Source: Gammaproteobacteria bacterium (lineage in GTDB: Bacteria > Pseudomonadota > Gammaproteobacteria > Poriferisulfidales > Poriferisulfidaceae). Taken from it: DNA of 64,000 bases. The notes beneath the pieces are model-generated. The model ran no database searches and was not told the origin of the DNA. It saw nothing but the letters and a program-made list of their open reading frames with translations. Of this stretch, positions 1 through 64,000 are shown in pieces. The position numbers and the translations under genes are program-made. The first letter of the stretch is position 1, and each line of letters starts with the position of its first letter. Location of the stretch: NCBI GenBank assembly GCA_028819565.1, contig JAPPLD010000003.1:102431-166430 (forward strand), read 5' to 3'.

Positions 1-1
1 C

Positions 2-1249
2 TTGGATGCCGAGGCACGAAAGCGGGGAACCTCGGTTTATTTTCCGAACCGGGTCATCCCGATGCTGCCCCCGGAGTTGTCGGAAGACCTGTGCTCCCTG
101 CGCCCGGACTTGGAGCGCAAGACGTTGGTCTGCGAAATGCGGCTCGGGCCCCGCGGAGGGATGCAATCGGCCCGGTTTTACCCGGCGCAGATCCGCTCGC
201 GGGCACGGCTGACCTATTCGACCGTGGGACAGGCCGTGTTCAAGAGCCAGCCTGCTGCGCGCCGGCGTCTCGACGCTCATTTGCCTGCACTGGAGAGTCT
301 GGCGACCCTGTATCGATTAGTCCACGCCCAGCGTGAACGTCGCGGCGCCTTGGATTTCAGCAGTACGGAATGCCGCTTCAAATTCGATGGCCAAGGCCAG
401 GTCAAGAGCATCCACCCGGTCACCCGGCTCGAATCTCACCGGCTGATTGAGGAATTCATGATTTTGGCCAACGTGGCCGCGGCCGAACAACTGCACCAAC
501 ACAAGCAGCATGGCCTTTACCGCATCCACGACCAACCCCAGCAAGAAAAGATCGAGACTCTACGCGCCCTGGTCGCGGGCCTTGGCCTGGAGTTTCCGTC
601 AAGTAATCCCATCACCCCAAGCGATTGTGCCGACTTGCTTCGGCAGGTTCGAGGCACTGAATATCAAGCACTGGTCGAGCGGACCCTGCTGCGTACCCAG
701 AGCCTCTCCGTTTACTCGCCCGACAATATCGGGCACTTTGGCCTGGCGCTGGAGCGCTACGCCCATTTCACCTCGCCCATACGGCGCTACCCGGATCTGG
801 CCGTGCATCGGGCCATCCGCCGGACGCTGAAGGGAGGAAAGCAAATAGGATCATCCCCATCCCATGCTGAAATGACGGTTCTTGGAGAACATTGCTCCAT
901 GACGGAACGGCGGGCCGACGAGGCCGTGTGGGATGTTGAAGCAGCCTACAAATGCCGCCTTGCGGAGAAGCACTTGGGGAAACATTTCAGCGGAACCGTC
1001 AGCACGGTCACGCAGTTCGGGCTGTTCGTGGAGATGGATGGCCTGTATACGGAGGGCCTGCTCCATGTCCGGCAGTTGGGCGGGGACGAATATTTCTACG
1101 AACCGGGTCCTCAGATCCTGCAGGGAAAGCGCACCGAGGAGGCTTGGCAGGCGGGTGACCGCATTGAGGTGGTTATCCGGGAGGTCAACCACCGCGAACG
1201 CAGGATCGCACTGGCACGGCATTACGGGCACAGCCGGGGCCGAAAATGA
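2..1249 (+). CDS. rnr: Ribonuclease R, C-terminal part (cut by window start)
   Basis: This is the C-terminal 415 residues or so of the RNB-family 3'-5' exoribonuclease RNase R, which degrades structured RNA. The family is usually 750-830 residues, so the cold-shock domains and the catalytic aspartate cluster lie before the window. Visible are the second half of the RNB domain, including the characteristic HFTSPIRRYPDL stretch near residues 258-269, and a C-terminal S1 RNA-binding domain at about 333-405 (GTVSTVTQFGLFVEM). The stop codon overlaps the rlmB start (ATGA), which implies translational coupling; rnr-rlmB is a common gammaproteobacterial pair. RNase II is less likely because of the pairing with rlmB and the PNRVIPMLP-type RNB sequence. 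Confidence 0.95.
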   Translation: MDAEARKRGTSVYFPNRVIPMLPPELSEDLCSLRPDLERKTLVCEMRLGPRGGMQSARFYPAQIRSRARLTYSTVGQAVFKSQPAARRRLDAHLPALESLATLYRLVHAQRERRGALDFSSTECRFKFDGQGQVKSIHPVTRLESHRLIEEFMILANVAAAEQLHQHKQHGLYRIHDQPQQEKIETLRALVAGLGLEFPSSNPITPSDCADLLRQVRGTEYQALVERTLLRTQSLSVYSPDNIGHFGLALERYAHFTSPIRRYPDLAVHRAIRRTLKGGKQIGSSPSHAEMTVLGEHCSMTERRADEAVWDVEAAYKCRLAEKHLGKHFSGTVSTVTQFGLFVEMDGLYTEGLLHVRQLGGDEYFYEPGPQILQGKRTEEAWQAGDRIEVVIREVNHRERRIALARHYGHSRGRK

Positions 1250-2001
1250 GTGCGCCGGAACTGATTTATGGGCGTCATGCCGTACTGGCGGCCCTGCAGG
1301 CTCGCCCCGGGGACGTTCATGAACTTTGGCTGCAGAACGGGAAGGAAGATTCGCCGACCGATGCGCTGGTGACCCGTGCCCGGGAATTGCGCATCCCGGT
1401 TCAACGTGTCAACGCTGCCGTACTGCGTCAGCACACCCGGGATGCGGTGCATCAAGGTGTGGCGGCCCGGATTCGTCCCCAGGCTTCCAAGTCGGAGGCC
1501 GATCTGGCCACGCTACTGGAGAGAGAGCCTGAGTCTGCCCGCTTCCTCGTGTTGGATGGGGTGACCGACCCGCACAATCTTGGAGCCTGTCTGCGTGTTG
1601 CCGAGGCGGCAGGCGTTCGTGCCGTTATCGTGCCGGCCCGCCATCAGGCTCGCCTGACGGGCAGCGCGTTCAAGTCGGCTTCGGGTTCAGCCGAGCGGGT
1701 ACCTCTGGTTCGAGTTTCCAATCTGGCGCGAAGCCTGGAGCAACTCAAACAGGCAGGGGTCTGGCTCTATGCGGCCGCTGCGGACTCGGGCTCGAATCTC
1801 TGGGAGACCACGTTCCGCCTGCCTTGGGCGATTGTCGTGGGCGGCGAGGGCGAAGGCATCCGTGCCCGCACGCGCGGCTTGTGCGATTTTTGCGTCGGAA
1901 TCCCGATGCGGGGCGAAGTCGAGAGCCTCAATGTGGCCACTGCCTCCAGCGTACTGCTGTTCGAGGCCGACCGGCAATCGCGGGAGCGGCAGGAATCATG
2001 A
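1246..2001 (+). CDS. rlmB: 23S rRNA (guanosine-2'-O-)-methyltransferase RlmB
   Basis: SPOUT-superfamily methyltransferase expected to methylate the 2'-OH of a conserved guanosine (G2251 in E. coli) in the peptidyl-transferase P loop of 23S rRNA, using SAM. The 251-residue length is normal. It has an N-terminal substrate-binding domain (YGRHAVLAAL near residue 6) and a C-terminal knotted domain with the family motifs LDGVTDPHNLGACLR (about 103), VVGGEGEGIR (about 197) and the terminal VESLNVATASSVLLFE (about 225). It overlaps rnr by 4 bp and purD by 4 bp, so rnr-rlmB-purD reads as one transcript. Confidence 0.96.
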   Translation: MSAPELIYGRHAVLAALQARPGDVHELWLQNGKEDSPTDALVTRARELRIPVQRVNAAVLRQHTRDAVHQGVAARIRPQASKSEADLATLLEREPESARFLVLDGVTDPHNLGACLRVAEAAGVRAVIVPARHQARLTGSAFKSASGSAERVPLVRVSNLARSLEQLKQAGVWLYAAAADSGSNLWETTFRLPWAIVVGGEGEGIRARTRGLCDFCVGIPMRGEVESLNVATASSVLLFEADRQSRERQES

Positions 2002-3290
2002 AAGTCTTGGTAATCGGGGGAGGAGGCCGTGAGCATGCGTTGGCCTGGAAGCTCGCGCAGTCGGAGGATGCCGAGCAGGTTTTCGTGGCGCCGGGCAACG
2101 CAGGCACGGCGCGGGAGCCGGGGATCCGGAACGTGGCAATTGCCGCCACGGATACCGACGCCTTGTTGGATTTTGCAAAGTTGGAGGGCATCGACCTGAC
2201 CGTGGTCGGGCCTGAAGATCCGCTGGCGGGTGGTCTGGTCGACCGGTTCGAGGTGGAAGGCTGCCGGGTGCTCGGACCCCGCAAGGAGGCGGCTCGGTTG
2301 GAAAGTTCCAAGGGGTTCAGCAAGGACTTCATGGCGCGCCACGGTATTCCCACGGCACGCTACGAACGCTTCACCGATTTTGATCAGGCCCGGCGTTACT
2401 TGACCGGGCAGGCGGCCCCGATCGTGGTCAAGGCCGATGGTTTGGCGGCCGGCAAGGGTGTCGTAGTGGCGACTTCCATTGCCGAAGCAGAGCAGGCGGC
2501 CTCGGCGATGCTACAGGAAGCACAGTTCAAGGAAGCCGGCCGCGCCATCGTGATCGAAGAGTTTTTGGAGGGACGGGAAGCCAGTTTCATCTGCTTGGTG
2601 GACGGGACGGATGTCATTCCACTGGCCACGTCGCAGGATCACAAGGCGCGCGACGAAGGCAACCGCGGCCCCAATACGGGCGGCATGGGCGCATACTCGC
2701 CGACGCCGCTGATTACGCCGGAACTGCACCGCCGCGTCCTTGAGGAAGTCATCCACCCCACGGTTCGTGGTTTGGCTTCGGAAGGGACACGATACCGGGG
2801 CTTTCTGTACGCCGGACTCATGCTGGACTCGGAGGGCAATCCGAAAGTGCTCGAATACAACTGCCGGTTCGGTGATCCCGAGACCCAACCGATCCTGTTT
2901 CGGTTGGATTCGGACCTATTGGACCTCTGTCTTGCTGCTACCGAAGGGCGCTTGGACAAAAGCGTTCCAGAATGGGATTCGCGCCCCACGTTGGGCGTCG
3001 TATTGGCGATCCGGGACTATCCAGGGAGCTATCCGAAGGGCGTTCCCATTACCGGACTCGACGAGGTGGAGGAGGAAGCCGGGGTGAAGGTCTTCCACGC
3101 AGGGACGACGACAGATAACGGGCAAGTGGTGACGAATGGCGGTAGAGTGCTATGCGTTTGCGCGAAAGAGGAAACCCTGGCCCTTGCCAAGGAACGGGCC
3201 TACCAGGCAGCGGAGAGGATCCGGTTCGAAGGTAAATTCTGCCGACGCGACATCGGCGCGGCTGTGCTGGCTTCAGGGAAAGGCGATTGA
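1998..3290 (+). CDS. purD: Phosphoribosylamine-glycine ligase (GAR synthetase)
   Basis: ATP-grasp enzyme of de novo purine synthesis that joins glycine to 5-phosphoribosylamine. From the ATG at 1998 the product is 430 residues, the usual length; an in-frame extension upstream is only read-through of rlmB. The N-terminus carries GGGGREHALAWKL, followed by the ATP-grasp core (KADGLAAGKGV at about 143, GPNTGGMGAYSP near 225, FGDPETQP near 290). The ATG overlaps the rlmB stop (ATGA). Purine genes are scattered here: purH lies about 31 kb away on the other strand instead of beside purD as in enterics. The gene converges on rho with only 9 bp between stop codons. Confidence 0.97.
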   Translation: MKVLVIGGGGREHALAWKLAQSEDAEQVFVAPGNAGTAREPGIRNVAIAATDTDALLDFAKLEGIDLTVVGPEDPLAGGLVDRFEVEGCRVLGPRKEAARLESSKGFSKDFMARHGIPTARYERFTDFDQARRYLTGQAAPIVVKADGLAAGKGVVVATSIAEAEQAASAMLQEAQFKEAGRAIVIEEFLEGREASFICLVDGTDVIPLATSQDHKARDEGNRGPNTGGMGAYSPTPLITPELHRRVLEEVIHPTVRGLASEGTRYRGFLYAGLMLDSEGNPKVLEYNCRFGDPETQPILFRLDSDLLDLCLAATEGRLDKSVPEWDSRPTLGVVLAIRDYPGSYPKGVPITGLDEVEEEAGVKVFHAGTTTDNGQVVTNGGRVLCVCAKEETLALAKERAYQAAERIRFEGKFCRRDIGAAVLASGKGD

Positions 3291-3299
3291 TTGTCTGCT

Positions 3300-4556
3300 T
3301 TAGCGCTTCATAGCCTCGAAGAATTCGTCGTTGGTCTTAGTGGCCTGAAGCTTGCCGAGCAAGAACTCCATGGCTGCGATTTCATCCATGGAATGGATGA
3401 ACTTGCGCAGTACCCAGATTTTCTGCAATTCGGCCGGTTCCATCAGCAACTCTTCGCGGCGGGTTCCGGAACGGTTGATGTTGATAGCCGGATAGACTCG
3501 TTTCTCGGCGATCCGCCGATCCAGATGGATTTCCAGGTTGCCGGTTCCCTTGAACTCCTCGTAGATCACTTCGTCCATCTTCGACCCGGTGTCGATCAGG
3601 GCGGTGGCGATGATGGTCAGGCTGCCGCCCTCCTCAATATTCCGGGCGGCGCCGAAGAAGCGTTTCGGCCGTTGCAGGGCGTTTGCGTCCACGCCCCCGG
3701 TCAGTACCTTGCCGGAAGAGGGGGCGACCGTGTTGTAGGCGCGGGCCAGACGCGTGATCGAGTCCAACAGGATCACAACATCACGCCGATGCTCCACTAG
3801 GCGGCGTGCTTTCTCGATTGCCATCTCGGACACTTGGACGTGCCGACTCGCGGCTTCATCGAAGGTGCTCGAAATCACGTCGCCTTGGACCATCCGCTCC
3901 ATCTCGGTGACTTCTTCCGGGCGCTCATCGATCAGCAGCACAATCAGGTAGCACTCCGGTGAATTGGCGGTGATGCTCTGCGCAATGTTCTGCAGTAGGA
4001 TGGTCTTGCCCGCCTTGGGCGGCGAGACGATCAGGCCACGTTGGCCCTTGCCGATTGGCGCAGTCAAGTCGATGATTCGGGCCGTGATATCTTCGGTACT
4101 GCCGTTGCCACGCTCGAGTTTCATGCACTGATCCGGGTGCAACGGGGTGAGGTTCTCGAACAGCGTTCTGTTCCGGGATTTTTCCGGGGGTTCGTAGTTG
4201 ATTTCCGAGACCTTCAGGAGAGCGAAATAACGTTCACTTTCCTTGGGCGGGCGGATCTTCCCGGATACCGTGTCGCCGGAGCGTAAACCAAACCGGCGGA
4301 TCTGGTTGGGGGAAACGTAGATGTCGTCGACGCCCGCTTGGTACGAGACGTCCGGGGAGCGCAGGAAGCCGAATCCTTCCTGCAGGATTTCCAGCACGCC
4401 TTCCCCGAAGATATCTTCTCCGTTTCGGGCATGGGACTTGAGCAGTTGGAAGATGAGGTCTTGCTTGCGTGCGCGAGAGGCGTTTTCGAGACCGGCCTGT
4501 TCGGCCATTTCAAGCAATTTTGTGATGGGGGTGCGTTTGAGTTCCGTGAGATTCAT
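3300..4556 (-). CDS. rho: Transcription termination factor Rho
   Basis: Hexameric RNA-dependent ATPase that ends transcription at Rho-dependent sites. The 418-residue protein has the N-terminal Rho-N helices ([19 protein letters not shown]), an OB-fold cold-shock-like RNA-binding domain at about 50-125 ([12 protein letters not shown]), and the RecA-type core with Walker A PPKAGKT at about 179-185, Walker B region [16 protein letters not shown] and Q-loop/R-loop segments ([12 protein letters not shown]). There is no large insertion of the kind seen in some high-GC bacteria. It lies downstream of trxA on the same strand with 208 bp between, the trxA-rho order known from E. coli. Confidence 0.98.
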
Positions 4557-4744
4557 ATTGATGTGGAAGGGTCGGTGAATGGATGATGTGGAGGTTATGG
4601 AAATCTAGTGCAGCGATCGCCGCACCGATAGGGGGAAAACTCCGCGTGCGGCAGGATTCCCTGGAATTGTCAGTGGTCGCAGGGCGAATGCCCTGCCCGA
4701 AAAGATACTCTAGTCTAGCACATTTGGTTGGCGGCGGCAGACGA

Positions 4745-4760
4745 CTTCCCGCGAGGGAAG
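4745..4760. other. Short hairpin just after trxA
   Basis: CTTCCC-GCGA-GGGAAG forms a 6-bp stem with a four-base loop a few bases beyond the trxA stop codon, inside the 208-bp trxA-rho gap. No T run follows on either strand, so it is not a convincing intrinsic terminator. It could stabilise the trxA mRNA end or be part of the rho leader. Nothing else was recognised in the gap. Confidence 0.4.
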
Positions 4761-4764
4761 AGGC

Positions 4765-5091
4765 CTACAGGTGCTCTTCAATGAAGGCGGTCAACTGCGA
4801 TTTGGACAATGCGCCGACTCGTTGCCCAGCCACTTCTCCGTTCTTGAACAGGATCAGGGTCGGAATCCCCCGGATGCCGTACTTCGGCGGAGTCTTCGGG
4901 TTTTCGTCCACGTTCAGTTTCGCCACCTTGAGGCGGTCCTTGTACAACTCAGCAAGTTCGTCGATGATCGGTGCGACCATCCGGCAGGGTCCGCACCATT
5001 CAGCCCAGAAATCCACCAGCACAGGTTCATCGCCGGAGAGAACTTCGCTGCCGAAATTCTCGTCGCCGACAGCCGTAATATTGGCGCTCAA
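4765..5091 (-). CDS. trxA: Thioredoxin 1
   Basis: Cytoplasmic dithiol reductase. The 108-residue protein has the catalytic WCGPC at residues 32-36 in a WAEWCGPC context and the cis-proline loop RGIPTL near 74-79, as in classic TrxA. The start codon is TTG: the complement of 5089-5091 reads TTG and is preceded by a strong AGGGGGG ribosome binding site and a six-T spacer. No ATG or GTG occurs in frame early in the protein, so TTG is the best start. It is upstream of rho on the same strand. A second, divergent thioredoxin-family gene lies at 55121. Confidence 0.96.
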
Positions 5092-5251
5092 AAAAACCCC
5101 CCTGATGTTGGTGTATTGTTTCGAAAAGCAGGTTAGTCGGAAAAGCCAACTGATTTACATTGTATCACTGCCATAGATCCTGATAATCCGTCGAAAGGTG
5201 GCATTTTGCGGGAAAAACCGCTATACGGGTCTTTTGGCTCTGCATCTCGGG

Positions 5252-5257
5252 TATAAT
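5252..5257 (+). promoter_or_regulatory. Probable sigma-70 -10 element for rpoZ-spoT
   Basis: A perfect TATAAT lies 34 bases upstream of the rpoZ start in the divergent trxA/rpoZ region. The hexamer 17 bases further upstream (GTCTTT) is a poor match to TTGACA, so only the -10 is confident. Confidence 0.5.
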
Positions 5258-5290
5258 TATCCGTTCCTTTTTCTTTCAGGTTTTGCAGGA

Positions 5291-5740
5291 ATGGCGCGTA
5301 TTACTGTCGAAGATTGTCTGGAACGGATTGATAACCGTTTTGACCTGGTGCTGGTGGCAGCCCGCCGTGCCCATATGCTCAAGAAAGGGGCATCTGAATT
5401 GCTGCCCTGGGACAACGACAAACCTGCCGTGCTTGCCTTGCGGGAAATCGCCGCTGGAAAAGTGACGCCCGACATCCTAGATCAGCCGATGCAGGAGCCG
5501 GATGACGAGATCGACCCTTCGGATCTGGAAGCCATCCACCAACAGGCAGCGGAAATGGTGGTCGAGGATGTTTCCGCGGCACATGACGACGATGAAGACT
5601 TCGATGACGAGTTCGATGTGGGTGAAGATGAAGATGCGGAGCTTTCTGCCAGCGCGGCATCATCGGAGGACCAAGGGGCTGAGGATGCGAAGGTTTCCGA
5701 TGAGTCGAATCCAGGCGAAGAACCTGCGAAGGGAGCCTGA
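5291..5740 (+). CDS. rpoZ: RNA polymerase omega subunit with long acidic tail
   Basis: Omega assists beta-prime folding and RNA polymerase assembly. The start is the ATG at 5291, giving [27 protein letters not shown], the conserved omega N-terminus; residues 1-65 hold the omega fold. The product is 149 residues against about 90 in E. coli. From about residue 68 there is an extension made largely of D, E, S and A, with [12 protein letters not shown] at 99-110 and a low-complexity end. The next gene is spoT, 18 bp downstream, the classic rpoZ-spoT arrangement, so the function call is firm. The role of the tail is unknown. Confidence 0.95.
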
Positions 5741-5758
5741 CCCCTGCCTTTCTGAACC

Positions 5759-7948
5759 ATGCCCGCGGCGATAGAATCGGTTCCCACGCCGGTTGACAGC
5801 CCCTCGCCGAACCCGGTTCGCTTCCACAGCCTCTGCGATCAACTCGACCAGTACCTGGAACTGGACCAAGTCCGGCGGGTCTACCGAGCGTATATATTCA
5901 GTGCCGAGCGGCACGCCGAGCAGTACCGGTTGTCCGGTGAGCCCTACATCACCCATCCCCTGTCAGTTGCCTGTACGTTAGCCAGCCTGCATCTGGACGC
6001 AGACACGATCGTTGCGGCCCTGCTGCACGATGTAATCGAGGACACACCGACTGCCCGCGACCAGATCCGGGAAGAGTTTGGCGAGGATGTGGCCCACCTG
6101 GTTGACGGGGTCAGCAAGCTGACGCACTTGGACGGAGTCTCGCGCAGCGAGGCGCAGGCGGCCAATTTCAGCAAGATGATGTTGGCGACGGTGCGCGACA
6201 TCCGGGTGATGCTGGTCAAGCTGGCTGATCGCCTGCACAACATGCGCACGTTGGATGTATTGCCGAGAGAAAAGCAGCAACGAATCGCCCGCGAAACCCT
6301 TGAGGTCTATGTGCCGATCACGCGCCGCCTAGGGATGAATGCACTCTATCTGGAACTGGAGGAACGTGCCTTTAAAACGCTCTATCCGATGCGCAGCCGT
6401 GTCCTTGAGGAATCTATTCAGGCGCACCGGGGGCGCCAGCACGACCGAGTCGAGAAAGTTCGCGAGAACCTGACTCGGCATATTGAGGAGCGAGGGATCA
6501 ACGCACAGATCGAAGGGCGGGAGAAAAGCGTCTACAGCGTTTATTGCAAGATGCGGGACAAGCACCTGTCGTTCAACGAGGTCTTCGATGTCTACGGGTT
6601 CCGGGTGATCGTGGATACGGCGGATCAGTGCTATCGGGTGCTGGGAGTCGTTCATAGCCTGTACAAGCCGCTCCCGGGCAAATTCAAGGATTACATCGCG
6701 ATCCCGAAGGCCAACGGCTACCAGTCACTGCATACTGCCTTGCAGGGTCCGGACGCAGTGCCGCTGGAAATCCAGATCCGTACGCAGGAAATGGAACTGG
6801 TGGCCGAAGGAGGGGTCGCGGCGCACTGGAACTACAAGTCCGGCGCGAGCCTCTATTTGCCGGCACATGCCAAGACCTGGATGCAGAACATTCTGGACAT
6901 CCGGCGTCTTGCTCCGGATTCCGTAGAGTTTCTGGAGCACGTCAAAGTGGACCTCTTCCCGCACGAGGTCTACGTGTTTACGCCGGCGGGCGACATTCTT
7001 CGCTTGCCGCAGGGCTCCACTGCGCTGGACTTCGCGTATGCGGTTCATTCCGGCGTGGGCAATGCCTGCGTCGGGGTCAAAATTGACCGCATCGCTTCCC
7101 CCCTGAGCACGGAACTGAGTAGCGGCCAGACGGTCGAGGTCCTGACCGCTTCGCACGGCAAACCTTCTCCGGCTTGGCTGGATTTTGTGGTGACTGCCAA
7201 GGCCCGCTCGTCCATCCGCCAGTACCTGAAAGGCCTGAAAGAGGAACAGGCGGAGGAACTGGGCCTGCGATTGCTGGACAAGGCGCTGGCTCGATCCGGG
7301 AAGGCCTTCACGGACCTGCCGGGCGAACAAGTGTCGAAAATACTGGAGGCCATGAAGGTGGAGAATGCACAGCAACTGTTTCGAGACATCGGGTTAGGCC
7401 GCCTGATGGCACCGATCGTAGCGCATCAATTGATGGGAGCGGAGACGTTACCCCGCAGCTCAACAAGTTGGTTGGACCGCATGCTGAGACGGAAGCAAGA
7501 TCAGCCGGTCGCGTTGCAGGGCACGGAAGGCATGGCAGTCACGTTTGCCAAGTGCTGTCGGCCGATTCCAGGCGACACCGTCACTGGCATCGCGTCGGCC
7601 GGGCACGGGCTTGTCATCCACCAGAGCAACTGTCCAAACCTGAAGCGATTTCGAAAATCTCCAGAGCAGTGGATTCCCTGCGAATGGGCGGAAACAGTGG
7701 ATGGAGAATATCCGGTCTCGATCCGGGTCTCCACCAAGAACCGCCGTGGACTCTTGGCCCGTATTGCCGCCGCCATTGCCGAGGAAGGCTGCAATATCGA
7801 GGGGGTCGACTTGGAAGAGGCGAAGGGATCCACCCATATCAACATGGGATTCATCCTGAACGTCCGCGACCGGATTCATCTGGCTGCGATTATCAAGGCG
7901 GTTCGGCGGCTGCCGGACGTGCGCAAGGTCGTACGCCTGTCGGGCTAA
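5759..7948 (+). CDS. spoT: Bifunctional (p)ppGpp synthetase/hydrolase SpoT
   Basis: RelA/SpoT-family long enzyme controlling the stringent alarmone. Domains in the 729 residues: HD hydrolase with THPLSVA and an intact HDVIED at 90-95, so hydrolysis is expected; RelA/SpoT synthetase near 245-365 (DVYGFRVIV, KFKDYIAIPKANGYQSLH); TGS at about 400-460 (VYVFTPAGDILRLPQGSTALDFAY); a helical/zinc-finger region with KCCRPIPGD near 600; and a C-terminal ACT domain (VSTKNRRGLLARIAAAIAEEGCNIEG). The preserved HD motif and the position behind rpoZ favour SpoT over RelA. Downstream is an AT-rich segment with a repeated hairpin that may end the transcript. Confidence 0.97.
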   Translation: MPAAIESVPTPVDSPSPNPVRFHSLCDQLDQYLELDQVRRVYRAYIFSAERHAEQYRLSGEPYITHPLSVACTLASLHLDADTIVAALLHDVIEDTPTARDQIREEFGEDVAHLVDGVSKLTHLDGVSRSEAQAANFSKMMLATVRDIRVMLVKLADRLHNMRTLDVLPREKQQRIARETLEVYVPITRRLGMNALYLELEERAFKTLYPMRSRVLEESIQAHRGRQHDRVEKVRENLTRHIEERGINAQIEGREKSVYSVYCKMRDKHLSFNEVFDVYGFRVIVDTADQCYRVLGVVHSLYKPLPGKFKDYIAIPKANGYQSLHTALQGPDAVPLEIQIRTQEMELVAEGGVAAHWNYKSGASLYLPAHAKTWMQNILDIRRLAPDSVEFLEHVKVDLFPHEVYVFTPAGDILRLPQGSTALDFAYAVHSGVGNACVGVKIDRIASPLSTELSSGQTVEVLTASHGKPSPAWLDFVVTAKARSSIRQYLKGLKEEQAEELGLRLLDKALARSGKAFTDLPGEQVSKILEAMKVENAQQLFRDIGLGRLMAPIVAHQLMGAETLPRSSTSWLDRMLRRKQDQPVALQGTEGMAVTFAKCCRPIPGDTVTGIASAGHGLVIHQSNCPNLKRFRKSPEQWIPCEWAETVDGEYPVSIRVSTKNRRGLLARIAAAIAEEGCNIEGVDLEEAKGSTHINMGFILNVRDRIHLAAIIKAVRRLPDVRKVVRLSG

Positions 7949-8000
7949 AGGTGAGTCGGAGAGGTTAGTAGTAGTAATTCGGGCAGGTCTGGCACATCAA

Positions 8001-8117
8001 ACTTTACATAATCTAAAAGACTTTACATTTTCTAGATTTTTACATCTAAAATATATATTTATCAATTATTTATATAGTGCAAAAAATGGTCTGAAAAAAC
8101 CGCCCATTTTTCCTTGC
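8001..8117 (+). repeat. AT-rich palindromic repeat, copy 1
   Basis: A strongly AT-rich block between spoT and the DUF1640-like gene. It begins with iterated ACTTTACAT (8001-8009, 8020-8028, partial at 8039-8045) and ends in a hairpin core at 8079-8117, where an AAAAAATGG arm pairs with CCATTTTT around a purine-rich loop and the outer ends read GC...TTGC. Copies 2 and 3 (about 19211 and 20346) share both the arms and much of the loop; copies 1 and 3 also share the AT-rich flank and the ACTTTACAT word. It could act as a bidirectional terminator, a leader element for the gene downstream, or a small non-autonomous mobile repeat. The rest of the 231-bp gap holds nothing else recognised. Confidence 0.7.
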
Positions 8118-8179
8118 AATGAAGAAGGGGTTCAGTTACAACAGCACTTATTCTATTTCATCTACGGAGTGCTATCATT

Positions 8180-8533
8180 GTGACCCAAGCTCACCGAATC
8201 CCGGGGGAAGCCCTACCCGAACGCCCGACTGCATCTGCCCAGGCTTCCAAGGGTTTGGGCATCCGGGAATCCAGGCAACGCCCCATGTTCGACACCCTCC
8301 AAGTGGCCCGCGACCTGAAGAAAGGCGGATTTTCCGAGCCGCAGGCCGAGGCGGTGGTTTCTATATTCAGCGCGATCTTACAGAACATGGTGACAAAAGC
8401 CGATCTGGAGGCCGCTTTAAAGGACTTTCCAACGAAGGTCGAACTGGCTGCCCTTGAGACACGCCTGACGGTACGGATGCTGATGATGTCCGGCCTTATC
8501 GTGGGCGCGGTCGCCTTGATCGTAAAACTGTAA
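8180..8533 (+). CDS. DUF1640/CCDC90-like coiled-coil membrane protein (copy 1)
   Basis: Small protein with the layout of DUF1640 proteins: an FDTLQVARDLKKGGFSEPQAEAVV segment (about residues 37-60), a TKADLEAALK coiled-coil stretch, and one C-terminal membrane helix (MMSGLIVGAVALIV). The GTG at 8180 has a GGAG 10 bases upstream and gives 117 residues; the ATG at 8285 would give 82 residues and begins exactly at the conserved part, but has a weaker ribosome site. The related gene at 32807 also has an N-terminal extension, so the longer form is kept. It splits the usual spoT-ridA-recG order and follows the AT-rich repeat. The biochemical role is unknown. Confidence 0.7.
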   Translation: MTQAHRIPGEALPERPTASAQASKGLGIRESRQRPMFDTLQVARDLKKGGFSEPQAEAVVSIFSAILQNMVTKADLEAALKDFPTKVELAALETRLTVRMLMMSGLIVGAVALIVKL

Positions 8534-8566
8534 GCGTCTGAAGAAAATCGCGGATTAATTCTTGCG

Positions 8567-8572
8567 TATAAT
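8567..8572 (+). promoter_or_regulatory. Possible -10 element upstream of ridA
   Basis: TATAAT lies 28 bases before the ridA ATG. No convincing -35 hexamer is seen at normal spacing. It would give the ridA-recG pair its own promoter, separate from rpoZ-spoT. Confidence 0.4.
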
Positions 8573-8600
8573 TTCGGCGCATCCGCCGTTTTCTTCGCAC

Positions 8601-8987
8601 ATGCCTGTCGAACCCGTCCACACGCCCGACGCGCCTGACGCTATCGGCACTTATTCCCAGGCGGTCCGCAGCGGGGATTGGGTGTTTCTGTCTGGTCAGA
8701 TTCCCTTGGATCCCCAGACCATGCAAATGGTCGAAGGAGATATGCGGACGCAAATCCGCAGGGTGTTCGACAATCTCAGTGCGGTCGCCGGTGCCAGCGG
8801 CGGCAGTCTGGCGGATTGCATCAAGTTGACGGTATACCTGACCGACCTGAATCATTTCCCACTGGTCAACGAAGTGATGGCCGAGTATTTCTCAGAGCCG
8901 TATCCGGCGCGCGCAGCGGTGGGTGTGGCAGCGCTCCCGAAAGGCGCGGCGGTCGAGATGGATGCGATCCTGAATCTACGTGCCTGA
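8601..8987 (+). CDS. ridA: Reactive enamine/imine deaminase RidA
   Basis: Member of the RidA/YjgF/YER057c family, which hydrolyses reactive 2-aminoacrylate-type intermediates released by PLP enzymes. From the ATG at 8601 the product is 128 residues, the family norm. Conserved segments include [25 protein letters not shown] near the N-terminus, the catalytic-site arginine in the [15 protein letters not shown] block near 103-117, and the C-terminal GAAVEMDAI. It sits 11 bp upstream of recG. The spoT-ridA-recG cluster is common in non-enteric gammaproteobacteria. Confidence 0.95.
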
Positions 8988-8998
8988 TACCGGCCCGG

Positions 8999-11107
8999 AT
9001 GACCCGGACTGACTCACCCGCTTCCGATCCAGCAGAGGCGGCACTTCGCGCACTGCCCGGCGTTGGCCCCCGGGTGTGCGAGAAACTCGCCCGTTTGGGC
9101 ATTTTCCGGATCGATCATCTGCTCCTGCATCTGCCTCGGGCCTACGAAGACCGAACCCGCGTGGTTTCCCTGGGCGCATTGCGTCCGAATGTCCGCTGCA
9201 TGGTCGAGGGCATCGTGCAGGATGCTCGTGTGGAGTTCTACAGGGGGCGCAGGCTGCGGGTCAAGCTGGCTGATGATTCTTCCGGCATGCTGGAACTGTG
9301 TTTCATGCGCTTCAGCCCGTTTCAGCAGGAACAACTGGTTCCGGGCACGCGGGTGCGCTGCTTCGGAGAAGTCAAGCTATGGCGTCGCACATTCCGGATG
9401 TTTCACCCAGAATACGAACTTGTCACGCCCGACGCTTCTGGGCACACTGCTGCCAGCCTGACCCCGGTGTATCCGGCGACAGAGGGGCTCGCGCAGATTT
9501 CCTTGCGCAAGCTGATTCGCCGTGCACTGGAGTGGGCCGAAGCTCATCCGGCACAACTCGAGCATCCGGCTTGGGAAGACCTGTTCAGGAAGCAGGGCCT
9601 GCCTGGCTTTACCGAGGCGCTTCGCCGCCTCCACGAACCGGAGGTGGGACTGGATATGGAGACTCTGCTTTCGGAATCCGATCCGGCCCGGCAGCGGCTG
9701 ATTGTGGAGGAACTGGCTGCATACCATTTGAGTTTCATCCGTCTGCGCAGCCGGGTCGAGCAGAAGCAAGCGGATTCGTTTCCTGGGGACGACGAATTAA
9801 TCCGTCAATTCTTGGAACGCTTGCCTTTCCAACTGACCCAGGCACAGGAGCGGGTTATCGAAGAAATTCGACAGGACTTGACTCGCAGTCACCCCATGAT
9901 GCGTCTGTTGCAGGGCGACGTGGGCTCCGGGAAGACCATCGTCGCGCTGGTTGCCGCCTTGTGTGTTACCGCCTCGGACGCACAAGTGGCGGTAATGGCT
10001 CCGACCGAGTTGTTGGCAGAGCAGCATTACCGAAGTTTTGGGGAGTGGCTGCTTCCGTTGAATATTCCGGTGGCGTTCCTGTCGAGCAGCCAGACGGGCA
10101 AGCAGAGAGCGGAGGAGAAGGCGCGCATTCGAAGCCACCAGGCCCGCATCGTGATTGGGACGCACGCCCTGATCCAGGAAGACGTAAGCTTCGACCGGTT
10201 GGGATTGCTGATCATCGACGAACAGCACCGGTTCGGGGTTCACCAGCGTCTTGCCTTGCGGCGCAAGGGCGAGGGGAAAGAAACGCATCCCCACCAACTG
10301 ATCATGACGGCCACCCCGATCCCGCGCAGCTTGGCCATGACGTTTTATGCCGACCTCGACGCTTCGATCCTGGATGAGATGCCCCCGGGGCGAAAACCGG
10401 TCAAGACGGCTGTTATGGCGGAAGATCGGCGGGATGAACTGATGGAGCGGATTCGGGAGGCTTGCCGGGAAGGGCGGCAAGCATACTGGGTTTGTACGCT
10501 GGTGGAAGAATCCGAGGCGTTGCAATGCGAAGCCGCGGAAAGCACCTGGCAGAAGCTCTGTCAGGTATTACCTGAGCTTGAGGTGGGTCTGGTGCACGGA
10601 CGGATGAAGGCGCCGGACAAGGACCGGGTCATGCAGCGTTTCAAAAGTGGAGAGGTTCAACTTCTGGTGGCAACTACGGTCATCGAGGTGGGCGTCGATG
10701 TCCCGAATGCTTCACTGATGGTAGTCGAGAATGCAGAGCGCCTGGGGCTTGCACAATTACACCAACTCCGCGGTCGGGTTGGGCGTAGTTCCGAGCAGAG
10801 CAGTTGTGTGTTGCTGTACAAGTCGCCGCTATCGGAAAATGCCCGAACCCGCATCCAGATTATGCGGGAGACGACCGACGGGTTTGAAATTGCGCAACGG
10901 GACCTGCACCTGCGCGGGCCGGGTCAATTGCTCGGAGTCCGTCAGGCCGGGGAAATGGTGTTCCGGGTGGCGGACCTTTCCCGAGATGAACAGCAACTGA
11001 AACGGGTGCAGCGGATCGCCCAAGACTTCATCCGGAAAGATCCGGAGGCGGTGGAACCCATCATGGAACGTTGGCTCGGGGATTCCCGGAGCCTGGGTTC
11101 AGTCTGA
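8999..11107 (+). CDS. recG: ATP-dependent DNA helicase RecG
   Basis: Branch-migrating helicase that remodels stalled forks and R-loops. The ATG at 8999 yields 702 residues (usual about 690). An N-terminal wedge domain with an OB fold (about 60-160) precedes helicase lobe 1 with Walker A GDVGSGKT near 306-313 and the DEQH box IIDEQHRFG near 404, then lobe 2 with TTVIEVGVDVPNA and QLRGRVGR. The terminal GPGQLLGVRQAG block is also typical. The neighbouring ridA and the rpoZ-spoT cluster fit the usual context. It converges on zapD with 19 bp between. Confidence 0.97.
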   Translation: MTRTDSPASDPAEAALRALPGVGPRVCEKLARLGIFRIDHLLLHLPRAYEDRTRVVSLGALRPNVRCMVEGIVQDARVEFYRGRRLRVKLADDSSGMLELCFMRFSPFQQEQLVPGTRVRCFGEVKLWRRTFRMFHPEYELVTPDASGHTAASLTPVYPATEGLAQISLRKLIRRALEWAEAHPAQLEHPAWEDLFRKQGLPGFTEALRRLHEPEVGLDMETLLSESDPARQRLIVEELAAYHLSFIRLRSRVEQKQADSFPGDDELIRQFLERLPFQLTQAQERVIEEIRQDLTRSHPMMRLLQGDVGSGKTIVALVAALCVTASDAQVAVMAPTELLAEQHYRSFGEWLLPLNIPVAFLSSSQTGKQRAEEKARIRSHQARIVIGTHALIQEDVSFDRLGLLIIDEQHRFGVHQRLALRRKGEGKETHPHQLIMTATPIPRSLAMTFYADLDASILDEMPPGRKPVKTAVMAEDRRDELMERIREACREGRQAYWVCTLVEESEALQCEAAESTWQKLCQVLPELEVGLVHGRMKAPDKDRVMQRFKSGEVQLLVATTVIEVGVDVPNASLMVVENAERLGLAQLHQLRGRVGRSSEQSSCVLLYKSPLSENARTRIQIMRETTDGFEIAQRDLHLRGPGQLLGVRQAGEMVFRVADLSRDEQQLKRVQRIAQDFIRKDPEAVEPIMERWLGDSRSLGSV

Positions 11108-11126
11108 TACTTTGGAACCTGACACC

Positions 11127-11906
11127 CTAGAACAGGCAGCAAGCCAATTCGAACTTGACATCTTGGTCGGTCTGGGCGGGTCGCTGGTCCAGATCGCCGT
11201 CCTCGCGGAACACGATGCTGAAAGAACGTTTTCCGATACTGATTTCCGGGTAGAAATCTGACTCCGCAGGCATCCGAATCCGGATCATCTGGTGGATCCG
11301 GCCGGGATCCAGTTCCTGTTCGAACCAACCATCCTTGGCAATTTCGGGGGCGAATGTGGCGCTGTTTCGGACCATTTCCAGTACGGTTCGTGCGATCTGG
11401 ATAATCGGTGCGAATGGTTCGTACCATTGCTTCAACCGGGCAGCATGATCGGTTTGCTGACTGGCCAGCCAATTGTGGTACAGCGGAATATCGGTTTCGC
11501 TGGTACAGCCGGGCATGCGGATGCGCTGGCTGATCGTGTTGAGCATGTCGTGCTGAGTCAGATGCTGGTGCACCGGATACTGAAGGTTGTGCGCATCATT
11601 GCGCAGGTCCTGGTGCAACTCGATGATTTCTTTCAGGAGGTCCAGATCTGCATTATCGGACGAACTCAGCATTTCCAGCCAAGCCAGTCGCTGATCCAGC
11701 TCCCGGATCAATTCGATCTTGATGTTGTGTCGACTGATCAGGCTGACGAATTCCAGAAGAGTCGCGACCGTGGCTCGGGTCCCCCACAGCGAGGGCTGGG
11801 CATAGTGATACTCGAACTGTCGTGCCAGAAAGTCGATCCGCAAGAACGTGCGCATGCGTTCGTTGACGGCTTGCTCGTAGATTATGGTGGGGGAAGTTTC
11901 GTTCAT
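11127..11906 (-). CDS. zapD: Cell division protein ZapD (YacF/DUF1342)
   Basis: FtsZ-binding protein that cross-links FtsZ protofilaments at mid-cell. The 259-residue length fits the family (about 247). The N-terminus YEQAVNERMRTFLRIDFL matches the conserved ZapD start, followed by the mostly helical domain and a C-terminal beta-strand domain. It is coupled to coaE by an ATGA overlap, the coaE-zapD pairing known in gammaproteobacteria, and pilD lies just upstream. Call made from motif and context. Confidence 0.92.
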   Translation of the reverse strand: MNETSPTIIYEQAVNERMRTFLRIDFLARQFEYHYAQPSLWGTRATVATLLEFVSLISRHNIKIELIRELDQRLAWLEMLSSSDNADLDLLKEIIELHQDLRNDAHNLQYPVHQHLTQHDMLNTISQRIRMPGCTSETDIPLYHNWLASQQTDHAARLKQWYEPFAPIIQIARTVLEMVRNSATFAPEIAKDGWFEQELDPGRIHQMIRIRMPAESDFYPEISIGKRSFSIVFREDGDLDQRPAQTDQDVKFELACCLF

Positions 11907-12493
11907 GCCGCCATATATTTTTGGTGCAACTCGTCTACGGCCTCGGCCAAGGCGTCCATGCTCCCTGCATTCTCGATTACATCGTCGGCGTGTCGAAGAC
12001 GCTCGTCCGCCGACAATTGAGTTGCCAGGATGGCATCGGCCTGCTTATTATCCATTTTCGGGAAGCGCTCCCGCAGCCGCTGACGCTGCAGGTCCTCGGG
12101 ACAATTCACGACCAGAATTCGATCCATGTCGTCCTGCCAACCGGCCTCGATCAGCAAGGGGATTGTTGCGATGGCATAAGGTTTTTTTTGCCGTGTAAAC
12201 CAATTGCGGATGGCGGTCCGCACAGGGGGATGCAACAAGACTTCAAGATCACGGCGCAGGGCCGAATCGAGGAAAAGGCGTGTACGCAGCAGCGTTCGGT
12301 TCAAGCTGCCATCGCTTTCCAGCACTTCCGCGCCGGCTCGCTCGACGACGGCTTCGAGGAATGGACCGCCCGGGACCGTCAGTTCGCGCACCACCTCGTC
12401 GGCATCGATGACCGGGGCGCCTCGTTCTTCGAAGTACCGGGCGGCCTGAGACTTGCCGCAAGCGATACCTCCTGTCATGCCGATCTTGATCAC
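11903..12493 (-). CDS. coaE: Dephospho-CoA kinase
   Basis: Last enzyme of coenzyme A synthesis, phosphorylating the ribose 3'-OH of dephospho-CoA. The P-loop GGIACGKS lies near residues 7-14, DADEVVRELT follows, and the lid region has TRQKKPYAIATIPLLIEAGW. The start chosen is the GTG whose complement is 12491-12493, because GAGGAAG lies five bases upstream and translation then begins at IKIGMTGG as in the family. A GTG further upstream (12523) would overlap pilD and add ten unrelated residues. Product is 196 residues. Operon order is pilD-coaE-zapD. Confidence 0.95.
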   Translation of the reverse strand: MIKIGMTGGIACGKSQAARYFEERGAPVIDADEVVRELTVPGGPFLEAVVERAGAEVLESDGSLNRTLLRTRLFLDSALRRDLEVLLHPPVRTAIRNWFTRQKKPYAIATIPLLIEAGWQDDMDRILVVNCPEDLQRQRLRERFPKMDNKQADAILATQLSADERLRHADDVIENAGSMDALAEAVDELHQKYMAA

Positions 12494-12515
12494 GTGCTCT
12501 TCCTCAAAATCCAGC

Positions 12516-13298
12516 CTAACCAATTAGTGATCGGGCGGAATCCCGCCAGATTAAAAATCCGAACAATGTCAATGCCAAGGCCGGGCCGAAAGGCAGGGCA
12601 CGTTCGGTGTGATTCCGCATCCGTCGGGCGAGCCACAACAGGAGCGTCAGTATTGAAGCGGCAAAAGCGACCCAGGGCAACATCATCCAGCCCAGCCAGG
12701 CCCCGCATACGGCAAACATCTTGAAGTCACCATAACCCATGCCGGGCTCTTTCCTCAAGAAGTAGAACAGGTGGTTCAGCAGCCACAACGACAGATAGCC
12801 AGCGACGGCTCCGATGACTGCCTCATGCAACGGCACAAATAACCCGGATGTATTCACCAGCAGTCCCAGCCATAGGAGCGGGTAGATAAGCAAGTCTGGC
12901 AATAGTTGCGTCTGCCAGTCGATGAGGGCAAGCGCCAGAAGCCCCCAGCCCAGTACGGCGTAAGCACTAGCCTCAAGCAGACTGTCCGTGCTTGCGGTTA
13001 CGCCGACAGCAAGCAATCCTGCTGTTAGTTCCAGGACGGGGTATCGTAAAGAAATGGAGGTTCTGCAGAAGGCGCAACGACCCCGCAGGGCGAGATAGCT
13101 GAAAATCGGAATCAGGTGACGTAAGCGGATTGTTTGGCAGCAATGGGGGCAGCGTGAACGTGGAAACCACAGAGTCAATTCGGGGTCCTCCCCACGCGCC
13201 ATGGCGGGGAGGCGGTGTACCAGCACGTTCAGAAAACTGCCTACGGCAGTTCCGGCCACGAATGCGGTGCAGAGCCAGAAAATCTCGGAATGCGGCAT
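12516..13298 (-). CDS. pilD: Type IV prepilin peptidase / N-methyltransferase
   Basis: Inner-membrane aspartic protease that cleaves and N-methylates type IV pilin or type II secretion pseudopilin leaders. Features in the 260 residues: N-terminal membrane helix (GTAVGSFLNVLVHRLP), a cytoplasmic zinc-type loop with CPHC and CAFC pairs near 50-78, and the two catalytic aspartates, in ALIDWQTQLLPD and in the GMGYGDFKM motif, among about seven membrane segments. The pilB and pilC genes that often precede it are not next to it here. Followed by coaE after 22 bp. Confidence 0.95.
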   Translation of the reverse strand: MPHSEIFWLCTAFVAGTAVGSFLNVLVHRLPAMARGEDPELTLWFPRSRCPHCCQTIRLRHLIPIFSYLALRGRCAFCRTSISLRYPVLELTAGLLAVGVTASTDSLLEASAYAVLGWGLLALALIDWQTQLLPDLLIYPLLWLGLLVNTSGLFVPLHEAVIGAVAGYLSLWLLNHLFYFLRKEPGMGYGDFKMFAVCGAWLGWMMLPWVAFAASILTLLLWLARRMRNHTERALPFGPALALTLFGFLIWRDSARSLIG

Positions 13299-13373
13299 TG
13301 ATGTGACCGGATACTCGTAGTGTATTGTAGGGGGTTGAGTGGATTGCGATTGCTCCGCGAGGAGAGTAGAGCA

Positions 13374-14579
13374 GTGAAGGTTTCACATCACCGGAAATCG
13401 GGGACCTGTGCCCGAGGGAGAGGCCTTTTCCGTCCTGCAATTCCGGGAGAATTTTTGCCGTTGTTTTTTGGCGCAGTGCTCATGCTCGCGGGAGATGTTT
13501 TCGCATCAGAAATTTCAGCAGCAGAGTCGGACGACATGGCGTATGAGGTAGAGGTGCTGCAAGAAGGGTTGGAATATCCTTGGAGTTTGGTGCAGTTGCC
13601 GGACGGTTCCGTGCTGGTTACGGAAAAGTCCGGACGCCTGTTGCACCTGAGTGCCGATTTTTCAAGCCGCCACTCTATCGAAGGCGTGCCGAAAGTGGAC
13701 TGGGTCGGGCAAGGGGGGCTTCTGGATGTGGTTTTGCACCCAGAATACGGGCAAGCGGATAATCGTTGGATCTATCTCAGTTATAGCAAAGTCTGTGCGA
13801 CGGGTTTCACCACGGTGCTGAGCCGCTATCGCCTGCAGGATCATCGTCTTGAGGATGGCCAGTTGCTGTTCGAAGCGCATCCATGCGGAGGGTTGACTTG
13901 GCATTTTGCAGGCCGGCTGGCATTCGATGCCGATGGATACCTGTTTCTGACCGTGGGAGACCGAGGTGAGCGCGAGAATGCGCAAGAACTGAGCAGCCAT
14001 TGGGGAAAATTGATTCGCCTGCATGCGGATGGGCGGATTCCAGAGGACAATCCGTTTGTCGGGGATGCCGATGCCCTGCCGGAGGTGTACTCTTATGGTC
14101 ACCGCAATCCACAGGGATTAGCGTGGAATCCTTTCGACGGCAAACTCTGGTTACACGAGCATGGGCCCAAGGGCGGGGATGAATTAAACCGGATTCGGGC
14201 GGGAGCCAACTACGGTTGGCCCCGGGTGACGCATGGACGCGAGTACACCGGTGGGGTCATCAGCGAACAGACGCACGCGCCGGGTATCGAACCACCTATG
14301 TGGCACTGGACGCCGTCGATTGCCCCTTCGGGGTTTGCGATCTACGACGGGGAACCTTTCGCCAAATGGCGCGGACACTTGCTGGCCGGTGCGCTGAAGT
14401 TCCGCAGTGTATACCGAATGCAACTGGAACAGGAAGGTGGGGTGCATGAGCAGGTTCTACCGGAGCCTCAAGGCCATCGAATTCGCGACATTCGAGTGTT
14501 GGAGGACGGCCTGATTTACTTGCTGACGGACGATGCGGACGGGCAACTGCTGCGATTGGTTCCAGCGACATACAATTAA
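13374..14579 (+). CDS. PQQ-dependent sugar dehydrogenase-like secreted beta-propeller (YliI/Asd type)
   Basis: Soluble glucose/aldose dehydrogenase-like six-bladed propeller. The GTG at 13374 is favoured because GGAGAG ends seven bases upstream; this gives 401 residues with a signal peptide ending near LAGDVFA. Family hallmarks are GLEYPWSLVQLPDGSVLVTEKSG, HFAGRLAFDADGYLFLTVGD, YGHRNPQGLAWNP, EHGPKGGDELNRI and NYGWP, which surround the PQQ/calcium site in characterised members. The real substrate cannot be told, and no PQQ biosynthesis genes are in the window. It is divergent from pilD and upstream of nadE. Confidence 0.88.
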   Translation: MKVSHHRKSGTCARGRGLFRPAIPGEFLPLFFGAVLMLAGDVFASEISAAESDDMAYEVEVLQEGLEYPWSLVQLPDGSVLVTEKSGRLLHLSADFSSRHSIEGVPKVDWVGQGGLLDVVLHPEYGQADNRWIYLSYSKVCATGFTTVLSRYRLQDHRLEDGQLLFEAHPCGGLTWHFAGRLAFDADGYLFLTVGDRGERENAQELSSHWGKLIRLHADGRIPEDNPFVGDADALPEVYSYGHRNPQGLAWNPFDGKLWLHEHGPKGGDELNRIRAGANYGWPRVTHGREYTGGVISEQTHAPGIEPPMWHWTPSIAPSGFAIYDGEPFAKWRGHLLAGALKFRSVYRMQLEQEGGVHEQVLPEPQGHRIRDIRVLEDGLIYLLTDDADGQLLRLVPATYN

Positions 14580-14601
14580 TTGGCGTATTCTGCAAATTTT
14601 T

Positions 14602-16200
14602 ATGGCTAGCCTTCCACCCGCCCGACTTGTCCAGTTCAACCCGCTGGTCGGCGATATTGATGGCAACCGGGCCCGCATCCAAGCATGGCTGGAAACTCAG
14701 GAAGAACCTTCGATCTGGGTTTTTCCGGAACTTGCGTTGTGTGGCTATCCTCCAGAAGATCTACTGCTGCGGGATGATTTCATCGACCAGGTCGCTGTTG
14801 CTCTAGAAGAGTTGGCGCATCAAGTTGGCGAACACTGGGTGATCGTTGGGGCTCCGGTACGCGAAAACGGTGCTCTGTACAACGCGGCCTGCATGCTGCA
14901 TCAGGGCCGACATGTGGGTTTTGCGTGCAAGAAGCTCTTGCCGCACTACGATGTCTTTGACGAGCAGCGCTACTTTGTTCCGGGATCGAAGCCTTTCATC
15001 ATCGAGGCCGGGCGACGGCTGGGGTTGCTGATCTGCGAGGATTTGTGGCAGCCGGAACCGGCTTCAGACCTGGCGGCAGCCGGGGCCGAAGTCCTAGTCT
15101 GCCTGAACGCTTCCCCGTTCGACCTCCACAAGGCGTCCAAGCGCCTGGAAGTCGCGCGCGCGCGCGTACTGGAAACCGGTTGCCCGGTCTGGTACGTCAA
15201 CCAGGTCGGCGGGCAGGACGAGTTGGTTTTCGATGGTGCGAGTTTTGTGCTGGATGCTTCCGGGCAGCGGGTCGCGCAGCTTCCTTCGTTCGTCGAGGCC
15301 GAACTGGAACTGACGCCCGAAGATTCGGACTGGATCAGTTCCCGGCAGGATGTCGAAGATCTGGATGAGGATGCGACCCTATACCAGGCACTGGTATTGG
15401 GCGTGCGCGACTATGTGAACAAACACCGTGCTCCCGGTGCGCTGGTGGGTTTGTCTGGCGGAATCGATTCGGCCTTGACGCTGGTCATTGCGGCAGATGC
15501 CTTGGGAGCGGAACAGTTGGAGGCGGTGCTGATGCCCTCGCGGTACACGTCGGAAGCCAGCATTGAGGACGCTATGCTGTTGTGCGAGCGCTTAGGCGTT
15601 TCATTTCTGAACCTGTCAATTGAACCCGCATTCCAGTCCATGCTTGAAACCTTGGGACCAAAAGCCGAACAGGACGACCTGGTTTGTCAGAACTTGCAGG
15701 CACGTATTCGCGGCCTGCTGCTGATGGCCCGCTCGAACCACAACGGCAAACTACTACTGACAACTGGGAACAAAAGCGAGATGGCAGTCGGTTATGCGAC
15801 CCTGTACGGTGATATGGCAGGGGGGTTTGCGCCACTTAAAGATATCTTCAAGACCCGGGTCTACCAGTTGGCCCGCCACCGTAATCGCGATCAGGAAATC
15901 ATTCCGGAGCGGATCCTGACTCGGCCGCCGTCAGCGGAACTGAAGCCGGATCAGAAAGACTCTGATTCACTCCCGGACTACGCCGTGCTGGACGCCGTGC
16001 TGCGCCTGTTCATTGAGGAAGATCGCTCGCCTTCGGAGATTATTGCGCAGGGATTTGATTCTGACCTCGTCCGCGATGTGGTTGCCCGGGTGCTCAAGAG
16101 TGAGTACAAACGTCGACAGGCGCCGCCGGGAGTGAAAACGACAGAGCGGGCATTTGGAAGGGACCGGCGTTACCCGATCACGTCCGGGTATAAAGCCTGA
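14602..16200 (+). CDS. nadE: Glutamine-dependent NAD(+) synthetase
   Basis: Converts deamido-NAD to NAD using glutamine. Two domains make up the 532 residues: an N-terminal carbon-nitrogen hydrolase (glutaminase) with Glu in FPELALCGYPPEDLL (about 43), Lys in CKKLLPHYDVFDE and Cys in LLICEDLW, and a C-terminal synthetase with the PP-loop LSGGIDSALT (about 284) and TGNKSEMAVGYATLYGDMAGG. The ATG at 14602 begins the conserved N-terminus; no good ribosome site is seen. It converges on bamD with 10 bp between stops. Confidence 0.97.
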   Translation: MASLPPARLVQFNPLVGDIDGNRARIQAWLETQEEPSIWVFPELALCGYPPEDLLLRDDFIDQVAVALEELAHQVGEHWVIVGAPVRENGALYNAACMLHQGRHVGFACKKLLPHYDVFDEQRYFVPGSKPFIIEAGRRLGLLICEDLWQPEPASDLAAAGAEVLVCLNASPFDLHKASKRLEVARARVLETGCPVWYVNQVGGQDELVFDGASFVLDASGQRVAQLPSFVEAELELTPEDSDWISSRQDVEDLDEDATLYQALVLGVRDYVNKHRAPGALVGLSGGIDSALTLVIAADALGAEQLEAVLMPSRYTSEASIEDAMLLCERLGVSFLNLSIEPAFQSMLETLGPKAEQDDLVCQNLQARIRGLLLMARSNHNGKLLLTTGNKSEMAVGYATLYGDMAGGFAPLKDIFKTRVYQLARHRNRDQEIIPERILTRPPSAELKPDQKDSDSLPDYAVLDAVLRLFIEEDRSPSEIIAQGFDSDLVRDVVARVLKSEYKRRQAPPGVKTTERAFGRDRRYPITSGYKA

Positions 16201-16210
16201 TTAGTTTGAA

Positions 16211-17371
16211 TCAGTTCGATGGTGCCGGGGTCGGTGTGCTTTCTTCCGCCGGCGTTTCAGGAGTTTCTGAACTGACGACAGGTTCTGGGGTGTCGCCTGG
16301 GGCACTTGGCAATTCCTTGTCGTCCGACAGGCTGAGTAGTTGCCGCAACTGGTACCAGAGATCCTCGGAATCGATATCCGAAGTTGGGATATGGCCACTT
16401 GGGACTTCACTGACTACGACTTTGTCCGGTTCATGCGAAGCGACGAACTCCTCGGCCTCACCAAGGTTGAGTGCAACTCTCTGATATTTGCCGCTGAAGT
16501 CGGGCGGCGGGAATTCCTCGATGTCAAACCCGACCATAATGGCGGCACTGTCAACCGTATCGCTGAGCCACTCGCCCGTTTCCGACAGCCAGGTCGGTTC
16601 TTTTTCCTCGGCTGCCTTGCGGGCTTCATAGCCCGGGAAGTTGAGATCCCGAACGCTTCGTACGTCATCCGCAAGTTGGTGCATCTCCATGTGCCGGTAT
16701 CCCTGTTCCAAGTACCACAACATGTCATCCATATTTGGCGCACCGTGATAGCGAGCTAATGCCTGTTTGCTCCGGTTGACAACCGCAACATAGGCTTTGC
16801 GGCGCAGATAGAAATCCGCGACGTGCAATTCATAACGCGCCAGCAGGTTGCGAAGAAAGATAGTGTGCTGGCGAGCGTCTACCGCGTATCGCGATTCTGG
16901 GTACTTCGTTACAACCAACGAGAAATTCGTGAACGCGAGCAGCCACGGAGTCGGGTCCTTGTTATGCCGGATGTAGGGAAGAACGTAGTGCAGCAGGGTT
17001 CGACCATAATCCAGATAGATGACGCCGCGCATGTAATGCGCGTAGGCGATATGCGTGTGTAGCGGATTCTGTTCAATGAAGCGATCCAGCACGACGATGG
17101 CCTCGGTGTACTCTTCTTGCCGATATTGCGAATACGCCATTTCCAGCAAACCCTGCTGGGCATAGGGGTCGAAGGGATACCCGGATTCCAGGTACTCGAA
17201 AGTTTCGATTGCCTTGGTGAAATCGCTTCCGCGGCGGTAGGAGAGACCCATGGCGTACAACTGTGCCGCGGTTTTACCTTCGTATTCGGTTTCTGGAGCA
17301 TCCGGCAATAGCCCGCAACCGGTCACCATCAGTGACGACGCGAGCAAAAAAACAGCGGATAAAAGACGCAT
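16211..17371 (-). CDS. bamD: Outer-membrane assembly lipoprotein BamD with long C-terminal extension
   Basis: TPR lipoprotein of the BAM complex that inserts outer-membrane beta-barrels. A signal peptide ends in the lipobox VTGC (about residues 16-19), followed by TPR units such as AQLYAMGLSYRRGSDFTKAIETFEYLESGYP and YAHYMRGVIYLDYGRTLLHY. The core ends near residue 245 (LNFPGYEA). E. coli BamD is 245 residues; here about 140 more follow, ending in a Pro/Glu/Thr/Ser-rich tail. The ATG at 17371 is preferred to the GTG immediately before it. It is transcribed divergently from rluD, a common arrangement. Confidence 0.94.
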   Translation of the reverse strand: MRLLSAVFLLASSLMVTGCGLLPDAPETEYEGKTAAQLYAMGLSYRRGSDFTKAIETFEYLESGYPFDPYAQQGLLEMAYSQYRQEEYTEAIVVLDRFIEQNPLHTHIAYAHYMRGVIYLDYGRTLLHYVLPYIRHNKDPTPWLLAFTNFSLVVTKYPESRYAVDARQHTIFLRNLLARYELHVADFYLRRKAYVAVVNRSKQALARYHGAPNMDDMLWYLEQGYRHMEMHQLADDVRSVRDLNFPGYEARKAAEEKEPTWLSETGEWLSDTVDSAAIMVGFDIEEFPPPDFSGKYQRVALNLGEAEEFVASHEPDKVVVSEVPSGHIPTSDIDSEDLWYQLRQLLSLSDDKELPSAPGDTPEPVVSSETPETPAEESTPTPAPSN

Positions 17372-17432
17372 CACAAAGGATCGGGAGTGCCCTCGGAATT
17401 ATATATCGTGGTGATAGTATGGGCTTTTTTAT

Positions 17433-18398
17433 GTGAGTTGGATTAGGCAATTGGACGGTTTGCCGTTGGTTCGGGAAGTGCCGGAGGACTTGGTCGGAAA
17501 GCGCTTGGACGTTGCGTTGGCGCAGATGCTCGAACAGTTTTCCCGCCGACAACTTCAAGATTGGATTCGGGCAGGGCACGTATTGATAGAAGGAGAAACC
17601 GCTCGCCCCCGAGATCCGGTGCAGGGTTGCGAACGAATCGAGGTCTGGCCGCAGGCTCCTGCATCCTCACAGTGCGAACCACAAGACCTGCCCTTGGCTG
17701 TTGTTTATGCTGATGAAGACCTGATTATCTTGAACAAGGCGGCCGGACAAGTCATGCACCCGGCTCCCGGGCATCCGGACGGGACAGTCCAGAACGCTCT
17801 CCTGTACCGCTTTCCAGCCACTGCCAAAGTGCCGCGAGCGGGGATTGTGCATCGACTGGACCGGGACACGACCGGACTTGTGGCAGTAGCACATAATCCG
17901 GAATCCTGCACGGCATTGACCCGACAACTTCAGGCACGTGAAATCCGACGACGGTATCAGGCCTTGGTCCAAGGCGATTTGGTCGCAGGCGGAACCATTG
18001 AGGAGCCGATCGGACGGCACCCTCGTCAACGCCAGCGCATGTGTGTACGCGCGGGCGGCAGAGAGGCCATAACGCATTATCGAGTGCGTCGAAAATTCAG
18101 TGGTTTGACTCTTCTTGATATTCAGCTTGAGACCGGACGCACGCACCAGATTCGGGTGCATCTGGCTCATCTGGGGTACCCGGTAGTCGGGGATCCCGTT
18201 TATGGCGGCCGTGCGCGGAGTCCGGCTGGCGCGTCCGCTTCCGTGCGCGACGCAGTACGGGGGTTCGGACGACAGGCGTTGCATGCCTGCAGCCTTCAAC
18301 TCCAGCATCCGTCCCATGGGACTCTATACGACTGGAAAGCTGATTTGCCTGAGGATTTTCAGGGCCTGCTGGCGGAACTGGGAAAAGACCATGACTGA
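17433..18398 (+). CDS. rluD: 23S rRNA pseudouridine synthase RluD
   Basis: Makes the helix-69 pseudouridines (positions 1911, 1915 and 1917 in E. coli) of 23S rRNA. An N-terminal S4 RNA-binding domain (GKRLDVALAQMLEQFSRRQLQDWI) is followed by the RluA-type catalytic domain with HRLDRDTTGL (catalytic Asp near 143) and GRTHQIRVHLAHLGYPVVGDPVYGG. The start is a GTG; 321 residues is normal. It overlaps pgeF by 8 bp and is divergent from bamD, the classic bamD-rluD-pgeF neighbourhood. Confidence 0.95.
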   Translation: MSWIRQLDGLPLVREVPEDLVGKRLDVALAQMLEQFSRRQLQDWIRAGHVLIEGETARPRDPVQGCERIEVWPQAPASSQCEPQDLPLAVVYADEDLIILNKAAGQVMHPAPGHPDGTVQNALLYRFPATAKVPRAGIVHRLDRDTTGLVAVAHNPESCTALTRQLQAREIRRRYQALVQGDLVAGGTIEEPIGRHPRQRQRMCVRAGGREAITHYRVRRKFSGLTLLDIQLETGRTHQIRVHLAHLGYPVVGDPVYGGRARSPAGASASVRDAVRGFGRQALHACSLQLQHPSHGTLYDWKADLPEDFQGLLAELGKDHD

Positions 18399-19131
18399 AT
18401 TGGAGTTCATCTATCCTGATTGGCCGGTCCCCGGTCACGTGCGGGCGGCCGCAAGCACCCGAGTCGGGGGCATCAGCCGTGGTGCTTATGCTGGACTGAA
18501 TCTGGCCGCACATGTGGGCGATCGACCCGAAGATGTTGCAGAAAATCGAAGAATCTTGATGCAGGCCCTTCAACTGCCAAGCGAACCCTATTGGTTGGAT
18601 CAGCAACATGGTGCAGGAGTTCGGGAGGCGCAGACCATGCCCGAAACTGCTCCGGCGGATGCAAGTCACACGACATCTGTGGGGCCGGTTTGCGTCGTGC
18701 AGACGGCAGATTGCCTGCCGGTCCTATTGTGCTCCCGCAAGGGGGACTGGGTGGCTGCTGCACATGCTGGCTGGAAGGGTATCGCCGCGAATGTCTTAGA
18801 AGCAACGGTTCGTGCCTATCCTGGATCACCAGCGGATCTCTTGGCATGGCTGGGTCCGGTCATTAGCGCAGAATTCTACGAAGTGGATAAACCGGTGAGG
18901 AAGGCGTTGGGCAAAGGACTTTCATCGGTAGCATTGCGTCCGTCCAATCAGGCGGGGCACTGGTTGTTGGATCTGGCTTCTGCTGCTGCATGGCAACTGG
19001 AGCAGGCTGGGGTTGCGGACTGTTTCGGTGGGAATTGGTGCACTTTTCAGGACGAACAGCTTTTTTATTCGCACCGCCGAGACCGAACAACTGGTCGCAT
19101 GGCGACCTTGATCTGGTTGGAAAGGTGCTGA
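18391..19131 (+). CDS. pgeF: Peptidoglycan editing factor PgeF (YfiH, laccase-fold)
   Basis: Copper-oxidase-fold (DUF152) protein shown in E. coli to correct peptidoglycan precursors carrying serine in place of alanine; purine-nucleoside activities are reported for relatives. 246 residues from the ATG at 18391. Signature segments: LDQQHGAGV (about 70), QTADCLPVLL (about 107) and HAGWKG (about 126), providing the His/Cys metal site, plus a terminal FYSHRRDRTTGRMATLIWL. It overlaps rluD by 8 bp. It is the last core gene before the secretion island. Confidence 0.94.
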   Translation: MTELEFIYPDWPVPGHVRAAASTRVGGISRGAYAGLNLAAHVGDRPEDVAENRRILMQALQLPSEPYWLDQQHGAGVREAQTMPETAPADASHTTSVGPVCVVQTADCLPVLLCSRKGDWVAAAHAGWKGIAANVLEATVRAYPGSPADLLAWLGPVISAEFYEVDKPVRKALGKGLSSVALRPSNQAGHWLLDLASAAAWQLEQAGVADCFGGNWCTFQDEQLFYSHRRDRTTGRMATLIWLERC

Positions 19132-19210
19132 TTTTCCGCGCAGGGTCGAACTCGGAGGCTAAAAGAGAAGAAATAGGCAAATTCAAGGCAGACTAACCAG
19201 TAAATTCGGC

Positions 19211-19271
19211 TATAAATATTTGATTTATAAAGAGAAAAAATGGTCTAAAAAATCCGACCATTTTTTGTTTA
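19211..19271 (+). repeat. AT-rich palindromic repeat, copy 2
   Basis: Between pgeF and the first gene of the secretion cluster. The perfect 11-bp stem AAAAAATGGTC (19235-19245) / GACCATTTTTT (19256-19266) has a ten-base loop TAAAAAATCC, nearly identical to that of copy 3. It is preceded by AT-rich sequence with TTTATAAAG. The shape suits an intrinsic terminator in both directions, but the conserved loop exceeds what a terminator needs. The rest of the 198-bp gap holds only the ribosome site of the next gene. Confidence 0.75.
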
Positions 19272-19329
19272 CTTTTCAGAGGTTTTGGGATAGAACCGAA
19301 CTCTTCGCAATTCTTCTCAGGAGGAACCG

Positions 19330-19959
19330 ATGAGTTTTGAAAAAATATCCGGCGTGCGTCGGTGGATGTGGCTGGTAGGTGGACTGCTTCTTCTGCTATC
19401 GGCGGCATCCATCTACGGTGTGGCGCGAGATCCCGGTGAAACTCTTTCATTTCCTAGTCTAGGTGTTAATTCAGCGCACCCGGAAGAGTTTGTCCCCGAA
19501 ATTAATGTAGAGCAGTTGTCGGAATCCTTGGCGCAGGCCTTGAACCGACATCTCGATAAACGGGTTCGTCACACCCTTGAGGAACTGAAGGAAAGTCGAT
19601 TCGCGCAGACACAGTTGATCGAAGAATGGAAGGAAAGGTTGGACGTCAAGATCGAAATGCAAGCTTCGAAGTTGGCGGATCTGGATCAAAAATTGGATTC
19701 GATCAAATACGAGATAAACCAATTGCTGAATACTCTCGAAGATGAAGCACTTGAGCCTTCCATGGAGCCGACATTTGTTTTTCGTGGGATTGAGATATGG
19801 CACGGCCAGATCTATGCATTGCTTGAGTATGAAGGACGCATTGTGCCGGTGCGGGAAGGGGAATCGCGGTTGGGGTGGAGAATCCACGTCATTGATCGCG
19901 ACAGCCAGAAATTGCATGTCGGCGACGGCATGAAGGAATACGTTTTGGAGGTGCAATGA
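19330..19959 (+). CDS. Membrane-anchored coiled-coil protein, first gene of the T4SS cluster
   Basis: 209 residues, not recognised by family. An N-terminal membrane helix (about 12-29, MWLVGGLLLLLSAASIYGV) leaves the rest periplasmic. Residues about 60-140 are a charged amphipathic coiled coil (LAQALNRHLDKRVRHTLEELK). The C-terminal 60 residues (FRGIEIWHGQIYALLEYEGR...) look like a small beta-domain of the PilP/GspC homology-region kind, which would fit an inner-membrane to outer-membrane linker; this is inference only. The ATG follows an AGGAGGA site. It is coupled by ATGA to the next gene, which is a recognised ICE family, so a role in the secretion system is likely. Confidence 0.75.
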   Translation: MSFEKISGVRRWMWLVGGLLLLLSAASIYGVARDPGETLSFPSLGVNSAHPEEFVPEINVEQLSESLAQALNRHLDKRVRHTLEELKESRFAQTQLIEEWKERLDVKIEMQASKLADLDQKLDSIKYEINQLLNTLEDEALEPSMEPTFVFRGIEIWHGQIYALLEYEGRIVPVREGESRLGWRIHVIDRDSQKLHVGDGMKEYVLEVQ

Positions 19960-20345
19960 TGAATGGGGTATGGCATTGGAGGGTCGCGTGGCTGATCGTG
20001 CCCGCGGTTTTGGCCGGAGCCATCGCCTCTCTGGTTTATGGCGTCCAGGCGGCACGCGAGGAATCAAGCCGGTGGCAGGAGACCGAACTGCATGCGTCCC
20101 GTTGGTTGGGGTTGAGCGAGGAGGAATGGCGACGATATCAGACGCGGCGCGCCTTGGTCGGCAAGCCGTTGGCCGAAATGACTCCCTACGAAGTTTTGGG
20201 CATTTACGCGGACGACCCGGAGCAACGGCGGAGGTTCGCGAGAGAAAATGCCCGCTTCATGCTCGACTTTTACCGGCGAACGATGGAGTTTGAAAAACTT
20301 TATCGCCAAGAATTGGCTAGGTTTTCGGATAGACAAAAGCCATAA
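19956..20345 (+). CDS. TIGR03759-like integrating conjugative element protein
   Basis: 129-residue protein with an N-terminal membrane helix (about 9-28) and a helical domain with WLGLSEEEWRRYQ near residue 50, MTPYEVLGIYADDPEQRRRFAR near 75-96, and EFEKLYRQELARF at the end. This pattern matches my recollection of TIGR03759 (PFL_4693 family), a protein of unknown function that co-occurs with ICE conjugation genes. It starts inside the stop of the previous gene (ATGA). After its stop the second in-cluster AT-rich repeat intervenes, so this two-gene unit may be transcribed separately from the main run. Confidence 0.75.
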   Translation: MMNGVWHWRVAWLIVPAVLAGAIASLVYGVQAAREESSRWQETELHASRWLGLSEEEWRRYQTRRALVGKPLAEMTPYEVLGIYADDPEQRRRFARENARFMLDFYRRTMEFEKLYRQELARFSDRQKP

Positions 20346-20443
20346 ACTTTACATTTCGTGATTTTTTATAAAGAAATATATTTATTATCAGTCCTTTAAG
20401 TGGCAAAAAAAATGGTCTAAAAATTCCGACCATTTTTCCTTGC
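20346..20443 (+). repeat. AT-rich palindromic repeat, copy 3
   Basis: Begins with ACTTTACAT at 20346-20354, as in copy 1, continues through an AT-rich block resembling that of copy 1, and ends in the hairpin AAAAATGGTC (20408-20417) / GACCATTTTT (20428-20437), loop TAAAAATTCC, bounded by GC...TTGC. It separates the first two genes of the secretion cluster from the RAQPRD lipoprotein gene. Its composition contrasts sharply with the GC-rich leader that follows. Confidence 0.75.
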
Positions 20444-20470
20444 TTTTTAGAAACAGGTATTGGAGACTGC

Positions 20471-20550
20471 GTGGGCGGTGTAACCCCAAGGATGGGGGCC
20501 GTAGGGTCGCCCCTGCCTTGGGCGGCCCTTTCCCGCCCAGGAGGTGGTGA
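20471..20550 (+). promoter_or_regulatory. GC-rich structured leader that can mask the RAQPRD-gene ribosome site
   Basis: Just before the ATG at 20551 the ribosome site AGGAGG (20539-20544) overlaps the right arm CCGCCCA (20533-20539). That arm can pair with TGGGCGG at 20519-20525, next to it, or with an identical TGGGCGG at 20472-20478. A further GGGCCG (20496-20501) / CGGCCC (20523-20528) pairing competes with the first option. Mutually exclusive stems around a ribosome site are the layout of translational switches, but no known riboswitch class was recognised, and chance pairing in GC-rich sequence is possible. Confidence 0.4.
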
Positions 20551-20964
20551 ATGAAACATGCTGAATGGCTGATTGGCACGACCGCAGCACTGCTGGTGAC
20601 AGGGTGTGAGATGCTGCATCACACGGTCCCGGTTTCGCAGTTTCGGGAATCAAGCGGCACTCCAAGCTCTAGACCGATCAACCATTCGGCATTTTCGATG
20701 TCAACCCCCGATTATTTGGTTCGTCCGGATACCGGCGAACGACAAGTACTTGGGCAGTTGTTGCACGAATTGCAACTGGTCCGGCACTTGATTGATGACG
20801 CCTACGCCCGCCGTGACGAGCGTGCCAGGGTACGGGTGGACTATGCGCGCTTGGCCGACGAATTCGATCGGATCGTAACAGGTTTACGGCGAACCCTGAC
20901 AGTCACCGAGACGGCTCCGCGCGACCGCTTCGACATTACCGGAGACTACCAGCTTTATGAGTAA
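20551..20964 (+). CDS. RAQPRD-family ICE lipoprotein (TIGR01690-like)
   Basis: 137 residues with a lipoprotein signal ending LVTGC (about 15-19). The C-terminal domain reads GERQVLGQLLHELQLVRHLIDDAYARRDERARVRVDYARLADEFDRI and ends with APRD...GDYQLYE, matching the layout of the RAQPRD family of ICE proteins, although the name motif is reduced to TAPRD. Residues about 20-60 form a non-conserved linker longer than I expect for the family. It overlaps the next gene by 8 bp and begins the main T4SS run. Function in conjugation is not established. Confidence 0.78.
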   Translation: MKHAEWLIGTTAALLVTGCEMLHHTVPVSQFRESSGTPSSRPINHSAFSMSTPDYLVRPDTGERQVLGQLLHELQLVRHLIDDAYARRDERARVRVDYARLADEFDRIVTGLRRTLTVTETAPRDRFDITGDYQLYE

Positions 20965-21196
20965 TTCCATGCTGAGCCAGTTCGAGGTTACTTCCGGCAT
21001 TTCAGGCGAAACGTTGGCGGAGGTGACAGCTGCCGCCTGTCTGTTGGTCGTAACCCTCTGGGTTTCCTGGGTGGCTCTCTCCAGTCTGCGGCAATTGCGC
21101 GATGAAATCATAGCGGTTGGAGATGTCGCGTCCCGAATCCTTTGGGGGGGTCTGGTGTTCTGCATGGTCGTCGCCCTGATCGCTTTTGTGGAGTGA
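20957..21196 (+). CDS. TIGR03758/DUF3262-like small membrane protein of ICE T4SS
   Basis: 79 residues with two membrane helices (about 22-40 and 60-78) and the opening FEVTSGISGETLAEVTAAA, as recalled for the DUF3262 (PFL_4701-type) family that always sits between RAQPRD and the DUF2976 protein. Probably an inner-membrane part of the channel or pilus apparatus. Position, size and topology all fit. Overlaps the previous gene by 8 bp and is followed after 4 bp by the next. Confidence 0.75.
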   Translation: MSNSMLSQFEVTSGISGETLAEVTAAACLLVVTLWVSWVALSSLRQLRDEIIAVGDVASRILWGGLVFCMVVALIAFVE

Positions 21197-21200
21197 ACTC

Positions 21201-21551
21201 ATGAAAAAGCTTGGTTTTCTTTTGGTCTGCGCCTTGGCGTCCTATCCGAATCTGGGTACGGCTGTCAACACGCTGGACCTGCCTGTTTTCGACGGTGTCG
21301 CTGCCGATGCGACCGATCCTTTCTCATTCATCAAGTCCGTTGCAATCACGGGCACGGCCCTGGTGTTCGGCTTCCTGGTTGTCGGCGCATTTCTCGGCTA
21401 CGGCGGCGGGCTGATTGCGAAGCTCAACCAAGCGCGAGTCAAGGGAGACTGGGGCAGCCTCGGGATTTACCTGGGAACCGGTCTGTTGGTGGTGATCATC
21501 ATCGCCCTGATGGGCTATATGGGCGGACAGATCTTGTCCGATTTCGAGTGA
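21201..21551 (+). CDS. TIGR03745/DUF2976-like pilin-candidate membrane protein
   Basis: 116 residues with a signal peptide (KLGFLLVCALASYPNLGTA) and two hydrophobic helices (about 51-72 and 89-111) separated by a short basic loop. This is the VirB2/TraA-like topology, and the DUF2976 family occupies the same slot in MPF-G systems, so it may be the pilin or a pilin-like subunit; that role is inference. The ATG at 21201 is preferred over an upstream GTG-type extension because it starts the signal peptide cleanly. The stop overlaps the next start (GTGA). Confidence 0.75.
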   Translation: MKKLGFLLVCALASYPNLGTAVNTLDLPVFDGVAADATDPFSFIKSVAITGTALVFGFLVVGAFLGYGGGLIAKLNQARVKGDWGSLGIYLGTGLLVVIIIALMGYMGGQILSDFE

Positions 21552-21871
21552 CGCGACCGGCCTCGTCCCTCGGTTTCGAGCCGCCCATGTTCCGGGGGCT
21601 TAGCGGCACTGAACTGACCGCAACAATCGGGTTGTCGATGATTCCGGGCATGGTAGTGGCGGGTCTACTCTGCTTGTGGATCGGTTCTCTGCTATGGATT
21701 CTTCCGGTACTGGTGCTGAATGCTTTTGCCACGGTTCTGTTTGCCGGCACGGTGCTGCGACACCTTAAGCAAAATCGCCCAGCTAATTGGTACTTGCAAC
21801 GCTTGGCACGCCACTGCGGGCAACGGGCAGACATCATTTGGCGAGAAGGACCCTGGAGGATAGAACGGTGA
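21548..21871 (+). CDS. TIGR03750/DUF3487-like VirB3/TraL-type membrane protein
   Basis: 107 residues. The N-terminal LGFEPPMFRGLSGTELTATIGLS and C-terminal LKQNRPANWYLQRLARHC with two membrane segments in between fit the DUF3487 family, regarded as the TraL/VirB3 counterpart in ICE systems. The start is a GTG overlapping the previous stop by 4 bp (GTGA); its last bases overlap the next start. Predicted inner-membrane component of the mating-pair channel. Confidence 0.78.
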   Translation: MTRPASSLGFEPPMFRGLSGTELTATIGLSMIPGMVVAGLLCLWIGSLLWILPVLVLNAFATVLFAGTVLRHLKQNRPANWYLQRLARHCGQRADIIWREGPWRIER

Positions 21872-22500
21872 TAGCCCGCAGTTTCCGCGATGAGGAATTG
21901 AACCGCCGTCAGTATGTCCGGGCGTTGCAGGCCGGGCTCATATTTCTGGCCGTGTCCCAACTGGTGGCATATGCCGGATGGTGGCATGCTTCTGGGACGC
22001 AGCGCCTGAGCTTGCCGCCCCAGTTACGTTATGGCACGACTATTCAGAGCGGAGAGATCCAGCCGTGGGAAGTGTATGTGTTCGCCGGATACATTCACCA
22101 GCAGATCAACAACTGGACCGACAACGGTGCCCTTGACAACCTGAAAAACATCCAGCGTTTGTCAGCGTTTCTCAGCCCAGACTATCGCTATTGGCTGACG
22201 CGGGAACATCAGCGTCACGAAGCCCAGTTTCGAAACCGGCAGCGCAGCGTCAGTCCGGTGCCGGGAAGTTACGGCAACGCATCCGTGCAACCAATCGGCA
22301 AAGATACTTGGCAGGTTGTTCTCGATGTCCGCTTGAGAGACTATCTGGAGAGTCAGCTCTACAAGGACATAGATGTCCGCTACTTCTTGGAAGTCGTATT
22401 GCTGGATTCCGACCCTGAAACCAACGAATGGGGTCTGGTCCTCAACCGGCAGCACCGCCCTCCGGAGCGTTTGCGCTCCCACTTGTCCACCCTCGAATGA
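21868..22500 (+). CDS. TIGR03746/DUF2895-like VirB8/TraE-type protein
   Basis: 210 residues. A cytoplasmic tail, a membrane helix (about 22-38) and a periplasmic domain containing YGTTIQSGEIQPWEVYVFAGYIHQQINNW and DYRYWLTREHQRH, the pattern of the DUF2895 (PFL_4703-type) family. Such proteins are considered VirB8/TraE equivalents that nucleate the channel. The start is the GTG at 21868, preceded by GGAGGA seven bases upstream and overlapping the previous stop. It is coupled to the next gene by ATGA. Confidence 0.8.
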   Translation: MIARSFRDEELNRRQYVRALQAGLIFLAVSQLVAYAGWWHASGTQRLSLPPQLRYGTTIQSGEIQPWEVYVFAGYIHQQINNWTDNGALDNLKNIQRLSAFLSPDYRYWLTREHQRHEAQFRNRQRSVSPVPGSYGNASVQPIGKDTWQVVLDVRLRDYLESQLYKDIDVRYFLEVVLLDSDPETNEWGLVLNRQHRPPERLRSHLSTLE

Positions 22501-23261
22501 AACAACTTCTTGCACTGTCGCTGTGGCTGGTGTCGCTGCCGGCCCTAGGGGTGTCTTCCCTGGTTTACGTCGGCGACCCACTTCCGGTGCTGCTGCCGGT
22601 CGGGAAAGAACGGCGGATTGAGATCGAGGGTGCACGGGAAGTTCGTGTCGGGCTGTCCGAGTCGCTGAGAAAGCGCCTGGGCGTTGAAAGTGCAGGCCCC
22701 CATGTCTGGCTAACCGCCCAGGACACCCTGTTTCCGCAGCGCGTGTACCTTGAGACTGAAACCGGATTGCTGGTGTTGGTCATCCGGACCGACCCGCGAG
22801 CATCGGCGGAACCGTTGAGCATCGCGGTTGATTTAAGCGGTTCCCAAAATTCGCCTGTGCCGCCGTCCGAGAAGTCGCCCAATTACGTGGATCTGGCGCG
22901 TTACGCCATTCAAGCGCTGTACGCGCCAGACCACCGCGAGGAGCCGATTCGTGGGATCAGGCGGACCCCGGTCGATGAACAGCCCGTCGCCTTGTTCCGT
23001 TGCCGGGACGCCTATCCCTCTGCATGCGGGGGCGCGGTTGAGTCCGTTCCCCATACCGCATGGGAAGCGCAGCCCTATTACGTGACCGCGGTCACGATCC
23101 GGAATCGCCTGTCCGAACCTTTAGAGCTTGACCCTCGCGACATCCGCGGCCGGTTCGTGGCGTCTACTATCGTGCATCCCTATCTCGAAGCGGCCGGAAG
23201 TCTCCGGGATGCCACCACGGTCGTATTGATTTCCCGTATTCCATTCGGACAGGCTCAATGA
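22497..23261 (+). CDS. TIGR03749/DUF3438-like VirB9/TraK-type secreted protein
   Basis: 254 residues with a signal peptide ending near SLPALG. The mature protein is rich in beta-strands and includes VLLPVGKERRIEIEGAREVRVGL, DTLFPQRVYLET and a C-terminal PYYVTAVTIRNRLSEPLELDPRDIRGRF, as in the DUF3438 (PFL_4704-type) family, the TraK/VirB9 analogue forming the outer-membrane core collar. It starts at the ATG overlapping the previous stop and overlaps the next gene by 4 bp. Confidence 0.82.
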   Translation: MKQLLALSLWLVSLPALGVSSLVYVGDPLPVLLPVGKERRIEIEGAREVRVGLSESLRKRLGVESAGPHVWLTAQDTLFPQRVYLETETGLLVLVIRTDPRASAEPLSIAVDLSGSQNSPVPPSEKSPNYVDLARYAIQALYAPDHREEPIRGIRRTPVDEQPVALFRCRDAYPSACGGAVESVPHTAWEAQPYYVTAVTIRNRLSEPLELDPRDIRGRFVASTIVHPYLEAAGSLRDATTVVLISRIPFGQAQ

Positions 23262-24490
23262 ATACGCGCCGTTCGTTGTTCGCATTGTTGGCAGGAGTGG
23301 CCCTGTTGCTGCTGCTGTCGGTGACATTCTTGTCTACTTCCCCGCCCCCCGACGAATCAGAGAACCCGGTTTCCGCCAGCCGGGAACTGGATGAGGCTGC
23401 CGAGGAAGTCCGTGCTGTGGCGACCAGCATGCGCCGCTTGGAGCAGAAGATATTGGATCAGGCGGTGCAGATTCGCGAACTTGGCGAATCGTTTGCCCAG
23501 ATGGGTCACCGCGTCGAGCAGTTGAAGCAGTATCAGCGGAGGCAGGAGGAAAGCTTGGCGGTCGTGCCGCCTCGCTCCCTGCCGGACGATTCGGCGCAGG
23601 GCGGCAAGGCGTTTAATCTGGACACCTTGACTCACGACCTTCCGGCTGGCCTGGCAACTGATTTCGCGGAAATCCCGACCGCCCAGTCCCTAGTTTGGGT
23701 GGAGCCGGTCGATGGTGGGGGAGCATTGCGCCAGAACCTGGAAGCGGTGTCGACTGATTTGGCTGCAAGTGCCGGGGCTGGCGAATCTCCAAGATTCTAC
23801 ATTCCGCCCGCCATCCTCTCCGGGTTGTCCCTGACGGCTCTGGTAGGACGCATTCCGCGTGGGGGAACGGTACAGGATCCGTGGCCATTTGTGGCAGTCA
23901 GCAAAAACGACAACCTGACGGCGAACGGCATGCGTCTCCCCGGATTGCGGGGCATCCTGTGGCGGGGCGTCGTGCGCGGTGACGCAGTGCTGTCCTGCGC
24001 GAGCGCATCTGTCCGCAGTCTGGTGTACGTGTTCGACGACGGCACATTCCATGTGGCGAAAGCACCGGAGCAGGAAGGTTTCGGCTATCTCGCTGACAAG
24101 TTCGGCAATCCGTGTCTGCAGGGAGAGATTCACACCACCGCCCCTGAGAGCATGGGGACGCATCTACTGGCCAGTGTCCTGGCTGGCATGGGGGGAGCCT
24201 TCGCTGAGTCGCAGGTGCGGCGCAGCGCTTCCGCGGGGACCGAGACAGCCCATGTGGAGGGAGATGCGTTCAGCTACCTGCTTGGCGAGACAGTGCAGGG
24301 CGCGGCCTCGACCTACGGGGATTACCTGCTGCGATTCGCCAACGACACCTGGGACGCGGTCGTCGTGCCGGCAGGGCGCGAAGTGGACATCCATGTCACG
24401 GATGCGATTCCAATCATTCACTCTCCCACCCGGAGGATTTATGACGAACCGGTTCCCTTTTCGGCCGTGGCTCTTGGCAGTTTGGATTAG
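23258..24490 (+). CDS. TIGR03752-like VirB10/TraB-type channel protein
   Basis: 410 residues: short cytoplasmic end, membrane helix (about 8-27), a periplasmic coiled coil (about 40-100, MRRLEQKILDQAVQIRELGESF) and a C-terminal beta domain with IPRGGTVQDPWPFVAV, LPGLRGILWRGVV and DKFGNPCLQGEIHT, then a helical segment with ASVLAGMGGAFAE typical of TraB/VirB10 outer-membrane-spanning regions. In VirB10 proteins this links inner and outer membranes. The last 50 bp overlap the next gene. Confidence 0.83.
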   Translation: MNTRRSLFALLAGVALLLLLSVTFLSTSPPPDESENPVSASRELDEAAEEVRAVATSMRRLEQKILDQAVQIRELGESFAQMGHRVEQLKQYQRRQEESLAVVPPRSLPDDSAQGGKAFNLDTLTHDLPAGLATDFAEIPTAQSLVWVEPVDGGGALRQNLEAVSTDLAASAGAGESPRFYIPPAILSGLSLTALVGRIPRGGTVQDPWPFVAVSKNDNLTANGMRLPGLRGILWRGVVRGDAVLSCASASVRSLVYVFDDGTFHVAKAPEQEGFGYLADKFGNPCLQGEIHTTAPESMGTHLLASVLAGMGGAFAESQVRRSASAGTETAHVEGDAFSYLLGETVQGAASTYGDYLLRFANDTWDAVVVPAGREVDIHVTDAIPIIHSPTRRIYDEPVPFSAVALGSLD

Positions 24491-24794
24491 TGCTTGCGCC
24501 TCTCCGGTCGAACTCCCGGAAGCCGACGGCACGGTGCGCGAATGGTACCGGCAAGCCATGCTGTCTGGAGTTCCGGTCCCAGCGGTCCGCCCGATGCCAG
24601 CCGGCTTGGCGAGACGCGATTCCTTCACGGCGGAGATGGATCGGCAGTTGCGCCGTGACTTCAAGGTGCTGGCCAACCCGAGGCTGGTCCTGTATGTCTA
24701 TCCGCATCTCACGGCCGCCGGGACCCCGATCCCCGGCTATGCCACTTGGTTTCACGTATTCGAACGCGGCCCCGTCTTGGAAGTCGTGCGCTGA
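24441..24794 (+). CDS. TIGR03751-like conjugative transfer lipoprotein
   Basis: 117 residues with a lipoprotein signal (WLLAVWISACAS). The C-terminus NPRLVLYVYPHLTAAGTPIPGYATWFHVFERG is very close to the pattern I recall for TIGR03751, the lipoprotein between the TraB-like and VirB4-like genes, taken to be the VirB7/TraV counterpart that completes the outer-membrane core. The ribosome site GGAGG lies within the preceding gene, and the start is 50 bp before that gene's stop. Confidence 0.82.
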   Translation: MTNRFPFRPWLLAVWISACASPVELPEADGTVREWYRQAMLSGVPVPAVRPMPAGLARRDSFTAEMDRQLRRDFKVLANPRLVLYVYPHLTAAGTPIPGYATWFHVFERGPVLEVVR

Positions 24795-24824
24795 ACTTTT
24801 CCCGAAATATAACGAATACAGGAC

Positions 24825-24944
24825 ATGAACCACCACACTTTCCCTTACACGAAGGAGCACAAACTCGCTGGGCTGGATGGTGGCCTCAACCGCCTGCAGC
24901 AAATCCGATTCGCCGTGTACGCAGCGGGGAGGGTGCCGTGCTGA
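24825..24944 (+). CDS. Possible 39-residue ORF in the T4SS run
   Basis: An ATG-started frame fills most of the otherwise empty 143 bp between the lipoprotein gene and the next membrane-protein gene, and its stop overlaps that gene's GTG start by 7 bp, a coupling pattern used throughout the cluster. It has no membrane helix, no recognised motif and only a poorly spaced AGGA upstream. It may be a leader-type coupling ORF or chance. Confidence 0.3.
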   Translation: MNHHTFPYTKEHKLAGLDGGLNRLQQIRFAVYAAGRVPC

Positions 24945-25225
24945 GTATTCGCATATTCCATCTATTGGCTCTCGGACTGTGCCTGATCCTGATCGCGAAA
25001 TACATGCAGCTTATGCAGGTATCGGTCCGCGGTCTCGACCACCTGCTGGCACGCCGCTTCTTCGACGTGGATGGCCTGACGACCGAGATCCGGGCTTGGG
25101 TGGAACGCCCTCATGACGCCGCGCCAGGTCAACACCCTTTGAGGGGACGCGTGGGTCGCAACGTGTATTTGTGGCTCTGCCACCGCTTGCGCCAAGTGGC
25201 GGGACTGGATTCCGGAGCGGATTGA
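24938..25225 (+). CDS. Small single-helix membrane protein in T4SS cluster, unknown family
   Basis: 95 residues from the GTG at 24938, which has GGGAGG five bases upstream. One N-terminal membrane helix (IFHLLALGLCLILIAKYM, about 5-22), then a mostly helical, basic domain. No family recognised. It overlaps the TraU-like gene by 1 bp (TGATG). The reference ICE gene order, as I recall it, has no gene of this kind between the TIGR03751 lipoprotein and the VirB4 ATPase, so it may be particular to this lineage. Confidence 0.65.
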   Translation: MLSIRIFHLLALGLCLILIAKYMQLMQVSVRGLDHLLARRFFDVDGLTTEIRAWVERPHDAAPGQHPLRGRVGRNVYLWLCHRLRQVAGLDSGAD

Positions 25226-26322
25226 TGCGTTTCTCGGTTCTGGCCTGCGTACTTTTGTCCGGCTTCCTCCCGGCCATGGCGGAAACCTTCACCACGGCGG
25301 ATGTGGCGCGGCGTTCGCTTCAATCCAACTGTCTGGACTGGAAGATCGTCGGAGTGTGCCTTTGGCTGCACTGCAAATACGGACGCTGTCGGATCAACAC
25401 GACGCCGCGGGTTAGTCACTACTTGCCGGACTTGGTCTTTACTGCGTACGACCACACCGGTTTCTCTCCCTGGACGGAATTACGCGCCTTGTTGCCCGGC
25501 GTGGGAAACCTGTTGCAGGGGGGGTCGTTCCCGTCGACGGAGACAGCAGACCAGCACTACCTGCGTTTCAAGGAGGTCGATGCAATCGGACACCCGTTTC
25601 CGCTGCGTCGGAAGGTTTTCAACGTGGTCTACCTCTGCCGTTCGCAGGCCAAACCGATGTTTCCGTATTTCATTTCCGTGCTGGATCATGCGGAATGGCG
25701 GGGCGGGCTGGAATCCGCACGTCCGGAAAGCCTGACGCCCGGTCTGCGCGAGATCGGCGACTGGCCCCGGTATTCATGGGGGTCGGTCTTTCCGCGTTCT
25801 GGCTTCGTGTTGCAGGCTGAAGATGCAAAGGCGGCTGCCGTTGCCGTGCAGCGGGCCGCCGACATCGTGACCCAGCCGAATCAGGCTCGGGTCTACGTGC
25901 CATTCGGCTACGCCGGTCATCGCCGGGTGACCCACGGCGATCCCGATGCCACCAACCGTGAGTCCTGCGAGTGGTCGGGTGGGTCGTGGGATTCCGGTCA
26001 GCCGGCCTCGAAGCCCGTCCACTGTCCGCCCAAGGCCCCGCTGTCGGAGTGCGTCATTCCTGGCCCGCCACCATCACATACGCAACCTGGGCACTGCCGT
26101 CAGCAGGAGCAGTGGGCTTGGCTGCCCCCGATTAACGAGCGCAATGCACGCTGGCAGATGATTAGCCCACGTATTCAGTCGCATTGCGAGACCTTCGGAT
26201 CTCCCCACGACTGGTCGTTCGACAAGACCAGCGAAGACGGGAGTTATGCCTGGAACCTGTGGCGTCCCTACGAATGTTGCGCCCCGGGCAAAGGGAAATT
26301 CATTGGCCACAAAACTTTCTGA
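25225..26322 (+). CDS. TIGR03756-like TraU-type secreted protein
   Basis: 365 residues with a signal peptide ending FLPAMA. The mature part is cysteine-rich (more than a dozen Cys, e.g. GVCLWLHCKYGRCRI and YECCAPGK), implying several periplasmic disulfides, and contains LRFKEVDAIGHPF and MFPYFISVLDHAEWR, typical of the TraU/TIGR03756 (PFL_4710-type) family needed for DNA transfer in F-like and ICE systems. In the reference elements this gene follows the VirB4 gene; here it precedes it. ATG at 25225 overlaps the previous stop. Confidence 0.82.
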   Translation: MRFSVLACVLLSGFLPAMAETFTTADVARRSLQSNCLDWKIVGVCLWLHCKYGRCRINTTPRVSHYLPDLVFTAYDHTGFSPWTELRALLPGVGNLLQGGSFPSTETADQHYLRFKEVDAIGHPFPLRRKVFNVVYLCRSQAKPMFPYFISVLDHAEWRGGLESARPESLTPGLREIGDWPRYSWGSVFPRSGFVLQAEDAKAAAVAVQRAADIVTQPNQARVYVPFGYAGHRRVTHGDPDATNRESCEWSGGSWDSGQPASKPVHCPPKAPLSECVIPGPPPSHTQPGHCRQQEQWAWLPPINERNARWQMISPRIQSHCETFGSPHDWSFDKTSEDGSYAWNLWRPYECCAPGKGKFIGHKTF

Positions 26323-26334
26323 GGAGGAACCATC

Positions 26335-26580
26335 GTGGGCAAAAACAAAAAAAAGAAAAAGTCAAAAGAGAAAATCACTTTAGAACGGATCATGGAGCAG
26401 CCGATTGCCAAGCGCCTGTACGTATCGCTGATACCAATCGACAACCTGCTGGGTGACATGAGGATGGAGATTGATGAAGGAGAGCGTGACGAAGACGATT
26501 CCTACTACGTTCGAATTCAGGAACTGCGGGAGGGTTTGGTCCGAACCCTGGATGATGTGTTGCAGGATTGCGGTGAGTAA
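26335..26580 (+). CDS. Small charged protein upstream of the VirB4-like ATPase, unknown
   Basis: 81 residues with no recognised family. The start is a GTG with a perfect AGGAGG seven bases upstream, the strongest ribosome site of the run. The first 14 residues are almost all Lys/Asn/Ser, and the rest is acidic and helical (MRMEIDEGERDEDDSYYVRIQELREGL). No signal peptide or membrane helix, so cytoplasmic. It overlaps the ATPase gene by 8 bp, suggesting matched production and possibly a partner of the ATPase; that is inference. Confidence 0.65.
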   Translation: MGKNKKKKKSKEKITLERIMEQPIAKRLYVSLIPIDNLLGDMRMEIDEGERDEDDSYYVRIQELREGLVRTLDDVLQDCGE

Positions 26581-29365
26581 GCGCAAACGGAATGCGTTCG
26601 ACCGCTGGCTCGCCGGGTTCCGCCCGGCGCTGCCAGCGGATCTGGCACATGCGCCGGATCCGGAAGCCCGTTGTTGGAGCGGGGAGGGCTGCCGTCCGCT
26701 GACCCGGAAGCAGTTCGAGCGGCCGCTTTGGGGCAACCGGTCGGGGCGACAGGAGATTCGGACCTCGGCATCCTTTGCAGATCTACTGTTTCCGAAGGCC
26801 GAGCTCGAACCGGGGATGATCCTGATGAAGGATCTTTTCAGCGTCGGACGTTTTTTCGATGTATCCCCCGCGCAAACCGAGGGAAGGCCGGATCATGTCA
26901 TCGAGGACTTGCATCAGCGCCTCGTGCCCTTGTTGCGCGATGTTTTCCCGCCGAACCAGAATCGGCCTTGGATTGCGCAATTCTTCGTATATGACCGCCA
27001 CCATTTGGGCAATAACCTCCAAACGCTTGAGGAATATTTCAGCCCGGAAGCTCGGGACTCGGTCTACTCGAAGCACTGGATGGAAATGTTGCGCGAACAT
27101 TACAAGGACGCCTGCAAAGGAAACGGCTTTTTCTTTGATCCCGCCAGCCAAATGCCATGGAAAGGGAAAGTGCGCCATATCCGGTTGTGCGTCTGGCGCA
27201 TTGAAGAGCCGGGAGGCATTCCGGATGGACAGCATCTGGATGATTTGTGTGAGCGTTTGGGTCATTCATTGACCCAGGTGGGTATCCGTCTGACCCCTTT
27301 GGACGGTGACAGTCTCTGTCATTGGCTTGGTGACTGGTTCGGGCCGGCTCGGGAAATCTCGGATTCCCCTAAGGGGCCGCTGGTTGCCACACCGCTCGCC
27401 CTGCTGAAGGGAACGGCCTTGGGAGATTTGGCACATCGGGCCTTGCGTCATGGCGCCCCGTGGTCTTCGACCAAGAATGATTGCTGGTATTTCCATGGCC
27501 GGCCGCACCGCTTCCTTACAGTCAATGCAATTTTGGGGGAACCCCGGGTCGGTCACTTGACTGCAGAGCGAGTGATTGGCGATCGCCAGCAGACATTGTG
27601 GGACCAGGTGCCAGCAGGGACGGCCTGGATGATGGCTGTGGTGTTTACCACGCAAGACGAAATTCTGGAGCATGTCGCACGCGTCAAGCGCAATGCGGTC
27701 GGTGGTGATCCACAGGCGATGGCGATTCGCACCCTGGCGGAAGAGGCGGTGCGCCAGGTATCCGACGGCAACCCGATCTTGCCGGTGTTTAGTGGAGTAT
27801 TCGTTTCGGCTTCGGACGACTCTGCTTTGGAGCAACGGGTTCGCGAACTATCTGCCACCCTGATGGCTCACGGCATTGCACTGGTTCCTCCCCGAGACGA
27901 TCCCTTAGCACAGGATTCCTATGTCCGTGCGTTGCCGTTCAACTTCAATCCGGCTCAGGACCAGCGTTTCTATGTGCGCCGTTCCCGCTTGTGGTTCATG
28001 GATCACGTGGTGAGATGCCTCCCGGTGTACGGGCGCACGACCGGGACGCGGCATCCGGGCCTACTGGCTTGGAATCGCGGCGCGGAACCTCTGTCGTTCG
28101 ACCCGCTCAATCCGGTGGATCGAGCCAAGAATGCGCACCTGTTCGTATTCGGGCCGACCGGATCTGGAAAAACTGCCTTTCTCGTCAATACCTTGCTGCA
28201 TACGGTTGCTGTGCATCGTCCCCGGCTGTACCTGGTTACGGCATTGCCGACGTTTGGTCTCCTCGCACAACACTTTCAGTCAAAAGGTCTGTCAGTCAAC
28301 CACGTAAACGGGGGCCAAACTTCCATTCCACCGTTTGCCGATGCACGGTTGCTTTTGGAGACAGGGAAAGAATCCGAAAGTGACGAAATGAACCCCGAGG
28401 CCGGACGCGATCTTCTGGGAGAGATGGAGATACAGGCGAGGCTGATGATTACGGGAGGAGACCCGAAGGAAGAACAACGCTTGGCACGAGAGGATCTAAA
28501 CCTGATCCGGAAGTCTCTGCTGGCGGTCGCTCAGGCAGCGACGAACCACCCGGACGAGCCCGTACTGACCGAAGATTTGTCCACTTTGATGCATCAGGCG
28601 GCTGAATCCGGCCGTCTGCGAGAGGACCGGTTGAGCGAGGATCAGCGACGCAGCTTGAGCCGTATGGCCAATGCCATCGAACTATTTTGCACCGGGCGGG
28701 CGGGGCAGATATTCAACCGCCCGGGCGAGACCTGGGCCGAGTCCGATGTGACAGTGGTGGAATTGGGCGCCTTGGCGCACCGTCGCAACGAGGCATGGTT
28801 GGCGGTGGCGATGAGCGGGTTGCTGTCGCGCATCAACGACCAGGTGCAGGATCAGCAATACTCGGCCCGGCAGACCGTGGTGGTCTTGGACGAGGCGCAC
28901 CTGTTCCTGAAGAACCCCTTGATCTCTCCCTACATTCTGTCGATTTCGGCGATGTGGCGTACATACGGCGCTTGGCTGTGGATCGCCACTCAAAGCCTGC
29001 GGCAGGTTCCGGAAACCGCGCGCGAATTGCTGAACCAACCGGAATGGTGGGTCTGCATGGCCATGGAGCGGGACGAAGTGGAAATGATCGGGCGTTTCCG
29101 CCAACTCGACGAAGAGCAGAAAGCAATGATCCTCTCTGCTCGAAAGGAACCCGGAAAGTACACGGAGGGGGTGGTGCTTTCCAGCAAATTGGTCGCGCCC
29201 TTTCGCAATGTCGTGCCCGCTCTTTCGCTGGCCCTGAGCCAGACTGAAAAGAACGAAAAGGCTCACCGGGCGAGCCTCATGCGGCAACACAATTGCTCGG
29301 AACTCGAGGCGGTTCACCGGGTTAGCGAATCAATCCGAAATCAACGCCGGGGGCGGGGGCGGTGA
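26573..29365 (+). CDS. TIGR03744-like VirB4/TraC-type conjugation ATPase
   Basis: 930 residues from the GTG at 26573 (CAGGA five bases upstream). The secretion motor of the T4SS. Walker A GPTGSGKT lies near 526-533 and Walker B VVVLDEAHLF near 768-777, with a following ATQSLRQVPE sensor region. The N-terminal half holds the VirB4-type assembly domain (HRFLTVNAILGEPRVGHLT). Length and order match the PFL_4706-type ATPases of ICEs. Both nucleotide motifs are intact, so the motor appears functional. Its stop overlaps the next GTG (GTGA). Confidence 0.92.
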   Translation: MSKRKRNAFDRWLAGFRPALPADLAHAPDPEARCWSGEGCRPLTRKQFERPLWGNRSGRQEIRTSASFADLLFPKAELEPGMILMKDLFSVGRFFDVSPAQTEGRPDHVIEDLHQRLVPLLRDVFPPNQNRPWIAQFFVYDRHHLGNNLQTLEEYFSPEARDSVYSKHWMEMLREHYKDACKGNGFFFDPASQMPWKGKVRHIRLCVWRIEEPGGIPDGQHLDDLCERLGHSLTQVGIRLTPLDGDSLCHWLGDWFGPAREISDSPKGPLVATPLALLKGTALGDLAHRALRHGAPWSSTKNDCWYFHGRPHRFLTVNAILGEPRVGHLTAERVIGDRQQTLWDQVPAGTAWMMAVVFTTQDEILEHVARVKRNAVGGDPQAMAIRTLAEEAVRQVSDGNPILPVFSGVFVSASDDSALEQRVRELSATLMAHGIALVPPRDDPLAQDSYVRALPFNFNPAQDQRFYVRRSRLWFMDHVVRCLPVYGRTTGTRHPGLLAWNRGAEPLSFDPLNPVDRAKNAHLFVFGPTGSGKTAFLVNTLLHTVAVHRPRLYLVTALPTFGLLAQHFQSKGLSVNHVNGGQTSIPPFADARLLLETGKESESDEMNPEAGRDLLGEMEIQARLMITGGDPKEEQRLAREDLNLIRKSLLAVAQAATNHPDEPVLTEDLSTLMHQAAESGRLREDRLSEDQRRSLSRMANAIELFCTGRAGQIFNRPGETWAESDVTVVELGALAHRRNEAWLAVAMSGLLSRINDQVQDQQYSARQTVVVLDEAHLFLKNPLISPYILSISAMWRTYGAWLWIATQSLRQVPETARELLNQPEWWVCMAMERDEVEMIGRFRQLDEEQKAMILSARKEPGKYTEGVVLSSKLVAPFRNVVPALSLALSQTEKNEKAHRASLMRQHNCSELEAVHRVSESIRNQRRGRGR

Positions 29366-30693
29366 CCTCCCGGATTCGCGCTTGTGTCTGGTACTTGACG
29401 CTTTCGGCATTGCCGGCAGTGTCTGACGCGCAGATCAAACTGCCGAGCAGCGAGGAATTGGGCTTGTATTACACGCTCGGAGGATCCCGTGCGGTTCCGA
29501 CAACTCCGGGCGAGACGTTGCGTATCAAGTTGCTCCCGGATATCCAAGCCGGAGCCACTTACAGTTGCGGGAAATTCGATTTCCGTTTCCAAGTCCAGGA
29601 CATCCTGAAACGGCTGGAAGACCAGTTGACTACCCTGAAGTCGCTTCCAGAGCAAATTCTTTTGGCACTGCCGGGTGGTCTGTTTTGCCGTGCGTTTCCG
29701 GGTGCCTGCCAATTGATGCAGTACTACACCATCCGTGCGGGCGAAGCCTACAAGCTGGCGCTGGGTTCCTGCCAGGAGATCGAGAAAAGCATTGCAGACC
29801 GAGGCCCGACCGGTGCTTGGACGAAGGTTGCCAAGTCGCTGGAGTGGGGATATCAGGCACACGAGGAAGGCAATGTTCTGGAAGCACAGGAAGAAGCGGA
29901 GAGTGCCCCTGAGAAGGGGCTGACCTGGGTGGGCGGTCGGCGTGCGGGGGGCGTCGGGCAGGACATGATCCGTCCGGTATACGACAGCGCCCGCGCCGGG
30001 TGGTGCCTGCTCAATGGCGAGCCGGCCGTGTGCCAGAAGACAGAACGCGCGACCGAAATTTCGACGTTGTTCAAGACCCCGGAGGAGGTAGCAAACTGGC
30101 TGGTCGATATTGCCGGAGAACAAGCCATCAGCCTGGTGGACGGCACGCCGAGCCCGACCGTTCCCGGACACGGTCTTTTGCCCTTGATCGAACCCGAGCG
30201 GCAGCGCATCGAAGAAGTGTTGAAACGGTTGGTCAGGACGGATCCGGTGGAATTTCTGGAAGAGGATCTGGTAGGTATCTCCAGCCGGAATCTCGTCGTG
30301 CGTCGCGAAGTGATCGACGGTCTGCAGGCCCGCCCGGACGCAGACTGGCGTATTCAGCGCTTGGCTTCGGAATTGGCGACCGCGCGTGTCGTGGAAAAGA
30401 CATTTCTGGCCCGTGCGGCGTTGATAGCAGGGCGCCAAGAACCCAATGTTGCGGCATTGGATCCGGCTCGCAAGGCTCTAAATACGGCATTCGAGCGCGT
30501 CAACCACGAGGTGGATTTCGTGTTGAACGAAGTTCGGGCCTCGCACCGCTTGGCATCCGAGACGATCCGAACCTTTATCGAATATGAAATGCTTGGAGAC
30601 GCCCTAAAGCCGATCCGGTTGACCCCGTCCGAGGATACTGATTCGCGGCTGATCGACGGTGGCTTTCCATTGTCTGGAGATTCTCCCCGATGA
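29362..30693 (+). CDS. TIGR03755-like ICE secreted protein
   Basis: 443 residues beginning at a GTG that overlaps the previous stop. The signal peptide ends near AVSDA. The mature start SEELGLYYTLGGSRAV and the following YSCGKFDFRFQVQDIL match the recalled TIGR03755 (PFL_4711-type) family, sometimes compared with TraH of F-like systems. Several Cys residues and long helical segments (about 315-420) suggest a periplasmic assembly factor. Followed by a short membrane protein and TraG, as in reference elements. Confidence 0.82.
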   Translation: MTSRIRACVWYLTLSALPAVSDAQIKLPSSEELGLYYTLGGSRAVPTTPGETLRIKLLPDIQAGATYSCGKFDFRFQVQDILKRLEDQLTTLKSLPEQILLALPGGLFCRAFPGACQLMQYYTIRAGEAYKLALGSCQEIEKSIADRGPTGAWTKVAKSLEWGYQAHEEGNVLEAQEEAESAPEKGLTWVGGRRAGGVGQDMIRPVYDSARAGWCLLNGEPAVCQKTERATEISTLFKTPEEVANWLVDIAGEQAISLVDGTPSPTVPGHGLLPLIEPERQRIEEVLKRLVRTDPVEFLEEDLVGISSRNLVVRREVIDGLQARPDADWRIQRLASELATARVVEKTFLARAALIAGRQEPNVAALDPARKALNTAFERVNHEVDFVLNEVRASHRLASETIRTFIEYEMLGDALKPIRLTPSEDTDSRLIDGGFPLSGDSPR

Positions 30694-31061
30694 CCGGTTC
30701 CTGGTCGCGCCGAATACTCGGAGTGTTGGCAGCTATCCTGCTGTTAGGTGTCGCACTCATCTATGCCGTGCAGCAGCTGGCTATCGCAACGCCTGAGCAC
30801 CTGAATCGCACAGCAGCGCATTTGGCACAGTGGCGGGAATTTCTTGAACGTTATGGCTTTTGGCTTCATCTCGGCTTGCATGGCGCTACCTACCTGTATC
30901 TGATCTTGCGCTGGAGGCAGTTAATCGGCTGGCTCGACCGAAAACGAATTGAGCGGGGGCACATGCCGCTGTCTCCTCATGAGCAACGTCAGTTGATGTT
31001 CGCTGTTGCTGCGGTATGCGTGGCTTACGAGATTCTGCTGATGTTGCGCAATCTGTATTAA
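30690..31061 (+). CDS. Small membrane protein between TIGR03755-like and TraG genes
   Basis: 123 residues with three hydrophobic segments (about 9-29, 54-72 and 102-121) and a basic middle loop (RWRQLIGWLDRKRIERGH). No family recognised with confidence. It overlaps the previous gene by 4 bp and is 5 bp before traG, so it belongs to the same operon and probably sits in the inner membrane with TraG. Confidence 0.7.
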   Translation: MTGSWSRRILGVLAAILLLGVALIYAVQQLAIATPEHLNRTAAHLAQWREFLERYGFWLHLGLHGATYLYLILRWRQLIGWLDRKRIERGHMPLSPHEQRQLMFAVAAVCVAYEILLMLRNLY

Positions 31062-31066
31062 CAGAC

Positions 31067-32638
31067 ATGTACGCGACGATCCCGACATTCAGCTACATCG
31101 AGGTTTACCTGACCATGTTCGGGTGGAGCATGTACGAATTGTTATTCGAGTTGGCTGATGATTTGAACTTGCTACTAATTCCGTTCCTGGTCATCATCGT
31201 TCGCAATTTCATCGTTCCGCTTAGCACCGAAAACATTTTTCCCAACAGCGGAGGGTCTGTCAGCCAGATGCGGGTAGATCTTCCGGTTGCATTAGTGGTC
31301 TTCGTTTTCATGGTGGTGCCTTACGTCAAGGTTGAACCGAATTCCATCGAATACACCCCGGTCTGTCAACTTGGGGATGCTACCCATACGTATGGGGACA
31401 CCGACACCACATACGACACCACCCGGTTGGCACGTTTCCACGAAGAACACCCTAGAATCCCGATGTTCTGGGCCGTCGTGCTGTCGATTAGTGGCGGCAT
31501 CACTCAAGCCGTGCTAAGGCATCTACCGTGTTTTCAGGACTACTCCGGTCTCGCGTTTCGTACTCGTCACGCTTTCATCAAGGATCCCGGCGTCCGACAG
31601 GAGTTCGACCATTTTGCCAGCCAATGTTTTGTACCGGCTTGGCGGAAATACGAAATTTTCCAACCTGCGGAAGAAATTGTGCCGCGCAAAGACGCCGAGT
31701 ATCCGGGGAATCGCTATTTCCTGGAAAAGCCCGGCTATTACGCGTTGTGCAGCACAGTCACAGAACAAGGCCCCTGTTCGTTCGACCCCTACCCTCGGCC
31801 TAGGACGGAAGTCAAACGCTGGGAAGGAGACCGCCAACTGCCGGTTTGCCGGGACTGGTGGCTTGGTAACAACCGAAATGAAGGATTGATGAAGCTTCTC
31901 GTGCGTTTTGTGCCGGACATGGACGGGATCGCAAATTTTACGAAAGGAACCTACAGCCGGGACTTCATCGAAGAGCAAATGGTCCGCAACACCATTCTCA
32001 ATGGCCCGCGTCGCTATGGCATCGGTGGGCCGGACAACGAGATATTGGCGGGTCTGGCGGCATTCGCGGCAGGCTCCGGGATCGCCAGTGGTCTCGCTGC
32101 TTGGGCGGCAAGTGGAAGTTTAGCGGCATTCACGTTATCAACCGCGGTCGGTGCGACGGCTTTCGTTGGTTCCGAGGCCTTGGGGCTGTATGCCCGGCTG
32201 CACATCATGCGGCGCATCGCACCAATGGCGCAAAGCCTGATACTGATGGTGCTGTACATGTTACTGGGGGCGTACTTGTTCCTGACGTTCTACAGCCTGA
32301 CGGCGGCGCTTCGGATCATGGTCATGATCGTGGCGGTTCGGTTGTTCTCAATGATGTTCGGAATATCGAACTTTCTCGATGACGCGTTGATTGATGCGAT
32401 GTACCCCGGCATGAAACTTGGGGATGCTGGGCGCTGGGAAGTGGATCGGATCGCGCTTGGATACGGCACGATGGCATTGCACATGCTGTTGCCTCTGGGA
32501 ATGTTGTGGGTGATTTATGCGGCAGGTAATGCTGCCATGCGTGGGTTGGACGCGCTGGGGCCTTCCTCGGACCCGACGGGTGTCGGAAATGCCGGTCGAA
32601 TCAGTGCCTTGGGAATGGCGCGGAACATGAAACGCTGA
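31067..32638 (+). CDS. TraG N-terminal-domain protein (T4SS inner-membrane)
   Basis: 523 residues. The N-terminus SYIEVYLTMFGWSMYELLFELADDLNLLLIPF with SGGSVSQMRVDLPVALVVFVF is the TraG-N signature, and membrane helices cluster at both ends (about 40-60, 80-100, 330-440 and 460-490). TraG-N proteins act in pilus assembly and mating-pair stabilisation. Only the N-domain is present, as in ICE systems, without the long C-terminal entry-exclusion region of F TraG. Last recognised gene of the secretion run; a structured segment begins four bases after its stop. Confidence 0.87.
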   Translation: MYATIPTFSYIEVYLTMFGWSMYELLFELADDLNLLLIPFLVIIVRNFIVPLSTENIFPNSGGSVSQMRVDLPVALVVFVFMVVPYVKVEPNSIEYTPVCQLGDATHTYGDTDTTYDTTRLARFHEEHPRIPMFWAVVLSISGGITQAVLRHLPCFQDYSGLAFRTRHAFIKDPGVRQEFDHFASQCFVPAWRKYEIFQPAEEIVPRKDAEYPGNRYFLEKPGYYALCSTVTEQGPCSFDPYPRPRTEVKRWEGDRQLPVCRDWWLGNNRNEGLMKLLVRFVPDMDGIANFTKGTYSRDFIEEQMVRNTILNGPRRYGIGGPDNEILAGLAAFAAGSGIASGLAAWAASGSLAAFTLSTAVGATAFVGSEALGLYARLHIMRRIAPMAQSLILMVLYMLLGAYLFLTFYSLTAALRIMVMIVAVRLFSMMFGISNFLDDALIDAMYPGMKLGDAGRWEVDRIALGYGTMALHMLLPLGMLWVIYAAGNAAMRGLDALGPSSDPTGVGNAGRISALGMARNMKR

Positions 32639-32641
32639 CAT

Positions 32642-32790
32642 GGGTTTGGACAACATGAAAGACGCGTGTGATCTGTTTTCCAAACCCCGAAAGAGGGGGT
32701 ACGGTTGCGGGAAGCCGGATGCCTTTCGGATCAGAAACGCGGATTCGATCTCCAGCCGAAAGGCTGGTTTCGGACCGCAACCGTTTTTTG
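32642..32790 (+). ncRNA. Candidate structured RNA / branched terminator after traG
   Basis: Four stems fit in this 149-bp gap. GGGTTTGGA (32642-32650) pairs perfectly with TCCAAACCC (32679-32687). ACGGTTGCGG (32701-32710) pairs perfectly with CCGCAACCGT (32775-32784) and encloses two hairpins: TCGGATC (32726-32732)/GATTCGA (32742-32748, one G-U pair) and CCAGCC-GAAA-GGCTGG (32752-32767) with a GNRA tetraloop. A T run (32784-32789) directly follows the outer stem, giving a terminator-like end. The AGGAGG site of the next gene is six bases further on. It could be an elaborate terminator, an attenuator for the coiled-coil gene, or an independent small RNA. Confidence 0.5.
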
Positions 32791-32806
32791 GAATAAGGAG
32801 GAATTC

Positions 32807-33289
32807 ATGAAGGAACCCCATGCCAAAGTGGCTTCGGTTGCAGCAAAGAAGTCGGCACCGTCGCCTGGATTTGATACGATGGCTGCCGTGAATACATTGA
32901 CGAAAGCAGGCATTGAACAGAGACCGGCGGATGCCATTGTCGGGGTCGTGCGCGATGCGCAGTGCGAGCTGGCCACGGAGGAAAGTCTGCTGTCCACCAA
33001 GCTTGTGCTGGAATCGGATATGACCACATTGAAGGCGGATCTGAGGGCAGAGATGGCCGAGTTGAGGGTCGAATTGCGATCGGAGATGGCCGAACTGAAG
33101 GCCGAATTGCGATCGGAGATGACCGAACTGAAAGTCGAATTGAAGTCGGACATGGCGGGGCTGAAATTGGGCATGAAGAACTTGGAAGCGAGTATAGAGA
33201 AACAGTTTGCCCAGCTTTACCGATATCTCTTGGTTGGAGGAGGGGGATGCGTTGCTGCGATCGTGGGGATATTGAGCGTCACGACATGA
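32807..33289 (+). CDS. DUF1640/CCDC90-like coiled-coil membrane protein (copy 2)
   Basis: 160 residues from the ATG at 32807 with AAGGAGG six bases upstream. Residues 21-60 (FDTMAAVNTLTKAGIEQRPADAIVGVV) align with copy 1 at 8180. Residues 70-124 are five 11-residue repeats of the pattern S-E-M-x-E-L-K-x-E-L-R, a hendecad coiled coil, then a heptad segment and a C-terminal membrane helix (LLVGGGGCVAAIVGILSV). Likely a membrane-tethered rod of unknown role. It sits at the end of the T4SS island behind the structured segment and may be a separate transcription unit. Confidence 0.82.
   Translation: MKEPHAKVASVAAKKSAPSPGFDTMAAVNTLTKAGIEQRPADAIVGVVRDAQCELATEESLLSTKLVLESDMTTLKADLRAEMAELRVELRSEMAELKAELRSEMTELKVELKSDMAGLKLGMKNLEASIEKQFAQLYRYLLVGGGGCVAAIVGILSVTT
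33014..33178 (+). repeat. Five tandem 33-bp repeats inside the DUF1640-like gene
   Basis: Five in-frame 33-bp units start at 33014, 33047, 33080, 33113 and 33146. Units 3 and 4 differ at only a few positions, which points to recent duplication; outer units are more diverged. Copy number could vary by slippage without shifting the frame, changing only rod length. Confidence 0.85.
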
Positions 33290-33455
33290 CGAGATGAAGG
33301 TGGCTGCCCGCTCTCGGAGATGAGGGGCACCGCGACTAGGGTGTAGGCAGCGATGGGGATGAAGGCTCCTTCCTAGAAATGCCGCCGCCCCGCCCGAAAC
33401 ACCGTTCCCGAAAATATAATGCCATCATCTATCACCAGTAAGTCTAGGGGCAATT

Positions 33456-33596
33456 GTGAAAGCATCAGAACAGTTTGGCGAGAGGTTGCAGCGAGATTTC
33501 AGAATATTTAGCGTGTGTTTCTGGACTTTAGTCGGACTAGTCGTCACGGCGTGCACCAGTCTCATGCTGATTCTGATCTTTCAGGATCGGGTATAG
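33456..33596 (+). CDS. Possible 46-residue single-helix membrane peptide
   Basis: A GTG-started frame with AGGGG about six bases upstream encodes a basic N-terminus (ASEQFGERLQRDF) followed by one hydrophobic helix (FWTLVGLVVTACTSLMLILIF, split here: about residues 22-42). A perfect TATAAT lies at 33415-33420, 36 bases before the start, though without a clear -35. No family recognised. It lies in the 394-bp gap between the coiled-coil gene and the rhodanese gene; the rest of that gap holds nothing recognised. Confidence 0.4.
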   Translation: MKASEQFGERLQRDFRIFSVCFWTLVGLVVTACTSLMLILIFQDRV

Positions 33597-33683
33597 ACGC
33601 TTCGGTCTCCCTGCGGGCACTTTCACGCGAGTCCGCATCTTCGCGGGTGTACAATTTCGATCATACCTTGGTGTAGGAGGCGC

Positions 33684-34202
33684 ATGGTGGAAGTTCGGGA
33701 AATCAAGGCAAGCGAAGCCCGGCGCTGGCTGGATGAAGGCCGTGCCGAGTTGATTGATATTCGAGATCCTGGAGAGCGTGGTCAGATGAGGATTCCAGAG
33801 GCGCGATGGATTCCCTTGACCGGACTGGAAGCGGGCCTGAAAGCCGAGCCGCATCAGAAGATCGGGATTTTCCATTGCCGCAGCGGTCGGCGCACGTTGG
33901 TTCATGCGGACCAACTTGCGGCCGTCGGCTACCCTGAAACGTATGTCCTGGAGGGAGGTATCATGGCTTGGAAGAAAGCGGGTTATCCGGTTTCTTCAGA
34001 TTCCGGAGCCCCGATCGAAATCATGCGCCAGGTTCAAATTGCTGCGGGCAGCCTGGTTCTACTGGGCGTCATCTTGGGAGTATGGGTCCATCCTTGGTTT
34101 TTCGGACTGTCTGCTTTCATCGGAGCGGGCCTCCTGTTTTCCGGTGCTACTGGCTCTTGTGGAATGGCCATGATGTTGGCCAAGTTGCCTTTCAATCGGT
34201 AA
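33684..34202 (+). CDS. Rhodanese-domain membrane protein (YgaP-like)
   Basis: 172 residues. Residues 1-105 are a rhodanese domain with the active-site loop HCRSGRRT (Cys near 65) after ELIDIRDPGERGQMRIPEARWIPL. The C-terminal part has two membrane helices (about 120-138 and 140-160) of the DUF2892 type, an architecture seen in E. coli YgaP. Expected to be an inner-membrane sulfurtransferase; acceptor unknown. AGGAGG lies shortly before the ATG. A hairpin with a T run follows the gene. Monocistronic, convergent with purH. Confidence 0.88.
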   Translation: MVEVREIKASEARRWLDEGRAELIDIRDPGERGQMRIPEARWIPLTGLEAGLKAEPHQKIGIFHCRSGRRTLVHADQLAAVGYPETYVLEGGIMAWKKAGYPVSSDSGAPIEIMRQVQIAAGSLVLLGVILGVWVHPWFFGLSAFIGAGLLFSGATGSCGMAMMLAKLPFNR

Positions 34203-34217
34203 GGAGTTCTTGAGCTA

Positions 34218-34250
34218 TCCAGTGACGGGCATTCTGCCCTGGTATTTTTT
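34218..34250 (+). terminator. Probable intrinsic terminator after the rhodanese gene
   Basis: GGGC (34227-34230) pairs with GCCC (34236-34239) over a five-base loop, flanked by CCA/TGG that extends the stem past a bulge, then six T residues (34245-34250). It lies 16 bp past the rhodanese stop and just before the purH end on the other strand. The stem is short, so strength is uncertain. Confidence 0.5.
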
Positions 34251-34272
34251 GAATTATGTGGCACTGGCGAGA

Positions 34273-35841
34273 CTAGTGCCGGAAATGACGCATTCCTGTG
34301 AACATCATCGCCATGCCGTGTTCATCGGCCGCGGCAATGACTTCGTCGTCTCTCATGCTGCCGCCTGGCTGAATAACTGCTGTAATGTCGGCTTCGTGGG
34401 CGGCATCGACCCCGTCTCGAAAAGGGAAGAATGCGTCTGAAGCCATTACGGCGCTGTCTAGCGAAAGGTTCTCGTCGGCAGCCTTGATGGTGGCGATTCG
34501 CGCAGAATAGATCCGACTCATCTGTCCTGCGCCCACTCCGACAGTGCATCGGTCGCGCGCGTAGACAATAGCGTTGGACTTGACAAACTTGGCAACTTTC
34601 CAGGCGAACAGAAGATCCCGATGTTCGCTTTCGCTTGGAGAGCGTCTGGTCACCACGCGTAACGCCTTAGAATCAAGAAGCGCGTGATCCGGAGTTTGCC
34701 CAAGTAGTCCACCACTGATGCTGCGCACGGTTGCGCACTGCTTGCTCGCTTTGGGGGTACCTGCGGAAAGTATCCGAACTTTAGGCTTCTTGGCCAAGAC
34801 CTGCAATGCATTTTTTCGGAAACTTGGCGCAATCAGCACTTCCACGAATTGCCGTTCGATGATGGTCTGGGCGAGGGAACCGGATACGATCCGGTTAAAA
34901 GCGATAATCCCGCCAAATGCCGAAGTCGGGTCAGTACGGTAAGCGCCTTCGTAGGCGGCCTCAATATTGTCCGCTTCCGCCACGCCACAGGGATTAGCGT
35001 GCTTGACGATGACACAGGCGGGTTTTTCGAATGCCTGAACGCATTCCCAAGCTGCATCCGTGTCAAGAAGATTGTTATACGAGAGTTCTTGCCCTTGGTG
35101 AAGTGTGGCGGCGGTCAGGGAACCTGGTGGAGGGTTCTCGAAGCTGTAGAGCGCTGCTTGTTGATGCGGATTTTCGCCATATCGCAGCATGGATTGACGT
35201 TTCAGAGACAGGCGCATGTCTTGCCCGAAAAAGTTATCCGGCTCAAGTTGATGCCCGAGGTAATACGCAATGTCGGAATCATAGGCTGCGACATGCGAAA
35301 AGGCCTTGACGGCAAGCCCAAATCGGGTTTCTTCGCTAACACCCTCTCCAGTGCTAACGATTTCGGCAATGCTGGCATAGTCGGAAGGGTCAATCACGAC
35401 ACAGCAATGCGCATGGTTTTTGGCCGCGCCGCGCAACATGGCAGGACCGCCGACATCAATATTTTCTATCGCTTCCTGGAGGCTGCAATCCGGCTTGGCG
35501 ATCGTTTGTGCGAATGGGTAAAGGTTGATCACCAGGAGATCGATGGGCTCAATACCATGTAGGGCGCAGACATCAAGGTCCTGTTCGCCCCGTGCCAGCA
35601 ACCCCCCATGTACTTTGGGGTGGAGAGTCTTGACCCGCCCGTCCATGATCTCCGGGAAGCCGGTCAATTCGGAAACCTCACGAATTGTCAAACCCGATTC
35701 GCGAAGCACTGCGGCCGTGCCGCCGGTAGAGATCAGTTCAATACCGTTCTCGGCCAACGTCCGGGCAAGGTTGACGATGCCGGTCTTGTCCGAGACGCTT
35801 AAAAGTGCCCGTCGGATGGGCAGAGAATCGGAAGAGTGCAT
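34273..35841 (-). CDS. purH: Bifunctional AICAR formyltransferase / IMP cyclohydrolase
   Basis: Catalyses the last two steps of IMP synthesis. 522 residues, normal length. The N-terminal cyclohydrolase (MGS-like fold) has [28 protein letters not shown] and [13 protein letters not shown]; the C-terminal formyltransferase has the catalytic [10 protein letters not shown] block near 260 and ends with [33 protein letters not shown]. It is divergent from groESL and separated from purD, with which it often forms an operon. Confidence 0.97.
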
Positions 35842-35882
35842 GAGTGTGGGAACGGGATAGGTGTATTGTAACGGGCATGTCT

Positions 35883-35910
35883 CTTGTATATAATTGCTTG
35901 CCCCCCATAT
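35883..35910 (+). promoter_or_regulatory. Heat-shock (sigma-32) promoter for groESL
   Basis: CTTGTAT (35883-35889), a 13-base spacer, and CCCCATAT (35903-35910) match the RpoH consensus CTTGAAA-N13-15-CCCCATNT closely. A TATAAT (35889-35894) overlapping it could serve as a housekeeping -10. No CIRCE inverted repeat was found, so control by RpoH rather than HrcA is indicated. Confidence 0.75.
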
Positions 35911-36000
35911 ATAGGGATGACAGAGGCGGGAAAGAGCAAGTTCTCACCACCGCCTTAGTCTACTTAAATAATTGATTAATTGAATGATTAGGAGTTTTCG

Positions 36001-36291
36001 ATGAAACTTCGACCCTTACATGACCGTGTCGTGATCAAACGACTTGAAGAAGAGCGCACCAGTCCCGGAGGCATTGTCATCCCGGATAGTGCTGCGGAAA
36101 AGCCAGTTCGCGGCGAAGTGCTCGCGGTGGGTCCCGGGAGGGTTCTTGATAACGGAGAGACCCAAGCGATGGGCGTCAAGGTTGGCGACAGTGTTCTGTT
36201 CGGCAAGTACTCTGGAACCGAATGCAAGTTGGATGGCGATGAACTGGTGGTGATGCGTGAAGACGACATCATGGCCGTGATTGAGGACTGA
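36001..36291 (+). CDS. groES: Co-chaperonin GroES
   Basis: Heptameric lid of the GroEL folding chamber. 96 residues with the canonical start [34 protein letters not shown], including the mobile loop (about 16-33), and the end [24 protein letters not shown] lies about eight bases before the ATG. It forms the groES-groEL operon with 70 bp between the genes. Confidence 0.98.
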
Positions 36292-36334
36292 TTCGTCCGT
36301 CCGGCAATTGAATCCTAATTTCTAAATTTTTTAA

Positions 36335-38002
<1,668 letters not shown>

Positions 38003-38028
38003 TCGCACGATTGTGCTGTTGTTTTCGA

Positions 38029-38060
38029 GGGGCCCCGTTTTTCGGGGCCCTTCTTTTTTT
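38029..38060 (+). terminator. Intrinsic terminator of groESL
   Basis: GGGCCCCG (38030-38037) and CGGGGCCC (38043-38050) form an 8-bp GC stem with a TTTTT loop, followed by TTCTTTTTTT. Classic strong terminator. Confidence 0.93.
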
Positions 38061-38199
38061 ACCGGATTTCGACGCGAAGCAGGAGTCGACTCTCGTGGAT
38101 ACGCCGCCAGACCAAAATACGAATTCGCTAAAATAGTTCTTCAACCACCATACACCCGAGCAAATCACGATTCCGGACATCCCGGGTCAAGGAAAGACC

Positions 38200-38631
38200 A
38201 TGGCCGTAGAACAGACCCTCTCCATCGTCAAGCCGGACGCGGTCGGCAACAACTGTATCGGCTCTATCTATCAGCGTTTCGAGGCGGCGGGATTGCGCAT
38301 CGTTGCTGCCCGCATGATGCGTCTTTCCCGGGAACAGGCCGAGGCGTTTTATGCGGTACACCGGGAGCGCCCGTTTTATGCGGACCTGATCGAATTCATG
38401 ACTTCCGGCCCCGTCGTGGTGCAGGTGTTGGAAGGTGAAAATGCGATCGCGCGCAACCGGGAAGTGATGGGAGCCACCGATCCGGCTCAGGCTGCATCCG
38501 GGACAATCCGGGCTGATTTTGCGACCCGGGTTGATGAAAATGCCGTACACGGCTCGGACGGTCCGGATACCGCACGTACGGAAATCGACTTTTTCTTCAG
38601 TCCCGAGGAGATTTGTCCTCGAACACGATGA
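38200..38631 (+). CDS. ndk: Nucleoside diphosphate kinase
   Basis: Transfers gamma-phosphate between nucleotides through a phospho-histidine. 143 residues; [16 protein letters not shown] at the start and the active-site histidine at 117 in ENAVHGSDG. It starts the ndk-rlmN-hisS-yfgM-bamB-der run found in many gammaproteobacteria. The stop overlaps the rlmN ATG (ATGA). Confidence 0.98.
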
Positions 38632-39755
38632 ATTCTGCGCCCGGTCAAATTCCCCTACTCGGGTGGAGTCGGAAGCAGTGGGAGGACTGGCTGACGGACC
38701 GGGATTGTTCGCCGGTTCATGCGGCATCCCTAATTCGCGGAATTCATCGCCACGGGGAAGTGGCCCCGGAACGAATAGATTCGATTCCCCAGACTGTGCG
38801 TTCCGCCTTGTGCGGATGGACCGAATGCACATTGCCGGATGTCGTTGAATCCAGCTGTGCCCAAGATGGAACCCGCAAATGGTTGCTACGCCTGACCTGC
38901 GGCAATATCATCGAAATAATATTGATCCCTGCACGGGGACGCGCCACCCTGTGCCTATCCTCGCAGGCCGGCTGCGCACTCGGTTGCACGTTTTGCCGTA
39001 CTGCGCGTAGCGGGTTCGAACGCAATCTTTCGGCACACGAAATCGTCTCCCAGTTGTGGCTAGTCCGACATCGCTTGCAGCCGGATATCCCGGTCACGCA
39101 CGTCGTGTTTATGGGTATGGGGGAACCGCTGGCGAATCTTGATGCGGTCGCTGGTGCGGCAGACTTGTTTCGGGACAGCCATGCCTATTCTTTGGGACGT
39201 TGCCAAGTCACGGTCAGCACTGTCGGGCTGGTTCCAGGCATTGATCGCCTTCGGAAGGTCGCCGATGTCAGCCTCGCGGTATCACTGCATGCTCCGAATG
39301 ATGCATTGCGTACGCAACTGATGCCGATCAACGCTCGTTACCCGATCGACGATCTGCTGGCAGCTTGTCGGCGTTACGCCGCGGGGCGTGCACGCAAGCA
39401 CAAGATCATCATCGAATATGTACTGCTGGATGGAGTCAATGATCATCCTGAATGTGCGCGGGCTTTGGCACAAAGGCTCCGCGGCCTGCCCTGCAAGGTC
39501 AACCTGATTCCATTCAATGCCTTTCCGGGTAGCGGTTACGCTGCATCGCCCGAACCTGTACGCAGCCGGTTCCGCGAGATCCTTTGCGAAGAAGGCATTG
39601 TGGCTACTACCCGCCGACCCCGGGGCGATGACATTGCAGCGGCCTGCGGCCAACTGGCGGGCGACATTCAAAGGTCCAGCGGGCACAGGCCGTGGATTAG
39701 TCCTGCCATTCCGGTGCATGGGTCGCAGCCAGCGGCTTCAGGAGCGATGGCATGA
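38628..39755 (+). CDS. rlmN: Dual-specificity 23S rRNA/tRNA adenine-C2 methyltransferase RlmN
   Basis: Radical-SAM enzyme that methylates C2 of A2503 in 23S rRNA and A37 of some tRNAs. 375 residues from the ATG at 38628. The iron-sulfur cluster motif CALGCTFC gives Cys 116, 120 and 123. Also [25 protein letters not shown] and [16 protein letters not shown]. The catalytic C-terminal cysteine region [21 protein letters not shown] is present. The last 25 residues beyond it form a variable tail. Overlaps hisS by 4 bp. Confidence 0.97.
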
Positions 39756-41014
39756 GTCGTCTGCAATCGGTGCGCGGGATGCACGACGTTCTACCGGACG
39801 AAGCTCAAATCCGGCGTCGGATTGAGCAGGTGTGGATCGACGCGGCATGTGGATTCGGATATGAGGAAATCCGCTTCCCATTGGTGGAGTCTACCGCGCT
39901 ATTCCAGCGATCCATCGGAGAAACGACCGACATTGTCGAAAAAGAGATGTATACCTTTGAAGACCGCAATGGAGAGTCTTTGAGCCTGCGCCCGGAAGGG
40001 ACGGCGGGTTGCGTGCGCGCGGCAATCCAACATGGATTGATCCCCAACCGGCAGCAGCGCCTGTGGTACTTGGGTTCGTTTTTCCGGCATGAGCGTCCAC
40101 AGAAAGGCCGCCTGCGCCAATTCGACCAGTTCGGGGTGGAAACTTTCGGCATGTGCGGACCAGACATCGATGCGGAAATTCTCCTGTTGGGCTGGCAGGG
40201 TTGGCAACGACTCGGCCTGTCTCCCCAGCTGATGCTGAATACCTTGGGTAACCCGGATGAGCGTGCAGCTTGGCGGAGGCAATTGGTGGATTATTTTTCG
40301 CGGTTCGAATCGCAACTGGAAGACGATGACCGCAGGCGGCTCAAGACCAACCCATTGCGGCTGCTCGACAGTAAATCGAAGTCCATTCAGGATCTTCTAG
40401 AAGAGGCCCCCCGGCTGGAGGACCTGCTGGGAGCGGAATCCCGAGCCCATTTCGAGGGCTTGAGGGAGATATTGGATGCCCACGGAATTGATTACACCCT
40501 TAGCCCGAGGCTGGTCCGGGGGCTGGACTACTATGATTTCACTGTATTCGAATGGGTGGAGGAAAGTCTGGGTGCCCAATCTGCGCTGGGCGGAGGCGGA
40601 CGCTATGACCGTCTGGTCGAGCAATTGGGGGGGCGGGCCACTCCAGCGGCTGGATTCGCACTCGGATTGGAGCGAATCCGCGAATGCCTGGAAGCGGAAG
40701 CGGTGGCGGCAGTGGACATTTACCTGGTTGCCTTGGGAGGGGGCGAAACGGCGTGCTTGCGCGCTTTGGCCATGCGGTTGAGACAGGAAATTCCGGGTCT
40801 TCGAGTCCGGATGAATATGGAAGAGGGAAGCATGAAGTCCCAGATGCGCCGTGCCGACAAAAGTGGCGCGCAGGCGGTACTGATTATGGGTGCAGAGGAA
40901 CTGAGTCAGCAAAGCGTCACCCTTAAATTCCTGCGCGGGTCGGAAGAGCAGCAAACGGTTTTGTTGGATAATATCGCGGCGATTCTCGCTGAACACTTTG
41001 CCTCGACCGGATAG
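39752..41014 (+). CDS. hisS: Histidyl-tRNA synthetase
   Basis: Class II aminoacyl-tRNA synthetase, 420 residues. N-terminal SVRGMHDVLPDEA; motif 2 LWYLGSFFRHERPQKGRLRQFDQFGVE; histidine-specific RGLDYYDFTVFEW; motif 3 GGGGRYDRLVEQLGG...GFALGLERI; C-terminal anticodon-binding domain. The ATG overlaps the rlmN stop, and yfgM follows after 5 bp. Confidence 0.98.
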   Translation: MSRLQSVRGMHDVLPDEAQIRRRIEQVWIDAACGFGYEEIRFPLVESTALFQRSIGETTDIVEKEMYTFEDRNGESLSLRPEGTAGCVRAAIQHGLIPNRQQRLWYLGSFFRHERPQKGRLRQFDQFGVETFGMCGPDIDAEILLLGWQGWQRLGLSPQLMLNTLGNPDERAAWRRQLVDYFSRFESQLEDDDRRRLKTNPLRLLDSKSKSIQDLLEEAPRLEDLLGAESRAHFEGLREILDAHGIDYTLSPRLVRGLDYYDFTVFEWVEESLGAQSALGGGGRYDRLVEQLGGRATPAAGFALGLERIRECLEAEAVAAVDIYLVALGGGETACLRALAMRLRQEIPGLRVRMNMEEGSMKSQMRRADKSGAQAVLIMGAEELSQQSVTLKFLRGSEEQQTVLLDNIAAILAEHFASTG

Positions 41015-41019
41015 CAATC

Positions 41020-41652
41020 ATGGCTTTAAGCCCTGAAGAACAACAACAATTGGAAGAATTTCGGGATTGGTGGAAGGCCAATCTCGCATGGGTATTGCTG
41101 GGCGCTGGCCTAGCGCTGGCGGGAGTCGGGGGCTATAAGGGTTGGGACTACTGGCAGGAACGGCAAGCGACAGGAGCGGCCGTCTTGTACCAGCAGTACC
41201 GGGTCCACCTGGAGGGTGAGCAGGCGCAGCAGGCTCACGAAACGGGAGAGCGGTTGCGGCAAGAATATGGCGGGACTGTGTACGCTTTGATGGCCAGCCT
41301 GATTTCTGCCCGACTGTACCAAGAAGATCAACAGCCGGAGGAGACGATCCGCCTGCTGCGATGGGCATACGAAAACTCCGACGATCTGCTGATTGCACCA
41401 GTGGCGGCATTACGCCTTGCGAGGCTGTATGCGACACAGCAGCAATGGGAAGAAGGATTGGCGGTTTTGGCGAACGTACAGTTGGAAGGCTACGAAGGGC
41501 TAGTGCATGAGATCCGCGGTGATCTGTACCGGCAATCTGGTCGGGCTCAGGAAGCCCGCCACGAGTATGTCCAGGCAATTGAGAAGGGGAACAGCGGAAA
41601 GTTTCTCGAATTAAAACTTGCCGAGCTCGGAGAACAGAGTGAAGCCAATTGA
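41020..41652 (+). CDS. yfgM: YfgM-like membrane-anchored TPR protein (SecYEG ancillary subunit)
   Basis: 210 residues. The N-terminus SPEEQQQLEEFRDWWKANLAW, a single membrane helix (about 22-40) and a periplasmic TPR-like domain match the YfgM/DUF2133 family, which in E. coli associates with the SecYEG translocon and PpiD and helps periplasmic folding. Position between hisS and bamB is the usual one. It overlaps bamB by 14 bp. Confidence 0.93.
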   Translation: MALSPEEQQQLEEFRDWWKANLAWVLLGAGLALAGVGGYKGWDYWQERQATGAAVLYQQYRVHLEGEQAQQAHETGERLRQEYGGTVYALMASLISARLYQEDQQPEETIRLLRWAYENSDDLLIAPVAALRLARLYATQQQWEEGLAVLANVQLEGYEGLVHEIRGDLYRQSGRAQEARHEYVQAIEKGNSGKFLELKLAELGEQSEAN

Positions 41653-42844
41653 TTCGACGGTCCTGCTGCTCGCCTGTGCAGTGGGATTGTCGGCCTGTGC
41701 TGGTATGTCTAACCCGCTTGTCGGCCTTCAGGAACTTTGGGAGAAAGACCCCACGCGCGTTGCCGAGTTGCAGCCGGTAATCAACCGAATTGCGCTGACC
41801 CCGCTGTGGGATTATTCAGTCGGTTCCGAGTACAGCGACCCGGACAGTCACGTGGCACCGTGGATTGATCGCGATCATGTGCTATTGGCCGCCAATGACG
41901 GTGAAGTCGTCGCACTGAATGCCTCGACGGGTGCGAGGATTTGGGAAGCCAGTGTCGAAGGAACGATCTTGGCAGGTGTTGCGGCCGATGATCATCGAGC
42001 TTATGTGGGAACCTGGGGACAGGAAGTGTTCGCCCTGAATCGAGAGACCGGTGCCCAAGTTTGGAAGCAGACCGTCCCCAGCGAAGTGTTGAGCCTAACG
42101 GCCCTGTCGGACGATTACTTGGCCGTTCGCAGCAACGATGGTCGCCTGAGCGTGCTGGATGCCGAGGATGGGACTTTGTTGTGGAGCCATGTCCACAGTA
42201 GTCCTAGCCTTACTCTGCGCGGTGCAGGTGAACCAGCGGCGCAGGAGGACCGGCTGATAGCCGGATTCGACGATGGACGGCTGATTGCTTTCGATTCCGA
42301 GAGTGGATTGCAGCACTGGGAGGTGCGGCTGGCGATTCCAACCGGCCGAACCGAGCTGGAACGAGTCGTAGACGTAGACGGACCGGTGCGACTAGTGGAA
42401 GGAGTGGCCTATGCCGCCGCACTGAGCAACCAGGTTGGAGCGGTGGAGACAGTGGAAGGCAACCTGCTGTGGGCCAAAGAAATAAAAGCCCTTCATGCCC
42501 CGGGGGTCGATGACGTGGCCGTGTACGTGACCGATCTCCAAAGCACTCTGTGGTCGCTGAATCGAAAGAATGGTGGCGTGCACTGGGAACAGGATGAGCT
42601 CGCATACCGGGGTCTCAGCGCACCGGCACCGACCGGTCTGCATGTCATTGCCGTGGATTTCGAAGGCTATCTACACTGGTTCCAGATTACCGATGGTGAA
42701 ATCGTTGCACGTCACAAGGTGGACGGTCCCCTGCAGGCTCCCCCGCAAGTGCGGCTGGATCGAATTTACCTGCTGCACCTCAATGGCCGATTTGCGGCCT
42801 ATCAATTTGTACCGTTGCTGGGGACAGCCACGGGCGAATCATGA
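41639..42844 (+). CDS. bamB: Outer-membrane assembly lipoprotein BamB
   Basis: Eight-bladed PQQ-repeat propeller of the BAM complex. The GTG at 41639 is chosen because CGGAGA lies five bases upstream; it gives 401 residues with a lipoprotein signal ending GLSACAG. Blade motifs such as ALNASTGARIWEASVEG, ALNRETGAQVWKQ, VLDAEDGTLLWSH and SLNRKNGGVHWEQ recur around the ring. Lies between yfgM and der, as in E. coli. A TTG 21 bases upstream would extend it without reason. Confidence 0.95.
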   Translation: MKPIDSTVLLLACAVGLSACAGMSNPLVGLQELWEKDPTRVAELQPVINRIALTPLWDYSVGSEYSDPDSHVAPWIDRDHVLLAANDGEVVALNASTGARIWEASVEGTILAGVAADDHRAYVGTWGQEVFALNRETGAQVWKQTVPSEVLSLTALSDDYLAVRSNDGRLSVLDAEDGTLLWSHVHSSPSLTLRGAGEPAAQEDRLIAGFDDGRLIAFDSESGLQHWEVRLAIPTGRTELERVVDVDGPVRLVEGVAYAAALSNQVGAVETVEGNLLWAKEIKALHAPGVDDVAVYVTDLQSTLWSLNRKNGGVHWEQDELAYRGLSAPAPTGLHVIAVDFEGYLHWFQITDGEIVARHKVDGPLQAPPQVRLDRIYLLHLNGRFAAYQFVPLLGTATGES

Positions 42845-42859
42845 TTCGGGTTTTTGGCC

Positions 42860-44173
42860 ATGGTTCCCGTCGTCGCCTTGCTCGGCCGGCCCAATGTCGG
42901 CAAGTCCACTCTTTTTAACCGCCTGACTGGCAGTCGGGACGCTTTAGTCGCAGACGTTCCCGGGGTAACCCGGGATCGACGCTACCGTCTGGCGGATCAC
43001 GGTGGCCGCGCGTTCGTGGTGGTCGATACCGGAGGCATGACCGAAGCCCATACCGAAATAGAGCGCGAACTGATGCGGCAGACCGAACAGGCGATCGCAG
43101 AGGCAGATATTCTGGTACTGGTGGTCGATGCGCAAGAGGGTTGCGTTGCCAGCGATCAGGAATTTCATGCACGCCTGCGGACCTGCGGCAAGCCGCTTTT
43201 GGTGGCGGTCAATAAGGTCGATGGGCGCGACCTGCATGCGACGGTGGCGGAATTCGCCGAACTTGGCGCCAACGCATTGTTCGGAATCAGTGCGAAGCGG
43301 GGCTCGGGAGTCACGGCGCTGCTGGATTCTGCAATTCCGGTTGAGGCGGCATCGACGGACTCAGATACAGATCCGAATCGAATCCGGGTCTCGGTAATCG
43401 GGCGACCCAACGCAGGCAAGTCCACTCTGATCAACCGCTTGCTGCAAAGCGATCGACTGGTCGTATCGCCCGAACCCGGCACGACCCGGGACAGCATCGA
43501 CGTGCAACTCACTTTCCAGGATCGGGAAATGACACTGGTCGATACGGCAGGAATCCGCCGCAAGAGCCGAATCGAGCCCGATTCGCTTGAGAAATTTAGC
43601 GTAGCGCAGGCGCTCCGCTCGGTGCAGCGCGCACAGGTGGCGATTGTGGTGATTGATGCTGCACAGGGAGTGGCAGAGCAGGATGCGGCCTTGGCCGCGC
43701 TGGCGCTGGATACCGGCCGTGCCGTCGTGATAGCCTTAAACAAGTGCGACTTGCTAGGCTCGGAGCAGCAAGCATGGGCCGCGCAGCGCTTGGGACGTCG
43801 ACTTCAATTTGCTTCCTACCTTCCGGTCGTGCGCACATCCGGAATCAAGGGCTCGGGGCTTGCCCGCCTGCTGCAAGAGGCGGTTAAATTGCACGATGCC
43901 GCGGAGCGGAGTTTCTCTACGCCCGAGGTCAATAATTTCCTGCGACGAGCCGTGCAACAGAATCCACCGCCACGGGTTCGCGGGGGACAAGTCCATATCC
44001 GGTACGGCCACCAGGGAGGGAACCACCCGCTGCGGCTCGTCCTGCATGGATCGCGCGTTGAATTGATGCCGCGTGCTTACCGCCGCTATTTGGCCAACCG
44101 GTTTCGTAAAGCGTATCGCTTGCCGGGGGTTCCGGTCGCGTTGACTTGCCGCCGGACGCAGGATCGAACTTGA
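42860..44173 (+). CDS. der: Ribosome-associated GTPase Der (EngA)
   Basis: Tandem-GTPase required for 50S subunit assembly. 437 residues from the ATG at 42860. First G domain: GRPNVGKSTLFNRLTG (about 8) and NKVD; second: GRPNAGKSTLINRLL (about 178), DTAGIRRKSRI and NKCD; C-terminal KH-like domain ending near 430 (NPPPRVRGGQVHIRYGHQGG). A TTG two codons earlier is possible. Converges on cysZ with 15 bp between. Confidence 0.97.
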   Translation: MVPVVALLGRPNVGKSTLFNRLTGSRDALVADVPGVTRDRRYRLADHGGRAFVVVDTGGMTEAHTEIERELMRQTEQAIAEADILVLVVDAQEGCVASDQEFHARLRTCGKPLLVAVNKVDGRDLHATVAEFAELGANALFGISAKRGSGVTALLDSAIPVEAASTDSDTDPNRIRVSVIGRPNAGKSTLINRLLQSDRLVVSPEPGTTRDSIDVQLTFQDREMTLVDTAGIRRKSRIEPDSLEKFSVAQALRSVQRAQVAIVVIDAAQGVAEQDAALAALALDTGRAVVIALNKCDLLGSEQQAWAAQRLGRRLQFASYLPVVRTSGIKGSGLARLLQEAVKLHDAAERSFSTPEVNNFLRRAVQQNPPPRVRGGQVHIRYGHQGGNHPLRLVLHGSRVELMPRAYRRYLANRFRKAYRLPGVPVALTCRRTQDRT

Positions 44174-44188
44174 TGCTTGAATCTCTGG

Positions 44189-44920
44189 TCAGCCCGACTT
44201 TGTAGAGTTTAGGGGGTTTTGCTGGCACAGCCGGGTGGCGGCAACAACCCCGGCAGGGACGGACACCAGGTTAAACACCGGGGTCAAGGACAGCAAGAGC
44301 TGGCCTGCCCCAAACCCGAGGGTCAGGAATCTCTGTTCGCGCAGCCGGGTCCGGAGCTGTCGCATCGGAGTTCCGGCCTCGCTGAGGGGATAGTCCAGAT
44401 ATTCCAGGGCACACCAGTAAATTCCGTAGTACAGAAGCACGATCTGGGCCAAGAAACCGATAAAAGGAATGAAAGACATAGCAAGCAAGGGGAGGAACCA
44501 CGCGAGGTAGACGGCGAGTTTCAGAACCTCGTGGCCAATCAGGCGCAGATCATTGCGCCACGTCTGTTTCTCTGCGGCCTGCGTCAGCGGATCATCCGGT
44601 TTCATACGCATGAGTGCCCGGCAGAGCCGGGCATTGAACGGCACGGCGACTAGGTTGGCAATACGAGCAAAGCTGAACAACGTGGCAGCCAGCGCGATCA
44701 ACATGAACAGGGGCCATAGCAGCCATTCCAACCACGCCAGCCATCCGGGCAAGAGGCTGGAAATCCAGTTGTTGACTTCTATGACCAGAAAATAGAAGGC
44801 GACGGAGAAAAGTACAACATTGATGACGATCGGCCACCATGCCAGTGCGCGTAGGCGTGGCTGGAACAGGACGCCCAGTCCGCGCCAGGGATACCCGAAG
44901 CCGATCAGGAAGTCTTTCAA
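44189..44920 (-). CDS. cysZ: CysZ/EI24-family inner-membrane protein
   Basis: 243 residues of the EI24/CysZ family; E. coli CysZ takes up sulfate for cysteine synthesis. N-terminal [30 protein letters not shown] and several membrane-spanning or re-entrant helices (about 28-48, 60-88, 135-175 and 205-230) fit. The sulfate role rests on the family. No cys genes are nearby; it is instead coupled to queF by an ATGA overlap. Confidence 0.85.
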
Positions 44921-45315
44921 CGCGCCGGGGGAAGGGCGACGGATTCGGGCGACATCCAGCCTTCTTTTCGGTGTTCGACCGTAACCGTGGTGGCAATGCC
45001 GCCCCGTACTCGGAATGCTGCGGTCAGCCGCATGAAGCGGGGGGCTAGAAGTTTCACGAGATCATTGAGAATCTGATTGCTGACGGCCTCGTGGAACGCT
45101 CCCTCATCCCGGAAGGACCAGATATACAGTTTGAGGGACTTGAGTTCGACGCACAGGGCGTCCGGGACATATTCGAGAGTTAATGCCGCAAAATCGGGCT
45201 GTCCGGTCAACGGACACAGGCAAGTGAACTCCGGAATTTCCAGGCGAATGGTATAATCCCGACTGGGTTCAGGATTATCAAAAGTCTCAAGTGCTTTGGA
45301 TGGCTGGGCAGTCAT
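44917..45315 (-). CDS. queF: NADPH-dependent 7-cyano-7-deazaguanine reductase (type I)
   Basis: Reduces preQ0 to preQ1 in queuosine synthesis. 132 residues, the short unimodular type I form rather than the long E. coli form. The catalytic segment [15 protein letters not shown] carries Cys34 and Asp41, and [20 protein letters not shown] is the substrate-binding QueF motif. Divergent from smc and coupled to cysZ. Confidence 0.95.
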
Positions 45316-45388
45316 GGGGTAACCGCTCTCAGGTCAGTTTTCTGCCCCGAATAATCACGCGGCCATTCTAATACAGAGCTAGTCTGAG

Positions 45389-48300
45389 ATGCGCTTGACC
45401 AGCATCCAGATGTCCGGGTTCAAGTCTTTTGTAGAGCCGACCCGAGTCATCTTCGATTTGCCGCTGACCGGTGTGGTCGGCCCCAACGGATGCGGCAAGT
45501 CCAACATCATCGATGCCATCCGCTGGGTTCTCGGCGAAAGCGCCCGCAACATCCGGGGCGAGACTCTCGACGACATCATCTTCGACGGCTCGGATTCCAG
45601 GAAGCGTCTGGATCAGGCTTCGATCGAAGTTGTCATCGACAACAGCCTCGGGCGGATCGGAGGCGAATACGCGAATTTCAGCGAAATCAGGATCCGCCGC
45701 GAAGTTTCCCGCGAAACGGAGCACCAGTCCCGCTACTACATCAACGGCACCCATGTCCGCCGCAAGGATGTCTCCGACCTGTTCCAGGGCACCGGACTTG
45801 GCCGGGGTAATTACGCCATCATTGCCCAGGGCATGGTGCAGGGGCTGATCGAGGCGAAACCCGATGAGATGCGCAAATACATTGAGGAAGCCGCCGGGAT
45901 TTCCCTGTACCGAGAACGTCGCCGGGACACCGAGAACCGGATTCGCCGCACCGAAGAGAACCTCAGCCGGTTGCAGGACATACTGCAAGAGCACGAGCAG
46001 CGTTTGCGTCATCTGAAACAGCAAAAAGGGCAGGCGAGTAAGCTTGAATCCCTGCAGAAAGAACATCGCGCGCGTGAAAACGAATGGGTCAGCCTGCAAC
46101 TTCAGGAACAACGCAAGATCTTGGAAGACCGGGAAAAGGAATACGCAGGCGTCGAGAAAAAACGTCTTCAGGAAGAGAACAAACTGAAGGCCCTGAACGA
46201 GGATTTCGAGAAAAAACGCAGCGAATGCGATCTGAATCGACGGTCAATGGATGAAGCGGTGGCGCTCCACCAGCAACTCTTGGCGGATGCGGGCTCCCTA
46301 GATCAGCGGATCCGCCTGCAACGCGAACGGAAAGAGCAGGCAATCCAGGAAATCGAGCGGCTGGATGTGGAAATCGGGGAGTTGGAGGAGAGTGGGGAGA
46401 AAGTACGAGAGGATTTGAAGCGCCTTGAGCGGCAACATGAGAAAAATAGCGGGGAATTGACCAGAATTCAGGCGGAACAAGAAAAGACGGAAACCCTGAG
46501 AGTGGAACAGACTGAGGCTCTCCGGCAGTGCCAGGAAAAAATCGACACGATCCGCGAGCAGGGCGGTTCCATTCGTGAAGAACGAACTCGAGAGCAAGCG
46601 CAATTACAGCAATACAAAAATGAATTGCAGCACCTGCGGGAGACAGGGGGAGCGGTGGAAGCAAGTGGAGACCCGCGGGCTGTATTGAAAGAGAAATGCG
46701 ATGCAGCGAGGATTTCCTGGCAGCAGTGCAAAGAGCAGCTGGAGCAGAACTGGAACCAGATTCAGCAGGCCCGTCTAGATCTGAGACAACACGAGGAAGC
46801 ATTGTCATCAGCGCAAGAGCAGAAGACCCAGGCGCAGGGGCGCCTGGCTTCGCTGGAAGCCCTGCAACAAGCGGGCCTGACGAGTGATTCGGAAGCGCAT
46901 GCGAAGGCCCTGAAGGAGATGCGCCTGCAGGGAGAACGCTTGATGAACCATATCGAAGTCGAAGGCGGCTGGGAATTCGCAGTGGAAACCGTGTTGGCAG
47001 AAAACCTGGAGGCGTTTTGCGTGGAAGGGCTGCCAGAGACAGTCGATGAAACGCGAGTGCCGGGAACCAGCCCGCTGATGTTGCTGGATCGCCGATCGTC
47101 CGGGGCACGCGAACCTGACCGCATGTCGCTGGCGAGCCGGGTCAAAAGCCCATTCTCGCTGGAGTCCCAACTGGGCGGTGTGCTGGCTGCGGAGACTCTG
47201 GAGCAGGCCTACGCCGTGCGTGATTCATTGCTGCCGCACCAGTCGATCATCACTCAGAGCGGGGTTTGGCTGGGTCCGGACTGGGTGCGTCTACCTGCCG
47301 CGGAAGGTCAGGCGGAAGGGGCACTGGAACGGCGGCGTGAAATCGAGGCGCTGGGAGAAAAGCTGAAGCAGTTGGAATCCGAATCCGGAGAAGTTGGGCA
47401 GCGTAAGCAGGCCGCGGAACGTGAATTGAGGCAGCAAGAAGAAAATCGTTCCACTCTGCAGGCCGAATACGATCAGGCATTCGAAGAGTTTGCTGCCAGC
47501 AAGGCTCAACTGCAGGGGCTCGAAAACCAGGCTCAGCGGCTGGAAAAACTGCAACGGAATATTCGGCAATCCCAAAACAGGCTGCAGCAGTGCGAACGAC
47601 AGATCAAGGATTTGGATCAGGACAGTGTTCGCGCGGATGCAGCCCATGCCGACGCGCAGGAAACCCTGCGCAAAAGCGACGAGGAGGTCCGGCGACAGTC
47701 CGACGAACTGAACCGATTTCAATTAGAGGTCAATACGGCGCAGATGATGATCGAAACCCGGCAGCAGCAATTGTCCCGGGAACAGAACACATTGCAGCGG
47801 CATCGCATACGCCGGGACCAACTGTCGCAGAGTCTGGCCGCGGTTCAGGAAGACGAAGACCTGGAACAGCAGCTGAAGGAAAAGCGGGGAAAAGAGCAGG
47901 AAGCGGAAGAACACATGCGCCGAGAACGGGCCGCATCCGACCAGTTGAACTCGGAGTTGAGCGAGTTGGATCGCAAGCGTTGGGAGTCTAGCCAAAGGTC
48001 CACGGAACTGGGGAAGGGTCTGCACGACAAAGACTTGAAGCGGCAGGAGATTCAGAACGCCTGCGAGCAGTTGCTCAGCCAACTGCGTGAGCAGGAATGC
48101 GAACCCGAGCAGATTCTGCAGACCCTGCCGGAGGACGCCGATGCGGACCAATGGGAAGAGAAGGTATTCCGGGTTATGCGCCGTCTGGAGAGGATGCCAC
48201 CGGTCAATATGGCGGCGGCACGGGAATACGATGAACTGCTGGAGCAGAAGAACAAGGAAGAAGAGCGGATGAACGACATTCAGGCGGCACTTGAAAAACT

Positions 48301-48821
48301 GAATCATGCCATGGAGAGAATTGATCGTGAGACACGCGAGCGTTTTCGTCGGACGTTCAGCCAGGTCAATGAAAATCTGAAGCAGATGTTCCCGCGCATC
48401 ATTGGCGAAGGTGGCGAGGCCAACCTGGTGATGACCGAGCAGAACCTCCTCAGCACCGGCATTGAAGTCCGGGCACGGCCTCCTGGGAAACGCTACCGCA
48501 ACATGCACATGCTGTCCGGCGGGGAGCAGGCGATGGTCGCCGTGGCGTTGGTGCTGTCGCTGTTCATGTTGAACCCGGCACCGTTCTGCATCCTGGACGA
48601 GGTGGACGCCCCCTTGTCCGATGACAACCTGATGCGCTTCTGCCAGATTTTGAACGAGATGAGCGAACAGGTTCAGTTCATCATCGTCACGCATAACAAG
48701 ATCACCATGGAGCATGTCGACCAGTTGGTCGGGGTGACGATGAACGAGCCCGGCGTGTCCCGGCTGGTTACCGTGAACGTGGCCCAGGCGATGGAAATGG
48801 TCGAGCAGGCAGAGGTCGGCC

Positions 48822-48829
<8 letters not shown>
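45389..48829 (+). CDS. smc: Chromosome segregation ATPase Smc
   Basis: 1146-residue SMC. N-terminal head with GFKSFVEPTRV and Walker A GPNGCGKSN at 31-39; long coiled coil to about 500; hinge about 500-640; returning coiled coil; C-terminal head with signature LSGGEQAM near 1042 and Walker B FCILDEVDAPLSDDN. A full-length Smc with ZipA downstream marks gammaproteobacteria that use Smc-ScpAB rather than MukBEF. Its last 8 bp overlap zipA. Confidence 0.97.
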
Positions 48830-52931
<4,102 letters not shown>

Positions 52932-52963
52932 TTCTAAGCTTCGGGACTACCCATCATTCAACC

Positions 52964-53728
52964 ATGTTAATTGTCCTTTCCCCCTCCAAGACGCTGGATC
53001 CAGAGGCGTGCGTGGATGCTGCGATGTGCACGCAACCGGATTACTTGAAGGAATCTCGCCAGCTGATCCGCTGCCTTCGCGAGTTGTCTCCGGACGATAT
53101 CGCGGAACTAATGCGCGTGAGCATGAAGATCGCCAACCTGAACTTCGATCGCTACCATCAGTGGAAGACCCCGTTTACCTCGGACAATGCCCGCCCAGCT
53201 GCATTGACGTTCAAAGGAGATGTCTACACGGGATTGGGCGCGGGGGATTTCACCCGGCAGGATCTGAACTTCGCGCAGAAGCACTTGCGCATCCTCTCCG
53301 GTCTCTATGGCCTGTTGCGTCCGCTTGATCTGATCCAGCCATATCGACTGGAAATGGGAACCCGGTTGGGGACTTCGCGTGGCGACAACCTGTATCAATT
53401 CTGGGGCAGCCGAATTACCGAGGGTCTCTGCGAGGCGCTGTCCGACCAGAAGAATTCGGTGTTGGTCAACTTGGCTTCTCAGGAATACTTCAAAGCAGTT
53501 CGCCCGGAAGGGCTCGATGTGCCGGTCATCACTCCGGTGTTCAAGGAGCGAAAAGGCCGCCAGTACCGAGTCATCGGATTATTTGCCAAGAAGGCGCGGG
53601 GCATGATGACCCGTTATATCATCAAGAATCGCCTGACCAAGGTGGATGCGATTACCGGATTCACCGACGGGGGCTACCGGTATTCTCCGGAGATGTCGAC
53701 GGAAACGGAGTGGGTGTTCGCCAGATAG
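52964..53728 (+). CDS. yaaA: YaaA family peroxide-stress protein (DUF328)
   Basis: 254 residues from the ATG at 52964, starting MLIVLSPSKTLD, the family hallmark. Further conserved parts: FDRYHQWKTPF, ALTFKGDVYTGL, LSGLYGLLRPLDLIQPYRLEMGT and NLASQEYFKAV. E. coli YaaA lowers free iron and limits oxidative DNA damage under peroxide stress; the mechanism is not firmly known. Followed by mpl after 19 bp. Confidence 0.95.
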   Translation: MLIVLSPSKTLDPEACVDAAMCTQPDYLKESRQLIRCLRELSPDDIAELMRVSMKIANLNFDRYHQWKTPFTSDNARPAALTFKGDVYTGLGAGDFTRQDLNFAQKHLRILSGLYGLLRPLDLIQPYRLEMGTRLGTSRGDNLYQFWGSRITEGLCEALSDQKNSVLVNLASQEYFKAVRPEGLDVPVITPVFKERKGRQYRVIGLFAKKARGMMTRYIIKNRLTKVDAITGFTDGGYRYSPEMSTETEWVFAR

Positions 53729-53747
53729 GCGGCGCAATCCAGTCAGC

Positions 53748-55094
53748 GTGCATCTCCATATCTTGGGCGTAGCCGGAAGTTTCATGGCCGGTATTGCCCG
53801 GATCGCTTCCGAGTACGGGCATCGGGTCACCGGGTCTGATGCTGCGCTTTACCCTCCCATGAGCACCCAACTGGAACAGGCCGGGGTGGAGTGCCGCGTC
53901 GGTTACGAGTGGTCTCACCTGGAACCGCCTCCAGATTGCGTGGTCGTAGGCAATGTGATGAGCCGGGGTCATGCGATCGTCGAGCAGTTGCTGAACAGTT
54001 CGATCCCGTATGTCTCGGGCCCGCAGTGGCTTCGGGACCACCTGCTGTACGAGCGCTGGGTGTTGGCGGTCGCAGGCACGCACGGCAAGACCACGACCAG
54101 CGCGATGCTGGCGCACATCCTGATCGAAGCGGGCGGGTCTCCGGGATATCTGATCGGAGGAGTGGCTGCACGGACGCAGAAAAGCGCTCAGGCCGGGCAA
54201 CCGCCGCATTTTGTGATCGAAGCTGATGAATATGACACGGCATTTTTCGACAAGCGGTCGAAATTTGTCCACTACCGTCCGCGGACGCTGGTCCTGACCA
54301 ATCTGGAATACGACCATGCGGACATTTTTGACGACCTTGAGGCCATTCAGCGCCAGTTTCATCATCTGTTGCGCACGGTTCCGAGCGAGGGTCGCATCCT
54401 GTGCCGGGCAGGCGATCCGAACCTGAAGAAGGTCTTGGACATGGGGTGCTGGACTCCGGTGGAGACGTTCGGTTTCGAGGAAGGCAGTGACTGGTGCTGT
54501 CAGTGGCAACCCGGACAAGAGTTGGTGATCCAGTATGACGGAGCGGCCTACGTGGCGCGAGACCATCAACCTCTGGGGATGCACAATGCATTGAATGCTA
54601 CAGCCGCTGTGGCGGCGGCGGCACATGCTGGCATCCCGGTGCAAACGGCAGCCGATTCGCTGGCATCTTTCGAAGGTGTTCTGCGTCGACTGACGCAGCG
54701 TCCCACCCGGAACGGGGGGGTCTACCTGTATGATGATTTTGCCCATCATCCGACCGAAATACGTGCGAGCATCGAAGCCGTGAGAGAGCGACATCTGGAT
54801 CAGCCAATTCTTGCGGTAGTCGAGCCGGCTTCGAACAGTATGCGACTGGGCGTACATCAGGATTCCCTCGCCGAAGCCTTGAAGGAGGCGGATCGGAACT
54901 GGTTGCACGTGTCGCAGGAGATGCAGTGGGATGCCGTGGAATGGGGGCAGGCTCACGGGCAGGTTAGCGTCACGACCGATCTAGCCACCCTGGAATCGCA
55001 GATTCGTGAGCAACTCGCATCCGGCGGTGTCGTTCTGGTCATGAGCAATCGTGCAGGGTCGGACATTTGTCAACATCTGGAATCGCGTCTGTGA
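53748..55094 (+). CDS. mpl: UDP-N-acetylmuramate:L-Ala-gamma-D-Glu-meso-DAP ligase Mpl
   Basis: Recycles the murein tripeptide by ligating it to UDP-MurNAc. 448 residues from the GTG at 53748. HLHILGVAGSFMAGIARIASEYGHRVTGSD at the start, P-loop GTHGKTTTSAMLAHI near 119, EADEYDTAFFDKRSKFVHY, and DDFAHHPTEIRASIEA in the C-terminal domain distinguish Mpl from MurC. Follows yaaA closely. Confidence 0.95.
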   Translation: MHLHILGVAGSFMAGIARIASEYGHRVTGSDAALYPPMSTQLEQAGVECRVGYEWSHLEPPPDCVVVGNVMSRGHAIVEQLLNSSIPYVSGPQWLRDHLLYERWVLAVAGTHGKTTTSAMLAHILIEAGGSPGYLIGGVAARTQKSAQAGQPPHFVIEADEYDTAFFDKRSKFVHYRPRTLVLTNLEYDHADIFDDLEAIQRQFHHLLRTVPSEGRILCRAGDPNLKKVLDMGCWTPVETFGFEEGSDWCCQWQPGQELVIQYDGAAYVARDHQPLGMHNALNATAAVAAAAHAGIPVQTAADSLASFEGVLRRLTQRPTRNGGVYLYDDFAHHPTEIRASIEAVRERHLDQPILAVVEPASNSMRLGVHQDSLAEALKEADRNWLHVSQEMQWDAVEWGQAHGQVSVTTDLATLESQIREQLASGGVVLVMSNRAGSDICQHLESRL

Positions 55095-55120
55095 TGGCGC
55101 TTGGAGCATAGGAGACTTAA

Positions 55121-55486
55121 ATGAGCGTCATTGAACTGACCAAGGAGAATTTCAACGATACCGTCGACAACAACGACATCGTGGTGGTGGATTTCTGGGC
55201 CGAATGGTGCGGGCCGTGCAAGAGCTTTGCGCCCGTGTTCGAGACGGTGGCGGGGAACCATCCGGATGCTGTTTTCGGCAAGATTGATACCGAAGAACAG
55301 ACGGAACTGGCTCAGGCGTTTCAGATCCGCTCGATTCCCACCCTGATGCTATTCCGCGAGCAGATTCAACTGTTCGCCCAGCCGGGGGCGCTGTCCATCG
55401 CCCAACTGGAAGACCTAGTGCAGAAGGCAAAAGCACTGGACATGAAACCGATTCACGACCAGATCAAGGAACGCTCCGCTTCATGA
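55121..55486 (+). CDS. Thioredoxin-family protein coupled to an ABC exporter
   Basis: 121 residues with a thioredoxin fold: [13 protein letters not shown] (active site Trp29-Cys33) and cis-proline loop RSIPTLMLF. It lacks the conserved Lys/Gly pattern of classic TrxA after the active site and has a C-terminal extension ([16 protein letters not shown]). No signal peptide, so cytoplasmic. It overlaps the ABC exporter gene by 4 bp (ATGA), so the two are made together; the functional link is unknown. Distinct from trxA at 4765. Confidence 0.88.
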   Translation: MSVIELTKENFNDTVDNNDIVVVDFWAEWCGPCKSFAPVFETVAGNHPDAVFGKIDTEEQTELAQAFQIRSIPTLMLFREQIQLFAQPGALSIAQLEDLVQKAKALDMKPIHDQIKERSAS

Positions 55487-57297
55487 CCGCGATGGCGCAG
55501 GTTGTCGAAGACAAGCCGCCTGAGGAGTACACCCTTCGTTATCTGGTCTACCTGATCCGGCGCCATCGCCGGCAGTTGATTGACGCGCACCTGGTGGCGA
55601 TTGCCGCGACGGCCGCCAGTGTCCCGCTGCCGTTGCTTATGCCCCTGCTGGTCGACGAGGTTCTGCTGGAGCAGCCGGCATTCCTGGTTCCCTTGATTCA
55701 GGCGTGGTCGCCCGAGCCATGGCACGGGCCGATCCTGTATGTCGGCGTAATCTTGCTCGTGGCAATCTTTCTGCGGCTCACGTCGATTCTGTTGCATGCG
55801 TTCCAAGTGCGGGAACTGGCGACCATCTCCAAGGACATGGTGTACCGGTTGCGTTGCCAGTTGCTGCAACGACTCGAGCGAACCAGCCTGTCCGAATACG
55901 AAACCCTAGGCAGCGGCACGGTCTCGGCCCACCTGGTCACGGACCTGCAGACCATTGACGATTTCGTGGCTATCACCGTGGGCAAGTTCGTGGTGGCCGG
56001 CCTCACCATCATCGGGACGGCGGCTGTGCTGCTGTGGTTGCACTGGGGCTTGGCACTGTTCATTCTGTGCATGAATCCGTTGGTGATCTATTTCACGATC
56101 GTGTTGGGGCGGCGAGTCAAAGAATTGAAAAAGCGAGAGAATTCTGCGATCGAACACTTTCAGCAGTCTCTGGCCGAAACCCTGGATGGAATTCACCAGA
56201 TCCGGGCGCACAACCGGGAACGCCACTACATTCTTCGTGTGATGGATGAAGCGCGGGGTGTCCGCGACTGGTCCACGGCCTACTTCTGGAAGAGCGAGAT
56301 GGCGAATCGGGCCTCGGGCACCGTGTTCCTGCTTGGTTTCGATGTCTTCCGTGCGGTCAGCATGTTGATGGTGGTGTTTTCCGACCTCAGCATCGGGGAG
56401 ATGATGGCGGTGTTCGGCTATCTGTGGTTCATGATCGCGCCCGTACAGGAGTTGCTTGGTGTGCAGTACGCCTATTACGCGGCATCTGCTGCGTTGGATC
56501 GGGTCAACCGGATTCTGAAGTTTCAGGAAGAGCCCCGGTATCCTCACGTTCACGATCCGTTCGACGCCGTCCCCACCACGTCTCTGGAACTTGAAGACGT
56601 GCATTTTTCTTTCACTCCCGAGCAGCCGACATTGAATGGCATCACCCTGCGGGTGGCGGCGGGAGAGAAAGTGGCGTTCGTGGGGGCCAGTGGAGCCGGG
56701 AAATCGACCCTGATGCAGGTCTTGCTCGGCCTGTATCCAGCCGATTCGGGCGAGATCCGATTCGGAGGACGATCCGTACGGGAGATCGGCTTCGAGACGG
56801 TGAGGGAAAATGTCGCGATCGTGCTCCAGCACCCGACCCTGTTCAACGATACGCTCCGATCGAACCTAACGCTGGGACAATCCCTGTCCGACGATGCGCT
56901 GTGGGAAGCCTTGCGGGTTTCCCAACTCCGGGAGTGGGCGCAAGCGTTGCCGCAGAAACTGGAAACCCAGCTCGGAGTGGACGGGGTTCGGCTTTCGGGG
57001 GGTCAGAGGCAACGTCTCTCGATTGCCCGGACTGTGCTGATGGACCCGGAAATCCTGATCTTAGACGAGGCCACATCCATGCTGGACACTCAGATCGAAG
57101 ACTGTTTGCATCGCGAGCTGTTTGCCCGCTTCGAGGGACGTACGATGCTGATCGTGGCGCACCGGCTAAGCGCCGTGCGGCATGCCGATCATGTCTATGT
57201 GATGGAGGACGGGAAAATCATCGAACAAGGTGGACCGCAGCAGTTGATGGATCAGGACGGTCTGTACTCCAAGTTGTATTCAGGGCAGCGTCACTGA
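55483..57297 (+). CDS. ABC exporter, fused permease and ATPase
   Basis: 604 residues. Six membrane helices (about 38-330) form a type I exporter domain, then the ATPase: Walker [10 protein letters not shown] (about 401-409), signature [13 protein letters not shown] (about 504), Walker B ILILDEAT and H-loop [12 protein letters not shown]. Half-size exporter acting as a dimer. Substrate unknown; neither MsbA-specific nor peptidase (C39) features are seen. Coupled to the thioredoxin-like gene. Its end overlaps the end of hemL by 7 bp on the opposite strand. Confidence 0.92.
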
Positions 57298-58583
57298 TTT
57301 TCTTGGCGCATCGCGTCGAATGCGATGCCCGCAGCCTCGATGGTCCGGTCGATGTCTCCATGGGTGTGCGCGCTGGACAAAAATCCTGCTTCGTAACTGG
57401 AGGGCGCGAGATAGATGCCCTGTTTCAGCATGTGGTGGAAAAAGCGTCGATAGTTTTCGGTCTGGCAGGCTTGGACATCGGCATAGCATCGGACCGGCCC
57501 GCCGGATGTGAAGAAAATGCCGAACATACCAGTCGCTTCGACCGCCTCGAAAGAAATTCCGTACGTGTCTGCCTGTTCGCGCAGACCTTGCATCAGACGT
57601 GCCGCGCAATCGCCGAGTGCTTCATAGAAGCCTTCCTGCTCTGTCAGTTCCAGTGTCGCCAGGCCTGCCGCCATGGTGACCGGATTTCCGGATAAGGTTC
57701 CGGCCTGGTACACCGGTCCGAGCGGGGCCAGTTGATCCATCAGTTCAGCGCGACCCCCGAAAGCCCCGACTGGTAGGCCACCACCGATGACTTTGCCCAG
57801 CACGGTCAGATCAGGCTGGATGCCGAGCCGCTGCTGCGCACCGCCGGGTCCGACTCGGAACCCGGTCATGACCTCATCAAAAATCAGCAGGCTGCCATAG
57901 CGGTCGCAACAATCGCGCAAGGCTTCGAGGAAGCCCGGCTCTGGCAGTACGCAACTCATATTTCCGGCGATGGGTTCGACGATGATCGCAGCAATCTGGT
58001 CGCCGCGGTCGGCGAAGATCGCCCGCACTTCCTCGGCATCGTTGTACTGCGCGATCTCGGCATGTTCGACGGTGCTTGCGGGAACGCCGGGCGAAGAGGG
58101 AACGCCATGGGTCAAGGCCCCGGAACCGGCCTGCACCAGCAGGGCGTCGGCGTGGCCGTGGTAGCAGCCCGCGAACTTGATGATTCGATCCCGCGCGGTG
58201 ACGCCGCGCGCAAGCCGAATGGCACTCATGGCCGCTTCCGTCCCGGAGTTGACCAGACGCACTTTTTCGAGCGTAGGGGCCCGTTGGCACAGTTTTTCCG
58301 CCATCTCGGTCTCCAGTGGATGCGGCGTGCCGAAGCAGATGCCTTGATCCACCGTGTTTTTGATCCTTTCGAGCACGGCAGGGTGGGCATGTCCGACGAT
58401 CATCGGCCCCCAAGCGCCAACATAGTCGATATAGGAACGCCCTTCCACATCGTAAAGGTAGGCTCCTTCGCCGCGCTGCATGAATACCGGGGTCCCGCCG
58501 ACCGCACCGAAAGCGCGAACTGGAGAGTTGACGCCCCCGGGAATCTTGCGGCAGGCCGCGTCGAACCAACTGGAATCAGCCAT
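57291..58583 (-). CDS. hemL: Glutamate-1-semialdehyde 2,1-aminomutase
   Basis: PLP enzyme forming 5-aminolevulinate for tetrapyrroles in the C5 pathway. 430 residues from the ATG whose complement is 58581-58583. N-terminal [55 protein letters not shown], and the PLP lysine near 264 in [17 protein letters not shown]. The start overlaps the thiE stop by 8 bp, so thiE-hemL is an operon. Confidence 0.97.
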
Positions 58584-59196
58584 TTTCCTGGAACTGATTA
58601 GTGATCGCTTGGGCAGCGGAAGTGATGTCCGATTGCGCGAAGATTCCACTGCAGACCGCCAGCAGGTCGGCGCCGGCTTGGATCAGGGACGCCGCATTAT
58701 CCGCGTTGATTCCACCGATGGCGCAGACTGGGACGGACAGTTCGCGGTGTGCGCGCATCAGGAGGTCGGGTTGGGCGGTGACGGCGTCGGGCCGGGTAGG
58801 GCTGGCGTAGAAACTTCCGAAGGCCACGTAGGAAGCGCCTGAGTGAATGGCGGCTCGGGCGCGAGCAAAATCATTGTAGCAAGAGGCACCGATCAATCCG
58901 CTCGAAAACCGATCCCGGGCCTCGGTGATGGAGCAGTCGTCTTCGCCCAAGTGCACCCCATCGGCGCCGATAGCCAACGCCAGATCAAGATTGTCGTTGA
59001 TAATCAATGGAATGCCTCGCGATTGACACAGCGTGAGCAAAGCCTTTGCGCGCACTTCGCTCTCCTCCGTGCCGGCGGTCTTGTCCCGGTACTGGATCAT
59101 GCGGGCACCGCCCGCGATGGCTGCCTCCACGGCTTCTGCCGGGGAAGAGCAACCGTCCGGGGTCAGCGCGTACAATCCGTGCGGATGGAAAGCCAT
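58576..59196 (-). CDS. thiE: Thiamine-phosphate synthase
   Basis: Joins the pyrimidine and thiazole moieties to thiamine phosphate. 206 residues. [10 protein letters not shown] at the start, [49 protein letters not shown] and [30 protein letters not shown] give the TIM-barrel TMP-synthase pattern with pyrophosphate-binding residues. The ATG at 59196 begins at the conserved N-terminus. Overlaps hemL. Confidence 0.96.
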
Positions 59197-59287
59197 AGAT
59201 TTGACGAATTTCGTGGGACAGGTCGGGGAAGGGGTTCCGACAAACACATACGCCGTATTGTAGAAGCAGGCGTATCACCCTAGAACC

Positions 59288-60643
59288 ATGAATCTGCTGA
59301 CATCGCTTCGAAGCCGCCTGCCAACACGGGAGGATCACCTGCATCTGTGGCGGATCGCCGGGCCGATGACGCTGACCGGTTTGGCCACTCCCTTGCTGGG
59401 AATGGTCGATACGTTCGTGATGGGGCACCTGGAAGCGGCGTACTACCTGGGCGCGGTGGCGGTCGGATCGACGTTGATCCAACTGCTGTTCTGGGGTGTC
59501 GGGTTCCTGCGCATGAGCACGACCGCGTTGGCTGCGCAGGCATCCCATGATTCCAACAAGACTCGATTGATCTTACTGCACAGCTTGGTATCCGCCGTAT
59601 TAATTTCGATGGTGGTGGTGCTTCTGAGAGAACCGCTGCAGCACATCAGCTACACGCTTCTGGCCTTGGAGCAGGAAATCAACCTTCACTCCCAGTTGTA
59701 TTTCGAGATCTGCATCTGGAGCATGCCGGCCGTACTGCTGAACATGGTGATCTGGGGCTGGTGCCTGGGCATGCAGAACGCCCGGGCTCCCCTGTACCTG
59801 GCACTTTGGATCAACGTGGTCAACATGGTGCTGGACGTGGTACTGGTGTTCTATTTCGGCCTGCAGACACGGGGAGTGGCGTATGCCTCCCTGGTGGCGA
59901 ACTACAGTGGCCTTTTGCTGGGAGTCTGGATTCTGCGGCGCATGCTCCAACCCCTGCCGCGGATGACGATGTACGGATTGTGGGACGCACCGGCGTGGAA
60001 GAACCTGTTCGTGGTTAACCACCATTTGTTCGTGCGCACGATCCTGTTGCTGTTTTCGTTTGCCTTCTTCATGGCGCAGGGCGCGGACTTTGGAGCGGTC
60101 GTACTGGCCGCCAATGCCGTGTTGATCAATTTCTTCTACATCACGGCCTATGGCATGGACGGTTTTGCTCATGGCCTGGAAGTGTTGTGCGGGCGAGCAG
60201 TCGGAATGCGGGACCGGAAATTATTCGAGCGGGTTATCGCCTCCGCACTGTTCTGGTGCGTGCTGATCGGGATTTTGCTGATTACTTTCTTCGCGGGGGC
60301 CGGGACCTTCATCATCGGCTGGTTGACCTCGCTGCCCGAGGTTCAGGGCGCGGCATCGGTCTACCTGCCTTGGCTGATCGCGTTGCCCGTGTTCTGCCTG
60401 CTGCCTTTCCTGATGGACGGGTTGTTCATCGGCACGACCCGTACCCGCGAGATGCGCAACAGCATGGTCTTGTCGATTGGGGCCTACTTGGCAATTTGGT
60501 TTGTCACAGGGAGTCTGGAAAACCATGGGTTGTGGCTCGCGCTGACCGGTTTTATGATCGCGCGCAGCCTGACACTTGGATATTACAGTTGGCGGATCGA
60601 ACGTGGCGGAGGGTTTGTTCCGAGAAGCTTACTGAGTTCCTAA
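59288..60643 (+). CDS. MATE-family multidrug exporter (DinF-like)
   Basis: 451 residues, about twelve membrane helices. The N-terminus LWRIAGPMTLTGLATPLLGMVDTFVMGHL and the repeat-related ASLVANYSGLLLGVWILRRM segment mark a MATE transporter of the DinF subgroup, which exports drugs by sodium or proton antiport. Substrate unknown. Divergent from thiE. Confidence 0.92.
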   Translation: MNLLTSLRSRLPTREDHLHLWRIAGPMTLTGLATPLLGMVDTFVMGHLEAAYYLGAVAVGSTLIQLLFWGVGFLRMSTTALAAQASHDSNKTRLILLHSLVSAVLISMVVVLLREPLQHISYTLLALEQEINLHSQLYFEICIWSMPAVLLNMVIWGWCLGMQNARAPLYLALWINVVNMVLDVVLVFYFGLQTRGVAYASLVANYSGLLLGVWILRRMLQPLPRMTMYGLWDAPAWKNLFVVNHHLFVRTILLLFSFAFFMAQGADFGAVVLAANAVLINFFYITAYGMDGFAHGLEVLCGRAVGMRDRKLFERVIASALFWCVLIGILLITFFAGAGTFIIGWLTSLPEVQGAASVYLPWLIALPVFCLLPFLMDGLFIGTTRTREMRNSMVLSIGAYLAIWFVTGSLENHGLWLALTGFMIARSLTLGYYSWRIERGGGFVPRSLLSS

Positions 60644-60725
60644 AACCGGGCGCCACGCCCTGTTTCGAATGTATATCGTGCACAAGCGTGGAGTATCATT
60701 AGGCGTCAAATCGTCTGCTCGCGGA

Positions 60726-61823
60726 ATGATGATTACATTGAGACATGCGGTTGCCGGCATTGCGGTCATTTTCGCTCTAGCCGCTTGCGCCCCGACGACA
60801 GACTTTCCGGATATCGATGACAAGGCCGCTGCGGAGGAGGCTCGAAAGCAGCGCGTTGCGGTCATGCAGAATGTCCTCAGTACCGAGGCGCGCGTTGCCC
60901 GGGTTGCCTATCCCGTCCTGTTCCACAATGCCGCACTATGTGGCACCGATATCACCTATAGCCTCGGCATCAGTGGCTGGACGACGGAACAGATGGATGA
61001 GGAATACCGCGACATCGCGAAAGAGGAATTCGGGATCGGAAAGGTTCTGACCGTCGTCAACGTGACGCCGGGTTCCTCGGGTGAGCGTGCGGACATTCGG
61101 GTCGGGGACAAGATCGCTTCGGTAGACGAAGAGGCCTTGGACGACGGTGAGGATGCCATGGAAGACTTGGCTGAAATACTGGATGAATCGGACGGGAAGG
61201 AAGTCCAGCTGGGCATTATTCGGGACGGTCAGGCACGTACGGTGGCCGTGCGGCCGGACCGAGTCTGCGCATTCCCGGTGCATTGGGGACCCAGCGACGA
61301 AGTCAACGCTTTTGCCGATGGCAGTAGTGTCTACGTGACTACGGGGTTCCTGCGTTTTGTCGAGGATGACGATGAGCTGGCTGCCGTGATCGGGCACGAG
61401 TTGGCACACAACACCCGCGGGCACATCAAATCCAAGCGGGGCAACGAATTCATCGGCATTCTTTTAGGGGCCCTGGTGGGGGCGGCCATTGGGATCGACA
61501 TGACGGAAACGGGCCGCGCCATCGGCGCTCAGGCATATAGTCAGGATTTTGAGGCTGAAGCGGACTATGTTGGGGTCTATCATGCCGCCCGTGCGGGCTA
61601 CGATGTCCGGAACGCCATGAAATTCTGGCGTCGCATGGCTATGGAGAATCCCTATGCGATCAATCTAGAAGGCACGACTCATCCTTCAACGGCCAAACGC
61701 TTTCTCGCCATGGAGAAAGCCATCGAAGAAGTCGAAGAGAAACAGAAGGCCGGACTGCCGTTGCTGCCCAACGAAAGCCTGCCCGCCTCCAATGCGGACG
61801 GGAACGAAACCGATAAACTATAG
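60726..61823 (+). CDS. M48-family metalloprotease lipoprotein with embedded PDZ domain
   Basis: 365 residues from the ATG at 60726; lipoprotein signal ending FALAACAP. Residues about 95-180 look like a PDZ domain (VLTVVNVTPGSSGERADIRVGDKIASVDEE). The peptidase follows: VYVTTGFLRFVEDDDELAAVIGHELAHNTRGH, with the zinc motif HELAH at 224-228, and the third-ligand region EAEADYVGVYHAARAGYD. Predicted periplasmic outer-membrane-bound protease for envelope quality control, related to BepA/LoiP but with a different domain order. Confidence 0.9.
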   Translation: MMITLRHAVAGIAVIFALAACAPTTDFPDIDDKAAAEEARKQRVAVMQNVLSTEARVARVAYPVLFHNAALCGTDITYSLGISGWTTEQMDEEYRDIAKEEFGIGKVLTVVNVTPGSSGERADIRVGDKIASVDEEALDDGEDAMEDLAEILDESDGKEVQLGIIRDGQARTVAVRPDRVCAFPVHWGPSDEVNAFADGSSVYVTTGFLRFVEDDDELAAVIGHELAHNTRGHIKSKRGNEFIGILLGALVGAAIGIDMTETGRAIGAQAYSQDFEAEADYVGVYHAARAGYDVRNAMKFWRRMAMENPYAINLEGTTHPSTAKRFLAMEKAIEEVEEKQKAGLPLLPNESLPASNADGNETDKL

Positions 61824-61858
61824 GGACACTCCCAAATTCCTCGAAGTTCTCTCTTCCC

Positions 61859-62794
61859 ATGTCGGTACTGATTTGCGGCTCCTTGGCCTACGACGTCATC
61901 ATGCGGTTCGATGGGCGTTTCAGGGAGAACATCCTTCCGGAAGCAGTTGACCATCTGAACATTTCGTTCTTGGCTTCGCACATGCGCCGGGAATTCGGGG
62001 GGTGCGCCGGAAACATCGCTTACAACCTGGGCCTGTTGGACGTGACCGGATATCCGATGGCGACGGTCGGCCGCGATTTCCAGGATTATGCCGTGTGGAT
62101 GGATGAGAAGGGGATTTCACGCAGCCGGGTCAAGGAACTGGGAGACCGATTCACTTCCCAGGCGTTCATTTCGACCGATCTCGACGACAACCAGATTACA
62201 CTCTTCCATCCAGGTGCAATGGACCTCTGTCATGAGCAGGAAGTGGACCCGACTGATGTGCGCTTGGGCCTGATTTCCCCCGAAGGCCGGATTGGCATGA
62301 TCGAACACGCGCAACAGATGGCGGAGGCTGGAGTCCCGTTCCTGTTCGATCCGGGGCAGGGGATGCCGATGTTCCAGAAAGAGGACTTCTTGCGCTTCGT
62401 GGAGCAGGCGACTTGGGCGGCATTCAACGGTTTCGAGGCGGAGCTAATGCAGAAAAAGTGTGAACTGACGATCGAACAGTTAGCGGAACGACTCGAAGCC
62501 GTGGTCGTGACGCACTCCGAGCGGGGGTCCTGCATCTATCTGAAAGGCCGGCCCATGCTGGAGATCCCGGCGGTGCCGGTGGAGAAAGATGTGGATCCGA
62601 CCGGGTGCGGCGACGCCTACCGGGCCGGACTTCTGTACGGCATCCTGAATGACATGGACTGGGAGACCTGTGGACGTTTCGGTTCGCTGATGGGGGCCTG
62701 CAAAATCAAGCATCAGGGCGCGCAAAACCACACCACGACCTTGGCCGAACTAACGGAACGTTTCAGGGAAGAGTTTGGCTATTCCCCGGAATAG
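61859..62794 (+). CDS. PfkB-family carbohydrate/adenosine kinase
   Basis: 311 residues of the ribokinase superfamily. The N-terminal GG motif EFGGCAGNIAYNLGLL and the C-terminal DPTGCGDAYRAGLLYG (about 246-261, catalytic Asp near 252) are clear. Proteins of this subgroup are often annotated as adenosine kinase, but substrate cannot be read from sequence alone. 35 bp downstream of the M48 gene. Its end overlaps the HAD gene on the other strand by 16 bp. Confidence 0.9.
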   Translation: MSVLICGSLAYDVIMRFDGRFRENILPEAVDHLNISFLASHMRREFGGCAGNIAYNLGLLDVTGYPMATVGRDFQDYAVWMDEKGISRSRVKELGDRFTSQAFISTDLDDNQITLFHPGAMDLCHEQEVDPTDVRLGLISPEGRIGMIEHAQQMAEAGVPFLFDPGQGMPMFQKEDFLRFVEQATWAAFNGFEAELMQKKCELTIEQLAERLEAVVVTHSERGSCIYLKGRPMLEIPAVPVEKDVDPTGCGDAYRAGLLYGILNDMDWETCGRFGSLMGACKIKHQGAQNHTTTLAELTERFREEFGYSPE

Positions 62795-63453
62795 TCCTCG
62801 CACAAGCTAATAATTTCCCAACCCCGTTCCTGAGCATGGGCGCGCAGGGTTGGGTCCGGGTCTACTGCCACTGGGTGATCGACGAATTCCAGAAGTGGAA
62901 TGTCGTTGAACGAATCCGAATACCCCCAGGTCTCACCGAGTCGTATTCCTTCCTGTTCTGCCCAAGCTTGGATTCGCTTCGGCTTGTCGGCGGCGAAACA
63001 GGAGGAATCCAGCAGTTTGCCGGTATAGCGTCCCGCTCGCATCTCAGGCCGGGGAGCGATCAGGGTCGGGATCTCTAATGCCTGCACGATGGGTTCGGCG
63101 ATAAAGGCATTGGTCGAGGTTGCGACCACCTGCCGCAGCCCGCGTTGCCGGTGTTCCGAGATCAATTGTTGGGCGCGGGGGTGCAGGACTGGGAGGACCC
63201 GGGTCTCTAGGAACTGTGCGCGGAGTTCTTCCAGCCTCTGTCCGTCGATTTGCCTGAGAGGGGCCAAAACGAACTCCAGGTATGCAACCGGGTCTAAGGT
63301 TCCATGACGGTAGTCGTTATAGAAAGTTTGGTTGCGAGCACGGTAGGCGTCGCCGTCGATTTCTCCCGAGTCCGCCAGGAATTGACCCCATTCGTAGTCG
63401 CTGTCACAGCCGATCAGCGTATGATCCAGATCGTAGAAAACGGTTACGTTCAT
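62779..63453 (-). CDS. HAD-superfamily subfamily IB phosphatase (SerB-like)
   Basis: 224 residues from the ATG complementing 63451-63453. HAD motif I FYDLDHTLIGCDSD has the nucleophile and acid aspartates at 8 and 10; motif II VATSTNAFI; motif III/IV Lys in AADKPKRIQAW and GYSDSFNDIPLLEFVDHPVAVDPD. It matches the SerB-related IB group often annotated as phosphoserine or histidinol-phosphate phosphatase; substrate uncertain. Convergent overlap with the PfkB gene. Confidence 0.92.
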   Translation of the reverse strand: MNVTVFYDLDHTLIGCDSDYEWGQFLADSGEIDGDAYRARNQTFYNDYRHGTLDPVAYLEFVLAPLRQIDGQRLEELRAQFLETRVLPVLHPRAQQLISEHRQRGLRQVVATSTNAFIAEPIVQALEIPTLIAPRPEMRAGRYTGKLLDSSCFAADKPKRIQAWAEQEGIRLGETWGYSDSFNDIPLLEFVDHPVAVDPDPTLRAHAQERGWEIISLCEDYSGE

Positions 63454-63516
63454 GCGGCAGGCGGCGAGGTGCGATAGGGGATTATGTAGCAAAATCCGCA
63501 GTGCTACAATCCTAAA

Positions 63517-64000
63517 ATGAAAGTCCACCGTACCGTCCGCTACCGTCTGCATCCTGGTTCTGCAAGAAAGAATCAGCAGTTGCACGGCACCGCCGGAGCT
63601 TGTCGGTTCGTCTGGAACCACATGGTAGGAAAACTCAAGGACGAGTATGAATTTGGGATCAAACCGGACTTTCGGCACTACTCTCTGTGCCATGTCTTCA
63701 CCATCATGCGGAGAGACGATGCCACGACAAAGTGGTTGCAGGACTATCCGTCAAAAGTGGTCAGAATTTCTCTCAAGCCCATCGAGACGGCCTACCGGGA
63801 ATATTTCAAGGACTGTGAGGCCGGCGGGAAACTCAATCGCAAGTTGCCGCGCTTCCACGGCAAGTACACCACTATCCCGTCTTTCCCGATAGACTATCAA
63901 TCGGCGAAGGTTTCAAGCGACAGCCTATTCGTGCAGAAGGTCGGATGGATGAAACTGGACGGCAACAATCCGTACCCGGACGGCCAGTTCAAGTCCGGCA
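63517..64000 (+). CDS. tnpB: TnpB-family RNA-guided nuclease / IS605 OrfB, N-terminal part (cut by window end)
   Basis: An open frame from the ATG at 63517 runs off the window (161 codons seen). The start VHRTVRYRLHPGSARKNQQLHGTAGACRFVWNHMV is the N-terminal helix-turn-helix of IS200/IS605 OrfB/TnpB proteins, followed by KLPRFHGKY and a beta-rich segment as in the family. The RuvC catalytic residues and the right end with the omega RNA would lie beyond the window. No tnpA is seen upstream; only 63 bp separate it from the HAD gene, so the element may be of the tnpB-only kind. Confidence 0.85.
   Translation, partial: MKVHRTVRYRLHPGSARKNQQLHGTAGACRFVWNHMVGKLKDEYEFGIKPDFRHYSLCHVFTIMRRDDATTKWLQDYPSKVVRISLKPIETAYREYFKDCEAGGKLNRKLPRFHGKYTTIPSFPIDYQSAKVSSDSLFVQKVGWMKLDGNNPYPDGQFKSG

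What the first reader, a model, noticed from the sequence alone, without database searches (positions are those of the whole stretch)
19330..32638. Intact ICE-type T4SS channel with no relaxase, coupling protein or integrase
Every gene of the run is open and most are translationally coupled, and the VirB4 motor has intact Walker motifs, so the machine appears maintained. Yet the mobilisation half of an ICE is missing within the window and ordinary housekeeping genes sit directly on both sides. This suggests a chromosomally fixed secretion system used for DNA release, protein export or contact with other cells, or a channel that serves relaxases encoded elsewhere. Basis: frames and motifs seen; family roles recalled; purpose inferred.
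Basis: partly seen in the sequence, partly recalled or inferred. Interest (0 to 1): 0.72.

Follow-up and report, generated by a model that had tools for sequence, protein, structure and literature searches.

The report
Conjugation machine turned fixed secretion channel
The chromosome of this Candidatus Porisulfidus-type bacterium (likely a sponge symbiont) holds a complete conjugation-type channel with none of the DNA-nicking enzymes searched for; related species have kept it under purifying selection, most of them at the same chromosomal spot, so it likely exports proteins instead of spreading itself.

Summary
Window 19330-32638 is a full MPF_G (ICEHin1056-type) T4SS of 17 open, mostly overlapping genes. 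Genome searches find no MOBH, MOBP, MOBF or MobC relaxase and no tyrosine integrase beyond two read as XerC and XerD. Correction: the genome does encode a VirD4-type coupling protein on another contig. It is not the MPF_G TraD: its plasmid relatives sit beside MobC relaxases, but here MobC is missing and the protein lacks the C-terminal tail those relatives keep.

The T4SS lies between pgeF and rhodanese-purH in 4 of 6 congeneric genomes, is absent from a fifth with the junction closed, and sits elsewhere in the sixth. Its genes are under purifying selection like nearby housekeeping genes. Its VirB4, with those of a second family of the order and one further MAG, forms a 100/100 clade apart from 16 ICE-type VirB4s.

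Best reading: an old, vertically inherited, relaxase-independent ("MOBless") machine, most likely exporting proteins; the tail-less coupling protein is an unproven partner. MOBless T4SSs and a relaxase-less MPF_G clade (Legionella LGI) are published. New are the fixed, integrase-less, TraD-less clade and the truncated MOBC-type coupling protein: a new variant of a known kind.

The parts
18202..19131 (+). left flank: pgeF (polyphenol oxidase/laccase family), housekeeping
   Evidence: PF02578 233 bits
19330..19959 (+). gene 1: 209-aa membrane and coiled-coil protein, weakly TraP-like
   Evidence: NF033885 17 bits, below cut-off 135
19956..20345 (+). gene 2: TIGR03759-like ICE protein
   Evidence: 38.7 bits, cut-off 126.4
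20551..20964 (+). gene 3: RAQPRD family protein
   Evidence: PF09686 46.2 bits, over cut-off
20957..21196 (+). gene 4: 79-aa membrane protein
   Evidence: open frame, counterpart in 4 of 4 other genus genomes with the cluster
21201..21551 (+). gene 5: small two-helix protein, pilin-like by position (recalled)
   Evidence: DUF2976 16.4 bits, below cut-off
21548..21871 (+). gene 6: TIGR03750/DUF3487
   Evidence: PF11990 58.2 bits; TIGR03750 62.4, cut-off 70.75
21868..22500 (+). gene 7: TIGR03746/DUF2895 (VirB8-like role, recalled)
   Evidence: 148.9 bits, over cut-off
22497..23261 (+). gene 8: TIGR03749/DUF3438 (VirB9/TraK-like role, recalled)
   Evidence: 141.4 bits, over cut-off
23258..24490 (+). 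gene 9: TIGR03752 (VirB10/TrbI-like)
   Evidence: 185.5 bits, cut-off 241; PF03743 25 bits
24441..24794 (+). gene 10: lipoprotein-like protein, TIGR03751 position (recalled)
   Evidence: frame read; open and conserved
24938..25225 (+). gene 11: 95-aa membrane protein
   Evidence: conserved
25225..26322 (+). gene 12: TIGR03756/TraU
   Evidence: 255 bits, over cut-off; PF06834 117.6
26335..26580 (+). gene 13: 81-aa charged protein overlapping the start of VirB4
   Evidence: dN/dS 0.01-0.05 in G000-G001, G000-G004 and G003-G004
26573..29365 (+). gene 14: VirB4/TraC motor ATPase, TIGR03744
   Evidence: 847.7 bits; Walker motifs
29362..30693 (+). gene 15: TIGR03755
   Evidence: 256.3 bits, cut-off 270.45
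30690..31061 (+). gene 16: 123-aa membrane protein
   Evidence: open, conserved; no Pfam hit
31016..32638 (+). gene 17: TraG_N protein, among the most conserved genes of the cluster
   Evidence: PF07916 90.6 bits; dN/dS 0.02-0.05
32705..33289 (+). variable CCDC90-like coiled-coil gene, absent with the cluster in G002
   Evidence: PF07798 51.3 bits
33684..34202 (+). right flank: rhodanese/YgaP-like protein
   Evidence: PF00581, PF11127
34273..35841 (-). right flank: purH
   Evidence: PF01808 390.7 bits

Best explanation
This is a complete MPF_G conjugation channel fixed in the chromosome of a Candidatus Porisulfidus-type genus, with no relaxase of the families searched and no element integrase found in the genome, kept by purifying selection, and it likely works as a relaxase-independent machine that exports proteins. 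Shown: cluster content; the same site in 4 of 6 congeners; purifying selection; a VirB4 clade apart from ICE VirB4s; no TraD in the cluster; and, elsewhere in the genome, an orphan MOBC-type coupling protein that lacks both its relaxase and its C-terminal tail. Inferred: an MPF_G ICE lost TraD, TraI and int long ago; VirB4 drives assembly of an envelope channel and pilus; substrates are probably proteins, delivered by the tail-less VirD4 (candidate partner) or without any coupling protein, into neighbouring bacteria or host cells. Substrate and recipient are unknown.
Against: No substrate, effector or expression evidence. G002 keeps the VirD4 without the channel, and G007 has the channel while the VirD4 query finds nothing there, so the two need not be partners. 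5 of 12 other genomes with MPF_G loci also gave no MOBH hit and 41 of 75 loci outside the clade showed no strong TraD in the stretch held (some stretches are short), so absence by these searches is not unique. Legionella LGI islands transfer although no relaxase was recognised (PMC3864950, passages). G005 carries the cluster at another site, so it has moved at least once or the chromosome was rearranged.
Confidence: 0.5

Rival explanations
1. A domesticated DNA-exchange or DNA-uptake machine (Ced-like or ComB-like) that moves the symbiont's own chromosomal DNA between cells without a relaxase.
For: Chromosomal, relaxase-less, under selection; a TrwB-fold DNA-translocase-like coupling protein is conserved in the genus; the archaeal Ced/Ted systems are a precedent (PMC9905601, passages).
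Against: No DNA-processing partner (for example a nuclease) in the cluster; the VirD4 is kept in G002 without the channel; DNA movement was not tested. ComB is recalled, not checked.
Confidence: 0.18
2. A conjugative element or helper channel that still transfers DNA with an unrecognised relaxase or one supplied by passing plasmids.
For: Legionella LGI islands without a recognised relaxase transfer (PMC3864950, passages); 5 of 12 MPF_G-bearing genomes show no MOBH.
Against: No element integrase, no TraD in the cluster, fixed site in 4 of 6 congeners, no relaxase of four families in the single-contig G004. MPF_G is reported to use MOBH only (PMC3158045, section 11).
Confidence: 0.12
3. A decaying ICE remnant on the way out.
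For: TraD, TraI and integrase missing; whole cluster absent in G002; the CCDC90-like neighbour is disrupted or much shorter in G001.
Against: All 17 T4SS genes open in G000, G001, G003 and G004 with dN/dS well below 1; Walker motifs kept in 7 of 7 further clade VirB4s checked.
Confidence: 0.05

Closest known systems
MPF_G / GI-T4SS of ICEHin1056- and PAPI-1-type ICEs
   Same: Same VirB4 (TIGR03744) and most of the TIGR037xx set in nearly the same order.
   Different: No TraD, no MOBH TraI, no integrase; TIGR03756 stands before VirB4; VirB4 forms a separate clade.
Legionella LGI GI-T4SS clade (PMC3864950; passages seen)
   Same: MPF_G type, genus-restricted clade, purifying selection, no relaxase recognised.
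   Different: LGI keeps TraD (lgiT) and has unrelated integrases, and transfer was shown; here neither was found and the site is fixed in 4 of 6.
MOBless T4SS class (PMC3158045; passages and section 11)
   Same: Chromosomal VirB4 cluster without a co-located relaxase in a small genome; presumed protein export.
   Different: That class is defined by co-location; here the whole genome and congeners were searched for four relaxase families, and the type is MPF_G.
MOBC mobilisation module, CloDF13 type (PMC7434980; passages seen)
   Same: The orphan VirD4 is closest to coupling proteins next to MobC on plasmids.
   Different: MobC absent in 7 of 7 genomes searched here; C-terminal tail missing.
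Archaeal Ced/Ted DNA import (PMC9905601; passages seen)
   Same: Conjugation machine made a chromosomal, relaxase-less host system.
   Different: Other protein families and another domain of life; DNA transfer is not shown here.

Membership tests
MPF_G type T4SS | TIGR03744 VirB4 with the TIGR037xx accessory set | tested here: met
Integrative conjugative element | relaxase (MOBH for MPF_G) | tested here: not met
   PF07514 0 in G000 and 0 in G001-G005
Integrative conjugative element | cognate coupling protein TraD in the element | tested here: not met
Integrative conjugative element | integrase and attachment sites | tested here: not met
   tyrosine recombinases only XerC/XerD-like; serine recombinases and att sites of the cluster not searched
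MOBless (protein-exporting) T4SS | VirB4 cluster without relaxase | tested here: met
MOBless (protein-exporting) T4SS | demonstrated protein substrate | not testable with these tools
   needs an experiment
Legionella LGI GI-T4SS clade | retained TraD and an adjacent integrase | tested here: not met
   definition from PMC3864950 passages
VirD4/TraD coupling proteins (the orphan on C24) | T4CP Pfam domains and fold | tested here: met
MOBC mobilisation module | MobC relaxase beside the coupling protein | tested here: not met
   0 of 7 genomes, positive in 4 of 4 others in the same call, two of which gave rows of the profile
Ced/ComB-type DNA import | DNA transfer without a relaxase | not testable with these tools
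   needs an experiment or strain-level recombination data

The most novel reading that the evidence does not exclude
A lineage of MPF_G conjugation machines left the mobile-element world before the families of this order split, became a host organ of marine symbionts, and in the Porisulfidus family was rewired to a coupling protein captured from an unrelated MOBC element, which shed its relaxase and its relaxosome-binding tail: a mosaic, relaxase-free system for cell-to-cell delivery inside sponges.
Probability: 0.27. Interest if true: 0.77.

Novelty: new variant of a known kind. Interest (0 to 1): 0.52.

Why it matters
Non-conjugative T4SSs are best known from the MPF_T and Dot/Icm lineages of pathogens (recalled). 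A fixed MPF_G lineage in an uncultured, likely sponge-associated bacterium would add another conjugation type that was tamed, would show how the DNA-specific parts (TraD, TraI, integrase, coupling-protein tail) are shed, and would give a concrete target for asking how sponge symbionts act on each other or on their host.

Tried and rejected
Split ICE: a relaxase/TraD/integrase module elsewhere was looked for and not found; the only VirD4 is of another family (37-50 bits to ICE TraDs, 32.5 bits to an ICE TraD profile, but 310-341 bits to the 30 plasmid coupling proteins listed). tRNA integration relic: the orphan VirD4 starts 24 bp behind tRNA-Ser(TGA), but the last 18 bases of the tRNA have no second copy with up to 3 mismatches in the 20-kb stretch L031. 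Defence protein: the VirD4 has a PADLOC mad8 match of 49 bits and HerA and DndH rows in the fold list; the ten L031 proteins and dapB show housekeeping neighbours and one HTH gene, no defence partner, so this is not favoured, not excluded. TIGR03760: 0 of 9, but its control rang over the cut-off in no genome, so it adds little. PDB sequence search with the VirD4 profile: none. The 22-bp stems after pgeF and after gene 2 look like terminators. Papers: two name Porisulfidus once each (listing only); searches listed nothing on this system, in an open-licence library only. Limits: dN/dS is by Nei-Gojobori, with dS near or above 1 for G000-G004. The VirB4 tree warned of long branches (L042, L049, L045), without L045, listed none. 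'Same contig' is inferred from equal contig lengths: of 9 VirD4 clusters and 8 VirB4 clusters on contigs over 1 Mb, 4 match and the others do not (only each cluster's longest contig is shown). The tail comparison covers the best 120 of 231 proteins; the VirB4 protein search scored a capped 7995 candidates, so its 22 clusters are not exhaustive.
Full report
What is there. The window lies in a 1.8-Mb draft genome (31 contigs, 96.67% complete). Congener G004 is a single contig of 1,593,361 bases, the length of OY288106.1, titled 'uncultured candidatus Porisulfidus sp.', and both show the same VirB4 match, so the window belongs to that genus as the tool groups genomes. A sponge origin is inferred from isolate names and recall. 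The run 19330-32638 contains the MPF_G set: TIGR03759-like, RAQPRD, TIGR03750, TIGR03746, TIGR03749, TIGR03752, TIGR03756/TraU, TIGR03744 VirB4, TIGR03755 and TraG_N, with small membrane proteins between. In the ICE loci TIGR03756 follows VirB4; here it precedes it.

Fixation. G001, G003 and G004 have the same genes in the same order between rluD-pgeF and rhodanese-purH. In G002 the aligned ends of pgeF and the rhodanese gene are 344 bases apart and no T4SS gene matches in the 20 kb held; the whole-genome VirB4 search is also negative there. The spacer keeps a short membrane-protein frame that the window also has at 33456-33596. G005 (76% complete) has the cluster on a contig next to msrA- and tyrS-like genes (names recalled from the translations), so at another site, without the first two genes upstream on that contig. 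So: 4 of 6 share the site, one lacks the cluster, one has it elsewhere. GC is 58.0% for the cluster and 57.9% for the window.

Selection. For G000 against G001, dN/dS is 0.04-0.27 over 17 T4SS genes (VirB4 0.09, TraG_N 0.04) with dS 0.12-0.69; rluD, rhodanese, purH, dapB and carA give 0.04-0.13 with dS 0.19-0.33. For G003 against G004 the T4SS genes give 0.01-0.34. dS of several T4SS genes is somewhat higher than that of the flanks. The neighbouring CCDC90-like gene differs in length and its aligned stretch has an in-frame stop in G001.

Missing mobilisation half. MOBH PF07514: none in G000, G001-G005, G007 or G055. That call found it in 7 of 12 other genomes with MPF_G loci, one barely (E 9e-4); 5 of 12 had none, so absence alone does not set this lineage apart. 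MOBP PF03432: 0 of 7. MOBF PF08751: 0 of 6 near-complete genomes, plus one 65-aa contig-end fragment in G005. MobC profile: 0 of 7. Tyrosine recombinases: two in G000, XerC- and XerD-like by neighbours. A profile of 16 ICE TraDs scores above 200 bits in 34 of 80 loci; it finds nothing in the genus clusters, G007 or L049, but 41 of the other 75 loci also lack a strong hit in the stretch held, some because the stretch is short.

Tail loss. Among the 120 best homologues listed (of 231), the 36 nearest (56% identity or more) end 2-20 residues after the conserved SP motif, one 39; of the 84 others 79 could be measured and carry 33-56 residues, and the remaining five are visibly tailed. A [DN]V[DGE] end is found in 82 of 84 against 1 of 36. 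Acidic coupling-protein tails are reported to bind relaxosome proteins such as TraM (PMC7434980, passages). Loss of tail and relaxase together suggests a changed substrate, by inference.

Age and clade. VirB4 of the genus, of G007 (another family of the order) and of G055 (locus L049) form one clade with 100/100 support (96/92 for G055 with the genus) against 16 ICE-type VirB4s (also with 45 rows, with a long-branch warning). G007 has both halves of the cluster, split by CBASS-like and type I restriction genes and bordered by thiG. L049 borders TerC and ABC-transporter genes and shows no TIGR03755 or TraG_N match in the stretch held. Neither has space for TraD between the TIGR03759-like and TIGR03745-like genes. 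Four contigs of 1.35-2.02 Mb seem to hold both a clade VirB4 and a near-relative VirD4, judged by equal contig lengths.

How it likely works. VirB4 and the VirB8/9/10-like proteins would build an envelope-spanning channel with a pilus; TraU and TraG_N would stabilise contact (family roles, recalled). With no relaxase the substrate is most likely protein. The tail-less VirD4 may feed the channel; against this, G002 keeps it without the channel, and in G007 the VirD4 query finds nothing although the channel is there. A coupling-protein-free mode as in Ptl or ComB (recalled) stays open.

Known or new. MOBless T4SSs are a known class (PMC3158045), and a relaxase-less MPF_G clade under purifying selection is known in Legionella (PMC3864950), but with TraD and integrases. 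The fixed site, the missing TraD and integrase, and the truncated MOBC-type coupling protein set this apart: a new variant of a known kind.

Noticed in passing
window 19240-19261 and 20412-20433: Two copies of a 22-bp inverted repeat (ATGGTC...GACCAT) after pgeF and after gene 2, terminator-like; none expected by chance; one further exact copy among the loci held, in L050.
   Followed up: partly
window 32705-33289: Fast-changing CCDC90-like coiled-coil gene beside the T4SS: 36-54% identity between congeners, with an in-frame stop in the aligned stretch of G001, and gone with the cluster in G002.
   Followed up: partly
window 33456-33596; L035 12102-12290 (minus): Short single-helix membrane-protein frame kept between the cluster and the rhodanese gene, also present at the T4SS-less site of G002.
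   Followed up: no
L042 154-10187: In G007 a patatin plus SMODS (CBASS-like) pair and a type I restriction system stand inside the T4SS cluster.
   Followed up: no
genomes behind L056, L060, L087, L115 and L044 (G057, G064, G065, G063, G034): Five MPF_G-bearing gammaproteobacterial genomes outside the clade gave no MOBH relaxase hit: divergent relaxases or further MOBless systems.
   Followed up: partly
P0037-P0120: Family of mostly 570-590-aa VirD4-like proteins, a few named from Methylophaga, Methylotenera and Methylobacillus, with a near-invariant C-terminal DVD-type tip; genomic partners not examined.
   Followed up: no
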